From positions 458,767 to 522,766 of the forward strand of contig FREU01000001.1 in assembly GCA_900143615.1 (NCBI GenBank): a stretch of DNA of 64,000 nucleotides, in the 5' to 3' direction. Positions 1 to 64,000 of this stretch are shown piece after piece. The stretch's first letter is position 1. Every line of letters begins with the position of its first letter. Under the pieces are notes generated by a model, which saw nothing but the letters and a program-made list of their open reading frames with translations, was not told the DNA's origin and ran no database searches. This stretch comes from Rhodobacteraceae bacterium Alg231-30 (lineage in GTDB: Bacteria > Pseudomonadota > Alphaproteobacteria > Rhodobacterales > Rhodobacteraceae). A program made the position numbers and the translations under genes.

Positions 1-287
1 CCTTCGATGCGGGCTTGCTCGACGCCGTCAACCAAAAGAACAAAGGTGGGCGTAAAGTGCACGCGTTGGGCGAGCGTCACGTCAACAGGGGGGCTGCCGA
101 TATCATAACGGCGCAGGGGCGCTTGTTTGCCTTCGGCCGTTTTCGGGTAGATCGGAGCAATTTCGCGGTCCCAGCGCTGGCACCAGAAGCAGCCGTCTTC
201 TTGCGCCATCAACAGCACAGTTTCGGCATGCGTGGTCAGCGGGCTGAGCGAGAGTATCGCCGCTATCAGAGGGGCCGTCAGGCGCAC
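1..287 (-). CDS. soxS: SoxS, periplasmic thioredoxin-like protein (3' part outside window)
   Basis: Only the N-terminal 95 codons are present; the gene runs off the left edge. The start is a GTG, with AGGAG 7 nt upstream, which is why an ATG-only search misses it. A hydrophobic signal segment (about residues 3-20) is followed by MAQEDGCFWCQRW, a thioredoxin-type CxxC at about residues 33-36, and a later FTPTFVL strand. SoxS proteins are periplasmic thioredoxins known to keep SoxYZ reductively active. The gene is divergent from soxV, as in Paracoccus-type sox loci, and shares its operator-bearing spacer. The regulator gene (soxR/sqrR type) would be expected further left, outside the window. 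Confidence 0.85.
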   Translation of the reverse strand, partial: MRLTAPLIAAILSLSPLTTHAETVLLMAQEDGCFWCQRWDREIAPIYPKTAEGKQAPLRRYDIGSPPVDVTLAQRVHFTPTFVLLVDGVEQARIE

Positions 288-322
288 GCCGCAACTCCTT
301 GGTTGACGTGAATTTCCAAAAC

Positions 323-345
323 AACATAATCTAATATGTGAATTT
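323..345. promoter_or_regulatory. Putative SqrR/SoxR-type operator, soxS-soxV spacer
   Basis: Read on the minus strand this is AAATTCACATATTAG then ATTATGTT, an imperfect palindrome (ATTC-N8-GATT). It aligns closely with sites at 1773-1795, 4065-4086 and 13646-13668. A further half-site (CGTGAATTT, 307-315) lies nearer soxS. ArsR-family sulfur repressors such as SqrR are reported, from memory, to bind ATTC-N8-GAAT, and SoxR is reported to act on the sox spacers. Binding here is inferred. Confidence 0.65.
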
Positions 346-371
346 ATCAAGCCGAGAGTCCTGAAACCGCT

Positions 372-1112
372 ATGTTTGACGTAACTGTGATAGGTGCCTT
401 GGTGGCTGGTTTCCTGAGTTTTGTCTCGCCGTGTATCCTGCCGATCGTCCCGTTTTATCTGAGCTATCTGGCGGGTGTCAGCATGAGCGACATTTCCGCA
501 GATGCGGAGTTGCCGGATGTGGTGCGCAGGCGGGCCATGGTGACCTCGGTTTTTTTTGCGCTGGGCGTGATTGTGGTGTTCATGGGGCTTGGGGCCACGG
601 CCACGGTCTTTGGGCAGATGGTGCGCGAATACTTTGATATTCTGCGTTGGTTGGCGGCAGCCCTTATCATTGCGATGGGGCTGCATTTTCTAGGCGTGGT
701 GCGGATCGGGTTTTTGTACCGGCAATTCCGCATGGAGGCCGGAGATACAAACAATGTCGGCCTGCTAGGCGCGTTTGTCATTGGTCTGGCGTTTGCGTTT
801 GGCTGGACACCCTGTGTGGGGCCAGTGTTGGCGGCCATTTTGTTTACTGCAGCAGGGCAGGAGTCAGCCACGCAGGGGGCGGTTTTGCTGTTTTCTTATG
901 GGGTTGGGATGACGTTGCCGTTCATTTTTGCGGCGGCGTTTGTGGCGCCTTTCATGCGCTGGATGGCACGGTTTCGCAGGCATCTAGGTGTTGTCGAAAA
1001 GCTGATGGGGCTGTTTTTGATCCTGTTTGGTGTGCTGATCGCCACCAATACGGTGAATGTGATCGCGCAGTGGATGCTGGAACATGTGCCGTGGTTTAGC
1101 GCGATTGACTAG
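372..1112 (+). CDS. soxV: SoxV, CcdA/DsbD-family thiol electron transporter
   Basis: This 246-residue inner-membrane protein has about six hydrophobic segments. The CcdA-type cysteines are visible in FVSPCILPIVP (about residue 21) and WTPCVGPVL (about residue 147). The known role of SoxV is to move reducing equivalents from cytoplasmic thioredoxin across the membrane to SoxW and SoxS, keeping the SoxY cysteine reduced. It is the first plus-strand gene of the sox locus and lies just downstream of the putative operator, with soxW 24 nt after it. CcdA for cytochrome c maturation is the main alternative, but the position favours SoxV. Confidence 0.93.
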   Translation: MFDVTVIGALVAGFLSFVSPCILPIVPFYLSYLAGVSMSDISADAELPDVVRRRAMVTSVFFALGVIVVFMGLGATATVFGQMVREYFDILRWLAAALIIAMGLHFLGVVRIGFLYRQFRMEAGDTNNVGLLGAFVIGLAFAFGWTPCVGPVLAAILFTAAGQESATQGAVLLFSYGVGMTLPFIFAAAFVAPFMRWMARFRRHLGVVEKLMGLFLILFGVLIATNTVNVIAQWMLEHVPWFSAID

Positions 1113-1136
1113 GCGTATATTTGAGGGAGAGGATTT

Positions 1137-1697
1137 ATGAAAAAGCTTTTGGTACTTGTTATGGTTGCGCTGTTTGGGGGACCGCTGATTGCGGCTGAGA
1201 TGGGCGATGACGGGTTGCACAAGGCGCCGTGGATGCGCGACACGTTCAAAGATTTACGCGAAGATCTGGGAGAGGCTAATGCCGAGGGCAAACGTCTGCT
1301 GCTGCTCATTGAGCAACGTGGATGTATCTATTGCCGCAAAATGCATGAAGAGGTGTTTAACCAGCCCGAAATCGCGCAGTTTATCGAGCAAAAATACTTT
1401 GTCGTGCAGATCAATATGTTTGGCGATGTCGAAGTCATCGATTTTGACGGGCAGGCGATGACTGAAAAGGACATAGTCAAACGCTGGGGAGCCTTGTTTA
1501 CACCCAACATGATTTTTCTGCCCCAAGAGGTTAATGAGGGTCAGACAGCGGTGCAAGCGGCTGTAGCCAATATGCCTGGTGCGTTTGGGAAACACACAAC
1601 GCTGAACCTTCTGAGCTGGGTGCTGGAGAAGGGATATGACGGCGAAGAACCATTCCAGAAATACCATGCTCGTAAATTTGCAGAGCAAAGCCAGTAG
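1137..1697 (+). CDS. soxW: SoxW, periplasmic thioredoxin
   Basis: This is a 186-residue protein with an N-terminal signal peptide (KKLLVLVMVALFGGPLIAA) and a thioredoxin-like fold. The active-site CxxC is in EQRGCIYCRKMHEEV, about residues 61-64. A GGGAGAGG-like ribosome site precedes the ATG. SoxW proteins are the periplasmic partners of SoxV and relay electrons toward SoxYZ. About 170 nt separate it from soxX, and that spacer contains an operator-like palindrome, so soxVW and soxXYZA may be separate transcription units. Confidence 0.92.
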   Translation: MKKLLVLVMVALFGGPLIAAEMGDDGLHKAPWMRDTFKDLREDLGEANAEGKRLLLLIEQRGCIYCRKMHEEVFNQPEIAQFIEQKYFVVQINMFGDVEVIDFDGQAMTEKDIVKRWGALFTPNMIFLPQEVNEGQTAVQAAVANMPGAFGKHTTLNLLSWVLEKGYDGEEPFQKYHARKFAEQSQ

Positions 1698-1772
1698 GTC
1701 GTTTTGGGATAGATTTGCGGAAGTTTTGTGAAATTTTCTTGCGTTCAATTCTGCGCCTGCAAACAAATGCAA

Positions 1773-1795
1773 AAATTCACGTAATTGAATTTGTT
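1773..1795. promoter_or_regulatory. Putative SqrR/SoxR-type operator upstream of soxX
   Basis: The stretch AAATTCACGTAATTGAATTT contains an exact ATTC-N8-GAAT palindrome about 70 nt before the soxX start. It has the same layout as the soxS/soxV and soxB sites. It fits the known arrangement in which the sox repressor acts on both the soxS-V and soxW-X spacers. No mapped promoter is available, so operator function is inferred from the motif and its position. Confidence 0.72.
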
Positions 1796-1865
1796 GTTGC
1801 GTTAAGCGGATTGTGTGCCGTAGTCTACAGCTAGCCTAGGCATAGAATCGACCAAGGGAGGGCAC

Positions 1866-2339
1866 ATGAAACGTGCATTGGGAGTGGCCGCGGTCCTGGT
1901 TTTGGGAGCTGCACAAGCGCAGGCCTCTGAGGTAAAACCGACCGACGTGAAATTTGAAGATGGCGCTATTGCGATGTCGCTGACCGGTGTTGCCGGCGAT
2001 GTGGAGGCGGGTGCCAAGATCATGAACAAAGGCGCGGGCAACTGCGTGGCCTGCCATATGATCGAGGATCAGAGCCAATTGGCCTTCCAGGGCGAAATCG
2101 GCCCCATGTTGGATGGGGCGGGTGATCGATGGAGCGAAGCCGAACTGCGCGGCATCGTGGCCAACGCCAAGATGATGTTTGAAGGCACAATGATGCCGTC
2201 GTTCTATAAAACCGAGGGGTTCATCAGGTTGGGCAATGGCTACACTGGCAAATCCCATGAAGGCGATGTTGCCCCGTTGTTGACTGCCCAAGAGATTGAA
2301 GATGTCGTCGCGTATCTCATGACGCTGAAATACGAATGA
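1866..2339 (+). CDS. soxX: SoxX, monoheme cytochrome c of the SoxAX complex
   Basis: This 157-residue periplasmic protein has a cleavable signal peptide ending near AQAQA-S21 and a single heme-binding motif CVACH at residues 60-64. Methionines in EGTMMPSFY (about 106-114) are candidates for the axial heme ligand. SoxAX oxidatively couples thiosulfate to the SoxY cysteine. A strong AAGGGAGG site precedes the ATG. It opens the soxXYZA block, and its length and position match the family. Confidence 0.95.
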   Translation: MKRALGVAAVLVLGAAQAQASEVKPTDVKFEDGAIAMSLTGVAGDVEAGAKIMNKGAGNCVACHMIEDQSQLAFQGEIGPMLDGAGDRWSEAELRGIVANAKMMFEGTMMPSFYKTEGFIRLGNGYTGKSHEGDVAPLLTAQEIEDVVAYLMTLKYE

Positions 2340-2363
2340 CATCAGAAAATTAAGGAGAAAATC

Positions 2364-2786
2364 ATGCAACTGACACGGCGAGATTTGCTGGCGATGGCTT
2401 CGGCCGGTATGGCCGCAACAGCCTTTGGCGCGCTGCCTGCATTGGCATCGATGACTGATGATGAAATTGCTAAAATTACTGGCGGTGCAGAGCTTGGCGA
2501 AGGTGCTCTTACGGTCACAGCGCCCGAGATCGCGGAAAACGGCAATACGGTACCAATCGAAGTTAGCGCCCCTGGGGCGGTGATGGTTGCTGTGTTTGCG
2601 GATGGCAACCCGACACCAGCAGTGGTGAGCTTTAAGTTTGGCCCGTTGAATCCGTCACATGCGGCAGCAACGCGGGTGCGTTTGGCAAAAACCCAGAATG
2701 TGGTGGCGATTGCGCAGATGGAAGACGGTTCTTTCCAGAAAGCTCAAGCCAACGTGAAAGTAACCATCGGCGGCTGCGGCGGCTGA
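2364..2786 (+). CDS. soxY: SoxY, thiosulfate carrier subunit
   Basis: This 140-residue protein has a twin-arginine type leader (LTRRDLLAMASAGMAA) and ends in VTIGGCGG, the diagnostic SoxY swinging arm. The penultimate-region cysteine (C138) covalently carries the sulfur intermediates. It is translated just before soxZ, with which it forms the SoxYZ carrier. SoxZ has no leader, so SoxY presumably takes the complex across the Tat system. Confidence 0.97.
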   Translation: MQLTRRDLLAMASAGMAATAFGALPALASMTDDEIAKITGGAELGEGALTVTAPEIAENGNTVPIEVSAPGAVMVAVFADGNPTPAVVSFKFGPLNPSHAAATRVRLAKTQNVVAIAQMEDGSFQKAQANVKVTIGGCGG

Positions 2787-2808
2787 GTTAGAGACGAGGA
2801 GAAAAATC

Positions 2809-3138
2809 ATGGCATCAGGTGTGAAACCTCGCGTCAAAGTTCCAAAAACAGCGGCGGCTGGTGAGACCATCACCATCAAGACGTTGATCAGCCACAAGAT
2901 GGAAAGCGGTCAGCGTAAAGATGGCGACGGCAATCTTATCCCGCGGTCTATCATCAACCGCTTTGTGGTGGATTTTAATGGTCAGAACGTCATCGATGTG
3001 ACGCTGGAGCCAGCGATTTCAACAAACCCGTATTTCCAGTTCGACGCGACCGTACCTGAAACCGGTGAGTTTCAGTTCACATGGTACGACGATGACGGGT
3101 CGGTCTATGAAACGGCCAAACCGATCAGCGTAAGCTGA
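2809..3138 (+). CDS. soxZ: SoxZ, carrier complex partner of SoxY
   Basis: This 109-residue protein has no signal peptide and begins MASGVKPRVKVP. It has the immunoglobulin-like beta-rich composition and the ISHKMESGQRKD segment typical of SoxZ. It pairs with SoxY to form the soluble SoxYZ carrier on which all periplasmic Sox enzymes act. The start has a GACGAGGAG-type ribosome site, and the gene sits 22 nt after soxY. Confidence 0.96.
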   Translation: MASGVKPRVKVPKTAAAGETITIKTLISHKMESGQRKDGDGNLIPRSIINRFVVDFNGQNVIDVTLEPAISTNPYFQFDATVPETGEFQFTWYDDDGSVYETAKPISVS

Positions 3139-3163
3139 CGTTTTCGATCAGGGAGGAGAAGAC

Positions 3164-4018
3164 GTGAGCTATACAAGAACAACAAGTTTGCTAAGCCTTG
3201 GCATGGTCTTGGCGATGAGCGCGCTGGTTTGGGCGGATGCGGATGATGATCAGCTGATCGTCAACGACGAAATCGAAATGATCACCGAAGCAGCCGCTCC
3301 GGATCATATGGAAAACCTTGATACACTCTATTCTGGCTGGCGATTCCGGTCTGATGAAACCCAAGCGTTTCAAATGGATGATTTTGACAATCCGGCAATG
3401 GTCTTTGTGGAAAAGGCCGAGGAGGTCTGGAACACGGCTGAAGGATCAGAGGGCAAAGCCTGTGCGTCGTGTCATGATGCGCCAGACACAATGGCGGGCG
3501 TGCGTGCGGTCTATCCCAAGTGGAACGAAGATGCGGGCGAAGTACGCACCTTGGAGATGCAGGTCAACAATTGTCGCGAAGAACAGATGGGCGCTGAGGC
3601 ATGGAAGTACACCGGTGGCGATATGGCCAATATGTTGGCGCTGATCTCGACCGTGTCACGGGGTTTGCCTATGAATGTGGCGATTGATGGTCCAGTGGCC
3701 GAGACGTGGGAAAAGGGTAAAGAGATTTACTATACCCGCTTTGGTCAGTTGGAATTGTCCTGTGCTAATTGTCACGAGGACAGCTATGGCCAGATGATCC
3801 GCGCTGACCATTTGAGCCAGGGCCAGATCAACGGCTTTCCGACGTATCGGTTGAAGAACACCAAGCTGAATACGGTGCATGCACGCTTTAAGGGCTGTGT
3901 GCGTGATACGCGGGCACATACCTTCGCGCCAGGTTCGCCAGAGTTTGTGGCGCTGGAATTGTATGTCGCGTCTCGCGGCAACGGGCTGAGCGTTGAAGGA
4001 CCATCGGTTCGCAACTAA
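3164..4018 (+). CDS. soxA: SoxA, diheme cytochrome c of the SoxAX complex
   Basis: The start is GTG, supported by GGGAGGAG 7-8 nt upstream. The 284-residue product has a signal peptide and two heme motifs, CASCH (residues 100-104) and CANCH (200-204). C245 in KGCVRDTRAH is the position of the cysteine persulfide heme ligand seen in characterised SoxA. SoxAX joins thiosulfate to SoxYZ. A terminator-like hairpin follows the stop codon, suggesting that the soxXYZA transcript can end here. Confidence 0.96.
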   Translation: MSYTRTTSLLSLGMVLAMSALVWADADDDQLIVNDEIEMITEAAAPDHMENLDTLYSGWRFRSDETQAFQMDDFDNPAMVFVEKAEEVWNTAEGSEGKACASCHDAPDTMAGVRAVYPKWNEDAGEVRTLEMQVNNCREEQMGAEAWKYTGGDMANMLALISTVSRGLPMNVAIDGPVAETWEKGKEIYYTRFGQLELSCANCHEDSYGQMIRADHLSQGQINGFPTYRLKNTKLNTVHARFKGCVRDTRAHTFAPGSPEFVALELYVASRGNGLSVEGPSVRN

Positions 4019-4026
4019 TCACAATA

Positions 4027-4054
4027 GGGCCGAGCCTTGGGGTTCGGCCCTTTT
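4027..4054 (+). terminator. Probable intrinsic terminator after soxA
   Basis: GGGCCGAGCC and GGTTCGGCCC pair around a short TTGG loop and are followed by TTTT. It lies 9 nt after the soxA stop and just before the operator-like palindrome upstream of soxB. It therefore probably separates or attenuates transcription between soxXYZA and soxBCDEF. Confidence 0.7.
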
Positions 4055-4064
4055 AGTGCAAAAC

Positions 4065-4086
4065 AAATTCACACATATGAATATTT
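4065..4086. promoter_or_regulatory. Putative SqrR/SoxR-type operator upstream of soxB
   Basis: The stretch AAATTCACACATATGAATAT contains an exact ATTC-N8-GAAT palindrome, 16 nt before the soxB ATG and just after the soxA terminator. It aligns with the palindromes before soxS/soxV and soxX. The placement suggests an internal regulated promoter for soxBCDEF. Confidence 0.68.
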
Positions 4087-4101
4087 AAGGAATGGCAGAT
4101 T

Positions 4102-5799
4102 ATGATTTCGCGACGCGACTTTCTGCAAGTAGGCATGGCGGCGTCCGCGCTTGTTGGTGCTTCGGGGTTTGGCAATTGGGCAAGGCTGGCCGCACAGCAA
4201 AGGCTGACGCAGGACCAATTGCTGCAGTTTGATACCTTTGGAAACGTGTCGCTTATTCATATCACCGACATTCACGCACAGCTGAAGCCGATCTATTTCC
4301 GAGAGCCTTCGGTCAATATCGGGGTCGGTGGGAACAAAGGTGCGGTACCGCATATTACTGGCGCGGACTTCCGCAAGGCCTACGGTATCGAAGACGGGTC
4401 ACCATCCCACTATGCACTAAGCTCCGGTGACTTCTCGGCCTTGGCGCAAGGATATGGACGCGTCGGAGGATTGGATCGGGTCGCAACAGTGATCAACGCA
4501 ATCCGCGCGGATCGTCCAGATGCGATCCTGCTGGATGGGGGCGACACGTGGCATGGCTCTTACAGCTGCTATCACACCCAAGGTCAGGACATGGTCAACG
4601 TGATGAACGCGCTGAAACCGGATGCGATGACCTTTCATTGGGAATTCACGCTGGGCAGTGATCGTGTGAACGAGATTGTTGAAAACCTGCCGTTTGCGGC
4701 GCTGGGCCAGAATATTTTTGATGCGGAATGGGACGAACCGTCCGAGCTGTTCCCGCCCTATAAGATGTTTGAGCGTGGCGGCACCAAGATCGCGGTGATC
4801 GGGCAGGCTTTCCCTTATATGCCGATTGCCAACCCCGGTTGGATGTTCCCCGAATATGCCTTTGGTATTCGTGATGAGAACATGCAGATGATGGTGGACG
4901 AGGTCCGCGCTAAAGGGGCGGAATGTGTGGTCGTGCTGAGCCACAACGGATTTGACGTGGACAAGAAGATGGCCACGGTGGTCAACGGCATTGATGTGAT
5001 CCTGTCGGGGCACACCCATGATGCTTTGCCGGAACCTGTTGTGGCGGGCAGCACAATTGTTCTGCCGTCGGGGTCAAACGGCAAGTTTGTCAGCCGCGTA
5101 GATTTGGACATTCGTGACGGCAAAATGATGGGGTATCGCACCAAGCTGATCCCGATTTTTTCGGATGTGATTACACCGGATGCGGAAGTCTCTGCCTTGA
5201 TTGATGCGCAGCGTGCACCGTTTGAAACCGATATGGCCGAGGTGATCGGCAAGACAGATTCTACGTTGTATCGCCGTGGTAATTTCAACGGCACCTGGGA
5301 TGATCTGATCTGTGATGCGCTTTTGTCTGAGCGTGATGCGGAAATTGCCATGAGCCCCGGTGTGCGTTGGGGTCCAAGCCTTATTCCCGGTCAGGAGATC
5401 ACGCGCGAGGACATCTGGAACGTTACTTCGATGACATATCCAGAAGCCTACCGGACTGAAATGACAGGCGAATTCATTAAAGTCATATTGGAAGATGTGG
5501 CCGATAACATCTTTAACCCCGATCCATATTACCAGCAGGGCGGCGACATGGTGCGCACCGGTGGGCTTGGTTATCGCATTGATGTGAGCAAGCCGCAGGG
5601 CAGCCGCATCAGCGACATGACCCTACTGTCCACCGGTGAAACAATTGATCCGGCGCGCGCCTATGTGGTGGCAGGCTGGGCCAGCGTCAATGAGGGCACC
5701 GAAGGCCCCCCCATTTGGGACGTGGTGGAATCACATATTCGCAAACAGGGCACGGTCACCGTGCAGGAGAACAACAGCGTCGACGTGGTTGGCGTTTGA
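4102..5799 (+). CDS. soxB: SoxB, dimanganese thiosulfohydrolase
   Basis: This 565-residue periplasmic enzyme has a twin-arginine leader (SRRDFLQVGMAASALVG). It belongs to the 5'-nucleotidase/metallophosphatase family. The metal-binding motifs are visible as ITDIHAQ (about 54-60), DGGDTWHG, LSHNGFDVDKK and SGHTHDALP. SoxB hydrolyses the sulfonate from SoxY-cysteine-S-thiosulfonate, releasing sulfate. Length and motif order are typical. It opens the second sox block after a terminator and a putative operator. Confidence 0.97.
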   Translation: MISRRDFLQVGMAASALVGASGFGNWARLAAQQRLTQDQLLQFDTFGNVSLIHITDIHAQLKPIYFREPSVNIGVGGNKGAVPHITGADFRKAYGIEDGSPSHYALSSGDFSALAQGYGRVGGLDRVATVINAIRADRPDAILLDGGDTWHGSYSCYHTQGQDMVNVMNALKPDAMTFHWEFTLGSDRVNEIVENLPFAALGQNIFDAEWDEPSELFPPYKMFERGGTKIAVIGQAFPYMPIANPGWMFPEYAFGIRDENMQMMVDEVRAKGAECVVVLSHNGFDVDKKMATVVNGIDVILSGHTHDALPEPVVAGSTIVLPSGSNGKFVSRVDLDIRDGKMMGYRTKLIPIFSDVITPDAEVSALIDAQRAPFETDMAEVIGKTDSTLYRRGNFNGTWDDLICDALLSERDAEIAMSPGVRWGPSLIPGQEITREDIWNVTSMTYPEAYRTEMTGEFIKVILEDVADNIFNPDPYYQQGGDMVRTGGLGYRIDVSKPQGSRISDMTLLSTGETIDPARAYVVAGWASVNEGTEGPPIWDVVESHIRKQGTVTVQENNSVDVVGV

Positions 5800-5820
5800 G
5801 GACAGAGGGAGGCATTGGAG

Positions 5821-7098
5821 ATGTCTGACGAGTTGAAACACACATCCCGCCGCGCCTTTTTGAAAGGCGGCGCGGCTGTGATGGCGGGATCGGTTGCAGG
5901 GGCCGCAACAGCACAATCGGCGGATCCGTTGATCACCGAGGTTCAGGATTGGGCGTCGTTTACCGGAGATGGTGTGGACGCCACACCGTACGGGCTGCCG
6001 ATAGAGCATGAGGCGGATGTGATCCGCCGCAATGTTCCGTGGCTGACGGCGGACCCGATTTCATCAATCAACTTTACGCCCATTCACGCGCTGGATGGTA
6101 CGATCACGCCCCAAGGCTGTGCGTTTGAGCGCCACCATTCTGGTGCGATTGAGCTGCGCAAGGACGATTACCGTCTAATGATCAATGGCTTGGTGGATCG
6201 TCCGCTGGTGTTCTCTTATGAGGACCTTGAGCGATTTCCGCGTGAAAATCGCGTGCATTTCTGCGAATGCGCTGCGAACACTGGCATGGAGTGGGCCGGA
6301 GCACAGTTGAATGGTGTGCAGTTCACACACGGCATGATCCACAACATGGAATATTCCGGCGTGCCGCTGCGGGCGTTGCTGGAAGAGGCCGGTTTGGACA
6401 CAGCGGGCGATCTGGCGGACAAATGGGTCTATGTCGAAGGGGCGGATGCAAGTTCGAACGGGCGTTCGATCCCGATGGAAAAAGCGCTAGATGACTGTCT
6501 GGTAGCGTTCAAGGCCAATGGTGAGGCGCTGCGCAAAGAACATGGCTATCCTGTGCGACTGGTTGTGCCTGGATGGGAGGGTAACCTCTGGGTCAAATGG
6601 CTGCGACGCATCGAAGTGATGGACGGTCCGGTTGAAAGCCGCGAAGAGACGAGCAAATACACTGACGTTCTAGCCGATGGCGTTGCGCGCAAATGGACTT
6701 GGGTGATGGACGCAAAATCCGTCATCACTTCGCCCAGCCCGCAGTCTCCGATCAAACACGGTAATGGCGCTTTGGTGATTTCCGGACTGGCGTGGTCAGG
6801 GCATGGGCGCATCACGCGTGTCGATGTGTCCAAAGATGGTGGTATGACGTGGGAAACCGCGCGGCTTGGCAGCACGCAGGGCGACAGCAAGGCGCTGACC
6901 CGTTTCTATCTTGATACCGAATGGAACGGCGAGGACTGGTTGCTTCAAGCACGTGCGATGGACGAGACCGGATATGTGCAGCCGACCAAGGATCAGCTGC
7001 GCGAGGTGCGCGGCGAAAACTCGATTTACCACAACAATTGCATTCAGACATGGCACCTGAAATCCAACGGGGAGGCGGAAAATGTCGAAGTTTCTTAA
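5821..7098 (+). CDS. soxC: SoxC, molybdopterin subunit of sulfane dehydrogenase
   Basis: The ATG at 5821 is preferred over the in-frame TTG two codons upstream because GAGGGAGG is correctly spaced from it. The 425-residue product has a Tat leader (TSRRAFLKGGAAVMAG) and a sulfite-oxidase-type molybdenum domain with the Mo-ligand cysteine in RVHFCECAANTG. A C-terminal dimerisation domain ends in TWHLKSNGEAE. With SoxD it oxidises the sulfane sulfur left on SoxYZ. Its presence indicates complete oxidation to sulfate without sulfur globules. The end overlaps soxD by 17 nt. Confidence 0.96.
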   Translation: MSDELKHTSRRAFLKGGAAVMAGSVAGAATAQSADPLITEVQDWASFTGDGVDATPYGLPIEHEADVIRRNVPWLTADPISSINFTPIHALDGTITPQGCAFERHHSGAIELRKDDYRLMINGLVDRPLVFSYEDLERFPRENRVHFCECAANTGMEWAGAQLNGVQFTHGMIHNMEYSGVPLRALLEEAGLDTAGDLADKWVYVEGADASSNGRSIPMEKALDDCLVAFKANGEALRKEHGYPVRLVVPGWEGNLWVKWLRRIEVMDGPVESREETSKYTDVLADGVARKWTWVMDAKSVITSPSPQSPIKHGNGALVISGLAWSGHGRITRVDVSKDGGMTWETARLGSTQGDSKALTRFYLDTEWNGEDWLLQARAMDETGYVQPTKDQLREVRGENSIYHNNCIQTWHLKSNGEAENVEVS

Positions 7099-8110
7099 AG
7101 TATTGGCAGCGACGTCTGTGCTTGCCTCGCCTGTTTTGGCCGAGGGAAAGCTGGGTTTAGGGCGCGAGGCGTTGCCCGAAGAAGTGGCGGCATGGGATAT
7201 TGATGTGCGCCCTGGTGGTATGGGCCTGCCAGAGGGACGTGGCGATGCTTTTAACGGCGAAGAGGTCTTTGCCGAGAAATGCGCTTCCTGCCACGGTGAT
7301 TTTGCCGAGGGCGTGGATAACTGGCCGGTGCTGGCCGGTGGATTTGATACGTTGGCGGACAAAGATCCGGTGAAGACTGTGGGTTCTTATTGGCCGTATC
7401 TGTCCACCGTTTGGGACTATGTAAATCGTTCGATGCCATTTGGTGCAGCTCAAACGCTGACCAATGACGAAGTCTATGCGATCGTGGCCTATATCCTGTA
7501 TTCCAACGATCTGGTGGATGACGATTTTGAGTTGAGCCACGAAAATTTTGCCGAGTTTGAGATGTATAACCAAGCTGGGTTTGTCATCGATGATCGTGCA
7601 GACACAGAATACCCGATGTGGCGCACGGAACCTTGCATGGAAAACTGCAAAGACATTGTCGAAATCACCATGCATGCTTCAGTTCTGGATGTGACGCCCG
7701 ATGAAGAAGGTGAAGCAGAAGGCGCAGCGGTCTCTGAAGAGGCGGCTGAAGAGGCCGTAGAGGTGCCAGTTCAGGAAGCTGCGTTGGATCCCGAGTTGGT
7801 GAAAACCGGCGAGAAGGTTTTTAAAAAATGTAAGGCCTGCCATCAGGTAGGTGAGGGAGCCAAGAACAGAGTTGGCCCGATGCTGAACGGTATTTTTGGT
7901 CGCGAGTTTGCCAGCATTGACGGGTTTAAATACTCCAAGGTGTTTATTGCAGCTGCTGAAGAGGGTCGCATTTGGGATGACGGCACAATGGCAGAATTCC
8001 TGTCCCAGCCCCGCAAGTACATGAAAGGCACCAAGATGAGCTTTGCGGGTCTGAAGAAAGACAGCGACGTGGATGCGGTGATTGCCTACCTCAAGAGCGT
8101 GGACGGATAA
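7082..8110 (+). CDS. soxD: SoxD, diheme cytochrome c subunit of sulfane dehydrogenase
   Basis: This is a 342-residue secreted protein. The first cytochrome domain carries CASCHGDF (about residues 67-71). An acidic linker rich in Glu and Ala (about 205-235) leads to a second cytochrome c2-like domain with CKACHQVGEG. SoxD accepts electrons from the molybdenum centre of SoxC. The start lies inside the end of soxC, implying translational coupling. The C-terminal domain closely resembles the N-terminal domain of the neighbouring soxE product. Confidence 0.95.
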   Translation: MSKFLKVLAATSVLASPVLAEGKLGLGREALPEEVAAWDIDVRPGGMGLPEGRGDAFNGEEVFAEKCASCHGDFAEGVDNWPVLAGGFDTLADKDPVKTVGSYWPYLSTVWDYVNRSMPFGAAQTLTNDEVYAIVAYILYSNDLVDDDFELSHENFAEFEMYNQAGFVIDDRADTEYPMWRTEPCMENCKDIVEITMHASVLDVTPDEEGEAEGAAVSEEAAEEAVEVPVQEAALDPELVKTGEKVFKKCKACHQVGEGAKNRVGPMLNGIFGREFASIDGFKYSKVFIAAAEEGRIWDDGTMAEFLSQPRKYMKGTKMSFAGLKKDSDVDAVIAYLKSVDG

Positions 8111-8114
8111 GACC

Positions 8115-8825
8115 ATGTGGCGTGGTTTGTTTCCGCTCACTTTGCTTTTTGGTCTTATCTTAAGCCTGAGCTCGGTTGTGTGGGCTCAGGGAGGGGATTT
8201 AGACGCTGGCAAAAAGGTCTTTAAAAAGTGCCAGGGCTGTCATCAGTTGGGCGAAGGTGCCGAGCACCGCATTGGGCCGCATCTCAACGCATTGTTTGGT
8301 CGTAAAGCCGCTGGAGCAGCAGAGTTCAAATACTCCAAGAGTTTTAAACGTGCCGGTGCTGGTGGGTTGGTTTGGCATGCCGATACTCTTGATACCTTTC
8401 TGGAAAATCCGCGTGCGATGACCAGTGGCACGCGGATGAGTTTTGCTGGCATCAAGAAGGCGGAAGACCGCGCCAATCTAATCGCCTATTTGCGAGAGTT
8501 TTCTGACAATCCGGCGGACATTCCCGAGGCTGATCCAACCGCGCGGGGTACGGATCATGACCTTGACCCGGCGATTTTGGCGCTGCAAGGCGATCCGGAA
8601 TATGGCGCGTATCTGAGTGGCGAGTGCACAACCTGTCATCAAGCGGCAGGGGGCGATGCGGGAATTCCATCGATTGTTTTGTGGCCGGAGGATGACTTTG
8701 TCGTCGCAATGCATGCTTACAAAAATCAGAAACGAATTCATCCGGTGATGCAGATGATTGCCGGACGTTTGGGAGACGAGGAAATAGCGGCGCTGGCGGC
8801 TTATTTTGCGGTGCTGGAAGAGTGA
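8115..8825 (+). CDS. soxE: SoxE, diheme cytochrome c
   Basis: The ATG at 8115 begins MWRGLFPLTLLFG, a clear signal peptide; upstream in-frame starts would lie inside soxD. The 236-residue protein has two heme motifs, CQGCH in the first domain and CTTCH in the second. The first domain (FKKCQGCHQLGEG...FKYSKSF...MSFAGIKK) is a near-duplicate of the SoxD C-terminal domain. The second is shorter and c-type. In Paracoccus, SoxEF is a flavocytochrome c sulfide dehydrogenase-like pair that is not essential for the core Sox reaction. Confidence 0.92.
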   Translation: MWRGLFPLTLLFGLILSLSSVVWAQGGDLDAGKKVFKKCQGCHQLGEGAEHRIGPHLNALFGRKAAGAAEFKYSKSFKRAGAGGLVWHADTLDTFLENPRAMTSGTRMSFAGIKKAEDRANLIAYLREFSDNPADIPEADPTARGTDHDLDPAILALQGDPEYGAYLSGECTTCHQAAGGDAGIPSIVLWPEDDFVVAMHAYKNQKRIHPVMQMIAGRLGDEEIAALAAYFAVLEE

Positions 8826-8846
8826 TTTTACAGGGAGGAAACAGCT

Positions 8847-10106
8847 ATGACTTTGAATAGGAGAAGCTTTATCGGGGCCTCAGTTGCGGCGGCAGCCGCT
8901 TTGAGTGCGCCGATGGTCAAGGCGATGGGCAAACCGCGCGTGGTTGTTGTGGGCGGCGGGGCTGGAGGAGCGACCGCTGCACGCTATATCGCTAAGGACA
9001 GCAAGGGCGCGGTTGATGTCACGCTGATTGAGCCGACGCGGAAATACTACACGTGTTTCTTCTCAAATCTTTATCTGGGTGGGTTCAAGGACATTGAAGA
9101 TATCGGCCATACGTATGGAGCGTTGGCTGCTGGCGGTGTGAATGTTGTGCATGACTGGGCTGTGGGTGTTGACCGCAACGCCAAGACTGTGTCGCTGGCC
9201 GGTGGTGCGGTGCTGCCCTATGACAATTTGATCCTGTCACCCGGTATCGATTTTGTCGAAGGTGCCGTTGAGGGCTGGGATGTGTCCGCGCAAAACGCCA
9301 TGCCGCATGCGTATAAGGCAGGGTCGCAGTCCGAACTTTTGAAAGCACAGTTAATGGCGATGCCGGAAGGCGGTGTGTTTGCCATGGTGGCGCCGCCCAA
9401 TCCGTTCCGCTGCCCCCCCGGGCCGTATGAGCGTGTGTCGATGGTGGCGCATTTCCTGAAGGAAAATAATCCTACCGCTAAGATCATCGTGGCAGACCCA
9501 AAGTCGAAGTTCTCTAAAATGGGATTGTTCCAAGAAGGTTGGGCCAACCATTACGAAGGGATGGTTGATTGGATCGGAGAGGATTTTGGCGGCGGCAATG
9601 TGTCGGTGGATCCAAGTGCGATGACTGTGACCATTGATGGTGAAGTCACCAAGGTGGATGTCTGCAACGTGATCCCAGCAATGAAAGCGGGTCGGATTGC
9701 CGAATTGGCCGGTGTGACGGATGGCAATTGGGCTCCGGTTAACGCGGCTGATATGTCGACTAAGGCAGATGCGGATATCTATGTACTGGGCGACGCAAGC
9801 CAACAGGGCGATATGCCCAAGTCGGGTTTCTCGGCCAACAGCCAAGCCAAGGTCTGTGCCAACGCGGTGCGTGGTGCGCTGACAGGCTCCAAAGTGTTCC
9901 CTGCCAAGTTTGCCAACACCTGCTGGTCACTGATTGCGCCAAATGATGGCGTCAAAGTAGGGGCAACATATGAGGCAACCGCGGAGAAAATTGCCAAAGT
10001 GGATGGCTTTATCTCACAGACTGGCGAAACCTCGGATGTGCGCAAGGCAACCTATATGGAATCTGAGGGTTGGTATAGTGGCATCACAAACGACATGATG
10101 GGCTAA
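8847..10106 (+). CDS. soxF: SoxF, flavoprotein subunit of flavocytochrome c sulfide dehydrogenase type
   Basis: This 419-residue protein has a Tat-type leader (NRRSFIGASVAAAAALS) and an FAD-binding dinucleotide fold VVVVGGGAGGATAARYI (about 32-48). Candidate redox cysteines lie in KYYTCFFSN, NPFRCPPGPYE and FANTCWSL. A late FAD segment reads IYVLGDASQQGDMPKSGFSANSQ, broken here by no gaps. The family oxidises sulfide and passes electrons to its cytochrome partner, here SoxE. GGGAGGAAACAGCT precedes the ATG. A GC-rich hairpin follows the gene. Confidence 0.94.
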   Translation: MTLNRRSFIGASVAAAAALSAPMVKAMGKPRVVVVGGGAGGATAARYIAKDSKGAVDVTLIEPTRKYYTCFFSNLYLGGFKDIEDIGHTYGALAAGGVNVVHDWAVGVDRNAKTVSLAGGAVLPYDNLILSPGIDFVEGAVEGWDVSAQNAMPHAYKAGSQSELLKAQLMAMPEGGVFAMVAPPNPFRCPPGPYERVSMVAHFLKENNPTAKIIVADPKSKFSKMGLFQEGWANHYEGMVDWIGEDFGGGNVSVDPSAMTVTIDGEVTKVDVCNVIPAMKAGRIAELAGVTDGNWAPVNAADMSTKADADIYVLGDASQQGDMPKSGFSANSQAKVCANAVRGALTGSKVFPAKFANTCWSLIAPNDGVKVGATYEATAEKIAKVDGFISQTGETSDVRKATYMESEGWYSGITNDMMG

Positions 10107-10113
10107 GTGTTTT

Positions 10114-10152
10114 GTCCTGCCCCCTTTGAGCGCGCGCAGAGGGGACGGGACG
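10114..10152 (+). terminator. GC-rich hairpin after soxF
   Basis: GTCCTGCCCCCTTT pairs with AGAGGGGACGGGAC across a GCGC-rich loop, with one mismatch and two G-T pairs. There is no T-run, so it could be a Rho-assisted end, a processing site or an mRNA-stabilising structure between soxF and the DUF302 gene. Confidence 0.45.
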
Positions 10153-10192
10153 CAAAGCGCCCATGGGCGCATAAAGGGAAGAGGAGACTCCC

Positions 10193-10621
10193 ATGAGAAA
10201 TCTATTGTTCACCCTGCCATTGTTTTGCGCGACGGCGGTATCGGCGGGGGATGCGATGACAACGGCTTATGATGGCAGCTTTGATGACGCGACATTTGCG
10301 GTGGAGAGCGCGATTGTGGATCGCGGGTTGGTCATCGACTATGTCAGCCATGTTGGCGAAATGTTGAACCGCACTGGAGGTGACGTCGGCAGTTCGACAG
10401 AGATTTTCAAAGCGGCAGATATTTTCTTGTTCTGCTCGGCGGTTGTGTCGCGTGAGGTCATGGAAGCTGATCCGATGAATATTGCGCATTGTCCCTATGG
10501 TGTTTTTGTGACCGAGACAGATGCAGGCGTTGCAATTGGACACCGTGACTACCCCGACGGGGCGATGCAAAAGGTCGAAGACCTCTTGGCAGATATTGTG
10601 GCTGAAGCTGCAGCGAACTGA
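10193..10621 (+). CDS. DUF302-family periplasmic protein
   Basis: This 142-residue protein has a signal peptide (MRNLLFTLPLFCATAVSAGD). The rest matches the DUF302 pattern: FDDATFAVESAIVDRGLVI near the N-terminus, then an IFLFCSA segment and the ending ADPMNIAHCPYGVFVTET. The biochemical function of the family is unknown, but members often accompany sulfur-oxidation genes. An AAGAGGAGACTCCC site precedes the ATG. It is probably the last gene of the sox unit, ending at a bidirectional terminator. Confidence 0.8.
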   Translation: MRNLLFTLPLFCATAVSAGDAMTTAYDGSFDDATFAVESAIVDRGLVIDYVSHVGEMLNRTGGDVGSSTEIFKAADIFLFCSAVVSREVMEADPMNIAHCPYGVFVTETDAGVAIGHRDYPDGAMQKVEDLLADIVAEAAAN

Positions 10622-10643
10622 TTGCCTTTTCAGGGCTCGTGAT

Positions 10644-10677
10644 AAACGCGGCGCTTTTTCAAAAGAGAGCCGCGTTT
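10644..10677. terminator. Bidirectional terminator between DUF302 gene and YeeE/YedE gene
   Basis: AAACGCGGC and GCCGCGTTT form a perfect 9-bp stem around a 16-nt loop, exactly filling the space between two convergent genes. T-rich flanks on both strands fit shared termination. Confidence 0.75.
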
Positions 10678-11721
10678 CTACGTCGGCTGTCTCTGAAGAA
10701 CTTGAGTGAGTAACGCGCCGATCCACATGGCGAACACAGCTAGCCACGCTGTGAGAGACAGGGCAGACCCGCCAGTTACACCAGAACCAACAGCACAGCC
10801 GCCTGCCAGCATGGCCCCAAAACCCATGAGAATTCCGCCGAGAAGATACCGCTCCATCGGGGTATCGGAGCCAAATCGCTGAATGCGCGCTTCGTTTTTT
10901 AGCAGCGCGATGATCAAGGCACCGATGAATACACCAGGCACCAAGCCCGTTCCAAAGTCGCGGATCAGAGATGGCGTATTGATCAGCGCCATCAGTGTAT
11001 CGGTGGAAGAACCTGTGAAGGTCACAGATTGAACCGAGACCACTTCAAAAGAATTCTGTGCCAAGACATAAGTGAGCCACCAACCCAGCCAGACGGCGAA
11101 GCCAACCATCAGAGAAGAGAACATTTTTGAGACGTTGAGGTGGCGGCCCTTCGCAAAAATGAGGGCTGCGAGGAGCGAGAGGGCTGCCAAGAGAACCACG
11201 GCTTCTCTTGGTAATGACAAGATGAAGGAGAGCTCGCGACCATGGCCGCCTTCGATGATCCATAAGGTAGAGAGTTTTTCACGCGCCGGTGAAAGTGCGC
11301 CACGTAGTGCGGCCTGTGCGGTCAGGGTCAAAATGAGGCCCGTCACCATGGCGCGAAGGTTTCCTGAGGCAGACAGGATCAGCAGGCGGCTGGCGCAGCC
11401 GCGGGCCAAGATCATGCCGACACCAAACATAAGTCCGCCGATAATTGCACCTGATAGGCTGCCAACGCTGGCAAGTTGGCGGCTTTCACTAAGGTCCAGC
11501 CATTCAAATAGAATAGAGAGTTGTGTGAGGAACAGCGCGGTGAAAAACACAATCAGCCAAATGGCCAGTTTTGGTCCCGCTTGACCCGAGGCAACTTCGG
11601 CAGTGGCGGCGCGCAAGCAAAAACGAGAGTGGTAGGCGCTTGCTCCAAAGATCAGTCCGACGATGGCGCCGATCATCATAAGCAAATTGTCTTCTGCGAA
11701 CCTATCGATAAGATGTTCCAC
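10678..11721 (-). CDS. YeeE/YedE-family sulfur-compound permease
   Basis: This 347-residue polytopic membrane protein has a GTG start preceded by AAGGATAA. Three conserved cysteines are visible in YHSRFCLRAAT (about residue 36), LARGCASRLL (about 109) and LAGGCAVGSG (near the C-terminus). They sit in the short repeats typical of the YeeE/TsuA thiosulfate uptake family. The last gene of a three-gene minus-strand unit, it faces the sox cluster. Likely substrates are thiosulfate or a related sulfane compound, by family and context. It begins 37 nt after the upstream MBL gene. Confidence 0.87.
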   Translation of the reverse strand: MEHLIDRFAEDNLLMMIGAIVGLIFGASAYHSRFCLRAATAEVASGQAGPKLAIWLIVFFTALFLTQLSILFEWLDLSESRQLASVGSLSGAIIGGLMFGVGMILARGCASRLLILSASGNLRAMVTGLILTLTAQAALRGALSPAREKLSTLWIIEGGHGRELSFILSLPREAVVLLAALSLLAALIFAKGRHLNVSKMFSSLMVGFAVWLGWWLTYVLAQNSFEVVSVQSVTFTGSSTDTLMALINTPSLIRDFGTGLVPGVFIGALIIALLKNEARIQRFGSDTPMERYLLGGILMGFGAMLAGGCAVGSGVTGGSALSLTAWLAVFAMWIGALLTQVLQRQPT

Positions 11722-11758
11722 GAGGGATTATCCTTTTGTGCCTCGCATGCAGAGGCGG

Positions 11759-12706
11759 CTATTCAAATTCCATTTGTTCATAGATTCGTCCGGCGTTTTT
11801 GGTCGCCAGTTCTTCGAAGGTATCTAAGTTTGCATAAGGCGATTGATCGACATAGTAGGCCTCAGCAAGATCTCCTCCTGCGTCCAGATGTGCGCCAACT
11901 TGCTCGCGCAAATACACTAGGTAGTCGCGGGTGTAGCGGCGCACTTGCGCGAGATTAGTGGGATGGCCGTGACCGGGGATGACATAGGTGGGAGCGAGCG
12001 GTTCAAACACAGTGTCCCAAGTCTCGATCCAGTCGGCCGTCATAGTGTCTTCAAAGATTGGCAACATCCGTTCGTGAAAGGCCATGTCGCCCGCAATCAC
12101 GAGGCTTTGCTCAGGTAGCCAGACGGATATGTCGCCTGCGCTATGGGCGGGGCCAAGGTTGCGCACCTCGATGTGATAGTCGCCCATGGTGATGTCATAT
12201 TGATCTTCAAAGGTTTCGGTGGGACCCGCAAGAGTTGTTCCTTCGGATTTGTCCTGATTGTAGCGCTGCATGCTGGACAGGATTTGCGGGCCGTATTCCT
12301 CAAATTCATGTGCGGCGTCCACATGGGCCAGAATGGGAACACCTTGTTCTGCCCAATAGGAATTACCGAGCATGGCATGACCTTGACCATTTTCATTGAT
12401 GATCATGCGTACCGGTTGGTCTGTGATTGCTCTAATTTCTTGATGCAATGCCTCGGCCAAGACGTACGCCGCGCCACCATTCACAACGATGACGCCGTCG
12501 CCGGTGACAATGAAGCTGAGGTTATTATTGTGGCCAGTGTTCTCGTATGTCGGTGGCGCAGTGGCCCCAATGGCGGACCAAACGTTTGGAATGACTTCGA
12601 CGGGTTTGGAGTACAGCGGCGACGCGGGGTATTGGTCTGCAATGTCCTCGCTGGCCAGAAGCGGGAAGGGCAGGCAGAAGGCCGTGAGGCAGAACAAAGC
12701 TCTCAT
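11759..12706 (-). CDS. SoxH-like metallo-beta-lactamase-fold protein with altered metal motif
   Basis: This 315-residue protein has a signal peptide (RALFCLTAFCLPFPLLA). The MBL fold is recognisable from FIVTGDGVIVVNGG, GPAHSAGDISVWLPEQSLVIAGD and VIPGHGHP. The motif that is normally HxHxDH reads NENGQG (in MIINENGQGHAMLGN), so the first three metal-ligand positions are not His/Asp, while the later His/Asp positions remain. SoxH proteins of sox clusters belong to this superfamily and are of unsettled function. It overlaps the preceding MBL gene by 4 nt (ATGA), implying coupling. It may be a single-metal or non-hydrolytic paralogue. Confidence 0.8.
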   Translation of the reverse strand: MRALFCLTAFCLPFPLLASEDIADQYPASPLYSKPVEVIPNVWSAIGATAPPTYENTGHNNNLSFIVTGDGVIVVNGGAAYVLAEALHQEIRAITDQPVRMIINENGQGHAMLGNSYWAEQGVPILAHVDAAHEFEEYGPQILSSMQRYNQDKSEGTTLAGPTETFEDQYDITMGDYHIEVRNLGPAHSAGDISVWLPEQSLVIAGDMAFHERMLPIFEDTMTADWIETWDTVFEPLAPTYVIPGHGHPTNLAQVRRYTRDYLVYLREQVGAHLDAGGDLAEAYYVDQSPYANLDTFEELATKNAGRIYEQMEFE

Positions 12707-13620
12707 GTGTTTTCTCCTAGAAACGTCAGGCCTTTGCCGGATCGTTCAACACGCCCCATTCCACCTTCGGGGAAGTGGAACCCAATGACCGTGAGATCGT
12801 CTTTGAGAACGCGATCAAACAGGGCGACGCGGGTTTGTGCGCCCAATTCAGGGTCTTGATCTGAGGTGCTGTGCCAAGCTGGATTATGAAATGCCAAATG
12901 GTGGTTAACAATCGCATCACCGATGATCAGTGCCGCTTGCGATCCGGAGCGCACCTCAAAGCTCATGTGTCCCGGGGTGTGACCCGGGGTGGCAACCGAG
13001 GCGATGCCTGAGAGGATTTCTTGGCCATCATCAAAGCGTTCAAATAGGTCTTCCATCGTCTTTAGGCGGCGGTGGGCACCGGCTGCAAAAGTAACGCGTT
13101 GCTCGCCGATTGTATTGATGGTTTCAGGGTTCCACCAATAGTCCCACTCGGCGCGCCCCATCAGATGGGTTGCATTGGCAAACATCGGGTCGTCAAAGTC
13201 GTCGAGCAATCCCCATAGATGATCAGGGTGGGCGTGTGTGAAAACTACATGAGTGACATCTTCTGGGGTAAGATTGAGCGCTGCGAGGTTGTCGATCAAG
13301 CGACCTGCGGTGGGCATGAAATCAGGACCCGCTCCGACGTCAAAAAGTACGACGTTCTGGCCGTCTTGGTAAACCGTTACATTGCAACTTGGTTCTAAGG
13401 TTGAGCCCGCAAGATCGTATTTTTCTGTGACAAACTCTACATCTTTTGATGGGAGGTTTGAGAATGCGAAGTTCTTGGGGAGAACCAGGTGGCCATCGCT
13501 GACAGTTTGCAATGTCCCGCGACCGATGGATAGGCTTGCGAGGGCGCGTGTCGCAAATGTGGTGCAAGCAGCTGCGCCGCCAACATGTCGCAAAAATCTG
13601 CGTCGAGATAAATTGCTCAA
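12703..13620 (-). CDS. Tat-exported metallo-beta-lactamase-fold hydrolase
   Basis: A TTG start at 13620 is chosen because GGGGAGGAAG sits 4 nt further upstream and the twin-arginine leader (SRRRFLRHVGGAAACTTFATRALA) begins at once. An upstream ATG (13650) falls inside the operator-like palindrome and lacks a ribosome site. The 305-residue product keeps the full zinc motif THAHPDH, plus TPGHTPGH, GDAIVNHH and a late GFHFP. It is likely a periplasmic zinc hydrolase acting on a sulfur compound, analogous to SoxG/SoxH; substrate unknown. First gene of the MBL-MBL-YeeE unit. Confidence 0.85.
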   Translation of the reverse strand: MSNLSRRRFLRHVGGAAACTTFATRALASLSIGRGTLQTVSDGHLVLPKNFAFSNLPSKDVEFVTEKYDLAGSTLEPSCNVTVYQDGQNVVLFDVGAGPDFMPTAGRLIDNLAALNLTPEDVTHVVFTHAHPDHLWGLLDDFDDPMFANATHLMGRAEWDYWWNPETINTIGEQRVTFAAGAHRRLKTMEDLFERFDDGQEILSGIASVATPGHTPGHMSFEVRSGSQAALIIGDAIVNHHLAFHNPAWHSTSDQDPELGAQTRVALFDRVLKDDLTVIGFHFPEGGMGRVERSGKGLTFLGENT

Positions 13621-14309
13621 TCTACTTCCTCCCCGAAGAAATCTATACATATTGTAATATGTGATTGTGTTGGTTTGGGGAAGGGTGATTTTTGTCGCGG
13701 TAGACGGTGTCTCGCTAAATGTGACAGGTGTTAGGTGGGCGGGCGGAATAGCAACCTTGTCTTGGATCCCCCAAATGGAATGCGCTTTTGCGGGGCAGAA
13801 ATTGCGATTCTCTACTGTAGACATCGCGCTTGTTTGCCGGGTTCATCTGGTAAAGTTGAGCTTAGAAACCTGATACGATGGGACTTGCGGTGATTTCCTT
13901 CTGGTTAATTGATGTAAATGATGCGTAATAAAAACTGATGTCAAATCCGCGGGAAACAAGAGCCCCGAACGAAGGTTAAGGAAGGGACATTTCACTTTCG
14001 CACGTTCAAGAGAAGCTTGTTTCTATAGTGTTGTAGGAATGTATTCTTGGTGTCGCGGGTGGCCGAGGACAATAGAAATTTCGAGTTCTTCTAGTCGATC
14101 AAATGCTGCACCTATGCAGAAAACAAATACCAAACCCCCGCATTGAATTTCACAAACTGTCCGGTGCGTTCTATCCTTGTCGCGCTGCATGAAGACATCA
14201 GCTCAAGTCTGTGAGAAAGCATCTCAAACTCGAATATGAGCGCTATGTTCAATTGATGGTTTCAAATGCGCAGCGCAGGGAAGAGGCATCGCCCAGATTG
14301 GAGACCCGC
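13621..14309. other. Gene-poor spacer between MBL gene and ligA
   Basis: This stretch of about 690 nt holds the palindrome at 13646-13668 near its left end and no convincing gene. Short open frames (e.g. 13661-13873 plus) lack ribosome sites and recognisable features. A GTG at 14211 could extend ligA upstream but lacks a ribosome site. The ligA promoter must lie here, but no clear element was identified. Confidence 0.6.
13646..13668. promoter_or_regulatory. Putative SqrR/SoxR-type operator for the MBL-MBL-YeeE unit
   Basis: ACATATTGTAATATGT (13647-13662) is a perfect palindrome with a 2-nt centre. On the minus strand the extended site begins ACAATCACATATTACAATAT. It matches the soxS/soxV site at 18 of 23 aligned positions by eye. 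It lies 26 nt before the TTG start, which supports coregulation of this unit with sox. Confidence 0.62.
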
Positions 14310-14702
14310 ATGACAGAAAAAGACTATGATGACATTCCAGGAACTTTTGTTTTTGACGCGGACCGCTCGCGCGAGGGTTATTGGCTCAACCAGTTCTGCA
14401 TCTCATTGAGTAAGGAAAAGAACCGTCAAGCGATGCGCGACGATCCTGAAGCTCATATGAGCGGGTTTGCGATGACAGAAGATCAAAAGCAGGCGGTGCG
14501 CGATCGCGCGTGGAACCGCTTGCTCTCGCTCGGGGGCAATATTTACTACACCTCCAAGCTCGCGGCCTTTGACGGTATCAATTTCCAGGAATTGGCTGCG
14601 ATGATGACGGGTGTGAGCCGTGAAGAATATCGGGACATGATGCTTAAAGGGGGGCGCTCGATTGAGGGCAACCGGTCCAAATCCGAATGGGAGAAGAAAT
14701 AG
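14310..14702 (+). CDS. ligA: Protocatechuate 4,5-dioxygenase alpha subunit
   Basis: The ATG at 14310 has GGAG 6 nt upstream and gives 130 residues, close to characterised LigA (about 139); a GTG 33 codons earlier is less likely. The sequence IPGTFVFDADRSREGYWLNQFC and the later MTGVSREEYRDMMLKGG segment match the small helical alpha subunit, which caps the LigB active site. ligB follows one base after the stop. The pair performs extradiol (meta) cleavage of protocatechuate. Confidence 0.93.
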   Translation: MTEKDYDDIPGTFVFDADRSREGYWLNQFCISLSKEKNRQAMRDDPEAHMSGFAMTEDQKQAVRDRAWNRLLSLGGNIYYTSKLAAFDGINFQELAAMMTGVSREEYRDMMLKGGRSIEGNRSKSEWEKK

Positions 14703-15554
<852 letters not shown>

Positions 15555-15578
15555 TACTTATCAAAGGTTGAGTTTGTT

Positions 15579-15606
15579 GAGGGGCGCATTTCAGCGTCCC
15601 TCTTTG
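15579..15606 (+). terminator. Intrinsic terminator after ligB
   Basis: GAGGGGCGC and GCGTCCCTC form a 9-bp stem with one G-T pair, a 6-nt loop, and a TTTGT tail. It separates ligAB from the aminotransferase gene. Confidence 0.72.
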
Positions 15607-15689
15607 TCGTTTTGAGGCTGGCTGAAGGGTGGGGCGCGGCCTAAGCTGAGTTCGATAGATTGCTGGCCATCTTAGGAGAGGAAATTCGC

Positions 15690-16811
15690 ATGTATGTCGA
15701 ACCTTTTGGTGTCGAAATTTGGATGAACGAATGGGAAACCAAATGTGAGTTGAACCTTGCCGAGACTTGTGTCGAGAGCCTGACTATTGGCGAGTTACTG
15801 CATCTGGCAGGTAAGAACGACACTGATTTGTCCGAGCTATTATCTATGAAGATGACCTATGGTGCTATCGAAGGGTCCGATAGGCTGCGTCGTGCGATTG
15901 CTGAACTATACGAGCAGCTGACGCCACAGAACGTGATCGTCACCCACGGTACGATTGGCGCCAATATGTTGGTTCACAAGACCCTCGTGAGTGCGGGTGA
16001 TCATGTGGTCGCTGTGGTGCCGACATATCAGCAGCATTACTCCATTCCCTCAAGCATTGGCGCGGATGTGCAGAAGTTGAAGTTGCGCGAGGAGCAAGGT
16101 TTTCTCCCTGATCTGGACGCATTGCGCGCTATGGTCCGTCCAGACACGCAGTTGATTGCGCTTAATAATCCCAACAATCCGACAGGGGCCTTGATGGCCG
16201 GCGAGACATTGGAGAAGATTGCCGAAATTGCGCGATCTGTAGGGGCTTGGGTCCTATGTGATGAGGTGTATCGTGGCACGGATCAAGAGGGCGATGGCAT
16301 GACTGCGTCGATTTGTGATGTGTATGAAAAGGGCATCAGCACGGCAGGGATGTCCAAAGCATATTCTCTGGCGGGGTTGCGGTTGGGGTGGATTGCCGGG
16401 CCGCATGACGTGATTGAGGCCGTTTCAGTGCATCGTGATTATGACACCATATCAGTGGGCATGATTGATGATCATTTTGCGGCTTTGGCACTTGAGAACC
16501 GAAGTAAAGTTTTAGCGCGCAGTCACGCAATCACACGTGGAAACCTGGCTATTCTAGACGCATGGATGGCCACGCAGCCACGTTTGTCATGGGTGAAGCC
16601 GAGATCAGGGACAACTGCCCTAGTCAAATATGATCTGGATATGTCTTCTCGCGACTTCTGTATTGCTTTGCTGCGCGAAACAGGTGTGATGTTCACTCCG
16701 GGATCTGCCTTGGACATGGAAGGTTATGTGCGCGTCGGGTACGCAAATACGCCTTCGGTCTTAGTTGAAGGATTAGCACGTGTGGGAGAGTTTTTGTTAA
16801 GGCAGGCGTGA
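15690..16811 (+). CDS. PLP-dependent class I/II aminotransferase
   Basis: The ATG at 15690, preceded by AGGAGAGG, begins MYVEPFGVEIW and gives 373 residues. Fold-type I features are clear: NNPNNPTGALM, the VLCDEVYRG aspartate/tyrosine strand, the PLP lysine in GMSKAYSLAGLRLGW, and the late VRVGYAN. The sequence style resembles the small subfamily that includes capreomycidine-synthase-like enzymes, but the substrate cannot be assigned. It follows ligAB on the same strand but after a terminator, so it may be a separate unit. Confidence 0.82.
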   Translation: MYVEPFGVEIWMNEWETKCELNLAETCVESLTIGELLHLAGKNDTDLSELLSMKMTYGAIEGSDRLRRAIAELYEQLTPQNVIVTHGTIGANMLVHKTLVSAGDHVVAVVPTYQQHYSIPSSIGADVQKLKLREEQGFLPDLDALRAMVRPDTQLIALNNPNNPTGALMAGETLEKIAEIARSVGAWVLCDEVYRGTDQEGDGMTASICDVYEKGISTAGMSKAYSLAGLRLGWIAGPHDVIEAVSVHRDYDTISVGMIDDHFAALALENRSKVLARSHAITRGNLAILDAWMATQPRLSWVKPRSGTTALVKYDLDMSSRDFCIALLRETGVMFTPGSALDMEGYVRVGYANTPSVLVEGLARVGEFLLRQA

Positions 16812-17219
16812 TCCACATGAGGCAATTGGCAGTTAAAATTTTTGCCTAATGGCTTATTGCATCCCCTGAAATCGGGGAGCGAAAATTGACTATTCGGCTG
16901 ACATTTTTGTGCCAACAAGCGCGGAGACAAGCAGCTTCCTAAGCTGCGATAAGGTTTTGAAGTGCGGGTGGCGCATGATGCTAGCGAGCGGCTTTAAGGA
17001 TCACATGATGCTGTTTGCGCCAAAGATGGCGTGGCAACGACAGATGGAGTTAAAGACGGCAATGGTGCCGTAAGCCATGAAGCGGGCTCAACCTTGGAGT
17101 GGGCAACGAGTCCGGATTGCTGGCACGTTTTTCGAAGACGCCCAAAAGCAATACAGATGGCCTAATGGGCGAATGGTTTCATGTGCATCTGGTTGGTAGT
17201 TTTCAGGGGTGGCGGTTTT
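16812..17219. other. Gene-free spacer, possibly a degraded remnant
   Basis: This stretch of about 410 nt between a plus-strand aminotransferase and the end of a minus-strand LysR gene has stops in all frames and no recognised gene. A middle part (about 16960-17170) has codon-like composition on both strands, with short fragments such as GFKDHMMLFAPK. It might be a decayed gene or insertion sequence, but nothing identifies it. Confidence 0.35.
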
Positions 17220-18089
17220 TTACCAGTCAAAATTCCTAAGAAGCTCTGCTAGTTCTCGGGTGAGTTGTGGGAAACGAGACTGTTCACGGGTTAGCAGTGA
17301 CACAGAACGACGGATGGCCAGTCCTTTGATTTCTCGAAATGTCAGTTGATCGGGCATAATTCGGACCACAGCACGGGGCAAGATCGTGACCCATTTTTCA
17401 GTGCGTACCATACTGATCAAAGAGAGGGTGTTGTGCACGGTGACCTTTGCGTCTTCAAGTAGAGTGACGTGCTCCGGGATGTCAATTTGGCGGCTGAGAT
17501 TGTTTTGCACAAAGCCTGCCGCCATGACCTGAGAAAGGGTGGGCTGTTGCGGTTGGGTTGCTAAGGGATGATTGGGCGCGCAAACGAGGCCGAAAGCGTC
17601 TTCAAACAAAGCTTCTTGTTGGATGCCATTTAGGATGGGTTGGCCTGAAGCAATACCCAAATCGGCCTGACCGCGTATCAAGGCATCAATGACTTTGTCC
17701 GTGTCTGTGTCGCGAAGCTCGACCTTGATGCCGGGATGCCGGGTGGTGAGGGTTTCAATTGCAGAAGGAAATACGAGGTCGGCTACCGAAGGCACGGAGG
17801 CGATGCGCAGCAGACCTTGTGGCGCATTTGCGGCGGACTCGATGGCATCTACGGTGTCTTCAAATTGGCGAAGCTGCTCTTGGGCTAGCGCGAAAATCTC
17901 CTCCCCTAATGGTGTGAGGCGGTTTTTACGTTCACCTTCAAAAAGGCGCGCACCGAGGTGCTCTTCGAGGTGTTTGAGCGTCATAGAGACGGCCGATTGT
18001 GTGCGCCCCAATTGTAGGGCAGCGTCTGCAAGATTTCCTGTCTGCGCAACAGTGGCAAAGCAACGTAGCATTGCAATCTTGATCGCCAT
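17220..18089 (-). CDS. LysR-family transcriptional regulator
   Basis: This 289-residue protein has an N-terminal winged helix (LRCFATVAQTGNLADAALQLGRTQSAVSMTLKHLEEHLGARLFEG) and a periplasmic-binding-like effector domain. It is divergent from the aldehyde dehydrogenase gene with only 96 nt between starts, the usual arrangement for a LysR regulator controlling its neighbour. The spacer has an imperfect inverted pair GATGTT/AACATC (about 18131-18173) that could be part of its site. The effector is unknown; an amine or its degradation product is a reasonable guess from context. Confidence 0.9.
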   Translation of the reverse strand: MAIKIAMLRCFATVAQTGNLADAALQLGRTQSAVSMTLKHLEEHLGARLFEGERKNRLTPLGEEIFALAQEQLRQFEDTVDAIESAANAPQGLLRIASVPSVADLVFPSAIETLTTRHPGIKVELRDTDTDKVIDALIRGQADLGIASGQPILNGIQQEALFEDAFGLVCAPNHPLATQPQQPTLSQVMAAGFVQNNLSRQIDIPEHVTLLEDAKVTVHNTLSLISMVRTEKWVTILPRAVVRIMPDQLTFREIKGLAIRRSVSLLTREQSRFPQLTRELAELLRNFDW

Positions 18090-18185
18090 TTCAGTTTTCC
18101 TGAAGTTTGTTTGATTTATTTAAGTTTGACTGATGTTGGTTTCGAAGTCCACGGTGTTTCAAACATCTGAATTGGGACGTACGTC

Positions 18186-19637
18186 ATGGCTGATACACAA
18201 CTGAACCTCATTGCCGGTAATTGGGTTGCAGGTGAAAGCGAGATTGAAAACCGCAATCCTTCGGATTTGAGCGACCTTGTCGGCATGTTCGCGCAAGCCA
18301 CTGGTGACCAACTTGAGGCGACGCTCGATCAGGCGCGTCAGGCGCAGATCGAATGGGCGGCCTATGGTTTGGAGAGAAAACAGGCTGTGTTGAATGCGAT
18401 CGGTACCGAGATGATGGCGCGGGCTGAGGAATTGGGGCGTTTGCTTTGCCGCGAGGAAGGCAAACCACTCGCCGAAGGGAAGGGCGAGGTGTATCGTGCA
18501 GGTCAGTTTTTCACTTACTACGCCGCGGAATGCCTGCGGCAGTTAGGTGAGAATGCCGATAGTGTACGCGATGGCGTCGAGATCGATGTGCGCCGCGAGC
18601 CGGTAGGTATTGTCGCAGTGATTTCACCTTGGAACTTCCCAACCGCCACCGCCTCTTGGAAAATTGCCCCCGCGCTGTGTTATGGCAATGCGGTGGTGTG
18701 GAAACCCGCCAATATTACACCTGCATCGGCTGTGGCTTTGGCTGAGATCATTGAGCGTCAAGACATTCCCAAAGGGTTGTTTTCGCTGGTCATGGGATCA
18801 GGACGCAGCATCGGGCAGCGCTTGGTGGAAAGCCCCAAAGTAGACGCAATTACTTTCACAGGCTCAGTGCCTGTGGGTAAAGGAATTGCGACAGCAGCCA
18901 TTCAAAACCTGACCAAGGTGCAGATGGAGATGGGGTCGAAAAACGCGCTGGCAGTGATGGACGATGCGGATTTGGATTTGGCGGCGACGCTTGCGCTGGG
19001 CGGGGCATTTGGCGGCACAGGGCAAAAATGCACGGCCTCTTCGCGGTTGGTTGTGCATGCTGCGGTGCATGACGCTTTTGTAGAGAAAGTCATTGCTGGC
19101 GCGAAGGCTATGAAAGTGGGCCATGCGCTGGAAGAGGGTACTCAGATGGGGCCTGTGGTCAGCGCACAGCAACTGCAGGAAAACCTCGACTATGTGGCGC
19201 TGGGCGTTTCGGAGGGGGCTGAGTTGGCCTGTGGTGGGGCGCGTTTGGAGATGCCGCACGACGGCTTCTATATGTCGCCTGGTGTGTTTTTGAGCACTAC
19301 AAATGACATGCGCATTAACCGCGAAGAGATGTTTGCTCCGCTCACAAGTGTGATCAAAGTGCATAGTTACGATGAAGCGCTGGCGACGGTGAATGACACG
19401 AATTTTGGCCTGACCTCGGGCATTGTGACGCAAAGCCTGGCGCGGGCCACACATTTCCGGCGCAATGCGCGCACGGGTGTTGTGACGGTGAACCTGCCCA
19501 CGGCTGGAACAGACTATCATGTACCTTTCGGCGGGCGCGGCGACAGTTCGTATGGGCCGCGTGAACAGGGCAAGTCGGCGTCAGAATTCTACACCACAGT
19601 AAAGACAGCTTATATCAGCGCAGGGGCGCCAGCCTGA
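18186..19637 (+). CDS. NAD(P)-dependent aldehyde dehydrogenase (ketoglutarate-semialdehyde dehydrogenase-like)
   Basis: This 483-residue enzyme has the ALDH landmarks: SPWNFPTATASWKIAPAL, the cofactor loop ITFTGSVPVGKGI, the general-base glutamate in MEMGSKNALAV, and the catalytic cysteine in GTGQKCTASSR. The last block resembles alpha-ketoglutaric semialdehyde dehydrogenases, though substrate is uncertain. The stop overlaps the next ATG (TGATG), so the dipeptidase-like protein is probably made from the same transcript. The divergent LysR gene is the likely regulator. Confidence 0.9.
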   Translation: MADTQLNLIAGNWVAGESEIENRNPSDLSDLVGMFAQATGDQLEATLDQARQAQIEWAAYGLERKQAVLNAIGTEMMARAEELGRLLCREEGKPLAEGKGEVYRAGQFFTYYAAECLRQLGENADSVRDGVEIDVRREPVGIVAVISPWNFPTATASWKIAPALCYGNAVVWKPANITPASAVALAEIIERQDIPKGLFSLVMGSGRSIGQRLVESPKVDAITFTGSVPVGKGIATAAIQNLTKVQMEMGSKNALAVMDDADLDLAATLALGGAFGGTGQKCTASSRLVVHAAVHDAFVEKVIAGAKAMKVGHALEEGTQMGPVVSAQQLQENLDYVALGVSEGAELACGGARLEMPHDGFYMSPGVFLSTTNDMRINREEMFAPLTSVIKVHSYDEALATVNDTNFGLTSGIVTQSLARATHFRRNARTGVVTVNLPTAGTDYHVPFGGRGDSSYGPREQGKSASEFYTTVKTAYISAGAPA

Positions 19638-20617
19638 TGCGGATAGACTGTCTGCAATACGCCAATTGGTCTGAAAAGATTTTTCGCCAGATGCGCGCAG
19701 GCGGTGTGGACGCGGTGCATGTCACCATCGCCTATCACGAGACGTTTCGCGAAACGGTAGCTAACTTTGAGCAATGGAACCGCTGGTTTGAGCAATACCC
19801 CGATCTGATCATGAAGGGGCAGTGGGCGAGCGATATTGACGTGGCGCGCAAGACAGGACGTACAGCAATCTTCTTTGGGTTCCAGAACCCAAGCCCGATG
19901 GAGGACGATATCGGGTTAGTGGAAATTCTGCATACATTAGGCGCGCGGTTTATGCAGCTGACCTATAATAACCAATCGCTTTTGGCGACGGGCTGTTATG
20001 AAGCCGAGGATAGTGGCGTGACCCGTATGGGGCGGCAGGTTATCAAAGAGATGAACCGCGTTGGTTTGGTTGTGGACATGAGCCATTCGGCGGATCGCTC
20101 GACTATTGAGGCGGCGGACATTTCACAGAGGCCCATCGCGATTACTCATGCGAACCCGCATGTCTGGTCACCAGCGCTGCGTAACAAAAAGGATGATGTT
20201 ATCCGCGCTGTGACGGCAAATGGCGGCATGTTCGGTTTTTCGCTGTACCCGCATCATCTGAAGGGGAAATCGGACTGCTCTGTAACAGACTTTTGCGAGA
20301 TGATCGCGCGTACGGCGGATACTTTTGGGGTGCAGAATTTGGGGATCGGTACGGATTTGTGCCAAGATCAGCCAGACAGCATTGTGGAGTGGATGCGCGT
20401 GGGACGCTGGACCAAGGAGATTGACTACGGCGAAGGCTCGGCCAGCAATGCCGGCTTTCCGCCAATGCCCCATTGGTTTCAAGACAATCGCGATTTTGGC
20501 AATATCGAGAGCGGCCTGAAGGCCGTCGGTATGAGTGAGGCCGAAGTGGCTGCAATTATGGGTAGCAATTGGTACCGCTTCTTTAAAGACAATTTTGGGG
20601 CAGGGGCAGTGGCATGA
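19637..20617 (+). CDS. Peptidase M19 (membrane dipeptidase)-family protein, HxD motif absent
   Basis: The 326-residue cytoplasmic protein has the renal-dipeptidase barrel order: FFGFQNPSP, LTYNNQS, VVDMSHSADRS, ITHANPHVW and IGTDL. The N-terminal metal motif of active M19 enzymes (DGHND type) reads IDCLQYANW, so the first zinc His and Asp are missing. A comparable M19 subfamily occurs beside dimethylglycine/betaine genes in Pseudomonas (PA5396 type, from memory). Its start overlaps the ALDH stop and its end overlaps the next start, so it belongs to a tightly coupled operon. Confidence 0.82.
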   Translation: MRIDCLQYANWSEKIFRQMRAGGVDAVHVTIAYHETFRETVANFEQWNRWFEQYPDLIMKGQWASDIDVARKTGRTAIFFGFQNPSPMEDDIGLVEILHTLGARFMQLTYNNQSLLATGCYEAEDSGVTRMGRQVIKEMNRVGLVVDMSHSADRSTIEAADISQRPIAITHANPHVWSPALRNKKDDVIRAVTANGGMFGFSLYPHHLKGKSDCSVTDFCEMIARTADTFGVQNLGIGTDLCQDQPDSIVEWMRVGRWTKEIDYGEGSASNAGFPPMPHWFQDNRDFGNIESGLKAVGMSEAEVAAIMGSNWYRFFKDNFGAGAVA

Positions 20618-22302
20618 TTGAGCCAACGCTGACCCAAGTGGCCCGTCGTGATCCGGCGGTTGTCATGCGCCTTAAGCGGTTAGGGTCTTTGCATCAGTGT
20701 CGGCTTAGTTTCATGCGTATTTTGACACGACGCATGGCCGAACAGAATTGGGAATTCACCCGTCCTGTGTTTGATATTGATGACCTTGGCGTGGGGCGCG
20801 CCGTTTATACTGCCAAAGGGCCTGAGCGTAGCTATTCGTTGATTGCTTTTGCACATGATTTGCCGGCTGATCAACGATCAGATCGCGTGATCGCCGAGGC
20901 ATGGGATGCGACTTTTACTTTGTTTGATGGGATTCCGAGCGAGGCAGATCTGGATCGGTTGTCCCAAAATGTGCCGTTACAGGAAGCAGGGCGTGTGCAA
21001 GAAACAGAACTGTCGCTGTCGCGTGCGAACCGTTCTGTTCGACTGTGGGCGCATGTGGTTGATGCTTTGGCTGCAGGGAAACAACCTGACCCGGGCATGA
21101 TTGATCAAGTCGGTTATTTGATGCGCACAACTGCCGTTTACGGATCTGGTAAATTTGGCGCTGCAGATCGGGAGACGTTGGCGGATCGCGATGAGCTGCA
21201 GGTTCCCTTTCAGGCGGAAATGTTGTCGGTATTTCTAACGCGGACTTTTGTGCGCGATTTGGTTCAACATATGGCGAACGTTAGAGGTGGGGAGGCGACG
21301 GCAACCTTGAGGCCTGCGCTTGCGCGGCGTCTGGGAATTGGCAACTCCACTGGATTGGGGATGGCGCCGTTTATCATTAATCATCCGGTTTTGTTTAATA
21401 ATTGGATTATGGTGCGCGAAGAAGCCATCGCGCGGGTACGTTCGCTCACACAAGCTTCAGCCAAGGAAATTGCTCACTTTAAAGACGTTCTGGACCGCGC
21501 GATTGTCTCAGTCGCTAAGTGGCGATCCGAGCATCCGGTTCAGATCAAAAAGCTTGAGACCCTGCAACGTGATATTTTTGCGCTACAACAATACATCGCC
21601 GACCAAGAACTTTCGGGCGACTTGCCGTGGGATGCGTTGATGGTCTGGGCTGAAGATGTGTTGAGTGAAGAGGGGCAAGAGTTCGTTGCTTCTCTGATAC
21701 TAGAGCCGTATGGCGCGTTGGTGGATGGATTAGCCAGCTGTATGGCTGACCATTACGAAAAAAGCTTCCGCATCGATGGCGCGATGACGGTCGGCGCATT
21801 GAGAGCGCGCATTGAGCAAAACTTTGGCTGGGCTCTTGCTGTGGATTGGCAAAGGCGCGAGAATTGCGCCCGGGCGTGGTATGTTTCTGAGGAAAAGCTA
21901 GAACCGCGACTGGGTGAACGCTTTGACGAGCCTATCGAAGAGTATGAACAACCTTTGGCTCCTGCGCGCGATGCGGCAATGGCACATGCGGCTTTGAAAG
22001 ATTGGGGGAGGGATGGGCCTGTGGCTGAATTTCTACTCAAGCACCCAGAGCATCGCCACACCGTGCGGCGTGCCCAGCTGAGTGAAATTGCGCCGTATTC
22101 AGAGATTCATGACAACACCATAAGCTCGGAGGTGTTACCGATTGATATGTTGCGCGCCAAGCTGTCGTTTTTTGGAGCAACGCGGTTTGATCCGCGTTCC
22201 GATAGATGGGTGCGAATTTGTATGTATGCCAACGCGCCATATCCAGAGGAGTTAACGGAGCAAAACGCGGATCTCTGGGTCTATCCAAAGGATTTGTCGT
22301 GA
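20614..22302 (+). CDS. Uncharacterised 562-residue protein
   Basis: I do not recognise this family. The protein is soluble-looking, with no signal peptide or membrane segments, and mostly alpha-helical in composition. It begins MIEPTLTQVARRDP. An Arg-rich block (MRLKRLGSLHQCRLSFMRILTRR, about 16-38) is followed by a mixed domain (PVFDIDDLGVGRAVYTAKG). A helical middle and a C-terminal part rich in acidic and Trp residues end in WVYPKDLS. It overlaps the M19-like gene by 4 nt (ATGA) and the DUF3726 gene by 4 nt (GTGA), so all should be produced together. A role in the same amine-related pathway is inferred. Confidence 0.8.
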   Translation: MIEPTLTQVARRDPAVVMRLKRLGSLHQCRLSFMRILTRRMAEQNWEFTRPVFDIDDLGVGRAVYTAKGPERSYSLIAFAHDLPADQRSDRVIAEAWDATFTLFDGIPSEADLDRLSQNVPLQEAGRVQETELSLSRANRSVRLWAHVVDALAAGKQPDPGMIDQVGYLMRTTAVYGSGKFGAADRETLADRDELQVPFQAEMLSVFLTRTFVRDLVQHMANVRGGEATATLRPALARRLGIGNSTGLGMAPFIINHPVLFNNWIMVREEAIARVRSLTQASAKEIAHFKDVLDRAIVSVAKWRSEHPVQIKKLETLQRDIFALQQYIADQELSGDLPWDALMVWAEDVLSEEGQEFVASLILEPYGALVDGLASCMADHYEKSFRIDGAMTVGALRARIEQNFGWALAVDWQRRENCARAWYVSEEKLEPRLGERFDEPIEEYEQPLAPARDAAMAHAALKDWGRDGPVAEFLLKHPEHRHTVRRAQLSEIAPYSEIHDNTISSEVLPIDMLRAKLSFFGATRFDPRSDRWVRICMYANAPYPEELTEQNADLWVYPKDLS

Positions 22303-22931
22303 GTTGGTCTTTGAACGAAGTTGAGAGTTTGGCCAAGAGAGCGACGCGCGGCGTGGGGTATCCTTGGGGAGTGGCTGAAGAAGCAGCTATGGCGGTACGC
22401 TGGCTGAGTGCACGAGATGTCGATGGCGCAGCAGCTTTGGTGCAGATGTTGACACAGGTCGATGGGAAGGCGTTTGGGTATCGTTCGCCGGAGGCCGGTT
22501 GTGAAATTTGGCGGGCCAGTTCCGGCACACTTTGCCCGCTGCTGGCTGGCGCTGCTCTGTCAGATTTCGCGTCCTATTTTCCTGAGGGCGGCATCGAGAC
22601 AGAGGCGATGTGGCAACCGATTTTGATGGTTCCCTTTGCCGCGGCGCTTGCTCGCAATAATGGAAAGCCAATCGCTGTTCTCTGGGGTGAAACTACGGCG
22701 ATCACGGACGGTGATGTTCTGAGCTTGCAAGGCCCAATGGAAGCAGTCGCTGAAGCTGTTCATATTGCTCCAGCCGCATTGGAAACCGCCACGGCAAGAA
22801 AAACAAATCGCGCAAAAACCGGGCCTCAGGATTGGGTGGCTCTCATGCAATTGGCCCACAGAACATATGCGCCTGCTTCTGAGGAGTCGCGGATGAGCGG
22901 CGCAGGGGCGGGATTGTGCGATAATGATTGA
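22299..22931 (+). CDS. DUF3726-family protein
   Basis: The start is GTG at 22299, overlapping the previous stop (GTGA). The true N-terminus is MSWSLNEVESLAKRATRGVGYPWGVAEEA, which is where DUF3726 similarity begins; longer upstream frames are not real. The 210-residue product has no signal or membrane segment. The family has no assigned activity. It is the final member of a four-gene coupled set (ALDH, M19-like, 562-residue protein, DUF3726), and 214 nt later the BCCT gene follows on the same strand. Confidence 0.78.
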   Translation: MSWSLNEVESLAKRATRGVGYPWGVAEEAAMAVRWLSARDVDGAAALVQMLTQVDGKAFGYRSPEAGCEIWRASSGTLCPLLAGAALSDFASYFPEGGIETEAMWQPILMVPFAAALARNNGKPIAVLWGETTAITDGDVLSLQGPMEAVAEAVHIAPAALETATARKTNRAKTGPQDWVALMQLAHRTYAPASEESRMSGAGAGLCDND

Positions 22932-23144
22932 GCAGATGCTGCTCACATAGAGTTTGAAGCGAAAGCTTCTAATGAAACAAACGCGCGAATGGGACACAAA
23001 GTCGGCTTGCCGGTCTTTGCGCCCCCCAAATGGCGGAACAGCCATTTTGAGGTGAGGATGAACCTTGCCCATGAACTAGGGAGTGAAACTGCGGTTTGCC
23101 TAGGAGGGGCGGATCGCTTGTTTCAAGCGAAGGGAGGAAAGTGA

Positions 23145-24977
23145 ATGTCAATCAAACAGCCGTTTACGGATCTGGAAATCAAGACGTCCTCAAAGGGCTT
23201 CTATGAAGGGCACAGCGTAGAAATCGCTCTGCTAAGCAAAGCAATTATGGTGGGGCTGGTTCTCTGGGCCCTCGTGTGGCCTGCGAATGCGAATGGTGTT
23301 TTAGGCAGTCTCAACTGGAAAATCTTGGAAGGGTTTAACGCGTTTTATATTGTCATCGTGGGCCTCTTCTTTTTCTTCCTATTTGTCGTGGCGTTGCTGC
23401 CGCAAACGGGAAAGCGTATTATGGGACGACCAGGCGAGGGGACCGAATTTTCGAATTTTTCGTGGTTCTCAATGATGTTTGGCGCAGGCCTAGGCGTGGG
23501 GTTAATGGTCTTTGCCACCGCAGAGCCGCTGGGGCTATGGGGCTCCAATCCAGTGGTTTTGTCGCAAGATGTGGCACCAAACAGTGAAGAGGCGCTCACC
23601 TCGGCTTACCGCTATACCTTTGCACACTATGGTTTTCACGCTTGGGCTATCTATGTGGTGACAGGGCTGTCGCTGGCCTACTACGCCTATACACGTGACA
23701 TGCCACTGACAATCCGTACTGCGCTCACGCCGCTGTTTGGCAAGATGCTGAACGGTTTTTTGGGCCATGTTGTCGATGTCCTGGGCGTGGTTGCTACTAT
23801 CCTAGGTGTGTCTGTGACAATTGGCTTTGGTGTTTCGCAGTTTATCGATGGGATGTATGCGATTACCGGCATGGAGTGGATGATGGACATGAGTGGTGAC
23901 GCACCTGCTCCAGGCACTGTGGGTCTGATTGCCGGACTTTTGGTGATCATGGGACTGTCGATTATTTCGGCCGTGTCGGGCGTGGGGCGAGGCGTGAAAT
24001 ACCTCTCCAACCTCAATCTTGTGCTATCGCTTGTCTTGCTATTTACCTTTGTGATCTTTGGCTCATTCTTATTTGCGATGACCACCTATGCTTCGGCATT
24101 GGTTGACTATGTTCTGAACTTCTTGTCGCTCAGCTTTGGCGCCTATGGACCGCAATCCGCAGCAGCGTTTGATGCAGCACTTCCTGCTGAAGCCGCGCCT
24201 TTTGCAGATGCATTGCGCGGTGGTGCAACTAACGCTTGGGGGTCATTTGACGGGTTCCGGAGCGGGCTTGAGGGGGATGCTGCGGCTTTGTCTGAAAGCA
24301 CGTTGCAAGCAGCATACGCGGCCGGTGAACCGGGGCGTCAATTTGGTTGGCAAGCAGGGTGGACCACCTTCTACTGGGCGTGGTGGATCGCATTTTCGCC
24401 ATTTGTCGGTCTGTTCCTAGCGCGTATTTCGCGCGGGCGTTCAGTGCGGGAATTCATCGTTGGATGTGTCTTTGCACCCGCGCTTGTCTGTTTTGCGTGG
24501 ATGACCATCCTTGGAGGCACAGCCATTGATCTGGAACTGACAGGCGGGGCCGAAGGCGCAATTATCGGCGCGTCCAATACAGCCAAACTGTTTATCACCT
24601 TAAGCGAGATGATTTCAGGTGGGTTTCTGTCTGCCATTACCATCATGTGCGTGGTGCTGATTATGACCTTCCTCGTAACGTCGGCAGACTCGGGTATTTT
24701 GGTGATGAACACGATTATGTCCGGTGGTGATCAGGAAGTCGGGAACAAGCACAAGGTCGTCTGGGGTGTTATCCTGACCGCCGTGATTGGTACCTTGCTG
24801 ATTGCGGGTGCTTCTAGTGGCACAAACCCGATGGACGCGTTGAAAAATGCGATGATTATCGGGGCGTTGCCCTTTACGATGGTGATGGGCTTTATGTGTA
24901 TCGCTCTGGCCAAAGCGCTATACCGTGATGGCATACGTGAGAAAGCGGGCACGCTGACGCCACATGTTGCTGAGTAA
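23145..24977 (+). CDS. BCCT-family betaine/carnitine/choline transporter
   Basis: This is a 610-residue protein with about 12 membrane segments. The BCCT signature is clear in WTTFYWAWWIAFSPFVGLFLARISRGRSVREF. GAGLGVGLMVFATAEPLGLW and LVTSADSGILVMN are also typical of the family. The ATG has GGGAGGAAAGTGA upstream. These carriers import quaternary ammonium compounds (glycine betaine, choline, carnitine) or DMSP. The neighbouring MttB homologue and M19/ALDH genes suggest catabolic use of the imported compound. A strong bidirectional terminator follows. Confidence 0.94.
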   Translation: MSIKQPFTDLEIKTSSKGFYEGHSVEIALLSKAIMVGLVLWALVWPANANGVLGSLNWKILEGFNAFYIVIVGLFFFFLFVVALLPQTGKRIMGRPGEGTEFSNFSWFSMMFGAGLGVGLMVFATAEPLGLWGSNPVVLSQDVAPNSEEALTSAYRYTFAHYGFHAWAIYVVTGLSLAYYAYTRDMPLTIRTALTPLFGKMLNGFLGHVVDVLGVVATILGVSVTIGFGVSQFIDGMYAITGMEWMMDMSGDAPAPGTVGLIAGLLVIMGLSIISAVSGVGRGVKYLSNLNLVLSLVLLFTFVIFGSFLFAMTTYASALVDYVLNFLSLSFGAYGPQSAAAFDAALPAEAAPFADALRGGATNAWGSFDGFRSGLEGDAAALSESTLQAAYAAGEPGRQFGWQAGWTTFYWAWWIAFSPFVGLFLARISRGRSVREFIVGCVFAPALVCFAWMTILGGTAIDLELTGGAEGAIIGASNTAKLFITLSEMISGGFLSAITIMCVVLIMTFLVTSADSGILVMNTIMSGGDQEVGNKHKVVWGVILTAVIGTLLIAGASSGTNPMDALKNAMIIGALPFTMVMGFMCIALAKALYRDGIREKAGTLTPHVAE

Positions 24978-25002
24978 ACTAGCACTAGTTTTTTGAGAAA
25001 AA

Positions 25003-25033
25003 GGCAGAGGGCTGAAAAGCCCTCTGCCTTTGC
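25003..25033. terminator. Bidirectional terminator between BCCT gene and small lipoprotein gene
   Basis: GGCAGAGGGCT and AGCCCTCTGCC form a perfect 11-bp stem with a GAAA loop. TTTGCT follows on the plus strand and TTTTTCTC on the minus strand. It serves two convergent genes. Confidence 0.88.
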
Positions 25034-25066
25034 TCTTCTAGGCAGGCCTGTCCGAACGGTGAGTGC

Positions 25067-25252
25067 TTATACGCCGGGACTGGGTAAGTTAGGGGCGTTT
25101 GCGCCTGTGACGGGATCGTCGTCGCCACGTTCGGCGCAGGTTACTGGGTATTGGCTGGAAGTATCACACTGTGTGATAGGGTATTTTTCTGCCTCTGCGC
25201 AGGCGGAAACCAAAGTGGCGACAATACAAGCCAAGGCAATTTTAAGTTTCAT
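25067..25252 (-). CDS. Small predicted lipoprotein
   Basis: This 61-residue product has a lipoprotein signal: charged MKLK, a hydrophobic stretch and the lipobox LVSAC (cysteine about residue 18). A polar mature part has two more cysteines (ITQCDTS, PVTCAERG) and a Pro-rich end. GAGGACTCAGG precedes the ATG, and the gene ends at the shared terminator. I do not recognise a function. Lipobox plus terminator make it likely to be real despite its size. Confidence 0.65.
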   Translation of the reverse strand: MKLKIALACIVATLVSACAEAEKYPITQCDTSSQYPVTCAERGDDDPVTGANAPNLPSPGV

Positions 25253-25408
25253 GATCCTGAGTCCTCTTTGACTAAAGTAACATTCTTGAGATGAGTATCT
25301 TATTAAATTGACAGTTTTGTCAATTTTGTTCTCAGGACATTTTGGCGCAGGTCAGTTATACGTCTTCTTCCCTCTGGGAGGTGAAATTTTCGGGTGAACG
25401 GAACCAGT

Positions 25409-26107
25409 TTACGTTGTCGTAGCTAAATTTGCCCGAGCTTGGCTGCGTGCCAATAGGCTGTCAGAGGCGACAATGAGGTCTGGTACTGGTTTTTCAGAGA
25501 GCGTTTTCGCGTCCTCTGCAGACATGCCCAAGCCGCGTAGAATAGAGGCGACCACTTGAGCAGCATGTGCATCTTTGTCCTCAGACATAGGAATGCGGAA
25601 AATCCCCATTAGCGCAGTGCCGGCGATGAGATCTAGTGCGATGGTCAGCGGCATGTCGAGAAAGCGCCCCCGTTCGATGCTGCCAAGAATATTTGGCGGA
25701 AGATACTCGTAGATAAGGTTGCCAGGGCCTGCCGCGTCAAGTCCAACATGTGTCACAAATCGTCCCAGAAAAGGGAAGCGGTGGGTTGCTTCGAGAAAGA
25801 GGCGAATACCGGTTGCAACACTGTCTTCGGGGGCGGGGTAGTTGCCCACCTCCAGTTCGATCAATTCGACCAACTCGTTGCCAAGTTGCTCGTTGGCGGC
25901 GACCAGCAGTTCGTGATTTGAGATGAAGTAGTTGTAAAATGTACCACGTGACACACCTGCGGCGACAATCACATCATCGATGACCGAAGCATCCACACCT
26001 TTTTCCGCAAAAATCAGGATCGCGCTTTCGATCAACTTGGCGCGGGTTTTCGCGCGCCGTGATGCGGCGGCCGCGCTGCGTCTATCAATTGATGAGTTGG
26101 CTGACAT
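25409..26107 (-). CDS. TetR-family transcriptional regulator
   Basis: This 232-residue protein has an N-terminal helix-turn-helix (VIDDVIVAAGVSRGTFYNYFISNHELLVAANEQL) typical of TetR regulators, followed by a helical ligand domain. It lies 73 nt downstream of an SDR gene on the same strand and probably regulates it. Its ribosome site GGGAG forms the 3' arm of an 8-bp stem (26113-26120 with 26149-26156), so translation from readthrough mRNA may be reduced. Confidence 0.9.
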   Translation of the reverse strand: MSANSSIDRRSAAAASRRAKTRAKLIESAILIFAEKGVDASVIDDVIVAAGVSRGTFYNYFISNHELLVAANEQLGNELVELIELEVGNYPAPEDSVATGIRLFLEATHRFPFLGRFVTHVGLDAAGPGNLIYEYLPPNILGSIERGRFLDMPLTIALDLIAGTALMGIFRIPMSEDKDAHAAQVVASILRGLGMSAEDAKTLSEKPVPDLIVASDSLLARSQARANLATTT

Positions 26108-26112
26108 GGCAA

Positions 26113-26156
26113 TGGCTCCCTTGCATTAGGTTTAGTCATGAATGGCAGGGGAGCCA
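26113..26156 (-). promoter_or_regulatory. Stem enclosing the TetR ribosome-binding site
   Basis: On the minus strand TGGCTCCC pairs perfectly with GGGAGCCA across 28 nt, and the latter contains the GGGAG Shine-Dalgarno of the TetR gene. It could mask the site in transcripts coming from the upstream SDR gene, or be a widely spaced operator. The function is inferred. Confidence 0.4.
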
Positions 26157-26180
26157 ATGGGGCAGAATAGTCGATGGTTA

Positions 26181-26966
26181 TCAGATGCTGTCAGCCAAAG
26201 TGTCCAATGCGGCCATCACGGCTGCATTATGCGCGAAATTACCCGCCGCGTGATGAGGCGGGGCAAAAGCACCGCTGTCGTTGTCAAAGTAGTTTCCGGA
26301 TTTCCCTCGGAACCTGTCCGATAGAGCCGCGTCGCTAAGAATGTTGGCGCCAATGCTGAGGTCGCTCCCGGCGACACCAAATCCTTCGCGTACCATCTTA
26401 CTGGCCAGAAGAGAGCCGGGGTTTACGGCGACGAACATCGGCCCATTGGGGTGGGCCGTAGCCAGCGCCTGTGTCCAAATGACGATGGCCAACTTACTCT
26501 GTGCATAGGCGTCCATATCGCCAAGGGGTCGCTCGCCGTTTAGGGCAGCAACATCTACAGGTGCTTGAGCGGCGGAGGATACATTCACCACGCGACCATC
26601 TCGGCCAAGTGCAGGTAACAAAGCGCGCGTTAGCACATACGGGGCGATTGTGTTGACAACAAAGCGCGCGTCTAGACCGTCCTTTGTGATCGGATTGGGC
26701 ATTTTGTAAACGCCTGCATTGTTGATCAACACATCTAGCTGGCCAAGTTGTTCCCGCGCTTCCTCGGAAAATTTGCGAACTTGTGAAAGCTGCGAGAGAT
26801 CGGCGGTTAACGTTGTTGTGTCGCCGCCAATAGCTTGTTGAGACGAGGAAAGTTTATCGGGATTTCGTCCGTGCAACACTAGCCGGTGCCCGTCGGCGGC
26901 AAGCTTTTTAGCGGTTTCAAGCCCAATGCCGTCTGTCGCGCCAGTAATGAGAATAGTTTTTGACAT
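26181..26966 (-). CDS. Short-chain dehydrogenase/reductase
   Basis: The ATG at 26966 follows AGGAGTGATTACC and begins MSKTILITGATDGIGLETA, giving 261 residues. The nucleotide-binding motif TGATDGIG, NNAGVYK, the catalytic serine region VNVSSAAQ and YAQSK are all present, so it is a canonical active SDR. It resembles the retinol-dehydrogenase/WW-domain oxidoreductase-like group, substrate unknown. It is divergent from the MttB-family gene and upstream of the TetR regulator. Confidence 0.88.
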   Translation of the reverse strand: MSKTILITGATDGIGLETAKKLAADGHRLVLHGRNPDKLSSSQQAIGGDTTTLTADLSQLSQVRKFSEEAREQLGQLDVLINNAGVYKMPNPITKDGLDARFVVNTIAPYVLTRALLPALGRDGRVVNVSSAAQAPVDVAALNGERPLGDMDAYAQSKLAIVIWTQALATAHPNGPMFVAVNPGSLLASKMVREGFGVAGSDLSIGANILSDAALSDRFRGKSGNYFDNDSGAFAPPHHAAGNFAHNAAVMAALDTLADSI

Positions 26967-27227
26967 GGTAATCACTCCTATGCGGGTTGGAAAACATATC
27001 CCCACCGCGTCTGCCCAATTCAAAATGGCATAACCAATGTTTCAAATTTAGTGTCACCTTTGCATTTTCAGAATTCGCGAAACCCATAAAGTGAATGGGA
27101 TGAAACCGCAGATGCGCCAAGGGCAAATAGTTTGTGTGTCGTTTCCTGCAATCCTAGTTCGGATTTTGCAGAATCCCGTGTTTGTTTCATGGCTAACGTG
27201 AAGAAGCTTTCAAACAAGGAGGACGAA

Positions 27228-28775
27228 ATGGCGCTTGATACTCGCCGTCGCGCTGGTGGGCGTTCTGCGCGTCGTGCTGCGCGCACTGCGCATGATTTTA
27301 CGATGTTGCGTGGATTAAACAACGTGTTGCCGTATTGCGAGGTCATGGATGGCGCACAGGTAGAGCGGATAGATGCGGCGTCCATGGATATTCTTGAAAA
27401 TGTTGGGGTCGTGTTTCGTGATGAGATCGCGCTTGAGGATTGGCGTCGCGTGGGGGCTAAAGTTGATGGCGAGCGCGTATATCTGGACCGGGGTTTAGTC
27501 CGAGAATTAATCGCGACGATCCCGGAAACCTTTACTTATCACGCTCGAAACCCTGCTAAGAACGTGGCCTTGGGGGGGCGGCAATCGATCTTTGTGCCGA
27601 TGACTGGTGCGCCGTATTTACGTGATCTGGAGGATGTGCGTCGCAATCCGACACTGGATGATTTGGCGATGTTCCATAAGCTTGCTCATATGTTGCCTGC
27701 AATGCATTCAAGCGCACATCACATCGTCGAGCCATATGACCACCCGATCAGCCAACGCCATTTGCAGATTACTTATTCGTCAATGAAGCACTCTGACAAA
27801 ATTTTCATGGGTATGACCACCAGCCCAAGGAATGCTGAGGACGTGCTGGATATGTGCGCAATCCTGTTTGGCGAAGACTTCTTAGAGAAACATCCCGTCA
27901 CCACAGGGAATTGCAATGGTAACAGCCCTTTGGTTTGGGATGAAACCATGTTGGGTGCGATGCGGGCGTTTTGTAGACGTAATCAACCGGTGCTGTGCTC
28001 GCCATTTGTATTAGGCGGGGCAAACACGCCTGCTAGTGTGGCCGCTTCGGTTGCGCAGCTAAATGCCGAAGCGCTGAGCGCGCTGGCCTATACGCAAGTG
28101 ATCCGTAAAGGATGTCCAGCGATCTATGGGCATTATCTGTCCACTGTCAGCATGAAGTCGGGTGCGCCGATGGCAGGGACACCTGAAATAAGCTTGATGA
28201 ATTTCATGATTGGCCAGATGGCGCGGTATTATGGCGTCCCATGGCGCACTTCTAACACGTTGGGCGGAGCAAAGACGTTTGATGCGCAGGCCGGCTATGA
28301 GAGCGCGACGACATTGAGTTCGGTGATGCATGCCGGCGCGAATTACATCTGGCATAGCGCTGGATGGAATGAGGCGGGTATGCATTGTTCCGTGGCCAAA
28401 TTCATTGTCGACGCTGAGCAATGTGCAATGGCGTATCGTATGGCCGAAGGTCCCAAATGGCATGATTTTGAAGAGGCGTTGGCCGCTGTGAGTGATGTCG
28501 GTCCCGGAGGGCATTATCTGGGACATGACCACACGCAAGAAAACTTCCAAAGTGCGTTTTTCATGCCGGCGATGTTTGACAACAATTCGATTGAGCAATG
28601 GGCCGCAGAAGGTTCTGTCGAGATAACAGAGAGAGCTTTAAATCACGCTCGGGCGTTGCTGCAAGCCTATGAGGAGCCTGTGCTGGACGCCTCCAAAAAT
28701 GACGCTTTGCTGGACTATATCGCCCGCCGTGAAAGGGAAATTCCGGCGGCAGATGAACTGAACCAGAGTTATTAG
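27228..28775 (+). CDS. MttB-family trimethylamine methyltransferase homologue (non-pyrrolysine)
   Basis: The ATG at 27228 has AAGGAGGACGAA upstream and gives 515 residues, the usual family length; longer starts lack such a site. The opening RRAGGRSARRAAR and internal CNGNSPLVWDETMLGAM, GAPMAGTPE and LGGAKTFDAQAGYES are family-like. The frame has no in-frame TAG, so there is no pyrrolysine. Non-Pyl members include glycine betaine:corrinoid methyltransferase MtgB. Role: probably demethylation of a quaternary amine. No cognate corrinoid protein or reductive activase is seen nearby, which leaves the acceptor unknown. Confidence 0.86.
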   Translation: MALDTRRRAGGRSARRAARTAHDFTMLRGLNNVLPYCEVMDGAQVERIDAASMDILENVGVVFRDEIALEDWRRVGAKVDGERVYLDRGLVRELIATIPETFTYHARNPAKNVALGGRQSIFVPMTGAPYLRDLEDVRRNPTLDDLAMFHKLAHMLPAMHSSAHHIVEPYDHPISQRHLQITYSSMKHSDKIFMGMTTSPRNAEDVLDMCAILFGEDFLEKHPVTTGNCNGNSPLVWDETMLGAMRAFCRRNQPVLCSPFVLGGANTPASVAASVAQLNAEALSALAYTQVIRKGCPAIYGHYLSTVSMKSGAPMAGTPEISLMNFMIGQMARYYGVPWRTSNTLGGAKTFDAQAGYESATTLSSVMHAGANYIWHSAGWNEAGMHCSVAKFIVDAEQCAMAYRMAEGPKWHDFEEALAAVSDVGPGGHYLGHDHTQENFQSAFFMPAMFDNNSIEQWAAEGSVEITERALNHARALLQAYEEPVLDASKNDALLDYIARREREIPAADELNQSY

Positions 28776-28803
28776 CCCTTAATGTGTTCGTAGGTACAAT
28801 CTC

Positions 28804-28833
28804 GGCGGCCGCGAAGCTTGAGTTGCGGCCGCC
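28804..28833. terminator. GC-rich hairpin between convergent MttB and RND genes
   Basis: GGCGGCCGC and GCGGCCGCC pair perfectly over 9 bp around a 12-nt loop in the 77-nt space between two converging genes. No long T-run is present on either strand, but position and symmetry fit a shared terminator. Confidence 0.65.
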
Positions 28834-28852
28834 GTAGGGTCTTACTCTTATC

Positions 28853-31800
28853 TCACCCGGAAACCGCACGCGCGATTTCTTGTTCCTTTTCGAGTTTATG
28901 AGCTGCTTGGCCTGGTTGACCGCCCCAAGGGGCAATCAGGCGGTAGAATACCGGTGTGAGGAACATCGTGAACAAAGTTGCAAAGCCTAAGCCGCCGACA
29001 ATGACCCAACCAACGGCCTCGCGGGCTTCCGCTCCGGCACCAGAGGCCAGAACCAGAGGAATGCCGCCAAACACGGTGGAGATTGCGGTCATCATTACCG
29101 GGCGAAGGCGTAGGCGCACGGCGTCGCGGATCGCGCTGTCTATGTCCATGCCGCGTTCCCGAAGTTGGTTGGCAAATTCCACGATCAGGATACCGTTTTT
29201 GGCCATAATGCCGATTAGGATCACAAGCCCGATCTGACTGTAGTAGTTCAATGTTCCTCCTGTCAGCCAAATCGCCATCACGGCTGCGCAGAGACCGAAG
29301 GGAACTGTCAGCATGATCACAATAGCGCTGGCAAAGCTCTCAAACTGTGCGGCCAGCACCAGCAGGACCACAAGCAAAGCCACACCAAAGACCAATATCA
29401 TACCCGCTTCGCTTTCTTCCAGCGTCGCGGCTTCACCACGTAACATGATACGCATGTTGTTTGGGAGGATTTCATCGGCGAGTTGCTCGATACGCTCGAC
29501 GGATTCCCCTAATGAAACACCTTGGCCGAGGTTGGCACCACCTGACACGGCGCGCATCCTCTCTTCGCGTGAGAGGTTAGACACTGTCGATGTGGGTTCC
29601 AGCTGAACCACTGTCGAAAGAGGAACAAACCCTCCGTCTTTGGACCGCACATAGACATTTTCGATGTCTGACGGATCCTCGATGGGCTTGCCGCCTGGCT
29701 CCATTCGGATTTCTGTTTCGGTGCCGTCGACAAAGACTTCCGTGGCGACGATGCCTTGCGTCAGTGCATTGATTGTTGAGGCAACGTCTTCAGGAGATAG
29801 GCCGAGTTCGGTGGCCATTTCCCGATCAATGCGTACGTTCATCAAAGGGGTTGTTGCGTCAAACGATAGACGCGGGTTGGTGAAGGTTGGATCATCTTCC
29901 ATCGCGGCAATCAACTCATCACCCATGTCCGCAATTGCGTCAAAGTCGTTTCCGACTACGGCAAACTGCAAACCCCGGCCTGCGCCACGGATGCCAAGAC
30001 TATTTGGCGAAATCAGTTGGACGTTGAGGCCTGGGATGTTTGAGAACTTAGGGTTTAGCTCAGCGATGAGAGCTTGCTGGGGACGATCCCGATCATCCCA
30101 ATCCGCCAATTGGACAAAAATGAAGCCGCCTGTGCCGCGTAAAAAGGACTGAACAGCAAGGATTTCTCCTTTCTCGACATATGGCTGTAGAGCAGCTTCC
30201 ACTTTTTGAACTTGCTCGTCGGCAAAATCCAGACTGGAACCGGCTGGGGCTGATGCGCGGATCAAAAAATAGCCGCGATCCTCAGTGGGGGTTAAGGCGG
30301 AGGGCACTTTTGTAAACGCACCCGCCGACAGAACGGCAAAAGCCAGAGCTAAGCTGATAGTGAGTGCTGGGGCGGCGAGGCTCCAGTCAATGATCCGCAT
30401 ATAGAGTGCGGCAAACCCACGTGGGGGCGCGTTTTCATCCAGCTGTTTGCCCGATTTACCAGGGTCGAAACGGGCGGTCAAAACGGGCGCAAGTGTCAGC
30501 GCGACCACAGATGAGAGCAAGACGCAGAATGCCAAAACAAAGCCGAATTCTGCAAAGATCTTGCCAGCCTGCCCAGGCAGGAAGGAAATCGGGATGAACA
30601 CAGCGGCCAGTGTTGCTGTGGTTGAAATTACTGCAAAGAACACTTCGTTGGTGCCGGTTGCCGCGGCCGCCCTAGCGCCCATGCCCATGTGACGACGTCG
30701 TACGATGTTTTCAATGACTACAATTGAATCATCGACGACCATTCCTGTCGCTAGTACGAGCGCGAGCAGGGTGATGACGTTGATGGAAAACCCCGCCATC
30801 CATGTGGCTGCGACTGCACCGATTAGCGAAACGGGAATTGTGATCGCTGGAATTAAAGTAGCACGCCAAGATTTTAGAAACGCAAAGATAACCGCAATCA
30901 CGATGATGACCGCAAGGCCAATGGATGTGGTGACTTCCTTGATCGACTTATCGATAAAGACTCCGTCGTCGGAAACAACGACCAACTCCATATCGTCCGG
31001 AAGAGCCTTGCTCAGGTTTTCGACTTCCGCGGCGATGCCTTTTGAGATTGACAGAGTATTCGAGATTGCCTGACGGACGATACCCATACCAATAGCATTT
31101 TGCCCGTTGTAGCGGGCGGTGGATGATTTTTCGACGGGCGTGTAATGGACCTGAGCGATGTCACCAACTCGGGTATAAGAGTTGATACGCAAGTTGGAGA
31201 TGGCTTCTGTGGTCACGTCGGGATTTGCGCTGCGAAGCAGGACTTTTTGACTTCCTGTCTCCAGATCGCCCATTGCAGTGTCCACACGCAGAGTGCGCAG
31301 GGCCGTACGTACGTCACTTAGATCTAATCCACGACCGACAAGAGCTGGTAGGAATACTTCGACAAGGAATTCGTTTTCCTGCTGCCCATACACTTGGACC
31401 TCGGCGACACCATCCACCGACGACAAGCGATCAGAGATAAAACCATCCGCAAGTTCCGTCATTTCGGCAAGGGAAGCTTGGCCAATTAGCGACAGTCGAA
31501 TGATTGCATCCGCGTCGGAATCGCTCTTGGTGATGACAGGATCTTCAATGGTATCAGGTAGTTGACGTTCGGTTCTGCTGATTATTTCGCGCACCTCATT
31601 GGCGGCATTGTTTATGTCTGTGTTGGGGTTAAGCTCAAGAGTAATCCGGCTGGAGCCATAGCTGGAGGACGAAGATATGGATTTCAAGCCGTCCAGTCGA
31701 GCTAGCGCATCCTCAACGACGTCGGTAATTTCATTGTCGACAGTTTCGGGTGCGGCGCCGTCCCAAGCAATTCGGACGGACACAACAGGTTGGTCGGAAC

Positions 31801-31936
31801 TGGGCATTTCGCGCACTTCGACACCTGTGAAAGCGGCGAGGCCAGCAATAGCGATCAGCAAGTTCACGACAATCGCAAGGATCGGACGCGACACAAAAAG
31901 ATCGGCAATTCCGGTTTTGACTTTGTTGAGCGCCAT
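28853..31936 (-). CDS. RND-family efflux pump inner-membrane subunit
   Basis: This is a 1027-residue protein with the typical RND plan of 12 membrane segments and two large periplasmic loops. FVSRPILAIVVNLLIAIAGL is TM1. The proton-relay TM4 segment reads LVLATGMVVDDSIVVIENI, with paired Asp residues. TM10-12 includes IGIMAKNGILIVEFANQL. The AcrB/MexB-like HAE1 group is likely. The gene starts where the adaptor gene stops (TAATG), so the two are coupled. No outer-membrane factor gene and no TetR repressor are adjacent. Confidence 0.95.
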   Translation of the reverse strand: MALNKVKTGIADLFVSRPILAIVVNLLIAIAGLAAFTGVEVREMPSSDQPVVSVRIAWDGAAPETVDNEITDVVEDALARLDGLKSISSSSSYGSSRITLELNPNTDINNAANEVREIISRTERQLPDTIEDPVITKSDSDADAIIRLSLIGQASLAEMTELADGFISDRLSSVDGVAEVQVYGQQENEFLVEVFLPALVGRGLDLSDVRTALRTLRVDTAMGDLETGSQKVLLRSANPDVTTEAISNLRINSYTRVGDIAQVHYTPVEKSSTARYNGQNAIGMGIVRQAISNTLSISKGIAAEVENLSKALPDDMELVVVSDDGVFIDKSIKEVTTSIGLAVIIVIAVIFAFLKSWRATLIPAITIPVSLIGAVAATWMAGFSINVITLLALVLATGMVVDDSIVVIENIVRRRHMGMGARAAAATGTNEVFFAVISTTATLAAVFIPISFLPGQAGKIFAEFGFVLAFCVLLSSVVALTLAPVLTARFDPGKSGKQLDENAPPRGFAALYMRIIDWSLAAPALTISLALAFAVLSAGAFTKVPSALTPTEDRGYFLIRASAPAGSSLDFADEQVQKVEAALQPYVEKGEILAVQSFLRGTGGFIFVQLADWDDRDRPQQALIAELNPKFSNIPGLNVQLISPNSLGIRGAGRGLQFAVVGNDFDAIADMGDELIAAMEDDPTFTNPRLSFDATTPLMNVRIDREMATELGLSPEDVASTINALTQGIVATEVFVDGTETEIRMEPGGKPIEDPSDIENVYVRSKDGGFVPLSTVVQLEPTSTVSNLSREERMRAVSGGANLGQGVSLGESVERIEQLADEILPNNMRIMLRGEAATLEESEAGMILVFGVALLVVLLVLAAQFESFASAIVIMLTVPFGLCAAVMAIWLTGGTLNYYSQIGLVILIGIMAKNGILIVEFANQLRERGMDIDSAIRDAVRLRLRPVMMTAISTVFGGIPLVLASGAGAEAREAVGWVIVGGLGFATLFTMFLTPVFYRLIAPWGGQPGQAAHKLEKEQEIARAVSG

Positions 31937-33111
31937 TAGTTTTTGCCTCCGCGCTCAACGGCGGCACGAGACCGGGCACTGGCTTCAGCTGCGGTCATGA
32001 CTTCTGAGCCAGCACGTAGTTTTTGGACCCCTTCAACGACCACTTCCATGCCGTCTGTCAACTCGGAGTCCAGCCAGACCAAATCGTTTTCACGATGGCG
32101 GATTGCGACATTGGTTGTATTCGCGCGGCCTTTTTCGACTACCCAGACTTTGGCGCCTTCGCGTGTCCAAGTAACCGAGTTCGCAGGCACCATAGGCAAT
32201 GCTTCGTTATCATGTGTGACCGTAACGTTGAAAATCATCCCTGGCAGCATCAGACCTGCCGAATTTTCCACTTCTGCACGGACCTTAAGGGTACGTGTTG
32301 CGCTATCAATGCGCCCGTCATAGCCTTTGACTACGCCACTAAATGTACGCCCCGGGAGAGAAACAGACGTAAGAACAACGTCTTGCCCAACCCGTAACAG
32401 GCCTGCTGCCCGATCCGGGAGACCAAATTCAATCAACAGTGTGGACTGATCCGTGATAGTGACTACTTCCGCGGACATACCCAAAAATTTCCCAACCTCC
32501 ACATCGGTGAGCCCTAAGGTGCCCGAAATTGGAGCGCGTACCGTCTTTTGCTCCAGATCGTATTCCGCACGGGCCAAATTGGCCTCGGCGATTTCCAAAG
32601 CTGTTTGTGCTTCGGTTCGCGCGACTTCGGAGATCACGCCGCTACCGGAAGAGCGCAAGGTGTCATAGCGCTTAAGTGTCGACTTGGCGTCTAGCAGGTT
32701 GGCGCGTGCGGTACGTAATTGAATTTGCTCAACCTGATCATCTAACGACACCAGTCGATCGCCTTTCTCAACCGATTGGTTTGGTCCGAAATGCAGCTCG
32801 GTAACTTTGCCAGACGCTTCGGTTTCAACCGTCACGCTGGCGTTGGCTTTGGCAATACCGACAGATTGGAACACTTCGGTATAAGGGGTTTGGCGAACGA
32901 TTGCCTTTGTGATGATCACAGCAGTTGGTTGGCGTGAGCGAGGCCCGCCTGGTCCAGCGGGCCCGCTTGGTCCAGCGCTACTGCTGGGTCCCTCGGTTTG
33001 AGCGCCTTTTCCATTTAGAAAGGAGAGATCAACGCCCGGAATTCCGAAAGTATATGCATATGCAAAGACCACGATGGCCAGGCCTGCAACTGCAGATATA
33101 AAGTGTTTCAC
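31936..33111 (-). CDS. RND efflux periplasmic adaptor (membrane fusion protein)
   Basis: A GTG start with AGGAGG 5 nt upstream gives 391 residues. The N-terminal anchor (KHFISAVAGLAIVVFAYAYTFGIP) is followed by a Gly/Pro/Ser-rich linker of about 25 residues (about 37-60). Then come the lipoyl half-motifs SVTVETEASGKVTELHFGPNQSVEKGDRLVSLDD and VRAPISGTLGLTDVEVGKFL flanking a helical hairpin, and the beta-barrel domains. It links the inner-membrane pump to an outer-membrane channel. The Gly/Pro/Ser linker is longer than I would expect for the family. Confidence 0.92.
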   Translation of the reverse strand: MKHFISAVAGLAIVVFAYAYTFGIPGVDLSFLNGKGAQTEGPSSSAGPSGPAGPGGPRSRQPTAVIITKAIVRQTPYTEVFQSVGIAKANASVTVETEASGKVTELHFGPNQSVEKGDRLVSLDDQVEQIQLRTARANLLDAKSTLKRYDTLRSSGSGVISEVARTEAQTALEIAEANLARAEYDLEQKTVRAPISGTLGLTDVEVGKFLGMSAEVVTITDQSTLLIEFGLPDRAAGLLRVGQDVVLTSVSLPGRTFSGVVKGYDGRIDSATRTLKVRAEVENSAGLMLPGMIFNVTVTHDNEALPMVPANSVTWTREGAKVWVVEKGRANTTNVAIRHRENDLVWLDSELTDGMEVVVEGVQKLRAGSEVMTAAEASARSRAAVERGGKN

Positions 33112-33782
33112 GACTGCCTCCTAAATGTGCCGGGCGTGACACGGTGATGTTTTTAGTTCATTCAATCAGGTTACACGCAAACAGATCTGTTTTCTGTCGC
33201 AACGTGCACGGAGTTTCTTTGGGGTTTGGCTGGATTGAGCGAGATAATGCAATTTACCACTTCCGGTGTCGCGCCATTGGGCGAATTGCCGCCGAGACTT
33301 CTAGTGGATTTCTCTCTTCGCGAAGAAACACCGCGCGAATATGCGTATGCATTGGGCGCTTTTGGACGTGTCGGAACGTCTCAAGCAAACACTGCGCGAC
33401 AAGTCCATAATGTTACTTTTGGGTATAAGTAGGAAACAAAGCTCGTTTGTTGGGGTCTTACACAGATGCCCGTTCAGAAAAATTAGCATCAGGTGAAACG
33501 TGCATTTCTGGAAGTTTTGCAGGTTTGCCGGGCAGGGTGTGATTTGATGCCGTCGCGTAGGTCTAGATAGGTTTCTAACGGCAACTATTCCGCAATAAAC
33601 GCCATTGATCACAGATGAAAAATATGCGGATCAATGGTGTTTTTAGAGGCTTCGAACAAACCCGTTGGGGGCGTATTTGAGAGATGTCTGTAAAGAAACT
33701 CCCCAGTTGATACGGTTTCGAAGTGGAGAACGTACTACATTCAGGGAGTTGCTTCGCTTTGCGGCTTCGAAGGCGCGGTGCC
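33112..33782. other. Gene-poor spacer upstream of the RND operon
   Basis: This stretch of about 670 nt sits between the RND adaptor start and the end of a minus-strand cupin gene. A 68-codon plus frame (33226-33432) and overlapping minus frames lack ribosome sites and recognised features. The RND promoter must lie near its left end, but no operator was evident. Nothing else was recognised. Confidence 0.55.
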
Positions 33783-34313
33783 TCAAGCTTTGGCGTCGTT
33801 GAGGATAAAGGCGATTTGACAAGGTTCAGTTCCACGGTTGGACCACGCGTGGTTTGTTCCTTGTTGCACCACAACATCGCCCGCTTTGAGCAAGATGTCC
33901 TCATCGTCCATTAACATATAGATTTCGCCGGTGAGAATGATCGAATAATCAAGGCTGTCCGTGCGGTGCATGAATGGGTGACGCGCGCCTTGAACGATGT
34001 TTGCACCAGCACCCATTTCAGCAAAGGCCGAAGGCCCATCGAGTTCGGCCAGAACCTCGGGGTTTTCCGGATCAAATTGAACAATCCGAAACACGGCTCC
34101 GTTTTTAGGTGGGTGCAATATGAGCGGTCCTGTGACTGGATCCTCGTGGGTTTCCATCGGGGCTGGGGTTTCCTCATGTTGCCACAGATTGGTTAGTGTC
34201 ACGCCCGGGCGGTTGGGTCGTTGTAAAATGCAGCTGGCACTTGAATCCATAATAACCTTAGCCACACCGTTCTCGTCGTGACCTGTTACGACACGCCTGA
34301 TTTCTCTAGCCAT
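33783..34313 (-). CDS. Cupin-domain protein
   Basis: The ATG at 34313, 13 nt after AAGGAGG, yields 176 residues beginning MAREIRRVVTGHDENG. The C-terminal cupin barrel is evident in HRTDSLDYSIILTGEIYMLMDDEDILLKAGDVVVQQGTNHAWSNRG, with a candidate metal-binding His/Glu set. It starts 1 nt after the TRAP permease stop. It is thus the third gene of the TAXI-TRAP operon and may modify or sense the imported acid. No specific activity can be assigned. Confidence 0.85.
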   Translation of the reverse strand: MAREIRRVVTGHDENGVAKVIMDSSASCILQRPNRPGVTLTNLWQHEETPAPMETHEDPVTGPLILHPPKNGAVFRIVQFDPENPEVLAELDGPSAFAEMGAGANIVQGARHPFMHRTDSLDYSIILTGEIYMLMDDEDILLKAGDVVVQQGTNHAWSNRGTEPCQIAFILNDAKA

Positions 34314-34314
34314 T

Positions 34315-36213
34315 TCAGGCCTCCTTGTTGTTTTGAGGGGGTTCATTCCCAGCAGTTTTTGTTCGCGTCGAAAGCCAGATCACAGCCATTCCTACGAGAC
34401 CTGCGAGGTCAGACAGCCAGCCTTGATACAAGAGTGCGATACCAGCAGCGGCCGCAACGCAGCGCAAGGCAGGCGACAGTGCATTCTTGGCAAAGCCAAC
34501 TACGGCGAGCGCAATTCCGAAGACGCCCAAACCCGCAGACGCAATTGCCAACAATATTTCCGAGACAGGGCCCGACAGCATCAGAGCCGGACCAAATACA
34601 AACATAAACGGCAGGATGTAGCAGGTAATGCCGTACGCGAAAGCGGTCCAGCCAACGCGGTTGATGTCCGCTCCGGCAATGCCAGCCGCTACATAAGATG
34701 CTAAGGCGACGGGTGGTGTAATGGTTGAAACGCAACCGTAAAAAAACACAAATAGATGTGCCGTCAAAAGCGGGACACCCATTTTTGCCAATGCAGGTGC
34801 CACAACTGTCGCCAAAACAAGATAGGCCGCAGTCGTCGGCAGACCCATTCCGAGGACGATGGCCGTCACCATCGTTAGCACAAGCGCGATGAACACAATA
34901 CCACCCGACGTGGACACAATCAGGCCGGAAATTTTTGAACCAAGGCCAGTGATACCAAGAGTGCCAGCAATGATGCCCGCCGCCGCGCAAGCTATGGCAA
35001 TGGGCACAACCGCCTTAGCACCTTGGGTGATAGCCTTGGCGGACTTTATGAATAACTCTGACCCAACGCGGCGGGTCCATAAAATGTGGCAGCCTAAAAG
35101 GATAATGATGGAATAAAAGGAGGCTTTGAAGGGTGAGTATCCATTGAGCATCAGGGCGATCAACGTGGCAAAGGGAATGATAAACTGACCGCCTTTGAGG
35201 AGGATATTCCATAAGGGTTCGTCGTCATCGTCAAAGTGCGCTGTTGGTGCGAGACCGTTTTTTCCGGCTTGCAAATGCACCACAAAAAGTAGCGAGGCAA
35301 AGAACAGTAAAGCCGGAACAAGGGCGGCCTTCATTATATTGGCATAAGGGGTTCCAACGACTTCAGCCATGATGAAGGCGGCAGCGCCCATAACGGGGGG
35401 CATAATTTGCCCGCCAGTTGAGACCACGGCCTCGATCGCACCAGCCTGATGCGGTTGGTAGCCTTCCTTTTTCATCATTGGAATTGTCAAAGTGCCGGTG
35501 ACGGCCACATTGCCTGCAGCGGAGCCTGAGATCATGCCCAGTAATGTCGAAAACAATACGGCGGTTTTGGCGCCAGCCGCGCGCATGCCTTTGGTCAATC
35601 GGCTTGCTAACTTAAAGAAAAAGTCGCCAGCGCCAAAGTTGCTGAGGAATGCGCCATAGATGGAAAAGAGAATGATGTAGGTTGATGATACACCTAAGGG
35701 AATGCCGAAAATGCCTTGGCTTGTCGTTGTCAGAAACTCTGACATGCGGGTCAGACTGTAGCCACGCCCGTTCAGGACGCCGGGTAGGTAGGGGGAGTAA
35801 AACGGGTAGGCAAAGAAAGTTAGACATATGATCGCAAGAACCAGACCGACTCCGCGCCGCGCAGCTTCAAGCACCAACGCGATGATGACAATGCCGATCC
35901 AAGCATCCATAGGGACGGTTTCTCCGCCACTAAATGCGATGTCTTTCCAGCGCGTCATTGTATAGACGCAAGCGGCAACGCTGATCATGATCAGGCCAAG
36001 GCGCACAAATTTGTCGGCTGGGCTATGTTCCAACTTCTTCGCGGTCGGCTGTGATAGGAACAATAGCACCAACATCATCATGAGGTGGAAAATGCGGATA
36101 TCGCGGGTCGAAAGAACATAGAGACCAGAGACGTTCAGCAAGTGAAATGCGCCTACGACAAAGGCAACCGCGACAATGCCCCGTTCAAATAGTTTGTCCA
36201 AAGTTGCCATCAT
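34315..36213 (-). CDS. TRAP transporter fused permease (TAXI type, 4TM-12TM)
   Basis: This 632-residue membrane protein fuses a short DctQ-like N-terminal part with a DctM-like part (about residue 100 onward). TFFAYPFYSPYLPGVLNGRG and the long repeats GMISGSAAGNVAVTGTLTIPMMKKEGYQPHQAGAIEAVVSTGGQIMPPVMGAAAF are typical of TAXI-TRAP permeases. It works with the solute-binding protein encoded 63 nt upstream, using an ion gradient to import a carboxylate-type solute. Two starts (MMAT/MAT) are equally possible; the ribosome site is weak. Confidence 0.93.
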   Translation of the reverse strand: MMATLDKLFERGIVAVAFVVGAFHLLNVSGLYVLSTRDIRIFHLMMMLVLLFLSQPTAKKLEHSPADKFVRLGLIMISVAACVYTMTRWKDIAFSGGETVPMDAWIGIVIIALVLEAARRGVGLVLAIICLTFFAYPFYSPYLPGVLNGRGYSLTRMSEFLTTTSQGIFGIPLGVSSTYIILFSIYGAFLSNFGAGDFFFKLASRLTKGMRAAGAKTAVLFSTLLGMISGSAAGNVAVTGTLTIPMMKKEGYQPHQAGAIEAVVSTGGQIMPPVMGAAAFIMAEVVGTPYANIMKAALVPALLFFASLLFVVHLQAGKNGLAPTAHFDDDDEPLWNILLKGGQFIIPFATLIALMLNGYSPFKASFYSIIILLGCHILWTRRVGSELFIKSAKAITQGAKAVVPIAIACAAAGIIAGTLGITGLGSKISGLIVSTSGGIVFIALVLTMVTAIVLGMGLPTTAAYLVLATVVAPALAKMGVPLLTAHLFVFFYGCVSTITPPVALASYVAAGIAGADINRVGWTAFAYGITCYILPFMFVFGPALMLSGPVSEILLAIASAGLGVFGIALAVVGFAKNALSPALRCVAAAAGIALLYQGWLSDLAGLVGMAVIWLSTRTKTAGNEPPQNNKEA

Positions 36214-36224
36214 ATGCTCAATTT

Positions 36225-36250
36225 CTGGGGCACAGTAAACTGCGCCCCAG
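36225..36250 (-). promoter_or_regulatory. Intercistronic hairpin, TAXI binding protein to TRAP permease
   Basis: On the minus strand CTGGGGCGCAG and CTGTGCCCCAG pair over 11 bp (one G-T) with a TTTA loop. It lies in the 63-nt gap after the binding-protein gene. No T-run follows. It likely protects the upstream message or limits permease synthesis. Confidence 0.65.
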
Positions 36251-36276
36251 TTCCTTATGTGGATAACTGCGTGTGA

Positions 36277-37209
36277 TTATTTAGCGAAGTAAGCCGCAGC
36301 ACCGGGGTGAAGCGGAATCTTGAGAGTGGTCGCACGTTCAACTTCAATCTGGCGCGCGTGTGCGTTCTCGGCTCGGAACTCATCCATATTGTCATAGATC
36401 GCTGCCGTGATTTTCATCGCGGTGTCGTCGCTCATGCCCGCATCAACGATGAGCATATTGTTAACGCCCAGCAGCATACCATCGGCATCGGTGCCATAAA
36501 CGTCCGCAGGAATGACCACTTTGTTGTAGTTTGGGTACTTGCCAAGAGCAGCCTCGATGTCCGCATCTGTTAAAGCGATGTATTTCAGCTTTTTATTAGC
36601 TTGGGCTTGCATCACGGCACCGGCTGGGTAGCCGCTTAGTGCAAAGGCTGCGTCGACGTTGCCGTCCGCCAATTGGCTGAAGCCGTCAGAATAGCTGAGA
36701 AAGCTGGGGACGATATCATCCATCGTGAGATCATACAGGCCGAGAACCTGCGTCAGGAATGGGATTGTGCCGCCGCCTGCTGGGCCAACGGCGATTCGCT
36801 TACCTTTTAGATCCGCCACAGAACTGACATCTGAGCCGTCGAGCGTCATCATGTGTAAAACACTAAAGTGCAACGGGCCGATCGCGCGCAGGTTCATCGC
36901 GCCGCTTTTCTTGTAAGGGCCAACGCCTTTGTTTGCGAGGACTGACAGGTTGTTGTTGGTGATTGCGATTTCCACTTCGCCGGTATTTACCAAACGTGGG
37001 TTTTGAACGGATCCTTGGGTCACAACCGGAACCATCGTCAATCCGTCGGCGTGGGAACCGATCAACGTCGAGATTGCTTGGCCTACCGGATAGAATGCGC
37101 CACCTTGGCTGGCCGTTCCAATCCGCAATTCTTCGGCCGCCAAACTAGATGCGCCAAGGGCCGCGATACCAAATGCAGTGGCTCGTAAGCCTTTAAAAAT
37201 GCTTTTCAT
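36277..37209 (-). CDS. TAXI-family TRAP transporter solute-binding protein
   Basis: The ATG at 37209 follows AGGGAGGAAGAA; upstream in-frame ATGs are not supported. The 310-residue product has a signal peptide (MKSIFKGLRATAFGIAALGASSLAA). The TAXI features are IGTASQGGAFYPVGQAIS, TQGSVQNPRLVNTGEVEIAITNNN and LKGKRIAVGPAGGGT. It captures the periplasmic substrate (unknown, possibly a small carboxylate) for the permease encoded downstream. It is divergent from a second TRAP system across a 224-nt regulatory spacer. Confidence 0.93.
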   Translation of the reverse strand: MKSIFKGLRATAFGIAALGASSLAAEELRIGTASQGGAFYPVGQAISTLIGSHADGLTMVPVVTQGSVQNPRLVNTGEVEIAITNNNLSVLANKGVGPYKKSGAMNLRAIGPLHFSVLHMMTLDGSDVSSVADLKGKRIAVGPAGGGTIPFLTQVLGLYDLTMDDIVPSFLSYSDGFSQLADGNVDAAFALSGYPAGAVMQAQANKKLKYIALTDADIEAALGKYPNYNKVVIPADVYGTDADGMLLGVNNMLIVDAGMSDDTAMKITAAIYDNMDEFRAENAHARQIEVERATTLKIPLHPGAAAYFAK

Positions 37210-37334
37210 TTCTTCCTCCCTAGATGCCTCGGCACGCGCCTTTGCCTTATTGTTAATGGTAGGTTGGCCGCCGTGGACTAGAGCAGGGTACTGCAGGAAT
37301 GATGAAACACACAACTAAATTATCGATTTTTTTT

Positions 37335-37353
37335 GACACAAGGCCCTTTTGTC
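37335..37353. promoter_or_regulatory. Inverted repeat between the two divergent TRAP operons
   Basis: GACACAAGGCCCTTTTGTC is a 19-nt imperfect palindrome (8 of 9 arm pairs by eye) about 80 nt before the DctP start and 125 nt before the TAXI start. It overlaps a TTGACA (37333-37338). It could be an operator for a regulator of one or both operons. Confidence 0.45.
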
Positions 37354-37433
37354 GATCAAAGTGGACCGGTATGTAACTTAAAGCTGGGCGTTTCAGTTTG
37401 TGAAAACTGAAAGCGTGCAAACGGGAGGGAACC

Positions 37434-38483
37434 ATGAACTTTAAGAAATTTGGAACAACCGCGATAACAACTGCTGCGGTGATGGCTGGGTCGCTTGTCT
37501 TGCCTGTACAGGCTGCGGAAATAGATGGGCCTAAGGTATTCTGGAAGATTTCGATGTGGGGCAATCCACGTGCACTGTCTGCCGGTATGGAAGAGATGGC
37601 TGCGAAAGCTGCAGAAGCCACTGACGGTAACTTTGAAATCAAAATTTTCTACGGTGGTCAGCTTTCCGGTTCGCGTGAAAATCTGGATGGTCTCAAGCTA
37701 AATGCATTTGAAGGTGCTGCGATCTGTAATTTCTACCACCCGGGTAAAAACCCAGCGTGGATGGTGTTTTCACTCCCCTTCTTGCCATTGGGTGATCCTG
37801 AAGTAGACCGCTATGTACGCTCAAAAATGTTTGAACATCCGGCAATCGTTGCCGACATGGAACGCTGGAATGCAGTGCCCTACGTGTCTGGCTTGCTGCC
37901 ACAGTATGAAATTTTGGGTAAAGGCAAACCGCCTGCGGATCTGGCGGATTGGTCTGGTATGCGCGTGCGCGCCGGAGGTGGACTTGGGTCCGCGATGGAA
38001 AAACTGGGTGCTGTAAAGCAAACATTGCCTGCGGGCGAAACTTCAACCGCATTTCAGCGTGGTGCGCTGGATGCTGCAGCCTTCCCGTTTACTTACGCAC
38101 ATGTGTCTTTCAAGATCAGCGACGAAGCCGAATGGTTCACGTCTAACTTAACACCGGGCACATCTGAGTGTGGTTGGGTGTTTAACAAGACAGCATATGA
38201 TGCGTTGCCCCCGCAATATCAGGAGTTTCTGGTCAGCCAACGGGATATGGTCATGAAGTCCACACAGGCTGCGTATGCCGAGCAAGACAAAAAGAACTTG
38301 CCTGTGTTTGAAGAAACGCTGACCAAAGTCACCTATTCCGATGAACAACTGGCAGAATTCCGCGAAGTCGCAGGTAAGCCAGTGTGGGACGAATGGATTG
38401 CCAAAAACAGCGACGCTTTTGATGCCCAAGGTGTTTTTGACGCGATTTGGGATTACGCCGAAGAAGCCAAGTCAGCCAACTAA
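37434..38483 (+). CDS. TRAP transporter solute-binding protein (DctP family)
   Basis: The 349-residue periplasmic protein has a signal peptide (about residues 1-27). The DctP fold is shown by YGGQLSGSRENLDGLKLNAFEGA, DLADWSGMRVRAGGG (the arginine that usually grips the substrate carboxylate) and FQRGALDAAAFPF. CGGGAGGGAACC precedes the ATG. Substrate is likely an organic acid, not further assignable. The permease genes follow, separated by a stable hairpin. Confidence 0.94.
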   Translation: MNFKKFGTTAITTAAVMAGSLVLPVQAAEIDGPKVFWKISMWGNPRALSAGMEEMAAKAAEATDGNFEIKIFYGGQLSGSRENLDGLKLNAFEGAAICNFYHPGKNPAWMVFSLPFLPLGDPEVDRYVRSKMFEHPAIVADMERWNAVPYVSGLLPQYEILGKGKPPADLADWSGMRVRAGGGLGSAMEKLGAVKQTLPAGETSTAFQRGALDAAAFPFTYAHVSFKISDEAEWFTSNLTPGTSECGWVFNKTAYDALPPQYQEFLVSQRDMVMKSTQAAYAEQDKKNLPVFEETLTKVTYSDEQLAEFREVAGKPVWDEWIAKNSDAFDAQGVFDAIWDYAEEAKSAN

Positions 38484-38501
38484 ATTAGAAAAGAATAACG
38501 T

Positions 38502-38527
38502 CGGGCGGCCTTGATTGGCCGTCCGAT
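38502..38527 (+). promoter_or_regulatory. Intercistronic hairpin, DctP to DctQ
   Basis: TCGGGCGGCC and GGCCGTCCGA form a 10-bp stem (one G-T) with a 6-nt loop, 19 nt after the DctP stop and just before the DctQ start. There is no terminator-type T-run. A role in differential expression of binding protein and permease is inferred. Confidence 0.65.
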
Positions 38528-38546
38528 TATATGTCCGGAGACCAAA

Positions 38547-39170
38547 GTGACCGAAATTCCTCCTCACCCCACGCGTCTTTCAGTGGCTGATCGCTTTCTG
38601 ATGCCTTTTGAAGACTTTGCCAATCTGTGCGCAGCACTGGCAATATTCTTGTTGATGATATTGGGGGTTCTGCAGATCGGCATGCGCTCGATCTTCAATG
38701 CGCCAATCACCGGATATATTGATCTTGTTGAACTCTCGATGGCCAGCATGGCGTTTCTTGGCGCCGCCTATTGCCAGCGCGTGGGAGCCCACATTCGCAT
38801 GGAGCTGCTGGTTGGCCGATTGCATGGTCGTGCGCTTTGGGTGGCGGAAATTTTTGGAACCCTCGTTGCGCTGTTTATCGTCGGAGTGTTGATTTGGTAC
38901 AGCGCGGGGCACTTTGTGCGTTCGTTCACTTTAGGTGACACGACCATAGATGCGGAATTCCCCGTTTGGCCGTCAAAGCTTTTGGTGCCTGTAGCGTTTT
39001 CGCTTTGGTTCCTAAGACTGTCTGTTCAGCTTTGGGGCGCGGTGCGGATGTTCCTAAACCCAGCACTTGCTCCAGAGGCCGTGGTTATCTCCAAGGCGGT
39101 GGCAGAGCAGGCACAAGACGAGATCCATGAAGTCATGGGGGCCTCCGCTGGCGAAGGAGATCGCACATGA
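38547..39170 (+). CDS. TRAP transporter small permease (DctQ family)
   Basis: A GTG start at 38547, with GGAG 6 nt upstream, gives 207 residues; an earlier in-frame TTG falls within the hairpin. Four membrane segments are evident (e.g. LCAALAIFLLMILGVLQIGMR, GTLVALFIVGVLIWYSAG). The C-terminal tail is hydrophilic. DctQ proteins form the complex with DctM and the binding protein. The end overlaps the DctM start by 4 nt (ATGA). Confidence 0.9.
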   Translation: MTEIPPHPTRLSVADRFLMPFEDFANLCAALAIFLLMILGVLQIGMRSIFNAPITGYIDLVELSMASMAFLGAAYCQRVGAHIRMELLVGRLHGRALWVAEIFGTLVALFIVGVLIWYSAGHFVRSFTLGDTTIDAEFPVWPSKLLVPVAFSLWFLRLSVQLWGAVRMFLNPALAPEAVVISKAVAEQAQDEIHEVMGASAGEGDRT

Positions 39171-40486
39171 TTTTTGGAATTGGATTTTCTGACCCGTTTC
39201 TTGTCGGGATCATTGCGTTGTCTCTTCTGTTGGGGCTGACCTTTGCTGGGGTGCGAGTTGTGTTCTCCGCTTCGGTGGTAGGGCTGATTGGCCTTGTTGA
39301 GCTACTGGGGTGGGGACCTGCGGCAGGCATTGTGGGAACGATCCCACATTCAAAATCATCGACCTATGCGCTGAGCGTTCTGCCGATGTTTATCTTTATC
39401 GGGTTTTTGGCGTTTCACGCAGGAATGACCCAGCAACTCTTTGATGCAGCCCGTAAATGGGTGGGCTGGGTGCCAGGTGGTCTGGCTGTGGCAACGGTGT
39501 TTGCGACCGCTGGATTTGCCGCTGTTTCCGGCGCGTCCACGGCGACCTCGGCTGTTTTCTCGCGCGTCGCAATCCCCGAAATGCTGCGCTATGGGTATGA
39601 CAAAAAACTGGCGGCGGGTGTTGTGGCTGCCGGTGGAACACTGGCCACGTTGATTCCGCCGTCCGCAATCATCGTGATTTACGCCATTATCGTGGAGGAA
39701 TCCGTGGGCAAGCTGTTGCTGGCGGGATTCCTTCCTGGGCTCGTTTCAGCTTTGATCTACGCGGGGATTATCATTGTCTGGGCCTTGATACGCCCCCATG
39801 AGGCACCCTCGGTATCGGGCTACACCTGGAAGGAACGTGTGCAATCTCTGCCGGGTGTGTCACCGATCTTCATTGTTATTTTTATCATTATTTCAGCCAT
39901 CTATGGTGGCTGGGCGACCCCAACCGAAGCTGGTGCGCTTGGGGCGGCGGTGGTGTTTGTTGTGGCTTTGCTGCGCGGGACATCCCTTAAGGACATCAAG
40001 GGATCCCTGATGGAGTCTGCGAAGCTGACAGTCATGATCTTTTCGCTGATTTGGGGTGTCCTGATCTTCGTTCGTTTTCTTGGCTTCTCGGGGCTTCCTG
40101 AGGCGTTTACGGCTTGGATTGTCCAACTCGATATGCCGCCAATGGTCATCATGATCTGTATTCTGCTGGCTTATGCCGTGTTGGGTATGTTTATGGACGC
40201 CATTGGGATGCTGTTGCTGACTTTGCCGGTTGTTTATCCGGCGGTGATCGCGCTGGGGTTTGACTCGATTTGGTTTGGCATCATTGTTGTGAAAATGGCC
40301 GAAGTTTGCCTGATCACACCACCGATTGGACTGAACTGCTTTGTGGTCAATGGTGTGCGACCTGACATTTCTTTGGGGCAGGTGTTTCGGGGAATCGCTT
40401 TGTTCTTTATTGCCGACGTGATTACCATCGCAGTTCTTCTGGCGTTCCCGGAAATCGTTACTTGGCTTCCTGACCTTCTTAGCTAA
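39167..40486 (+). CDS. TRAP transporter large permease (DctM family)
   Basis: This is a 439-residue protein of about 12 membrane segments with the classic DctM features: TAGFAAVSGASTATSAVFSRVAIPEMLRYGYDKKLAAGVVAAGGTLATLIPPSAIIVIY and a late LITPPIGLNCFVVNG. It is the ion-coupled channel of the system. The ATGA overlap with DctQ and the 11-nt gap to the GlcG-like gene indicate one operon. Confidence 0.95.
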   Translation: MIFGIGFSDPFLVGIIALSLLLGLTFAGVRVVFSASVVGLIGLVELLGWGPAAGIVGTIPHSKSSTYALSVLPMFIFIGFLAFHAGMTQQLFDAARKWVGWVPGGLAVATVFATAGFAAVSGASTATSAVFSRVAIPEMLRYGYDKKLAAGVVAAGGTLATLIPPSAIIVIYAIIVEESVGKLLLAGFLPGLVSALIYAGIIIVWALIRPHEAPSVSGYTWKERVQSLPGVSPIFIVIFIIISAIYGGWATPTEAGALGAAVVFVVALLRGTSLKDIKGSLMESAKLTVMIFSLIWGVLIFVRFLGFSGLPEAFTAWIVQLDMPPMVIMICILLAYAVLGMFMDAIGMLLLTLPVVYPAVIALGFDSIWFGIIVVKMAEVCLITPPIGLNCFVVNGVRPDISLGQVFRGIALFFIADVITIAVLLAFPEIVTWLPDLLS

Positions 40487-40497
40487 AGGGACATAAA

Positions 40498-40995
40498 ATG
40501 CGTCTTCACACGAGTTTGCCGCTGGAATTGGCCAGCAAAATTGTCGACCAAGCTTTGCACCTAGGACGTGACGAGGGTCTGTTGCCGTTGACCGTTGTTG
40601 TACTGGATGCGGGCGGCAAGCTTGTCGCGGTAAAATCTGAGGACGGGTCAGGGATCATGCGATTTGATGTTGCCTTTGGGAAAGCGTGGGGCGCTCTCGG
40701 GATGGGTATCTCCAGTCGTCTCATTCGCGACCGACTGGCCAGCCGCCCCACGTTTCAATCGGCGTTGGCTACAGCATCAGAGGGCCGGTTAATCCCCGTG
40801 CCGGGGGGCATTTTGATTCGAGACGCTGACGCCATCACGATTGGGGCCGTTGGCATCAGCGGTGATACGTCGGACAAAGACGAGTATTGCGCCATTGAGG
40901 CAGTGAAGTCCGCTGGGTTGTGGACAGAGCCTGATGCGCCGGCTGAAGGGTGGCGAGACTCCTCTCTTTCCGATTCCTATCCTGGGAGTAAATAG
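40498..40995 (+). CDS. GlcG/HbpS-family (heme-degrading domain) protein
   Basis: This 165-residue protein begins LPLELASKIVDQAL. It carries the family pattern VVVLDAGGKLVAVKSEDGSGIMRFDVAFGKAWGALGM, then IPVPGGILIRDADAITIGAVGISGDTSDKDEYCAIEA. The family includes GlcG and the heme-binding HbpS fold, and members often sit next to acid-utilisation and TRAP genes. It closes the DctPQM operon. Its end overlaps the converging cupin gene by 19 nt. The exact role is unknown. Confidence 0.88.
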   Translation: MRLHTSLPLELASKIVDQALHLGRDEGLLPLTVVVLDAGGKLVAVKSEDGSGIMRFDVAFGKAWGALGMGISSRLIRDRLASRPTFQSALATASEGRLIPVPGGILIRDADAITIGAVGISGDTSDKDEYCAIEAVKSAGLWTEPDAPAEGWRDSSLSDSYPGSK

Positions 40996-41615
40996 GCCAG
41001 TTCATCGACGTGGCGCTTTGTAGATTGCAACCTTGGCATTTTTGCATCTTCGGAGTTGAGAATACGAATGGTGGGCTGCCCCAAACAGTCGGCCGGTAGC
41101 ACCATGAATCTCACAAAACTTGATGGGCCTTCGGTTGTCGCCTCAGCTCGAACTGGGGAATTGGCTGCTTCGAACCAAGCGTCCCCTGAATTGACCGAAG
41201 AAACATGCGTGTCGGAAATAATCGTGAGCTCGCCATTCACGAGAAACCGTATCCCGTCGCCGGGGTGCACGTGCCGGTAAGCGATTGCGCCTGCAGGGAA
41301 ATCGACCTGATCCAACCGAAGGACATATTGCGAGTTTTCGTTTTGCATGGGCAAAGCAATATTTGAGCTGAGCGCACAATCACCTTGGGGCGGTCTTTTG
41401 GAGAGTTCAAAGCAGATACAGCTTGAATTGACGACTTTATCAAACCGAAGTGTTTCGCCCTTTTTGAAAAGGTGGCCCTCGCCAGCTGTAATTGTGATTT
41501 CCTGAGCGCGGCAGTATCCTGAGGACACCCACACAGCGGTATATTCGGCCGAACAGGTCCTTTCTGAGGTTGTCTGAGACGAAAGAACCTCGACGGAAAT
41601 GTGCCATTTAGCCAT
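40977..41615 (-). CDS. Cupin-fold protein
   Basis: The ATG at 41615 has GGAG about 11 nt upstream. The 212-residue protein has a central cupin motif (YRHVHPGDGIRFLVNGELTIISDTHVSSVNSGDAWFEA). An N-terminal beta-rich half without the His motif suggests a bicupin with one degenerate barrel. It is convergent with, and slightly overlaps, the GlcG-like gene, and lies downstream of a LysR gene on the same strand. No enzymatic function can be assigned. Confidence 0.72.
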   Translation of the reverse strand: MAKWHISVEVLSSQTTSERTCSAEYTAVWVSSGYCRAQEITITAGEGHLFKKGETLRFDKVVNSSCICFELSKRPPQGDCALSSNIALPMQNENSQYVLRLDQVDFPAGAIAYRHVHPGDGIRFLVNGELTIISDTHVSSVNSGDAWFEAANSPVRAEATTEGPSSFVRFMVLPADCLGQPTIRILNSEDAKMPRLQSTKRHVDELAYLLPG

Positions 41616-41718
41616 GTTTTTCAGTTCTCCATAAAGCTTCGGAAACTATACTTCGGCTTTTTGTGAGAGCAAATTTAATGAGCACTAATCTGAGCGTTTT
41701 TGAGTGAAATGTATCTCT

Positions 41719-42648
41719 CTATTCTTCATCTAAGTTTGCGTGCGGGAAGTCGGATATCGAAATGATCCAATTTCTAACCAACTCGGCCTGAGGCGACAAT
41801 GGTTTGGACCGGGACCAAACTAGGTAAAAGGCGTTCCCTGTGCACCAACTCCAACCCTCCTGACCCGCCAGCAACTGTTTGGAAATAAGGTCGCGCACGA
41901 CATGCTCCCAACCAAATGCAAAGCCTTCTCCAGACATGGCTGCCTGAAGCACCAATGCATAATCGTTCAACCGAAGGCCGGAGCTAAACTCAACTCGTGG
42001 AACGTTGTGGTGCGCAAACCATTGTTCCCAGGTTGGTCTTTCTCGAATGGGTTCTTCAAGATGTATGAGACGTTCGTGCATTAAATTAGGGATCGATCTC
42101 AGATTTCGCGCCGCCGCCATGACACGGGGGCTAGCGACAGGAAATATGACTTCGTCTGCGATTTTTGCTGCATAACATCCCGGCCAATGGCCTTTGCCTC
42201 GACGAATACCAAGGCTGATATTTTCAAAATCCAGATCGGGTTCTCGATCACTAATTTGGACGCGAAGGTCTATTCCGGGATGGTGTTTTTGTAATTCGCT
42301 TAGGCGTGGCATGATCCAATAATACGAAAATGCTGATGATCCATTGAGGGTAACATAGTCTCGCCTGCCCATATTGCGGACTGATTGAAGAGATTGCTCG
42401 ATGTCCCCGAGAGATCGGGATACGTCGGAAAACAAACGGTTCCCCGCCGCCGTTAGGCTAATGGAGCGGTGCCCTCGCAAGAATAATGCAACGCCAAGAG
42501 CCTGCTCCAATTGCTTTATTGCAGCACTTACCGAGGGCTGCTGAATCCCCATGTCTTCAGCAGCTCGCGTGAATGAGCCAAGTCGGGCCGCTGATTCAAA
42601 GATGACCAGGTTTCGTGGCGACCCAATTTGTTTCCAAATGCTATGCAT
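41719..42648 (-). CDS. LysR-family transcriptional regulator (GcvA-like)
   Basis: This 309-residue protein has a winged-helix domain (LGSFTRAAEDMGIQQPSVSAAIKQLEQALGVALFLRGHRSISLT) and a full effector-binding domain. Its style is that of the GcvA branch. It is followed on the same strand by the cupin gene and preceded, 69 nt away, by the ABC ATPase gene end. Its target is not obvious; the adjacent cupin and TRAP operon is the closest candidate. Confidence 0.9.
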   Translation of the reverse strand: MHSIWKQIGSPRNLVIFESAARLGSFTRAAEDMGIQQPSVSAAIKQLEQALGVALFLRGHRSISLTAAGNRLFSDVSRSLGDIEQSLQSVRNMGRRDYVTLNGSSAFSYYWIMPRLSELQKHHPGIDLRVQISDREPDLDFENISLGIRRGKGHWPGCYAAKIADEVIFPVASPRVMAAARNLRSIPNLMHERLIHLEEPIRERPTWEQWFAHHNVPRVEFSSGLRLNDYALVLQAAMSGEGFAFGWEHVVRDLISKQLLAGQEGWSWCTGNAFYLVWSRSKPLSPQAELVRNWIISISDFPHANLDEE

Positions 42649-42717
42649 GTGACAGGTCTAATACACATGTCTGAATTATCAAGCATCCCTGTGGTGTCGC
42701 TGCCTCTCGTTATAATT

Positions 42718-43776
42718 TTAGCGTAGGCGCAAACCGCTTTGCGGATCAAAGAGATAAACCCGCTCGGAGGGCACTGTCATTCCGACGCTATCACCTTCAG
42801 TGCTGCGAATATCGCCGCGCTCCTCGACAATCAGCTTTTCACCGTTCGGAGCGATGAGGTGAGAGTAGGACACTCCGCCCAAAGCTTCGGTGAGTTCAAC
42901 TTGCAGGGTGTCTTCTTGCGCGTTCAATTCGATATGTTCCGGCCGTATCCCCATCGTTACCGTCGAAAGGTGGCTGGGGATCTCGATTGGCGCTTTCAAT
43001 GGTGACGACAGGACCGGGTGAACCAGATGCCCGTCGTTGATTTTACAATCCAGAAAGTTCATTGACGGTGATCCGATGAAACCGGCCACAAAGCGGTTGT
43101 CGGGATTTCGGTAGAGCTCCAGCGGGGCGCCAACTTGCTCTACTCGACCGTCGCGCAGCACAACAATCTTGTCGGCCATGGTCATGGCTTCGACCTGATC
43201 ATGGGTCACATAGATCATCGTAGCGCCGATCTCGCTGTGCAAACGCGATATTTCGACCCGCATTTCGACCCGAAGTTCGGCGTCGAGGTTGGAAAGCGGT
43301 TCGTCAAACAAAAAGACTTCGGGACCACGGACAATCGCGCGCCCGATAGCAACACGTTGGCGTTGGCCGCCCGACAGGGCCTTGGGTTTGCGTTTTAGAT
43401 AATCACCAAGTTTGAGAATGTCCGATGCCGTTTGCACCTTTTCTTCGATTTCAGCTTTAGGCACGCCGTTCATCCGCAAGCCAAAACCCATATTCTCGGC
43501 CACTGTCATGTGCGGATAGAGCGCATAAGTCTGGAAAACCATCGCAACACCACGTTTGGCGGGGTCCAACCTAGTAACGTCGCGCGTACCAATGCTGATG
43601 CTGCCCTCGGTCGTTTCTTCTAGCCCTGCAATCATCCGTAAGAGCGTGGACTTGCCGCAGCCTGACGGTCCGACAAAAACGCAGAACTCTCCATCTTCGA
43701 TCTCAAGGTCAATTCCGTGGATGACCTGTGTTTGGCCGTATCGTTTGATTGCGTTTTGAAGCGTAACACCAGTCAT
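42718..43776 (-). CDS. Sugar ABC transporter ATP-binding protein (MalK/UgpC type)
   Basis: The ATG at 43776 begins MTGVTLQNAIKRYGQTQVI and overlaps the IclR stop (ATGA). The 352-residue protein has Walker A GPSGCGKST, the Q-loop MVFQTYALYPHMTVAEN, signature LSGGQRQRVAIGRAI, Walker B VFLFDEPLSNLD, and an H-loop VTHDQVEAMT. A C-terminal TOBE-like regulatory domain follows (about 235-352). It energises the two permeases encoded across the divergent promoter at 46062-47838. Confidence 0.94.
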   Translation of the reverse strand: MTGVTLQNAIKRYGQTQVIHGIDLEIEDGEFCVFVGPSGCGKSTLLRMIAGLEETTEGSISIGTRDVTRLDPAKRGVAMVFQTYALYPHMTVAENMGFGLRMNGVPKAEIEEKVQTASDILKLGDYLKRKPKALSGGQRQRVAIGRAIVRGPEVFLFDEPLSNLDAELRVEMRVEISRLHSEIGATMIYVTHDQVEAMTMADKIVVLRDGRVEQVGAPLELYRNPDNRFVAGFIGSPSMNFLDCKINDGHLVHPVLSSPLKAPIEIPSHLSTVTMGIRPEHIELNAQEDTLQVELTEALGGVSYSHLIAPNGEKLIVEERGDIRSTEGDSVGMTVPSERVYLFDPQSGLRLR

Positions 43777-44567
43777 AGAGAAACTACCTTTTGTTGCCGT
43801 GTTTCGGGAAACCGCCATGCTTGGGCTTCTTGGCCAATGCTTGACGCTGTTTCTTGAATGCGCGGCGCCCAGATTTCCAATTGTTTTAGAGAGGTTCGGC
43901 TCGTAGGACCTGTTACAGACAGGGCTCCGAGCATGCGTCCGTTCGGGGTCAAAATAGGCACCGCGACACACACAATGCCTGGCTCATGCTCCTCACGGTC
44001 AAAGGCATAGCCACGCGTTCGAATATTTGCCAATTCGCAACGAAGTTCGTCTTCTGAGCCAAGGGTTGTTGGCGTGAAGCGGTGGAAACTTTGTAAGGTG
44101 ATGGCCTTTTGAAGAGCTTCCTCCGGGAGAAACGCCATCATAGCTTTGCCAACGCCTGTGCAATACGCAGGGCCAACCTTGCCCGCTTGCGAATACATTT
44201 CCACTGGATCTTTGGCATTACGCTTGTCGACGTAAAGCACTTGAGATGAGTCTAATTGCGCTAAATGGACGGTTTCCCCGAGCGCCTCAGACAACTCATC
44301 CAAATAGGGGCGCGCAATTGGGGCGAGTGAACTTTGCGTCCAAGCAGAGTGCGCTAGCCGCACCAAACGCATCCCCGGTGTATAGGTTTGATGCTCCGAG
44401 TCGTAACTAAGCATACCCTGATTGGTGAGAGTTTGCAGGAAGCGGTAAAGAGTCGCCTTTGGGAAGGGGCTTTGTGCTTGTAACTCACCAAATCGGGCAG
44501 GGCGCCCGAACGAGGCAACCTGATCAAGCACGTCGCAGGCTTTGCCAACGGTTCCGTCTCCGGACAT
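43773..44567 (-). CDS. IclR-family transcriptional regulator
   Basis: This 264-residue protein has the N-terminal winged helix (KACDVLDQVASFGRPARFGELQAQSPFPKATLYRFLQTLTNQGML) and the IclR effector domain (TVHLAQLDSSQVLYVDKRN, GVGKAMMAFLPEE, EHEPGIVCVAVPILTPNGRMLGALSV). It is divergent from the sugar-binding protein gene. The spacer carries two tandem palindromes that are good candidates for its operator. It is coupled to the ABC ATPase gene. It probably senses a galactose-derived metabolite. Confidence 0.93.
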   Translation of the reverse strand: MSGDGTVGKACDVLDQVASFGRPARFGELQAQSPFPKATLYRFLQTLTNQGMLSYDSEHQTYTPGMRLVRLAHSAWTQSSLAPIARPYLDELSEALGETVHLAQLDSSQVLYVDKRNAKDPVEMYSQAGKVGPAYCTGVGKAMMAFLPEEALQKAITLQSFHRFTPTTLGSEDELRCELANIRTRGYAFDREEHEPGIVCVAVPILTPNGRMLGALSVTGPTSRTSLKQLEIWAPRIQETASSIGQEAQAWRFPETRQQKVVSL

Positions 44568-44609
44568 GGTCTTTCCTCCTCCTTTTCGCAGCGTCGCTGC
44601 AAGAATCTG

Positions 44610-44675
44610 TTGACAACACTAGCGGAGTCGATGTGTAGTTTTCAACATGTAAAACAGAGTTTCAATATATGAAAC
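44610..44675. promoter_or_regulatory. Putative IclR operator pair in the divergent promoter
   Basis: GTTTTCAACATGTAAAAC (44638-44655) and GTTTCAATATATGAAAC (44659-44675) are two related palindromes whose centres are about 20.5 bp apart, two helical turns. TTGACA at 44610-44615 could be a -35 element with its -10 region and start inside the palindromes, which would suit repression of the sugar operon. Confidence 0.62.
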
Positions 44676-44713
44676 CTACAATACTGTGTTTTTGGAGCGA
44701 TAGGGAGGAAACC

Positions 44714-45970
44714 ATGCATTCCAAAATGAAACAGACAGTCGCCGCTTTTGCGGTTGCCGCGGCATTTGCGGCACCAGCAAAGGCCGAACTGACAGGAGAT
44801 TTGACTATCTTCTTGGATACGTCAAATCCGGCGCCTCGGGCCACAATGGAGGAAATGATTGGTCGCTTTGGTGAGTTGCACCCAGGCCTGAGTATCGAAA
44901 CCACTGTGATTGACCGCGAAGCGTATAAAACTCAAATTCGTAACTTTCTGACCGCAAACGCTCCGGATGTTGCGACTTGGTATGCTGCAAACCGGATGCG
45001 CCCCTATGTTGAGGCAGGTCTGTTTGAAGATGTGTCTGACCTCTATGCAGAGCCGGAAATTGCTGAGGCAATTGCATCGACCAAAGGTGCTTTGACCATT
45101 GATGATAAACAGTGGGGCGTTGCCTACACGTACTATCAGTGGGGTGTTTACTACCGTAAGGACATCTTTGCCGAGTTGGGTCTGAGCGAACCAACAACAT
45201 GGGACGAGGAAAAAGCCAACTGTGCTAAAATCGTCGAGTCGGGTCGTGCTTGCTACACAATTGGCACCAAGTATCTTTGGACCGCTGGCGGCTGGTTTGA
45301 TTACCTCAACATGCGTACCAACGGCTTTGATTTCCATATGGATTTGGCCGCCGGCAAAGTCAGCTGGGAAGATGAGCGCGTCAAACAGACTTTCATGAAC
45401 TGGAAAGAGCTGATCGACATGGGCGGCTTTATAGCTGACCACCAGACATACAGCTGGCAGGAAGCGTTGCCGTTTATGGTTAAGGGCGAAGCTGCTGCTT
45501 ATCTGATGGGTAACTTTGCTGTTGCGCCGCTGCGCGAAGCTGGTTTGACCGACGATCAATTGGACTTTTATCAGTTCGTGAAGATCAACCCTGATGTTGC
45601 TCTGTCTGAAGACGCACCAACAGATACATTCCACATTCCGTCCAACGCCAAGAATAAAGAAGCTGCGCGTGAGTTCTTGCGCTATGTGGTGTCCGCCGAA
45701 AACCAGACCATCATCAATAACGGTGACAACTTGGGTCAATTGCCTGTGAACGCAAATTCAAGTGTAGATGATGACAAATTCCTTAACCAGGGCTTTGACA
45801 TGCTATCCAACAACGCGACAGGTGGTGTTGCCCAGTTCTGGGATCGCGACGCTCCGGCAGAAATGGCCAAAGCCTCTATGGAAGGTTTTCAGGAGTTCAT
45901 GGTTAAGCCTGATGAACTGGACAAAATCCTTGCCAAGCTCGAGCGCGCACGCGGTCGTATTTACAAATAA
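44714..45970 (+). CDS. Sugar ABC transporter substrate-binding protein
   Basis: The ATG at 44714 has GGGAGGAAACC upstream and begins a signal peptide (MHSKMKQTVAAFAVAAAFAAPAKA). The 418-residue protein is a family-1 sugar-binding lipoprotein-like fold without lipobox (PDVATWYAANRMRPYVEAGLF, GVAYTYYQWGVYYRKDIFAELG, WTAGGWFDYLNMRTNG). It captures an oligosaccharide, likely an alpha- or beta-galactoside judging from the two glycosidases in the operon. Two strong hairpins separate it from the permease genes. Confidence 0.92.
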   Translation: MHSKMKQTVAAFAVAAAFAAPAKAELTGDLTIFLDTSNPAPRATMEEMIGRFGELHPGLSIETTVIDREAYKTQIRNFLTANAPDVATWYAANRMRPYVEAGLFEDVSDLYAEPEIAEAIASTKGALTIDDKQWGVAYTYYQWGVYYRKDIFAELGLSEPTTWDEEKANCAKIVESGRACYTIGTKYLWTAGGWFDYLNMRTNGFDFHMDLAAGKVSWEDERVKQTFMNWKELIDMGGFIADHQTYSWQEALPFMVKGEAAAYLMGNFAVAPLREAGLTDDQLDFYQFVKINPDVALSEDAPTDTFHIPSNAKNKEAAREFLRYVVSAENQTIINNGDNLGQLPVNANSSVDDDKFLNQGFDMLSNNATGGVAQFWDRDAPAEMAKASMEGFQEFMVKPDELDKILAKLERARGRIYK

Positions 45971-45977
45971 CGTGTAT

Positions 45978-46040
45978 CGGGCGGGAGCAATCTCGCCCGC
46001 GTAAATCAGTCGGATTGGCGAGCATAGCGTCGCCAATCCG
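45978..46040 (+). promoter_or_regulatory. Tandem intercistronic hairpins, sugar-binding protein to permease
   Basis: CGGGCGGGA pairs with TCTCGCCCG (45978-45999). CGGATTGGCGA pairs perfectly over 11 bp with TCGCCAATCCG (46011-46040). Both lie in the 91-nt space before the first permease gene. No T-run follows, so 3'-end protection of the binding-protein message is likely. Confidence 0.7.
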
Positions 46041-46061
46041 CATAAAAACCGGGGCAATTTC

Positions 46062-46988
46062 ATGACCGTTTCTGCTGATATTTCTGAAAATGAAAGTTGG
46101 TTCCATCGCAATCAACAATCCTTGGCGCCTTGGCTGTTTTTGGCACCAGGAATTCTTTTTTTTGCGGTCTATGTCATCGCACCGGTGTTTCAGTCGTTTA
46201 ACCTGTCCCTGTATGAATGGGATGGTCTGGGTCAAGCCGAGTACGTTGGCCTTAGAAACTACGAAGATCTGTACTATGAATTTGTAGATCGCGATGCATT
46301 TTATACTGCGCTAAAAAACAATGTGATCTGGTTGGCGTTGTACCTATTGGCAATCCCGGCTGGACTTTTTATCGCGCTGTTTTTAAATCAAACAGTCGCT
46401 GGAATCCGTATTTATAAATCGCTCTTTTTCTTTCCGTTTGTGATCTCGCAAGTGGTCGTGGGCCTTGTGTTTAGCTGGTTTTATGATCCCAACTTCGGGC
46501 TACTGAATACAATAATAGGGTTTGTCGGACTTGGGCCGATCAATGTCTTGGGCAACGAAGATCTTGTAACTTACGGGATCATCGCCGCAGGGCTTTGGCC
46601 GCAAACGGCATATTGTATGATCCTCTATTTAACCGGTTTGAATGCGGTTGATCCTGAGCAAATTGAAGCCGGTCGACTTGATGGCGCCAAGGGTTGGTCG
46701 ATGCTGCGAAACATCATTTTACCTCAGCTGCGCCCCGCGACATTTATTGCCTTCGTTGTGACGATCATCGGTGCGCTGCGCTCGTTTGATTTGATTTCCA
46801 TTATGACCGAGGGCGGTCCGTTCGGCTCATCGCGTGTGTTGGCATACTACATGTTTGAGGTAGCCCTGTCTGAGTATGGCTTCCGCATGGGATATGGGGC
46901 AGCCATCGCCGTTGTGCTGTTTCTCATCATGATGTGCTTCATCACCTACTTCTTGTGGTCGATGTATCGCGAAGAGCGGGGGTATTGA
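46062..46988 (+). CDS. Sugar ABC transporter permease (MalF type)
   Basis: This 308-residue protein has about six membrane segments (SLAPWLFLAPGILFFAVYVIAPVFQSFNLSLYEWDG, then IRIYKSLFFFPFVISQVVVGLVFSWFYDPNFGLLN). The cytoplasmic EAA loop (EAGRLDGAKGWSMLRNIILPQLRP) contacts the ATPase. It forms the channel together with the next permease, whose gene starts 2 nt after its stop. Confidence 0.94.
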   Translation: MTVSADISENESWFHRNQQSLAPWLFLAPGILFFAVYVIAPVFQSFNLSLYEWDGLGQAEYVGLRNYEDLYYEFVDRDAFYTALKNNVIWLALYLLAIPAGLFIALFLNQTVAGIRIYKSLFFFPFVISQVVVGLVFSWFYDPNFGLLNTIIGFVGLGPINVLGNEDLVTYGIIAAGLWPQTAYCMILYLTGLNAVDPEQIEAGRLDGAKGWSMLRNIILPQLRPATFIAFVVTIIGALRSFDLISIMTEGGPFGSSRVLAYYMFEVALSEYGFRMGYGAAIAVVLFLIMMCFITYFLWSMYREERGY

Positions 46989-46989
46989 A

Positions 46990-47838
46990 ATGTTTCCCAA
47001 ACCAATTGAAACCCGCTCCGCCTCTGCCCAGTTTGCATATAAAGCGATGCTCCCCATTGCATTGTTGTTCTGGCTGGCACCATTGCTGGCAGTCGCATTG
47101 TTTTCGATAAAGCCTGAAGCTGATTTCACCAACGCGAACTATTGGGGGCTGCCGTCCAGATTTGAGGGAGCGGTTAACTACGGGCAGGTGTTTTTCAACT
47201 CCGACATGCCGCGCTATTTGTTGAATTCGGTCTTCATCACAGTGCCTACCGTAATTGGTGCTGTGGCCTTGTCTTGTATGACGGGATTTGCGCTAGGCAT
47301 TTACAAATTCAAATCAAACCTCTGGATTTTCTTCATGTTTGTCGCAGGGAACTTTGTGCCGTTTCAGATCCTTATGGTGCCGGTTCGCGACCTGACGCTG
47401 CAGCTTGGCCTTTACAACACAAAGACCGGCCTTGTTCTGTTTCACATCGCGTTTCAAACAGGGTTTTGTACCCTGTTCATGCGCAACTTTATCCGCGCGT
47501 TGCCGTTTGAACTGATTGAGGCCGCACGGGTCGAAGGCATCAGTGAAATTCGTATTTTCTGGTATGTGGTTTTGCCTCTTATGAAACCTGCGCTGGCGGC
47601 TTTGTCTGTGTTGATCTTCACGTTCATTTGGAATGACTACTTTTGGGCGGTGGTTCTCACACAAGGGGCTGAAAGCCAGCCTGTGACCGCAGGCATCACC
47701 AGCTTTAATGCGCAATATCGGGCGGCCTATCATCTCATGAGTGCGGGGTCGATTGTTGCGGCTCTACCGCCGGTCGCGATGTTCTTCCTGATGCAAAAAC
47801 ACTTTATTGCCGGTCTCACACTCGGAGCTGTGAAATGA
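46990..47838 (+). CDS. Sugar ABC transporter permease (MalG type)
   Basis: This is a 282-residue membrane protein with the EAA loop EAARVEGISEIRIFWYVVLPLMKPALAAL and the typical last segment reading AGSIVAALPPVAMFFLMQKHFIAGLTLGAVK. It is the second half of the sugar channel. The stop overlaps the next start (ATGA), coupling uptake to the glycosidase. Confidence 0.94.
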   Translation: MFPKPIETRSASAQFAYKAMLPIALLFWLAPLLAVALFSIKPEADFTNANYWGLPSRFEGAVNYGQVFFNSDMPRYLLNSVFITVPTVIGAVALSCMTGFALGIYKFKSNLWIFFMFVAGNFVPFQILMVPVRDLTLQLGLYNTKTGLVLFHIAFQTGFCTLFMRNFIRALPFELIEAARVEGISEIRIFWYVVLPLMKPALAALSVLIFTFIWNDYFWAVVLTQGAESQPVTAGITSFNAQYRAAYHLMSAGSIVAALPPVAMFFLMQKHFIAGLTLGAVK

Positions 47839-49187
47839 CGAAAATCACATTTATTGGCGCTGGATCCACGATTTTCATGAAAAACATCGTCGGCGATGCG
47901 CTGCTGACACCTGCCTTGGCCAATAGCCATTTTGCATTGATGGATATTGATGAAACGCGCTTGGCGGAAAGCGAGCTTGTGGCCAAAACGATGATCCGTT
48001 CGGTGGGAACTGGCGCAACGGTATCGACCCACACCAATCGCCGCGCGGCGCTGGAAGGCGCTGATTTTGTTGTCACGGCGTTTCAAGTTGGCGGGTATGA
48101 GCCTTGTACTGTCACTGATTTCGACATCCCCAAGCGCTATGGCTTACGCCAAACTATCGCTGATACATTAGGTATAGGCGGCATCATGCGTGGGCTGCGT
48201 ACAGTGCCAGTCTTGTGGAGTATTGCTCAGGATATGGCCGAGTTGTGCCCCGGCGCGACAATGCTGCAATACGTCAATCCGATGGCGATCAATACTTGGG
48301 CCTTGTCAGAACGTTTTCCAAAGCTCAAGCAAGTTGGCCTTTGTCACTCGGTCCAGAACACTGTTGAAGAAATGGCGCACGATCTGGAAATCCCACAGGA
48401 CGACATTCGCTACAAAGTGGCTGGCGTAAATCATGTGGCTTTCTTTTTGCGTCTTGAACAGGAAACCAAAGAGGGATTGCGGGACCTTTATCCGGCATTG
48501 CGCCGCGGGTATTCAGAAGGTCGTTTGCCCAAGGCTCCGCTGATCCACAAACGCTGCCCCAACAAAGTGCGCTATGAAGTCATGGATCACTTGGGCTACT
48601 TCTGTACGGAAAGCTCTGAGCATCTGTCGGAATATGTGCCGTGGTTTATCAAAGAAGGCCGCACGGATTTAATTGAGCAATTTGGCATTCCGTTGGATGA
48701 GTATCCTAACCGATGTGTGGAACAGGTTGCAGATTGGAAAGAGCAGGCTCAGGGGATTCAAGCGGCGGGATCAATTGACGTGTGCAAAAGCCACGAATTT
48801 GCCGCCGAGTTGATGAATGCGATTGTGACGGATACTCCGTATGTAGCTTACGGAAATCTACCCAATACGGGCCAGATACCGCAGTTGCCGATGGGCGCTG
48901 CTGTCGAAACGCCGTGTTTGGTGGACGGAAATGGCGTACAGCCGAGCGTTGTGACAGACATTCCACCGCAACTGATTGCTTTGATGCGTAGCCAGATCAA
49001 CGTACAAGAATTGACCGTCCGTGCGTTGGTGGACGAAAATCCCGAGCACATCTATCACGCTGCGATGATGGATCCGCATACCGCAGCCGAGCTGGACTTA
49101 CGCCAGATTCGCGCAATGGTTTCTGATTTGTTAGCGGCCCATGGCGACTGGTTGCCTGAGTGGTGTCGTACCTCTCGCGCTGCCTGA
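47835..49187 (+). CDS. Glycoside hydrolase family 4 alpha-galactosidase
   Basis: This 450-residue protein has the GH4 NAD-binding start ITFIGAGSTIFMKNI. Family motifs follow: DFDIPKRYGLRQTIADTLGIGG, YVNPMAINTWAL, the metal-ligand cysteine region GLCHSVQNT, and AGVNHVAFFLRL. GH4 enzymes use NAD and Mn to cleave glycosides by redox elimination; MelA-type alpha-galactosidase is the best match, 6-phospho-glucosidase being less likely since no PTS is present. It begins inside the permease stop. Confidence 0.92.
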   Translation: MTKITFIGAGSTIFMKNIVGDALLTPALANSHFALMDIDETRLAESELVAKTMIRSVGTGATVSTHTNRRAALEGADFVVTAFQVGGYEPCTVTDFDIPKRYGLRQTIADTLGIGGIMRGLRTVPVLWSIAQDMAELCPGATMLQYVNPMAINTWALSERFPKLKQVGLCHSVQNTVEEMAHDLEIPQDDIRYKVAGVNHVAFFLRLEQETKEGLRDLYPALRRGYSEGRLPKAPLIHKRCPNKVRYEVMDHLGYFCTESSEHLSEYVPWFIKEGRTDLIEQFGIPLDEYPNRCVEQVADWKEQAQGIQAAGSIDVCKSHEFAAELMNAIVTDTPYVAYGNLPNTGQIPQLPMGAAVETPCLVDGNGVQPSVVTDIPPQLIALMRSQINVQELTVRALVDENPEHIYHAAMMDPHTAAELDLRQIRAMVSDLLAAHGDWLPEWCRTSRAA

Positions 49188-49339
49188 TGAACTCCTTTTA
49201 GAGAGCGGAATGTCTGTATATGGCTATGAAAATGAGATCCCAAAGTTGGTGTGGCAAGTTCGATAGAAACAAATTTATTCACTGCCGTTTTAAGGCGCAA
49301 AGAGGTGCTCCAGATCATATACCTCAATTGGAAAAAGGC

Positions 49340-49363
49340 GCCGAGTTGGGTTTTTTACTCGGC
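49340..49363 (+). promoter_or_regulatory. Small hairpin in the GH4-SDR spacer
   Basis: GCCGAGT and ACTCGGC form a 7-bp stem with a T-rich 10-nt loop in the 211-nt spacer after the GH4 gene. A short open frame in the spacer (49220-49402) was not accepted as a gene. Function is unclear; it may be processing or partial termination. Confidence 0.35.
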
Positions 49364-49398
49364 AAGGGCACAGGGCTTGTCACACGGGAGAGCCACAG

Positions 49399-50160
49399 AT
49401 GACGCAGACAATTTTTGAGGATCTAAAAGGTAAGTCGGTATATATCACCGGCGGCGGGTCCGGCATCGGAGCCTCCTTGACCGATGGTTTTATGGCGCAG
49501 GGGGCGAAAGTTGCTTTTATTGGTCGCTCTGATGCCAGCCAATTTGTCGCTGACATGAAAGAAAAGCACGGGGTTGCGCCACTATTCCTTCAGGGGGACA
49601 TAAGCGATATTGAGGCGTTGCGCACATCGATGCAGTCCGCGCGTGATGCGCATGGTGCCATTGATGTTTTGGTCAATAATGCAGCCAATGATCAAAGGCA
49701 CAGTTTGGACGAAGTCACAGAAGAGTTTTGGGATTGGATGCAGTCGATCAATCTCAAGGCCTATTTCTTTGCGTGCCAAGAAGCGGCACGGCAGATGCAG
49801 AACGGTGGCTCGATCATCAACTTTAGCTCGATCAGCTATATAATGGGCAATGCCGGCTACCCGATTTACACAACGGCCAATGCCGGAATTACCGGCATGT
49901 CTCGCAGCTTAGCGCGAGAATTAGGCCCTAAAAACATCCGTGTGAATGCTTTGGCCCCTGGATGGGTATTGACCCAGAAACAGATGGACATGTGGGCCGA
50001 CCCAGACGCACTTGCGGCGCATATGGAGCGGCAATGTCTAAAAGAACACCTAGGCCCAGCCGACATGGTTAATCCGACACTGTTCTTGGCAAGCGACGCC
50101 AGTCGGATGATGACTGGGCAATGTATGGCCGTCGATGGCGGCGTTGTGGTGTCTGGGTAA
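49399..50160 (+). CDS. SDR sugar 1-dehydrogenase (probable galactose dehydrogenase) with YxxxN
   Basis: This 253-residue SDR has YITGGGSGIGASL, the LVNNAAN motif and catalytic-serine region INFSSISYIMG. The active-site tyrosine Y157 is followed by TTAN, so position 161, normally the catalytic Lys of YxxxK, is Asn (codon AAT at 49879-49881). It resembles bacterial aldose (xylose/galactose) 1-dehydrogenases. Between the glycosidases, lactonase, kinase and aldolase, its expected role is oxidation of D-galactose to galactonolactone. The Lys-to-Asn change makes activity uncertain. Confidence 0.82.
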   Translation: MTQTIFEDLKGKSVYITGGGSGIGASLTDGFMAQGAKVAFIGRSDASQFVADMKEKHGVAPLFLQGDISDIEALRTSMQSARDAHGAIDVLVNNAANDQRHSLDEVTEEFWDWMQSINLKAYFFACQEAARQMQNGGSIINFSSISYIMGNAGYPIYTTANAGITGMSRSLARELGPKNIRVNALAPGWVLTQKQMDMWADPDALAAHMERQCLKEHLGPADMVNPTLFLASDASRMMTGQCMAVDGGVVVSG

Positions 50161-50163
50161 GCT

Positions 50164-51057
50164 ATGGCGGTGATGGCAGAATGGATAGCAGTGGATTGGG
50201 GCACCAGTCGTTTGCGCGCATGGGCGATGAAGGGCGACGAAATCTTGGCAGAGGCCAGTTCCGACGCTGGCATGTCAAAGCTTACAAAAACTGAATTTGA
50301 GCCAGCTCTGCTTGGCCTGATTGAGGACTGGTTGGGGCATGGTCAAACTGAGGTTGTTGCCTGTGGAATGGTTGGCGCCCGACAAGGCTGGGTAGAGGCA
50401 CCTTATGCGGCGGTGCCTGTGGCGCCCTTAAGCGCACCGCCAATCCGCGTACCAGATACCGATCCGAGGTTGGCGGCTTATGTCGTGCCAGGTCTAAAAC
50501 AAACCCGCCAACCGGATGTCATGCGCGGTGAGGAAACACAGGTTGCGGGGTTTTTGTCCGCCCATGACGATTGGGACGGTGTCATTTGCCTGCCTGGGAC
50601 GCATACAAAATGGATTCACATAAGCGCAGGAGAAGTGGTTAGTTTTCGCACCTTTATGACTGGCGAGATTTTTGACCTGCTTTCGGGAGCTTCCGTGCTT
50701 CGCCATTCAGTTGGCGAAGGTTGGGATGATACCAGTTTCCAGAGCGGGTTGGATGCAACTCTCTCGCGTCCGGAAAGCATTAGCGCAGAACTGTTTGGCT
50801 TGCGCGCGAATGACTTGTTGAATGGCGCGGATCCCAATGCGTGTCGCGCACGACTTTCTGGTTTGCTGATTGGTGCCGAACTGGCTGCTGCGCGCGCCTA
50901 TTGGTTGGGGCAGAGTATCGCGGTTGTTGGAGCCGAAAAATTATCTGCCACATATGCCCAAGCTCTCAAAAAACAGGGGGCTTTTGTGACTTTGGTGAAT
51001 GGCCAAGACATGACGATTGCGGGGCTGATCGCTGCGCGCAAAGCAAAAGGGACCTAG
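50164..51057 (+). CDS. dgoK: 2-dehydro-3-deoxygalactonokinase
   Basis: This 297-residue protein starts with the sugar-kinase phosphate loop (EWIAVDWGTSRLRAWAM). The DgoK motifs are VVACGMVGARQGWVEAPYA, the GEETQVAGFL segment, LPGTHTKWIHI and GEIFDLLSGAS. It phosphorylates 2-dehydro-3-deoxygalactonate made from galactonate. It starts 3 nt after the SDR stop, in one operon with the aldolase. Confidence 0.94.
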   Translation: MAVMAEWIAVDWGTSRLRAWAMKGDEILAEASSDAGMSKLTKTEFEPALLGLIEDWLGHGQTEVVACGMVGARQGWVEAPYAAVPVAPLSAPPIRVPDTDPRLAAYVVPGLKQTRQPDVMRGEETQVAGFLSAHDDWDGVICLPGTHTKWIHISAGEVVSFRTFMTGEIFDLLSGASVLRHSVGEGWDDTSFQSGLDATLSRPESISAELFGLRANDLLNGADPNACRARLSGLLIGAELAAARAYWLGQSIAVVGAEKLSATYAQALKKQGAFVTLVNGQDMTIAGLIAARKAKGT

Positions 51058-51061
51058 TGAT

Positions 51062-51667
51062 ATGAGCCGGGCATTAATCGCCATTTTGAGAGGGGTGAAA
51101 CCCGACGAAGTCGTCGCAATTGGTGACGCGATACTTGCGGCGGGCATAGACAAAATAGAGGTCCCGTTGAATTCGCCAGAGCCGCTGAAAAGCATCGAAC
51201 TATTGGCACAAGCTTTTGGGGACAAGGCATTAGTTGGGGCAGGCACCGTGTTGGATGTTACGTCGGTCGACGCCGTGGCGAATGTCGGCGGTAAGCTGAT
51301 CGTGTCTCCCAACTGTGATGCTGACGTCATTTCACGCACTGTCGCGCTTGACCTGGAAAGCTGGCCAGGCGTTTTCACTCCAACCGAAGCCTTTGCCGCG
51401 ATCAAGGCGGGTGCGACAGGTTTAAAGCTGTTCCCGGGAAACATGGCGGGTCCAGAAGGCTTGAGGGCAATGCGTGCAGTGCTGCCAAAAAACATGCCAT
51501 TTTATGCCGTGGGTGGCGCGGGGCCGGAAAATTTTGGCGACTGGATGGCCGCTGGTGCGGATGGTTTTGGGATCGGTTCGGCGCTTTACAAATCTGGAAT
51601 GATTGTCTCTGAAGTGTCAGAAAATGCGACAGAAATTGTTGCGGCTTATGATCGGGCGCTTACGTGA
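51062..51667 (+). CDS. dgoA: 2-dehydro-3-deoxy-6-phosphogalactonate aldolase
   Basis: This is a 201-residue KDPG-aldolase-family protein. It shows LIAILRGVKPDE, the catalytic glutamate region IEVPLNSPEPL, VGAGTVLD, and the Schiff-base lysine in ATGLKLFPGNMAG. EVPLNSPEP is typical of the galactonate branch. It splits KDPGal into pyruvate and glyceraldehyde 3-phosphate. The start lies 4 nt after dgoK and its stop overlaps the lactonase start. Confidence 0.94.
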   Translation: MSRALIAILRGVKPDEVVAIGDAILAAGIDKIEVPLNSPEPLKSIELLAQAFGDKALVGAGTVLDVTSVDAVANVGGKLIVSPNCDADVISRTVALDLESWPGVFTPTEAFAAIKAGATGLKLFPGNMAGPEGLRAMRAVLPKNMPFYAVGGAGPENFGDWMAAGADGFGIGSALYKSGMIVSEVSENATEIVAAYDRALT

Positions 51668-52524
51668 TGGCGGTTTTTGATGACCGCCCGTGTGCATTAG
51701 GGGAAGGCCTTCTTTGGCACCCTGAACGACAACAGCTTTTTTGGTTTGATATACTGGGCAAACGCCTGATGACCCGAGTGGGCGATCAAGCGAGTGAATG
51801 GGTGTTTGACGAACATGTTTCCGCGGCCGGCTGGGTTGATTGGGATACTTTGCTGATGGCGTCCGAAACCGGCCTATGGCGGTTTGATTTGAACAGTGCT
51901 CAAAGGGATCTATTGTGTCCGCTGGAAGCCGACAATCCACTGACGCGATCCAACGATGGACGTGCAGATCCATTTGGCGGGTTTTGGATCGGCACAATGG
52001 GCTTTGACGCAGAGCCCGGTGCCGGTGCGATTTACCGATATTACAAAGGCGAGTTGCGAACGCTGATCCCGGAAATTACGATTTCCAACGCTATTTGCTT
52101 TGGTCCGGACGCAAAGTTTGCTTACTACACCGACACGGTGACCAAGCGCATCATGCGCTGGGAGTTGGACGGAACTGACGGTTGGCCGATTGGGGACGCA
52201 GAGTTATTTTTGGACCTTACCCAAGAAGGCCTAAATCCTGATGGAGCTGTCATCGATGCGCAAGGCAATCTCTGGAACGCGCAATGGGGGCGCGCGCGTG
52301 TCGCAGCCTATACTCCAGAGGGCGCGTTTTTGCGGGCTGTTGAGGTAGCGGGGCTGCATAGTTCATGTCCTGCGTTTGGTGGTGAAGATATGACCACCTT
52401 GTTCTGTACAACGGCGCGGGCGGGGCTAACGGATGCCCAGATTTCTGATGAGCCGCGCAATGGAATGACATTTAGTGTCAGCGATGTTGCCCAAGGGCAG
52501 CGTGAGCATAAGGTATTGCTATGA
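51667..52524 (+). CDS. SMP-30/gluconolactonase-family lactonase
   Basis: The start is ATG at 51667, overlapping the dgoA stop as TGATG; a GTG one codon earlier is possible. The 285-residue beta-propeller shows the SMP-30 landmarks LGEGLLWHPERQQLFWFDI, TRSNDGRADPFGGFWIGTMG, ISNAICFGPDAKFAYYTDT and LNPDGAVIDAQGNLWNA, with metal-ligand Glu/Asn/Asp positions. It should hydrolyse galactonolactone from the dehydrogenase step. Its stop overlaps the GH42 ATG. Confidence 0.9.
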   Translation: MAVFDDRPCALGEGLLWHPERQQLFWFDILGKRLMTRVGDQASEWVFDEHVSAAGWVDWDTLLMASETGLWRFDLNSAQRDLLCPLEADNPLTRSNDGRADPFGGFWIGTMGFDAEPGAGAIYRYYKGELRTLIPEITISNAICFGPDAKFAYYTDTVTKRIMRWELDGTDGWPIGDAELFLDLTQEGLNPDGAVIDAQGNLWNAQWGRARVAAYTPEGAFLRAVEVAGLHSSCPAFGGEDMTTLFCTTARAGLTDAQISDEPRNGMTFSVSDVAQGQREHKVLL

Positions 52525-54458
52525 AACCGGAACTTGGGGTTTGCTATTATCCCGAACATTGGGCTGAGGCGCAGTGGAAAGAAGACGCTGCCAAGATGGT
52601 GCAAAGCGGAATTACGTGGGTTCGCATTGGCGAGTTCGCGTGGAGCCGGATGGAGCCCGCACCGGGCCAACTAGAGTTGGAGTGGCTCGATCGCGCTATC
52701 GAAGTGCTTGGGACGGCAGGTTTAAAAGTTGTTTTAGGCACCCCGACGACAACGCCGCCGCGTTGGATGATTGCGAAACACCCAGATATGTTGGCCGTGG
52801 ACGCCGAGGGTAACCCGCGCAAATTCGGGTCACGTCGGCACTACTGCTTTAGTCATGAGGGGTATCGCGACGAAAGTGCGCGTATCACCAAGATTGTCGC
52901 TCAGAGATATGGGCAAAATCCATATGTCGCGGCTTGGCAGACGGACAACGAGTATGGCTGCCACGACACCACGCTGAGCTATTCGGACGCTGCTAAAGTG
53001 GCGTTTCGGGCATGGTGTGCAAAACGATACGGTGACATCGCCACTCTGAATGAGGCATGGGGCAATGTGTTCTGGTCCATGGCCTATTCCAGCTTTGATG
53101 ATCTTGAGTTGCCCAATCTGACGGTGACAGAACCAAACCCAGCGCATGTGCTTGCTTTCAGGAAGTTTTCTTCCGATCAGGTCGTTGTCTTCAATCGCGT
53201 GCAAACCGAAATCCTTAGAGCAAACACGGATGCGGATCTGATCCATAATTACATGGGGCGGATACTGGATTTTGACCATTTTGATGTGGGAGAAGATCTG
53301 GATGTTGCGAGTTGGGACAGCTATCCGTTGGGGTTCATGTGGGACCGGATGGAGCTGAGTGATGCGCATCGGGCGCGGTATCTGCGGCAAGGTGATCCGG
53401 ACATGCAGGCGTTTCACCATGACCTCTACCGCGCTGTCGGAAAGGGCCGCTGGTGGATCATGGAGCAGCAACCGGGGCCGGTGAACTGGGCGCCATATAA
53501 TCCCGCGCCTTTGCCGGGCATGGTCGCGCTCTGGTCGCTGGAGGCCGTGGCGCATGGCGCGGAGGTTGTGAGCTACTTCCGCTGGCGTCAGGCACCGTTT
53601 GGACAAGAGCAACATCACGCAGGGCTGCAAACGCCAGACGGGCGGGATGCACCGGGGTTGGGGGAGGCGTCAAAAGTGGCGCAAATCCTTACCCAGCTCG
53701 GCGAGGTTCAGACCCTGCAATCCGAGGTCGCGATTGTGTTTGATTACCCGTCTGATTGGGCATGGAACACACAGCCACAGGGCGCAGATTTCAACTACTT
53801 TAGGCTGGTGTTTTCGGCTTACCGAGCCCTTCGGCGCGCCGGATTGTCCGTCGATATCGTGAACTCGAAATCTCGTGACTTTTCAGGGTATAAGGCGGTG
53901 TTGGCACCAGGGTTGGCAACGTTGGAGCCTAGTCTCGTCGAGGCGATTTCGCAGGCGGGGGCTTTGGCTGTACTAGGCCCACGCACCGGCGCGATAACAG
54001 AAGAGTTTTCGATCCCTCAATCAGGGCGTCCAAGCGTGCCGCATTTGGACGTGATGGTCGATTTGGTCGAGACCCTACCACCCAATGCAGGCAGGGCTGT
54101 GAAAGACGGTGGAAAAGTGGATTTCTGGCTGGAAAAACTGTCAGGATCTGCGCCTGTTTTACTAGCCCTCGAGGATGGCTCTCCGGTGCTGATGGGGCAG
54201 GGGGATCGTTGGTATTTAGGGGGCTTTGCGGATGACACAGCATGGGATCGGATCGTGATGAAAATAGCGCTTCAGGCGGGGTTGGCAACCTGTGTCATGC
54301 CCGGTGGTTTGCGGCGTCGGATGCTGGGCGATCTTGAGGTTTTGATCAACTATGAGGCGGAGCCAATGCAGCTGGGAGAGCAACAGATTGCAGGCTGTGG
54401 TATTGTGATCCGCCGAGGCGATGAGGTCATCGCCGAAAGTGATTTTTCCACCGCCTAG
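52521..54458 (+). CDS. Beta-galactosidase, glycoside hydrolase family 42
   Basis: This is a 645-residue protein without a signal peptide. The GH42 catalytic barrel starts LGVCYYPEHWAEAQWKEDA and carries the acid/base glutamate in QTDNEYGCHDT and the nucleophile in MEQQPGPVNWAPYN. GTPTTTPPRWMIAKHPDML and the trimerisation (FDYPSDWAWN) and small C-terminal domains follow. It cleaves beta-galactosides in the cytoplasm, supplying galactose to the neighbouring pathway. ATGA overlap with the lactonase gene. Last gene of the operon. Confidence 0.95.
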   Translation: MKPELGVCYYPEHWAEAQWKEDAAKMVQSGITWVRIGEFAWSRMEPAPGQLELEWLDRAIEVLGTAGLKVVLGTPTTTPPRWMIAKHPDMLAVDAEGNPRKFGSRRHYCFSHEGYRDESARITKIVAQRYGQNPYVAAWQTDNEYGCHDTTLSYSDAAKVAFRAWCAKRYGDIATLNEAWGNVFWSMAYSSFDDLELPNLTVTEPNPAHVLAFRKFSSDQVVVFNRVQTEILRANTDADLIHNYMGRILDFDHFDVGEDLDVASWDSYPLGFMWDRMELSDAHRARYLRQGDPDMQAFHHDLYRAVGKGRWWIMEQQPGPVNWAPYNPAPLPGMVALWSLEAVAHGAEVVSYFRWRQAPFGQEQHHAGLQTPDGRDAPGLGEASKVAQILTQLGEVQTLQSEVAIVFDYPSDWAWNTQPQGADFNYFRLVFSAYRALRRAGLSVDIVNSKSRDFSGYKAVLAPGLATLEPSLVEAISQAGALAVLGPRTGAITEEFSIPQSGRPSVPHLDVMVDLVETLPPNAGRAVKDGGKVDFWLEKLSGSAPVLLALEDGSPVLMGQGDRWYLGGFADDTAWDRIVMKIALQAGLATCVMPGGLRRRMLGDLEVLINYEAEPMQLGEQQIAGCGIVIRRGDEVIAESDFSTA

Positions 54459-54622
54459 CGCGTGTCAAATCCAGCGAAAATGGCTGTCTGTATTGCGTCG
54501 GTATCACGTCGGTATTGCGACGGTGTCAGAATCCATCATTTTTGGCGTGTTTTGGGCCTCTAAAAGTGCGATTCGCTGACAAAATTGTCGTCAGAGTCAC
54601 AGGCGCGCGTTAGGCTGTGGAT

Positions 54623-55336
54623 ATGACACAATTGAACTATGCATTAATCCTTGCGTTGTTTGCCGGTTTGGCGATGCCCCTTGGTGGGCTGTTGGCGCGG
54701 CTTGAAACCATGTCGGCCACGCGAATGGGGCCACGGATGCTCAAAAGCATCACCGCATTTGGTGGCGGTGCGTTGCTTTCGGCGGTTGCGCTGGTGCTGG
54801 TGCCCCGCGGGGCCGAAGCCCTACCTGTGACATGGGCGGTGCCGCTGTTATTGGCGGGGGGCTTGTCGTTTGGACTGGTGGATCGCGCATTGGCTAAATC
54901 CGGCAGCAGCGGGGCGCTGTTGTTGGCGATGCTGCTGGATTTTTTACCTGAGGCCATGGCGCTGGGCGCGTTGTTGGTCACTGAGGCGGCTACGGCAAAA
55001 TTGCTGGCGGCGATGATGTTTTTGCAGAACCTGCCAGAAGGCTTTGCGGCGTTCCGTGAAATCTGGTTGGCTGGGAAAAATCCCGGCTGGGTCATTTTGG
55101 TGGTGTTTATTGGATTGGCGGCCCTGGGGCCGGTCTGTGCGGGTGTGGGATTTGTGTTTCTGGCAGATGATCCCGAAATCCTTGGGGCGATCATGATCTT
55201 TGCGGCCGGTGGGATATTGTACCTGCTGTTTCAGGACATCGCGCCCGAAGCTCACGAAGATGATGTGTATGTGCCTGCATTGGGCGCGGTCGCAGGTTTT
55301 GCATTGGGTCTTGCAGGTGAGATGATCATGGTCTGA
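54623..55336 (+). CDS. ZIP-family divalent metal transporter
   Basis: The ATG at 54623 (a GTG two codons earlier is also possible) gives 237 residues with about eight membrane segments. The ZIP signature helices contain LLDFLPEAMALGALL and MMFLQNLPEGFAAFREIWL, with metal-ligand Pro-Glu motifs, and the end has YLLFQDIAPEAHEDD. It likely imports zinc or a similar metal. No Zur- or Fur-like operator was recognised upstream. Neighbours are not functionally linked. Confidence 0.85.
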   Translation: MTQLNYALILALFAGLAMPLGGLLARLETMSATRMGPRMLKSITAFGGGALLSAVALVLVPRGAEALPVTWAVPLLLAGGLSFGLVDRALAKSGSSGALLLAMLLDFLPEAMALGALLVTEAATAKLLAAMMFLQNLPEGFAAFREIWLAGKNPGWVILVVFIGLAALGPVCAGVGFVFLADDPEILGAIMIFAAGGILYLLFQDIAPEAHEDDVYVPALGAVAGFALGLAGEMIMV

Positions 55337-55357
55337 CCTTGGACGGTCCCTTTTTTT
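55335..55357 (+). terminator. Weak intrinsic terminator after ZIP gene
   Basis: GACC and GGTC can pair around a 6-nt loop just before CC and seven Ts. The stem is short but the T-run is strong, and it directly follows the stop codon. Confidence 0.4.
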
Positions 55358-55476
55358 CGTAAACGTCGATTCTGGTTGGGAGATGAGTGGAATTATTCCG
55401 GCTCTTTTTGAGGGATGTTCCATCTTTTGGTCAGGTAGCGCAGAAACAGGGAAATGAATTTGGGAATTGGCGCGAA

Positions 55477-56631
55477 ATGCTGACGAATAGTGACCTGATG
55501 GAATTGACGGAATTTCGCCGGTCTCTGCATCGTTATCCAGAGGTTTCCGGCGAAGAGGCGCAAACTGCGAAAACCATTGTGGCCGCATTAATGAAAATGT
55601 CGCCGACACGGATCGTGACGGGTCTTGGTGGCCATGGTGTGGCGGCAACTTTTGATAGCGGGCAAGATGGTCCGACGGTGTTGTTTCGCGCGGAATTGGA
55701 TGCATTGCCAATTGAGGAGCGCAATGATGCGATTGCGTGGTCTTCGGAGATTGCCGGCAAAAGCCACGTGTGCGGTCATGATGGTCATATGACCATGCTG
55801 CTTGCTTTGGGGCGCATGATTTCGCGCAGCCCCATAGCGCGCGGGCGCGTTATCCTGATGTTCCAGCCTGCCGAGGAAGATGGCAGCGGTGCAAAGGCTG
55901 TGGTCGCGGATCCGGCTTATCAAGAAATCAAGGCTGATTGGGCGTTTGCCATTCATGTCGAACCGGGAAGCCCGTTTGGCTTTGTGTCGACCCGCGTGGG
56001 GCTGATGAATTGCGCCTCGCTGGGGCTCAAGGTCAAGCTGAGCGGCAAAACCGCCCATGCGGCGGACCCACAGGATGGAGTGTCGCCAGCGTTGGCGGTT
56101 GCCAAGCTGATCCCTGCGCTGGATGCGTTGGGCAATGGAGAGGGCGGACCCCTCAATGACGATTTTCGATTGGTGACAATTACCCATGCCAACATCGGAG
56201 AGCCAACATTTGGCATAGCACCGGGCGAGGCCGAAGTGTTTGCGACCCTGCGCACAGCGGGGGATGCTGGAATGGCGGCTCTGGAAGCGACAGCACGTGG
56301 TCTGGCGCGGGACGTGGCGGCGGAGTTTGGGCTGTCTGTGCAATTTGAAGTGCACGATAATTTTGCGGCATCCGTGAATGATCCGGAGGCTTATGAAGTT
56401 GCGACACAAGCGATGGAGGCCATCGGTGTCCCGTATGGGCAAGAGAATGTCCCTATGCGGGCTTCGGAAGATTTTGGGGTCTTTGGATGGGGGGCGAAGG
56501 CCGCGATGTTGTGTTTGGGGCCCGGCGAGGGGTATGCGGCGTTGCACAATCCCGACTACGATTTTCCCGATGATCTGATCCCGATTGGTAGCGCGATTTT
56601 TGAGCGCATCGCACGTGATTTGTTAGGATAA
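55477..56631 (+). CDS. M20D-family amidohydrolase (hippurate hydrolase type)
   Basis: ATG 55477 is chosen; 55498 is another possible start and upstream frames lack support. About 384 residues with LHRYPEVSGEE near the N-terminus, the metal-binding HVCGHDGHMTMLLALGRM, the PAEEDGSGAKAVV block, HVEPGSPFG and late MRASEDFGVFG. M20D enzymes hydrolyse N-acyl amino acids or related amides. It has no operon partner; a strong terminator lies between it and leuA. Confidence 0.88.
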   Translation: MLTNSDLMELTEFRRSLHRYPEVSGEEAQTAKTIVAALMKMSPTRIVTGLGGHGVAATFDSGQDGPTVLFRAELDALPIEERNDAIAWSSEIAGKSHVCGHDGHMTMLLALGRMISRSPIARGRVILMFQPAEEDGSGAKAVVADPAYQEIKADWAFAIHVEPGSPFGFVSTRVGLMNCASLGLKVKLSGKTAHAADPQDGVSPALAVAKLIPALDALGNGEGGPLNDDFRLVTITHANIGEPTFGIAPGEAEVFATLRTAGDAGMAALEATARGLARDVAAEFGLSVQFEVHDNFAASVNDPEAYEVATQAMEAIGVPYGQENVPMRASEDFGVFGWGAKAAMLCLGPGEGYAALHNPDYDFPDDLIPIGSAIFERIARDLLG

Positions 56632-56688
56632 TGATCCGTGCGCTGCCAATGCAGCAGCTGCGCTTTGTCGTCTTTCCGATTTGACGCA

Positions 56689-56722
56689 AAAACGCCGCCG
56701 AAACTGAATTCGGCGGCGTTTT
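56689..56722. terminator. Bidirectional terminator between amidohydrolase and leuA
   Basis: CGCCGCCGAA and TTCGGCGGCG form a perfect 10-bp stem with a 6-nt loop, flanked by AAAA on the left and TTTT on the right. It ends both converging genes. Confidence 0.9.
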
Positions 56723-56766
56723 GTGTCCTGCCTTAGCGCAGGTTGAATGTTTGTCGTCGTGCCGCC

Positions 56767-58338
56767 TTAGGCGAGGTCTTTGTAGGAAATCTCGCGTGCA
56801 TCGGCACCTTCGCCCATACGGCCACGGCGCACGAGAAGACGGTTCAGCGCGTGGATGTAAGCCTTGGCCGAAGCGACAACCGTGTCGGTGTTGGCCGACT
56901 GACCTGTGGCGATGTTGCCGTCTTCCTCCAGACGCACAGAGACGGTGGCCTGCGCATCGGTGCCTTCGGTGACGGCGTGCACCTGATAGATTTCCAGATG
57001 GGCGTTGGTCGGATGCAGCGCGCGAATGGCCTTGAAGCTGGCATCCACCGGACCGTCGCCCTGAGCTGTGGCAGTCACGTCTTTGCCGTCAATCTCCATC
57101 TCGACCGTGCTTTCAGCGGGACCGCCTGTGCCGCAGACGACTTTCATCGAGACCAGTTTCAGCGCGTCGTTCTCGGCGTCCTCGCCGACGCGCACCAATG
57201 CGATGATGTCGTCATCAAAGACTTCTTTTTTGCGATCGGCCAGTTCTTTGAAGCGTACAAAGATATCCTTGAGCTGGTTGTCTCCAACCTCAAAGCCCAG
57301 ATGCTCCAGTTTGTCGCGCAGCGCGGCACGCCCTGAGTGTTTGCCCAGCGGCAGCGAGGTGCCCGACAGGCCCACATCTTCGGGGCGCATGATCTCGAAG
57401 TTCTCGCGGTTCTTCAGCATGCCGTCCTGGTGGATGCCGCTTTCATGCGCAAAGGCGTTTTTGCCGACGATGGCTTTGTTGAACTGCACAGGGAAGCCGG
57501 ACACGGTGGCGACACGGCGCGAAATGGCCATGATCTTGGTTGTGTCGATGCCTGTGGTCCATGGCATGATGTCGTTGCGGGTCTTGAGCGCCATGACAAC
57601 TTCTTCAAGTGCTGTATTGCCTGCGCGCTCGCCCAGACCGTTGATGGTGCATTCAATCTGGCGCGCGCCGCCTGCGACAGCGGCCAGCGAGTTGGCGGTC
57701 GCCATGCCCAGATCGTTGTGGCAGTGGGTGGCAAAGATCACCTCATCCGCGCCGGGCACTGTTTCGATCAGGCGTTTGATCAGATCTGCGCTCTCAGCCG
57801 GGGCGGTGTAGCCCACGGTGTCGGGAATGTTGATGGTGCTGGCGCCCGCCTTGATGGCGATTTCCACAACGCGGCAGAGGTACTCCCATTCGGTGCGGGT
57901 GGCATCCATCGGCGACCACTGCACATTGTCACACAGGTTGCGCGCATGGCTGACGGTTTCGTGGATTTTGTCGGCCATCTCATCCATGGTCAGGTTGGGA
58001 ATGGCGCGGTGCAGGGGGGATGTTCCGATAAAGGTGTGGATGCGGTTTTTGCCCGCATGCTTCACCGCTTCCCAACAGCGGTCGATGTCGGTGAAATTGG
58101 CGCGGGCCAGTCCACAAATGCGGCTGTTGACGCTGTTTTTGGCAATCTCGCTGACCGCGCGAAAATCACCTTCGGAGGCGATCGGAAAGCCGGCCTCGAT
58201 GATGTCGACACCCATCTCGTCCAGCATTGCGGCGATCTCGAGCTTTTCATCATGGGTCATGGTCGCGCCGGGGGATTGCTCGCCATCGCGCAGTGTCGTG
58301 TCAAAAATGACAACGCGGTCTTGTTTGGTCTCAGTCAT
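56767..58338 (-). CDS. leuA: 2-isopropylmalate synthase
   Basis: The 523-residue enzyme shows the HMGL-like barrel (VVIFDTTLRDGEQSPGATMTHDEKLEIA), GPTSPLHR-like IGTSPLHRAIP, the metal-binding HCHNDLGMATANSLAAV and NGLGERAGNTALEEVVMAL. The C-terminal LeuA regulatory domain (about 395-523) binds leucine in the family. It catalyses the first committed step of leucine synthesis. The mRNA leader encodes a leucine-rich peptide and alternative hairpins, so expression probably responds to leucyl-tRNA supply. leuB, leuC and leuD are not adjacent. Confidence 0.97.
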   Translation of the reverse strand: MTETKQDRVVIFDTTLRDGEQSPGATMTHDEKLEIAAMLDEMGVDIIEAGFPIASEGDFRAVSEIAKNSVNSRICGLARANFTDIDRCWEAVKHAGKNRIHTFIGTSPLHRAIPNLTMDEMADKIHETVSHARNLCDNVQWSPMDATRTEWEYLCRVVEIAIKAGASTINIPDTVGYTAPAESADLIKRLIETVPGADEVIFATHCHNDLGMATANSLAAVAGGARQIECTINGLGERAGNTALEEVVMALKTRNDIMPWTTGIDTTKIMAISRRVATVSGFPVQFNKAIVGKNAFAHESGIHQDGMLKNRENFEIMRPEDVGLSGTSLPLGKHSGRAALRDKLEHLGFEVGDNQLKDIFVRFKELADRKKEVFDDDIIALVRVGEDAENDALKLVSMKVVCGTGGPAESTVEMEIDGKDVTATAQGDGPVDASFKAIRALHPTNAHLEIYQVHAVTEGTDAQATVSVRLEEDGNIATGQSANTDTVVASAKAYIHALNRLLVRRGRMGEGADAREISYKDLA

Positions 58339-58370
58339 GTCAGATCTCTTTTCTTCTTCTCCAGGGCCAG

Positions 58371-58424
58371 GGCGCGAAATGGCTATCCTCTGAGCGGTCG
58401 CGCCAAGGATGGCACGCTCAGAGG
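58371..58424 (-). promoter_or_regulatory. Alternative hairpins of the leuA leader
   Basis: On the minus strand CCTCTGAGCG and CGCTCAGAGG form a perfect 10-bp stem (58387-58424) that contains the leader stop codon. GGCGCGA within its loop can instead pair with TCGCGCC (58371-58404), nearer leuA. The two stems exclude each other, as in attenuation. No terminator T-run is visible, so control may act on translation or through Rho. Confidence 0.6.
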
Positions 58425-58507
58425 CGGGCTAGGAGAAGCAATAGGTCAGCAGAAATCGCCGCGCGGTCGCGCGAAGTCAAAGGGGCGATATGAGCTGTCG
58501 TTGTCAT
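58418..58507 (-). CDS. leuA leader peptide (leucine-rich)
   Basis: A 29-codon frame starts with ATG at 58507 and ends ISADLLLLLARL before TGA (58418-58420), 79 nt before leuA. Six of the last eight residues are leucine, five consecutively. This is the hallmark of an amino-acid attenuation leader. Its stop codon lies in the stem of the leader hairpin. Ribosome stalling at Leu codons should alter folding and raise leuA expression. It is too short for usual gene finding. Confidence 0.78.
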   Translation of the reverse strand: MTTTAHIAPLTSRDRAAISADLLLLLARL

Positions 58508-58619
58508 GAGGCGGATTTATACATGCCGCGCGGTAAATGAAAAGTCTAAATTCGCAGGGCTGATGTCTGGAAGTGATCCAAAGCGCGACTGTGGCAGTAC
58601 ATTAAAGGCATTGCTTAGT

Positions 58620-59306
58620 ATGCATTGCACAAGGAGGGCGGTTCTGGAACGGGCTTTGATCATTGGGGATAGCGGAGGTATCGGCGCCAAGCTGTCGACC
58701 ACGCTCGCAGCGCGTGGTGTTGATATCACGGGGCTGTCGCGGTCTCGTGACGCCTTTGATTTTGCGCACCCCGAAAGTGTCGAGTCCCGCTTGGCAGCAC
58801 TGGAGCCGCCCTTTGATCTGATTTTAGTCGCAAGCGGTCAGCTGTGCAGCTCGCGCGATGCGCCGGAAAAATCCCTACGCGAACTGTCTGCGACCGAAAT
58901 GGCGTCGCAGTTTGCAGTGAATACAATTGGTCCGGCGCTGGTATTGCGGCATGCGCCGCGACTTATGCCGCGCAGGTCGCGCTCCGTCTTTGCAGCATTG
59001 TCCGCTCGGGTTGGATCGATCTCAGATAACCGCGCTGGAGGATGGTATTCTTACCGAGCCTCCAAGGCCGCACTCAACCAGATTGTTCACACCGGTGCCA
59101 TCGAGTTGGCGCGCACTCACAAACAGGCGACCTGTGTGGCGCTGCATCCCGGCACGGTGGCAACGTCATTTACCAGAAACTATCCTGGCCATCAAAAAGT
59201 GACACCAAACCGCGCTGCTTTTAATTTGCTGTCAGTGATTGACGCTCTGCACCCGGATCAAACGGGCGGCTTTTTTGAGGCAACCGGAGCTGAAGTGGCA
59301 TGGTAG
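58620..59306 (+). CDS. Short-chain dehydrogenase/reductase (CsgA-like)
   Basis: The 228-residue SDR reads LERALIIGDSGGIGAKLS, FDLILVASGQL, the serine region FAALSARVGSISDN and the intact YRASKAAL catalytic pair. The start is uncertain. ATG 58620 is in frame with a poor ribosome site, while a CTG at 58644 sits 6 nt after AAGGAGG and would remove eight residues. The family includes cell-to-cell signalling CsgA homologues and simple reductases; substrate unknown. A terminator-like hairpin follows. Confidence 0.82.
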   Translation: MHCTRRAVLERALIIGDSGGIGAKLSTTLAARGVDITGLSRSRDAFDFAHPESVESRLAALEPPFDLILVASGQLCSSRDAPEKSLRELSATEMASQFAVNTIGPALVLRHAPRLMPRRSRSVFAALSARVGSISDNRAGGWYSYRASKAALNQIVHTGAIELARTHKQATCVALHPGTVATSFTRNYPGHQKVTPNRAAFNLLSVIDALHPDQTGGFFEATGAEVAW

Positions 59307-59335
59307 CCCATTGGTTCTTCTCTGCATAAATACTT

Positions 59336-59367
59336 TAAAACCGCGCCATTGGCGCGGCTTCATTTTA
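59336..59367. terminator. Bidirectional terminator between SDR and MORN genes
   Basis: CCGCGCC and GGCGCGG (59341-59357) pair over 7 bp with an ATT loop, with AAAA before and CTTCATTTT after. It sits between converging genes. Confidence 0.72.
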
Positions 59368-59383
59368 TCGCTTTAGAGTTGGA

Positions 59384-60790
59384 TCAGCCGTCGGTCTGCA
59401 GAGCGCCGTCTTCCCAGTTTCCGGTGGCTTCTTCACCGCCCGCATAGCGCATGGTGCCTTCGCCCTGACGCTTGCCTGCTTTGAAAGTGCCCTCGTAGAT
59501 GTCGCCGTTGGCATAGGTCGCCACGCCAGCGCCATCAATCTCGCCAGATTTCCACTCACCGGCATATTTAAACCCGTCCGGCATCAAGATTTCGCCGATG
59601 CCTTCGCGCTGGCCGGAAACGAACTGGCCTGTGTAGATGGTGCCGTCCGCATAGGTCGCGGTGCCCATGCCGGAGCGTTGGCCATCCAGCCAATCCCCCT
59701 CATAGCGGTAGCCGTCTGCATAGGTCATCACACCTTTGCCGTGGTTTCGCGCGTTTTTGAATTCGCCTTCATAGATCAAGCCGTTGATGTAGGTCGCAAT
59801 GCCTTCACCCTCGATTACGCCGTTGGCCCAATCACCTTCGTAGGTGGACCCATCTGTATAGGTGATCTTGCCAATGCCTTGGGCCAGATCGTCTTGGAAC
59901 TGACCAACATAGACCGAGCCGTCAGGATAGGTGACTTCACCTTGGCCTTCGATACGCCCTGAGACCCAGCTGCCGACATAACGATAGCCGTCTGCGCCGG
60001 TAAAGTCGCCTTGGCCGTGGCGCTGGTCGGCTTCAAACGTGCCTTCATAGATATCGCCATTGGCGTAAACCACACGACCTTGGCCCTGACGTTGGCCGCC
60101 GACAAGTTGACCTGTGTAAACGTCGCCGTTGGGTTGGGTCAGGGTGCCGTCGCCTTCGATTTGACCCGCGGCCCAGTTGCCCTCATAGACCAGACCTCCA
60201 GGCATGGTCAGCATGCCGTGGCCTGCGCGTTCGCCAGCAACGATCTGGCCTTGGTAGAGCGTGCCGTCCGCATAGGTGATCGCGCCGGTGCCTTCTTTAA
60301 CACCTTTGACCCAATCGCCGTCATAGCGATAGCCACCGGGGCTTTCCATGACACCTTGGCCGTGGTGCATGGCGTCTTCAAAGCCACCTTCATAGCGCAC
60401 ACCGTTGGCGTATTGTGCGACACCTGTACCGCTGATTTTGCCTTCGACCCATTCGCCTTCATAGGTGCCGCCGTCGGTAAAGGTGATTTTGCCCAAACCG
60501 TGCGGTTTGCCTTTGGCAAACGCGCCCTCATAGACCGACCCATTGGGGAAACGGGCAGTGCCGTTGCCGACAATTTCGCCTGCGACCCAGTCGCCTGTGT
60601 ATTCATATCCATTTGGCAAGCGATACGTGCCCGTGCCGTCCTGCAGCCCACCTTTGAAGGTGCCTTCATAGACGCCGCCGTCATCGTATTGCTTGGTCAG
60701 AACCTGGCTGTCCTGTGCAACTGCCGGGGCGGCAGCCAGTAGGATGGCTAAGGTAAGTGCCTGAGTTCTGCTCATGTTTTTGGTCCCCAT
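59384..60790 (-). CDS. MORN-repeat protein, exported
   Basis: ATG 60790 (or 60775) begins a signal peptide (MSRTQALTLAILLAAAPAVAQ). The 468-residue product is almost wholly MORN repeats of 23 residues: 18 clear units plus a degenerate last (YEGTF, YTGDW, YEGEW and so on) from about residue 40 to 460. Units alternate between Phe- and Trp-ending types and group in sets of four. Periplasmic MORN proteins are thought to be scaffolds or envelope-binding proteins; function here is unknown. Confidence 0.88.
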   Translation of the reverse strand: MGTKNMSRTQALTLAILLAAAPAVAQDSQVLTKQYDDGGVYEGTFKGGLQDGTGTYRLPNGYEYTGDWVAGEIVGNGTARFPNGSVYEGAFAKGKPHGLGKITFTDGGTYEGEWVEGKISGTGVAQYANGVRYEGGFEDAMHHGQGVMESPGGYRYDGDWVKGVKEGTGAITYADGTLYQGQIVAGERAGHGMLTMPGGLVYEGNWAAGQIEGDGTLTQPNGDVYTGQLVGGQRQGQGRVVYANGDIYEGTFEADQRHGQGDFTGADGYRYVGSWVSGRIEGQGEVTYPDGSVYVGQFQDDLAQGIGKITYTDGSTYEGDWANGVIEGEGIATYINGLIYEGEFKNARNHGKGVMTYADGYRYEGDWLDGQRSGMGTATYADGTIYTGQFVSGQREGIGEILMPDGFKYAGEWKSGEIDGAGVATYANGDIYEGTFKAGKRQGEGTMRYAGGEEATGNWEDGALQTDG

Positions 60791-60975
60791 GGGTTGTCCC
60801 CTGCCGTTGTGCGGCTTTTGCCGGATTTTAGGGCAAGCGCTAATCTGGGGCAACGGGTTTTCGGCGAAGTTGCATAACGTCAACGTTAAGATGCCCATTT
60901 CGCGTCGCTTTGCACTTTCCCTCGCGCAATCTTCTGGTAATTCTCACCGCTGAAAGATGCGACGGGAGAGTTCCG

Positions 60976-62634
60976 ATGTCTGACACATTCCGCCTGACTA
61001 TGGCGCAGGCCAATCCGACGATGGGTGATTTGGACGGTAATGCGGCCAAAGCGCGAGAGATCTGGGCGCAGGCCAAGGCGGCGGGCTCGGATATGGTCGC
61101 ATTCCCCGAGATGTTTATCGTCGGCTATAATGCGCAGGATTTGATTAAGAAGCCCGCGTTGCAGCAAGCGGCGATGGCGGTGATTGAGCAATTGGCAGTG
61201 GATTGTGCTGACGGGCCTGCGCTGGCCGTTGGTGGGCCTTATGCCGATGGTGAAAAACTGTTCAACGCCTACTTTGTTTTGAAAGGCGGCAAGGTCGCGC
61301 ATCGTCAGCTCAAACACCATTTGCCCAATTATACCGTGTTTGACGAAGAGCGTCTGTTTGATCACGGGCCGATGGGGGGGCCGTATGATGTCAACGGCGT
61401 GCGCATCGGTTCGCCGATTTGCGAAGATGCATGGTTTGAAGATGTGCCGGAAACGATGGAGGAGACCGGTGCGGAAATTCTGATCGTGCCCAATGGGTCG
61501 CCCTATTATCGCGACAAGTTTGATCGGCGCATGAACCACATGGTGGCACGGGTGATCGAAACAGGTTTGCCGCTGGTTTACCTTAATATGGTAGGTGGTC
61601 AGGACGATCAGGTGTTTGACGGCGGCTCATTTGTGCTCAATCCCGGTGGTGAATTGGCGATGCAACTGCCGGTGTTTGATGAGGTGGTCACGCATGTTGA
61701 TTTCACGCGCACCGACCGTGGCTGGCGTTGTGGTGAGGCCGAAAGGGCCTTGCTGCCCGCTGGAGAAGAGCAGGATTACCGCGTCTGCGTGGAAGCCTTG
61801 CGCGACTACATGGGCAAGACGGGTTTCAAGAAGGTGTTGTTGGGCTTGTCTGGCGGGATCGACAGCGCGCTGGTGGCGACGATTGCTGTGGATGCCTTGG
61901 GGCCTGAAAATGTCCGCTGTGTGATGTTGCCTTCGGAATATACCAGCCAAGAGTCGTTGGATGATGCAAAGGACATCGCTGAGCGGTTGGGCGTGCGCTA
62001 TGATTTTGTGCCGATTGCCGAAGGGCGTGCGGCGATCACCAACACATTGGCACCGCTGTTTGAGGGAACCGAGCCGGGGTTGACGGAGGAGAACATTCAG
62101 TCTCGGCTGCGTGGGCTATTGTTGATGGCACTGTCCAATAAGTTCAACGAAATGGTGCTGACCACGGGCAATAAATCCGAGGTGGCTGTGGGTTATGCCA
62201 CGATCTATGGCGACATGGCGGGGGGCTATAACCCGATCAAAGACATGTACAAAACACGCGTGTTTGAAACATCGCGTTGGCGCAATGAGGTGCATCGCGA
62301 TTGGATGGGCGGCCCCGCGGGCGAGGTCATTCCGGTCAACATTATTGATAAACCACCAAGTGCCGAATTGCGTCCGGATCAGAAAGACGAAGACAGCCTG
62401 CCGCCCTATGATGTGTTGGACGCGATTTTATTGATGTTGGTGGATCAGGAAAAATCTGTCGCGGACTGTGTCGAGGCAGGCTTTGATCGCGAGACAGTGA
62501 AACGGGTTGAGCATCTGGTTTATATCAGTGAATACAAACGCTTCCAATCCGCCCCCGGCGCGCGGCTGTCTAAGAAAGCCTTTTGGCTGGATCGGCGCTA
62601 TCCGATTGTGAACCGCTTTCGCGACCCTAGTTGA
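60976..62634 (+). CDS. nadE: Glutamine-dependent NAD+ synthetase
   Basis: ATG 60976 follows GGGAGAGTTCCG; an earlier in-frame ATG (60910) lacks a site. The 552-residue protein joins a nitrilase-type glutaminase domain (AFPEMFIVGYNAQDL, LKHHLPNYTVFDE, GSPICEDAWFED) to an NAD-synthase domain (LLGLSGGIDSALVATIAVDALG, PSEYTSQESLDDA, NKSEVAVGYATIYGDMAGGYNPIKD). It converts deamido-NAD to NAD with glutamine-derived ammonia. A hairpin terminator follows. Confidence 0.97.
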   Translation: MSDTFRLTMAQANPTMGDLDGNAAKAREIWAQAKAAGSDMVAFPEMFIVGYNAQDLIKKPALQQAAMAVIEQLAVDCADGPALAVGGPYADGEKLFNAYFVLKGGKVAHRQLKHHLPNYTVFDEERLFDHGPMGGPYDVNGVRIGSPICEDAWFEDVPETMEETGAEILIVPNGSPYYRDKFDRRMNHMVARVIETGLPLVYLNMVGGQDDQVFDGGSFVLNPGGELAMQLPVFDEVVTHVDFTRTDRGWRCGEAERALLPAGEEQDYRVCVEALRDYMGKTGFKKVLLGLSGGIDSALVATIAVDALGPENVRCVMLPSEYTSQESLDDAKDIAERLGVRYDFVPIAEGRAAITNTLAPLFEGTEPGLTEENIQSRLRGLLLMALSNKFNEMVLTTGNKSEVAVGYATIYGDMAGGYNPIKDMYKTRVFETSRWRNEVHRDWMGGPAGEVIPVNIIDKPPSAELRPDQKDEDSLPPYDVLDAILLMLVDQEKSVADCVEAGFDRETVKRVEHLVYISEYKRFQSAPGARLSKKAFWLDRRYPIVNRFRDPS

Positions 62635-62937
62635 GAATGAAACACAGTTTCGCGGTTGTCAGCCGCGAAAGGCTTTCTTATATCGGCGCTGACGGTGGGC
62701 GACTCCTGTGTTGCGTGCGGTCCCAACGCCGCCGGTCGTCCCGTCCGGCATCCCTAAATGAGAATTTGTCCCTGCCAGCTAGGCGTATAGTTAAACCGAT
62801 CCCTTTGTGACGTTTTAAGTTGCAATCTTTTTGTCAGGGGGACGAGCTTCGCAAGTAGCCTGTGATGCACAAGGCAGGAATTGATTTGAGCTGATATTAC
62901 CGAGGCGGCGGAGCGGTTTCGGGGAAGCGAGGTGGAC
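62635..62937. other. Spacer between nadE and mgtE
   Basis: This stretch of about 300 nt includes the nadE terminator (62648-62670) and then about 265 nt with no recognised gene. The latter part is the mgtE leader. No Mg-responsive riboswitch of a recognisable kind was identified by eye. Confidence 0.5.
62648..62677 (+). terminator. Probable terminator after nadE
   Basis: TTTCGCGG and CCGCGAAA form a perfect 8-bp stem with a 7-nt loop, followed by GGCTTTCTT. It begins 14 nt after the nadE stop. Confidence 0.7.
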
Positions 62938-64000
62938 ATGCCAAACACCACTCTGGTTTGGATGGACGACACAACCGAAGACGGCGACCGCAACAACCGT
63001 GCGGTGCTGCGCCAAGTCGACGGGATGATCGATGCAGGCGAGCGCGAAGAGCTGTTGCAAAGTCTCAGTGGCTGGAGCGCCACTGAAACCATGTCCTGTC
63101 TGCTAAGTTTGCGCACCCATCGCGCTCAAAAGATGTTCCGCTGGTTGCCCGATCAGCTGAGTCTCAAGGTTCTGGTCGAACTGGATGACGATCTGCACGC
63201 GGTTCTGTTCAGTGATGCGTCGGTTGAGAAATTCCGCAAGCTGGTCGCGCAGATGTCGGCCGATGAAGCTGTGGATACGTTGCTGGAGTTGCCCGAAGAT
63301 CTGGTTGAGCAGGTGATCGGCCCGCGCGAAGATGCAGGCGTGATCCGCGCGGTTCTGAATGCGCGCGAGGACAGTGTTGCGACCGTGATGCGGCTGGGAG
63401 CTTTGTCTGTGCCGCGCGATTGGACAATCGCACAGCTGACCGACGATTTACGCGCCCGCACCAATGAGATCGAAAAGATCGACATGATGTTCGTGGTCGA
63501 TGCGCAGAACCATCCTGTGGGGTATCTGCGGTTTCGTGAGGTTCTTCTGGCGCGTCCCGAAACCTCGATTACCAGCCTAGTACATGAAGACGTGGTGGTG
63601 GTGAGTGCGGACACCGATCGGGAAGAAGTGCTGCAAATGGCGGAGGCGCGGAGCCTGCATGCCATCGGTGTCGTGGATGCGCAGGGGCGCTTGGTGGGGG
63701 GGGTTGCGCCAACCGAATTGGGCGAGATCCGTCGCGACGAAGCTGAAGAAGATTTGTTGAAACTCGGGGGGGTATCGCCTGAGTCGACACAGTTTGACGG
63801 GCCTTTGGAAATCCTGAAGCGGCGTTTGCCGTGGCTGATTGTTGGCCTATGTGGCGCCTCGGCGGCGGCAGTTGTGGTTGTGGCCTATGAGGAAGCGCTG
63901 GCACAGGCTGCCATTCTGGCCAGCTTTATTCCGGTTGTTATGGCGATGGCGGGGAATGCGGGCATTCAGGCGTCAACCGTGTCGGTGCAAACGATCACGT
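62938..64000 (+). CDS. mgtE: MgtE-family magnesium transporter (3' part outside window)
   Basis: The ATG at 62938, with GCGAGGTGG upstream, begins MPNTTLVWMDDTTEDGD, and 354 codons are present before the right edge. An N-terminal MgtE superhelical domain has MFRWLPDQLSLKVL and VDTLLELPEDLVEQVI. Two CBS domains follow (MMFVVDAQNHPVGYLRFREVLLA and LHAIGVVDAQGRLVGGV), then the first membrane segments (RRLPWLIVGLCGASAAAVVVV and IPVVMAMAGNAGIQASTVSV). The family imports Mg2+ and is gated by intracellular Mg2+ via these domains. Confidence 0.95.
   Translation, partial: MPNTTLVWMDDTTEDGDRNNRAVLRQVDGMIDAGEREELLQSLSGWSATETMSCLLSLRTHRAQKMFRWLPDQLSLKVLVELDDDLHAVLFSDASVEKFRKLVAQMSADEAVDTLLELPEDLVEQVIGPREDAGVIRAVLNAREDSVATVMRLGALSVPRDWTIAQLTDDLRARTNEIEKIDMMFVVDAQNHPVGYLRFREVLLARPETSITSLVHEDVVVVSADTDREEVLQMAEARSLHAIGVVDAQGRLVGGVAPTELGEIRRDEAEEDLLKLGGVSPESTQFDGPLEILKRRLPWLIVGLCGASAAAVVVVAYEEALAQAAILASFIPVVMAMAGNAGIQASTVSVQTIT

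What the first reader, a model, noticed from the sequence alone, without database searches (positions are those of the whole stretch)
18186..24977. Uncharacterised four-gene translational unit (ALDH, M19-like, 562-residue protein, DUF3726) beside a BCCT transporter
Seen: TGATG, ATGA and GTGA overlaps join all four genes behind a divergent LysR regulator, and a BCCT carrier follows. Two members (562 residues and DUF3726) have no known function, and the M19 member lacks its zinc HxD. Known: M19-type proteins accompany dimethylglycine catabolism genes in Pseudomonas (from memory) and BCCT carriers import betaines. Inference: an undescribed catabolic route for a quaternary amine or related zwitterion, with the unknown pair as enzyme or chaperone.
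Basis: partly seen in the sequence, partly recalled or inferred. Interest (0 to 1): 0.7.

Follow-up and report, generated by a model that had tools for sequence, protein, structure and literature searches.

The report
Probable homarine-degradation operon of marine bacteria
This gene cluster probably lets a marine bacterium take up a methylated ring compound such as homarine, common in plankton, and turn it into glutamate; the pathway was probably published recently, but two of its proteins have no characterised role that I could find.

Summary
In detail: ALDH, M19-like, 562-aa (U562) and DUF3726 genes overlap by TGATG, ATGA and GTGA behind a divergent LysR gene; a BCCT gene follows after 213 nt.

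U562, DUF3726 and the M19-like protein form one inherited module. Across 198 genomes of the family, U562 and this M19 subtype occur in 91 each and share 89. Fuller operons in relatives add a reductase nearest delta1-piperideine-2-carboxylate reductase, a betaine-type transporter and, in some, an N-methylglutamate dehydrogenase (Mgd) operon beside an AraC-type gene. The window's genome holds such an Mgd operon although no GmaS-type gene passes the family cut-off. [quoted passage not shown] Most likely this is that kind of operon (0.65), so the route is probably not undescribed.

The parts
17220..18089 (-). LysR-type regulator, divergent from the operon
   Evidence: PF03466/PF00126; divergent LysR genes 47-62% identical in the nearest relatives, 36-43% or in the other orientation in others
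18090..18104 (.). LysR-type box TTCA-N7-TGAA between the divergent genes
   Evidence: conserved in the alignment of the window with 23 relatives; the T-N11-A rule for LysR boxes is recalled
18125..18133 (+). conserved TTTGACTGA motif upstream of the ALDH gene
   Evidence: same alignment
18186..19637 (+). aldehyde dehydrogenase; nearest NCBIfam models 2,5-dioxovalerate / alpha-ketoglutaric semialdehyde dehydrogenase, below cut-offs
19637..20617 (+). M19-like (2i5g-type) amidohydrolase relative without HxD
   Evidence: PF01244 239.5 bits; best PDB sequence match 2i5g E 2e-55; residue conservation
20614..22302 (+). U562, 562-residue protein without a known family; confident predicted model, no clear solved counterpart
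22299..22931 (+). DUF3726 protein (210 aa, GTG start), predicted shortened Ldh_2 fold without conserved His
23145..24977 (+). BCCT transporter, 71-87% identical to the BCCT copies of the same type near U562 in 17 of 80 loci

Best explanation
The unit is a LysR-controlled operon for catabolism of homarine (N-methylpicolinate), or a very close N-methyl cyclic imino acid. BCCT imports the zwitterion. The core module U562 + DUF3726 + M19-like protein opens the ring and frees the nitrogen; the ALDH oxidises a five-carbon semialdehyde; the product N-methylglutamate is oxidised to glutamate by N-methylglutamate dehydrogenase (Mgd, elsewhere in this genome). Most likely order (inferred, about 0.3): partial ring reduction by a DpkA-like reductase (in the operon of relatives, missing here), oxygen-dependent cleavage of the C5-C6 bond by U562 with DUF3726, ALDH acting on N-formyl-N-methylglutamate semialdehyde, and removal of the formyl group by the M19-like protein. 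Shown: gene content, module conservation, linkage, folds as predicted models. Inferred: substrate and each reaction.
For: Operons in relatives: LysR, ALDH, M19, U562, DUF3726, Ldh with BCCT or a glycine-betaine-type ABC carrier, and in some sarcosine-oxidase-type beta/delta/alpha/gamma genes with an AraC-type gene between. The Ldh gene's best solved relative is delta1-piperideine-2-carboxylate reductase (1wtj, E 7e-56); its relatives of at least 53% identity occur in 33 of 198 family genomes, 33 of 33 carrying U562 and within 8 kb of it. The alpha-subunit clade next to these operons looks like Mgd: 39 of its 59 genomes hold GmaS (17 within 20 kb), against 21 of the other 139 genomes with GmaS. 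The window's genome has this clade at 77% with an AraC-type neighbour and no GmaS above cut-off (that GmaS belongs to model TIGR03105 is recalled). Of genomes without GmaS, U562 is in 16 of 20 with Mgd and 37 of 118 without. tmaR (AraC type) adjoins mgdABCD in R. pomeroyi, and Mgd is reported to act in homarine catabolism (PMC13390433, passages). R. pomeroyi draws down homarine fast (PMC12817926, passages). Formyl-THF deformylase and, in one, FolD follow two clusters.
Against: No direct link to homarine was readable: the gene list of the 2026 paper is not held, and I did not establish whether R. pomeroyi carries this operon. 37 of 118 family genomes with neither Mgd nor GmaS still carry U562, and 4 of 59 Mgd genomes have neither GmaS nor U562. 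Mgd lies within 20 kb of U562 in only 4 of 40 genomes with both, and SoxA-type genes in 5 of 80 loci. The 43-51% identical U562 copies show no association with Mgd (10 of 26 against 49 of 172, p 0.36). The window lacks the DpkA-like gene; the best homologue in its genome is 40% identical. Co-occurrence tests are not corrected for ancestry.
Confidence: 0.65

Rival explanations
1. The operon degrades another N-methylated cyclic zwitterion (N-methylproline or proline betaine, N-methylpipecolate, trigonelline, or a hydroxylated relative) with the same logic.
For: Betaine-type carriers; DpkA-type reductases act on cyclic imino acids (family knowledge); 27-30% identical copies in Sinorhizobium, Bosea and Mesorhizobium sit with other catabolic genes, so substrates vary.
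Against: Association with Mgd in GmaS-less genomes asks for a product that is N-methylglutamate, which proline-type substrates do not obviously give; trigonelline is known to release methylamine by other enzymes (recalled).
Confidence: 0.2
2. One reading: undescribed quaternary-amine route, U562/DUF3726 as enzyme plus chaperone or assembly factor.
For: Strict U562-DUF3726 pairing with 4-nt overlap (73 of 80); conserved DUF3726 tail predicted with low confidence, as might be expected for a partner-binding segment.
Against: DUF3726 is predicted to have a dehydrogenase-type fold; no Rieske or other demethylase family among the operon's Pfam hits.
Confidence: 0.08
3. Ordinary dipeptide or amino-acid amide use with a normal M19 dipeptidase.
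For: PF01244 membership.
Against: HxD lost, and Gln in place of the bridging Glu in 82 of 82 aligned; BCCT/ABC betaine carriers and Mgd context.
Confidence: 0.03

Closest known systems
Homarine catabolism in environmental bacteria (Ferrer-Gonzalez et al. 2026, Nat Microbiol 11:1531; only title and one citing passage seen; the operon name homABCDER is recalled, not from a call)
   Same: Mgd involvement; if recollection is right, one regulator plus five genes, as LysR + ALDH, M19, U562, DUF3726, Ldh
   Different: Gene list not verified; this window lacks the Ldh gene
Ldh_2 dehydrogenases (malate/lactate, ureidoglycolate, YiaK, DpkA)
   Different: 210 against about 340 aa; no conserved His; profile searches do not place it there
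M19 amidohydrolase 2i5g (molecule listed as 'amidohydrolase'; recalled as Pseudomonas aeruginosa PA5396 of the dimethylglycine region)
   Same: full-length match, E 2e-55, and no HxD in the aligned N-terminus
   Different: genomic setting and presumably substrate
Trigonelline ring cleavage (tgn genes, Acinetobacter; recalled)
   Same: N-methylpyridinium ring opening followed by an aldehyde dehydrogenase and hydrolases
   Different: tgn uses a flavin monooxygenase; no such family was found in the operon

Membership tests
Homarine catabolic operon | same gene families as the published operon | not testable with these tools
   paper not held
Homarine catabolic operon | feeds N-methylglutamate dehydrogenase | tested here: inconclusive
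   Mgd-type operon in own genome without GmaS above cut-off; linkage in 4 of 40 genomes with both; association; but 37 of 118 genomes with neither Mgd nor GmaS carry U562
Homarine catabolic operon | growth on, or induction by, homarine | not testable with these tools
   needs culture
Ldh_2 superfamily (DUF3726) | overall fold | tested here: met
Ldh_2 superfamily (DUF3726) | conserved catalytic His (SHG motif) | tested here: not met
   no His among invariant or nearly invariant columns of 67 sequences; the Ldh neighbour keeps S47, H48, G49; catalytic role recalled
Ldh_2 superfamily (DUF3726) | sequence profile match | tested here: not met
   no PDB sequence up to E 5, no Ldh_2 hit in 67 members up to E 5; of three distant counterparts one hits Ldh_2 weakly, E 0.025, and their joint profile does not match the Ldh profile
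Peptidase M19 | family profile | tested here: met
   PF01244 239.5 bits, cut-off 26
Peptidase M19 | HxD and bridging Glu metal ligands | tested here: not met
   alignment; Gln83 in 82 of 82
Peptidase M19 | two later His ligands and the Asp | tested here: met
   H150, H171, D240 in 82 of 82; ligand roles recalled from renal dipeptidase
BCCT transporters | PF02028 profile | tested here: met
   472.2 bits, cut-off 27
Known fold for U562 | match to a solved structure | tested here: inconclusive

The most novel reading that the evidence does not exclude
U562 with DUF3726 is a new class of ring-cleaving enzyme: a protein of a fold not yet solved, working with a shortened Ldh_2-type protein that has lost its His, which opens N-methylpyridinium-type rings without a Rieske centre or a recognisable flavin domain; the M19-like partner is a metal-depleted hydrolase. 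The same module with other neighbours in rhizobia would then act on a different heterocycle.
Probability: 0.35. Interest if true: 0.8.

Novelty: new member of a known kind. Interest (0 to 1): 0.5.

Why it matters
Homarine is among the diatom osmolytes that R. pomeroyi consumes within hours (PMC12817926, passages), yet in 2022 no confirmed transporter for it was listed in that genome (PMC9723723, passage). U562 was found in 91 of 198 sampled genomes of the window's family and 53 of 385 of its class, including some of 1.2-1.4 Mb. Two uncharacterised families in it now have a shared neighbourhood, predicted structures and a testable reaction, and a BCCT carrier becomes a candidate homarine importer.

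Tried and rejected

Rows dropped before counts: the footprint used 23 of 80 loci (ALDH present, LysR on the minus strand and at least 45% identical, spacer 40-260 nt); structure alignments used the window plus 73 of 80 U562 and plus 66 of 75 DUF3726 proteins; alpha subunits were split at 1300 bits, one partial copy (G032) was put into the Mgd-like set by hand, and G083 (1229.8 bits, 60% identity, GmaS within 20 kb) stayed outside it though it may be Mgd; one search compared only the first 51 of the lower-scoring alpha-subunit places; one search did not list all of its matches; the M19 comparison held the window, 78 of the 80 loci and three distant copies.

Full report
WHAT IS THERE. The window lies on contig C10 of a 4.54-Mb genome held under the handle G000. 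Protein families: LysR; Aldedh; Peptidase_M19; none for the 562-residue protein (U562); DUF3726; BCCT. The GC of the six genes (0.53-0.57) is close to that of the window (0.537). The BCCT gene is separated by 213 nt.

MODULE. In these 80, U562 and DUF3726 are present in 80 each and an M19 gene in 79 (L107, the missing one, is a contig that begins 171 nt upstream of the match; L139's is 36% alike on the other strand); ALDH-like in 57 (four of them only 31-40% alike), LysR in 52, Ldh-type in 35, BCCT in 17 and 12 (two types), SoxA-type alpha subunit in 5. The U562 stop overlaps a DUF3726-frame start by 4 nt in 73 of 80. Among 198 genomes of the window's family, U562 occurs in 91 and the M19 subtype in 91; 89 are shared. 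In several of the 15 loci that I looked through gene by gene, no ALDH, LysR or carrier of the operon's kind stands near the triad. So the triad is the unit of inheritance and the other genes are additions. Distant copies (27-30% identity) on Sinorhizobium, Bosea and Mesorhizobium plasmids again pair U562 with a protein of 236-255 aa, two of the three with an M19 gene, and lie with ABC transporters and, variously, an aminotransferase, aldehyde dehydrogenases and RidA. All three small proteins carry near the C-terminus a P-x-S-x2-SR-x2-AG motif like the AP-x4-SR-x2-GAG of DUF3726, and profile comparison aligns the N-termini in register (P 0.0003, probability 41%).

REGULATION. In the window and 23 relatives with a divergent LysR gene, the intergenic region keeps TTCA-N7-TGAA (18090-18104) and TTTGACTGA (18125-18133). 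The first has the form of a LysR box.

PATHWAY. In annotated plasmids the genes are LysR, ALDH, M19, U562, DUF3726 and Ldh with a BCCT (Aliiroseovarius after Ldh; Ruegeria sp. TM1040 a different BCCT between M19 and U562) or a glycine-betaine-type ABC carrier (Shinella, Aminobacter, Roseateles); Phaeobacter inhibens has LysR, ALDH, M19, U562 and DUF3726 without Ldh or carrier there. Four of the nine annotated regions have sarcosine-oxidase-type subunits beside the operon with an AraC/GlxA-type gene between; two further regions carried no annotation. In R. pomeroyi the AraC-type tmaR adjoins mgdABCD, N-methylglutamate dehydrogenase (PMC13390433, passages). That the cluster-linked alpha subunits are Mgd is supported by their own linkage: of 59 genomes with this clade 39 have GmaS and 17 have it within 20 kb, against one (G083) within 20 kb among the 51 lower-scoring places compared. 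The window's genome has such an operon on contig C8 with an AraC-type gene, but no GmaS over the cut-off (best 249.9 of 469.6 bits). N-methylglutamate would then come from something other than methylamine through GmaS. Over 198 genomes, 55 of 59 with Mgd have GmaS or U562, against 58 of 139 without Mgd; among GmaS-less genomes U562 is in 16 of 20 with Mgd and 37 of 118 without. The 43-51% identical U562 copies alone show no association. These counts are not corrected for ancestry, and the 37 show that Mgd is not obligatory. [quoted passage not shown] From memory its operon is called homABCDER, one regulator and five genes, which would fit LysR, ALDH, M19, U562, DUF3726 and Ldh; that is recollection, not a result.

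MECHANISM (inferred). The nitrogen of homarine bonds to C2 and C6; N-methylglutamate keeps C2-C5, so C6 must leave as a one-carbon unit and C5 must become a carboxylate. A route that uses every gene: reduction of the ring to an enamine (Ldh type), oxygen-dependent cleavage C5=C6 (U562 with DUF3726), oxidation of the C5 aldehyde (the ALDH, whose two nearest models are C5 semialdehyde dehydrogenases, below cut-off), deformylation (M19-like), then Mgd. The absence of the Ldh gene in this window is the weak point; either another reductase (40% homologue on C10) serves or the order differs.

VERDICT. Observation confirmed; interpretation partly supported; most probably a member of a published pathway, with open biochemistry in U562, DUF3726 and the M19-like protein.

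Noticed in passing
window 27228-28772 (+): MTTB-family (PF06253, 707 bits) methyltransferase gene open without an internal stop, after the BCCT gene; TIGR02369 below cut-off (275.5 of 525 bits).
   Followed up: no
window 15660-16811 (+): PLP enzyme over the cut-off of NF005593 and below that (345 of 415 bits) of the guanitoxin (S)-gamma-hydroxy-L-arginine cyclodehydratase model; only a similarity.
   Followed up: no
window 14211-15554 (+): Class III extradiol dioxygenase subunits (protocatechuate 4,5-dioxygenase type).
   Followed up: no
window 3164-13824: Sulfur-oxidation-type genes (SoxA/TsdA cytochrome, molybdopterin oxidoreductase, flavocytochrome c) with two metallo-beta-lactamase-fold proteins and a sulphur transporter.
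   Followed up: partly
L060:8941-19671 (S. meliloti plasmid): Distant version of the module (IclR, U562-like, small DUF3726-like protein, M19, ABC transporter, aminotransferase, semialdehyde dehydrogenase, RidA), likely for another substrate.
   Followed up: partly
L118, L121, L124, L128, L139: U562 copies 59-61% identical in metagenome bins named Acidimicrobiales: gene transfer or mis-binning.
   Followed up: no
L173 (genome of the window's genus): Keeps an Ldh gene (78%) beside DUF3726, but its U562 is only 62% identical, less than copies in other genera, and no LysR, ALDH or BCCT of the operon was found in the region; its copy may not be inherited in common with the window's.
   Followed up: partly
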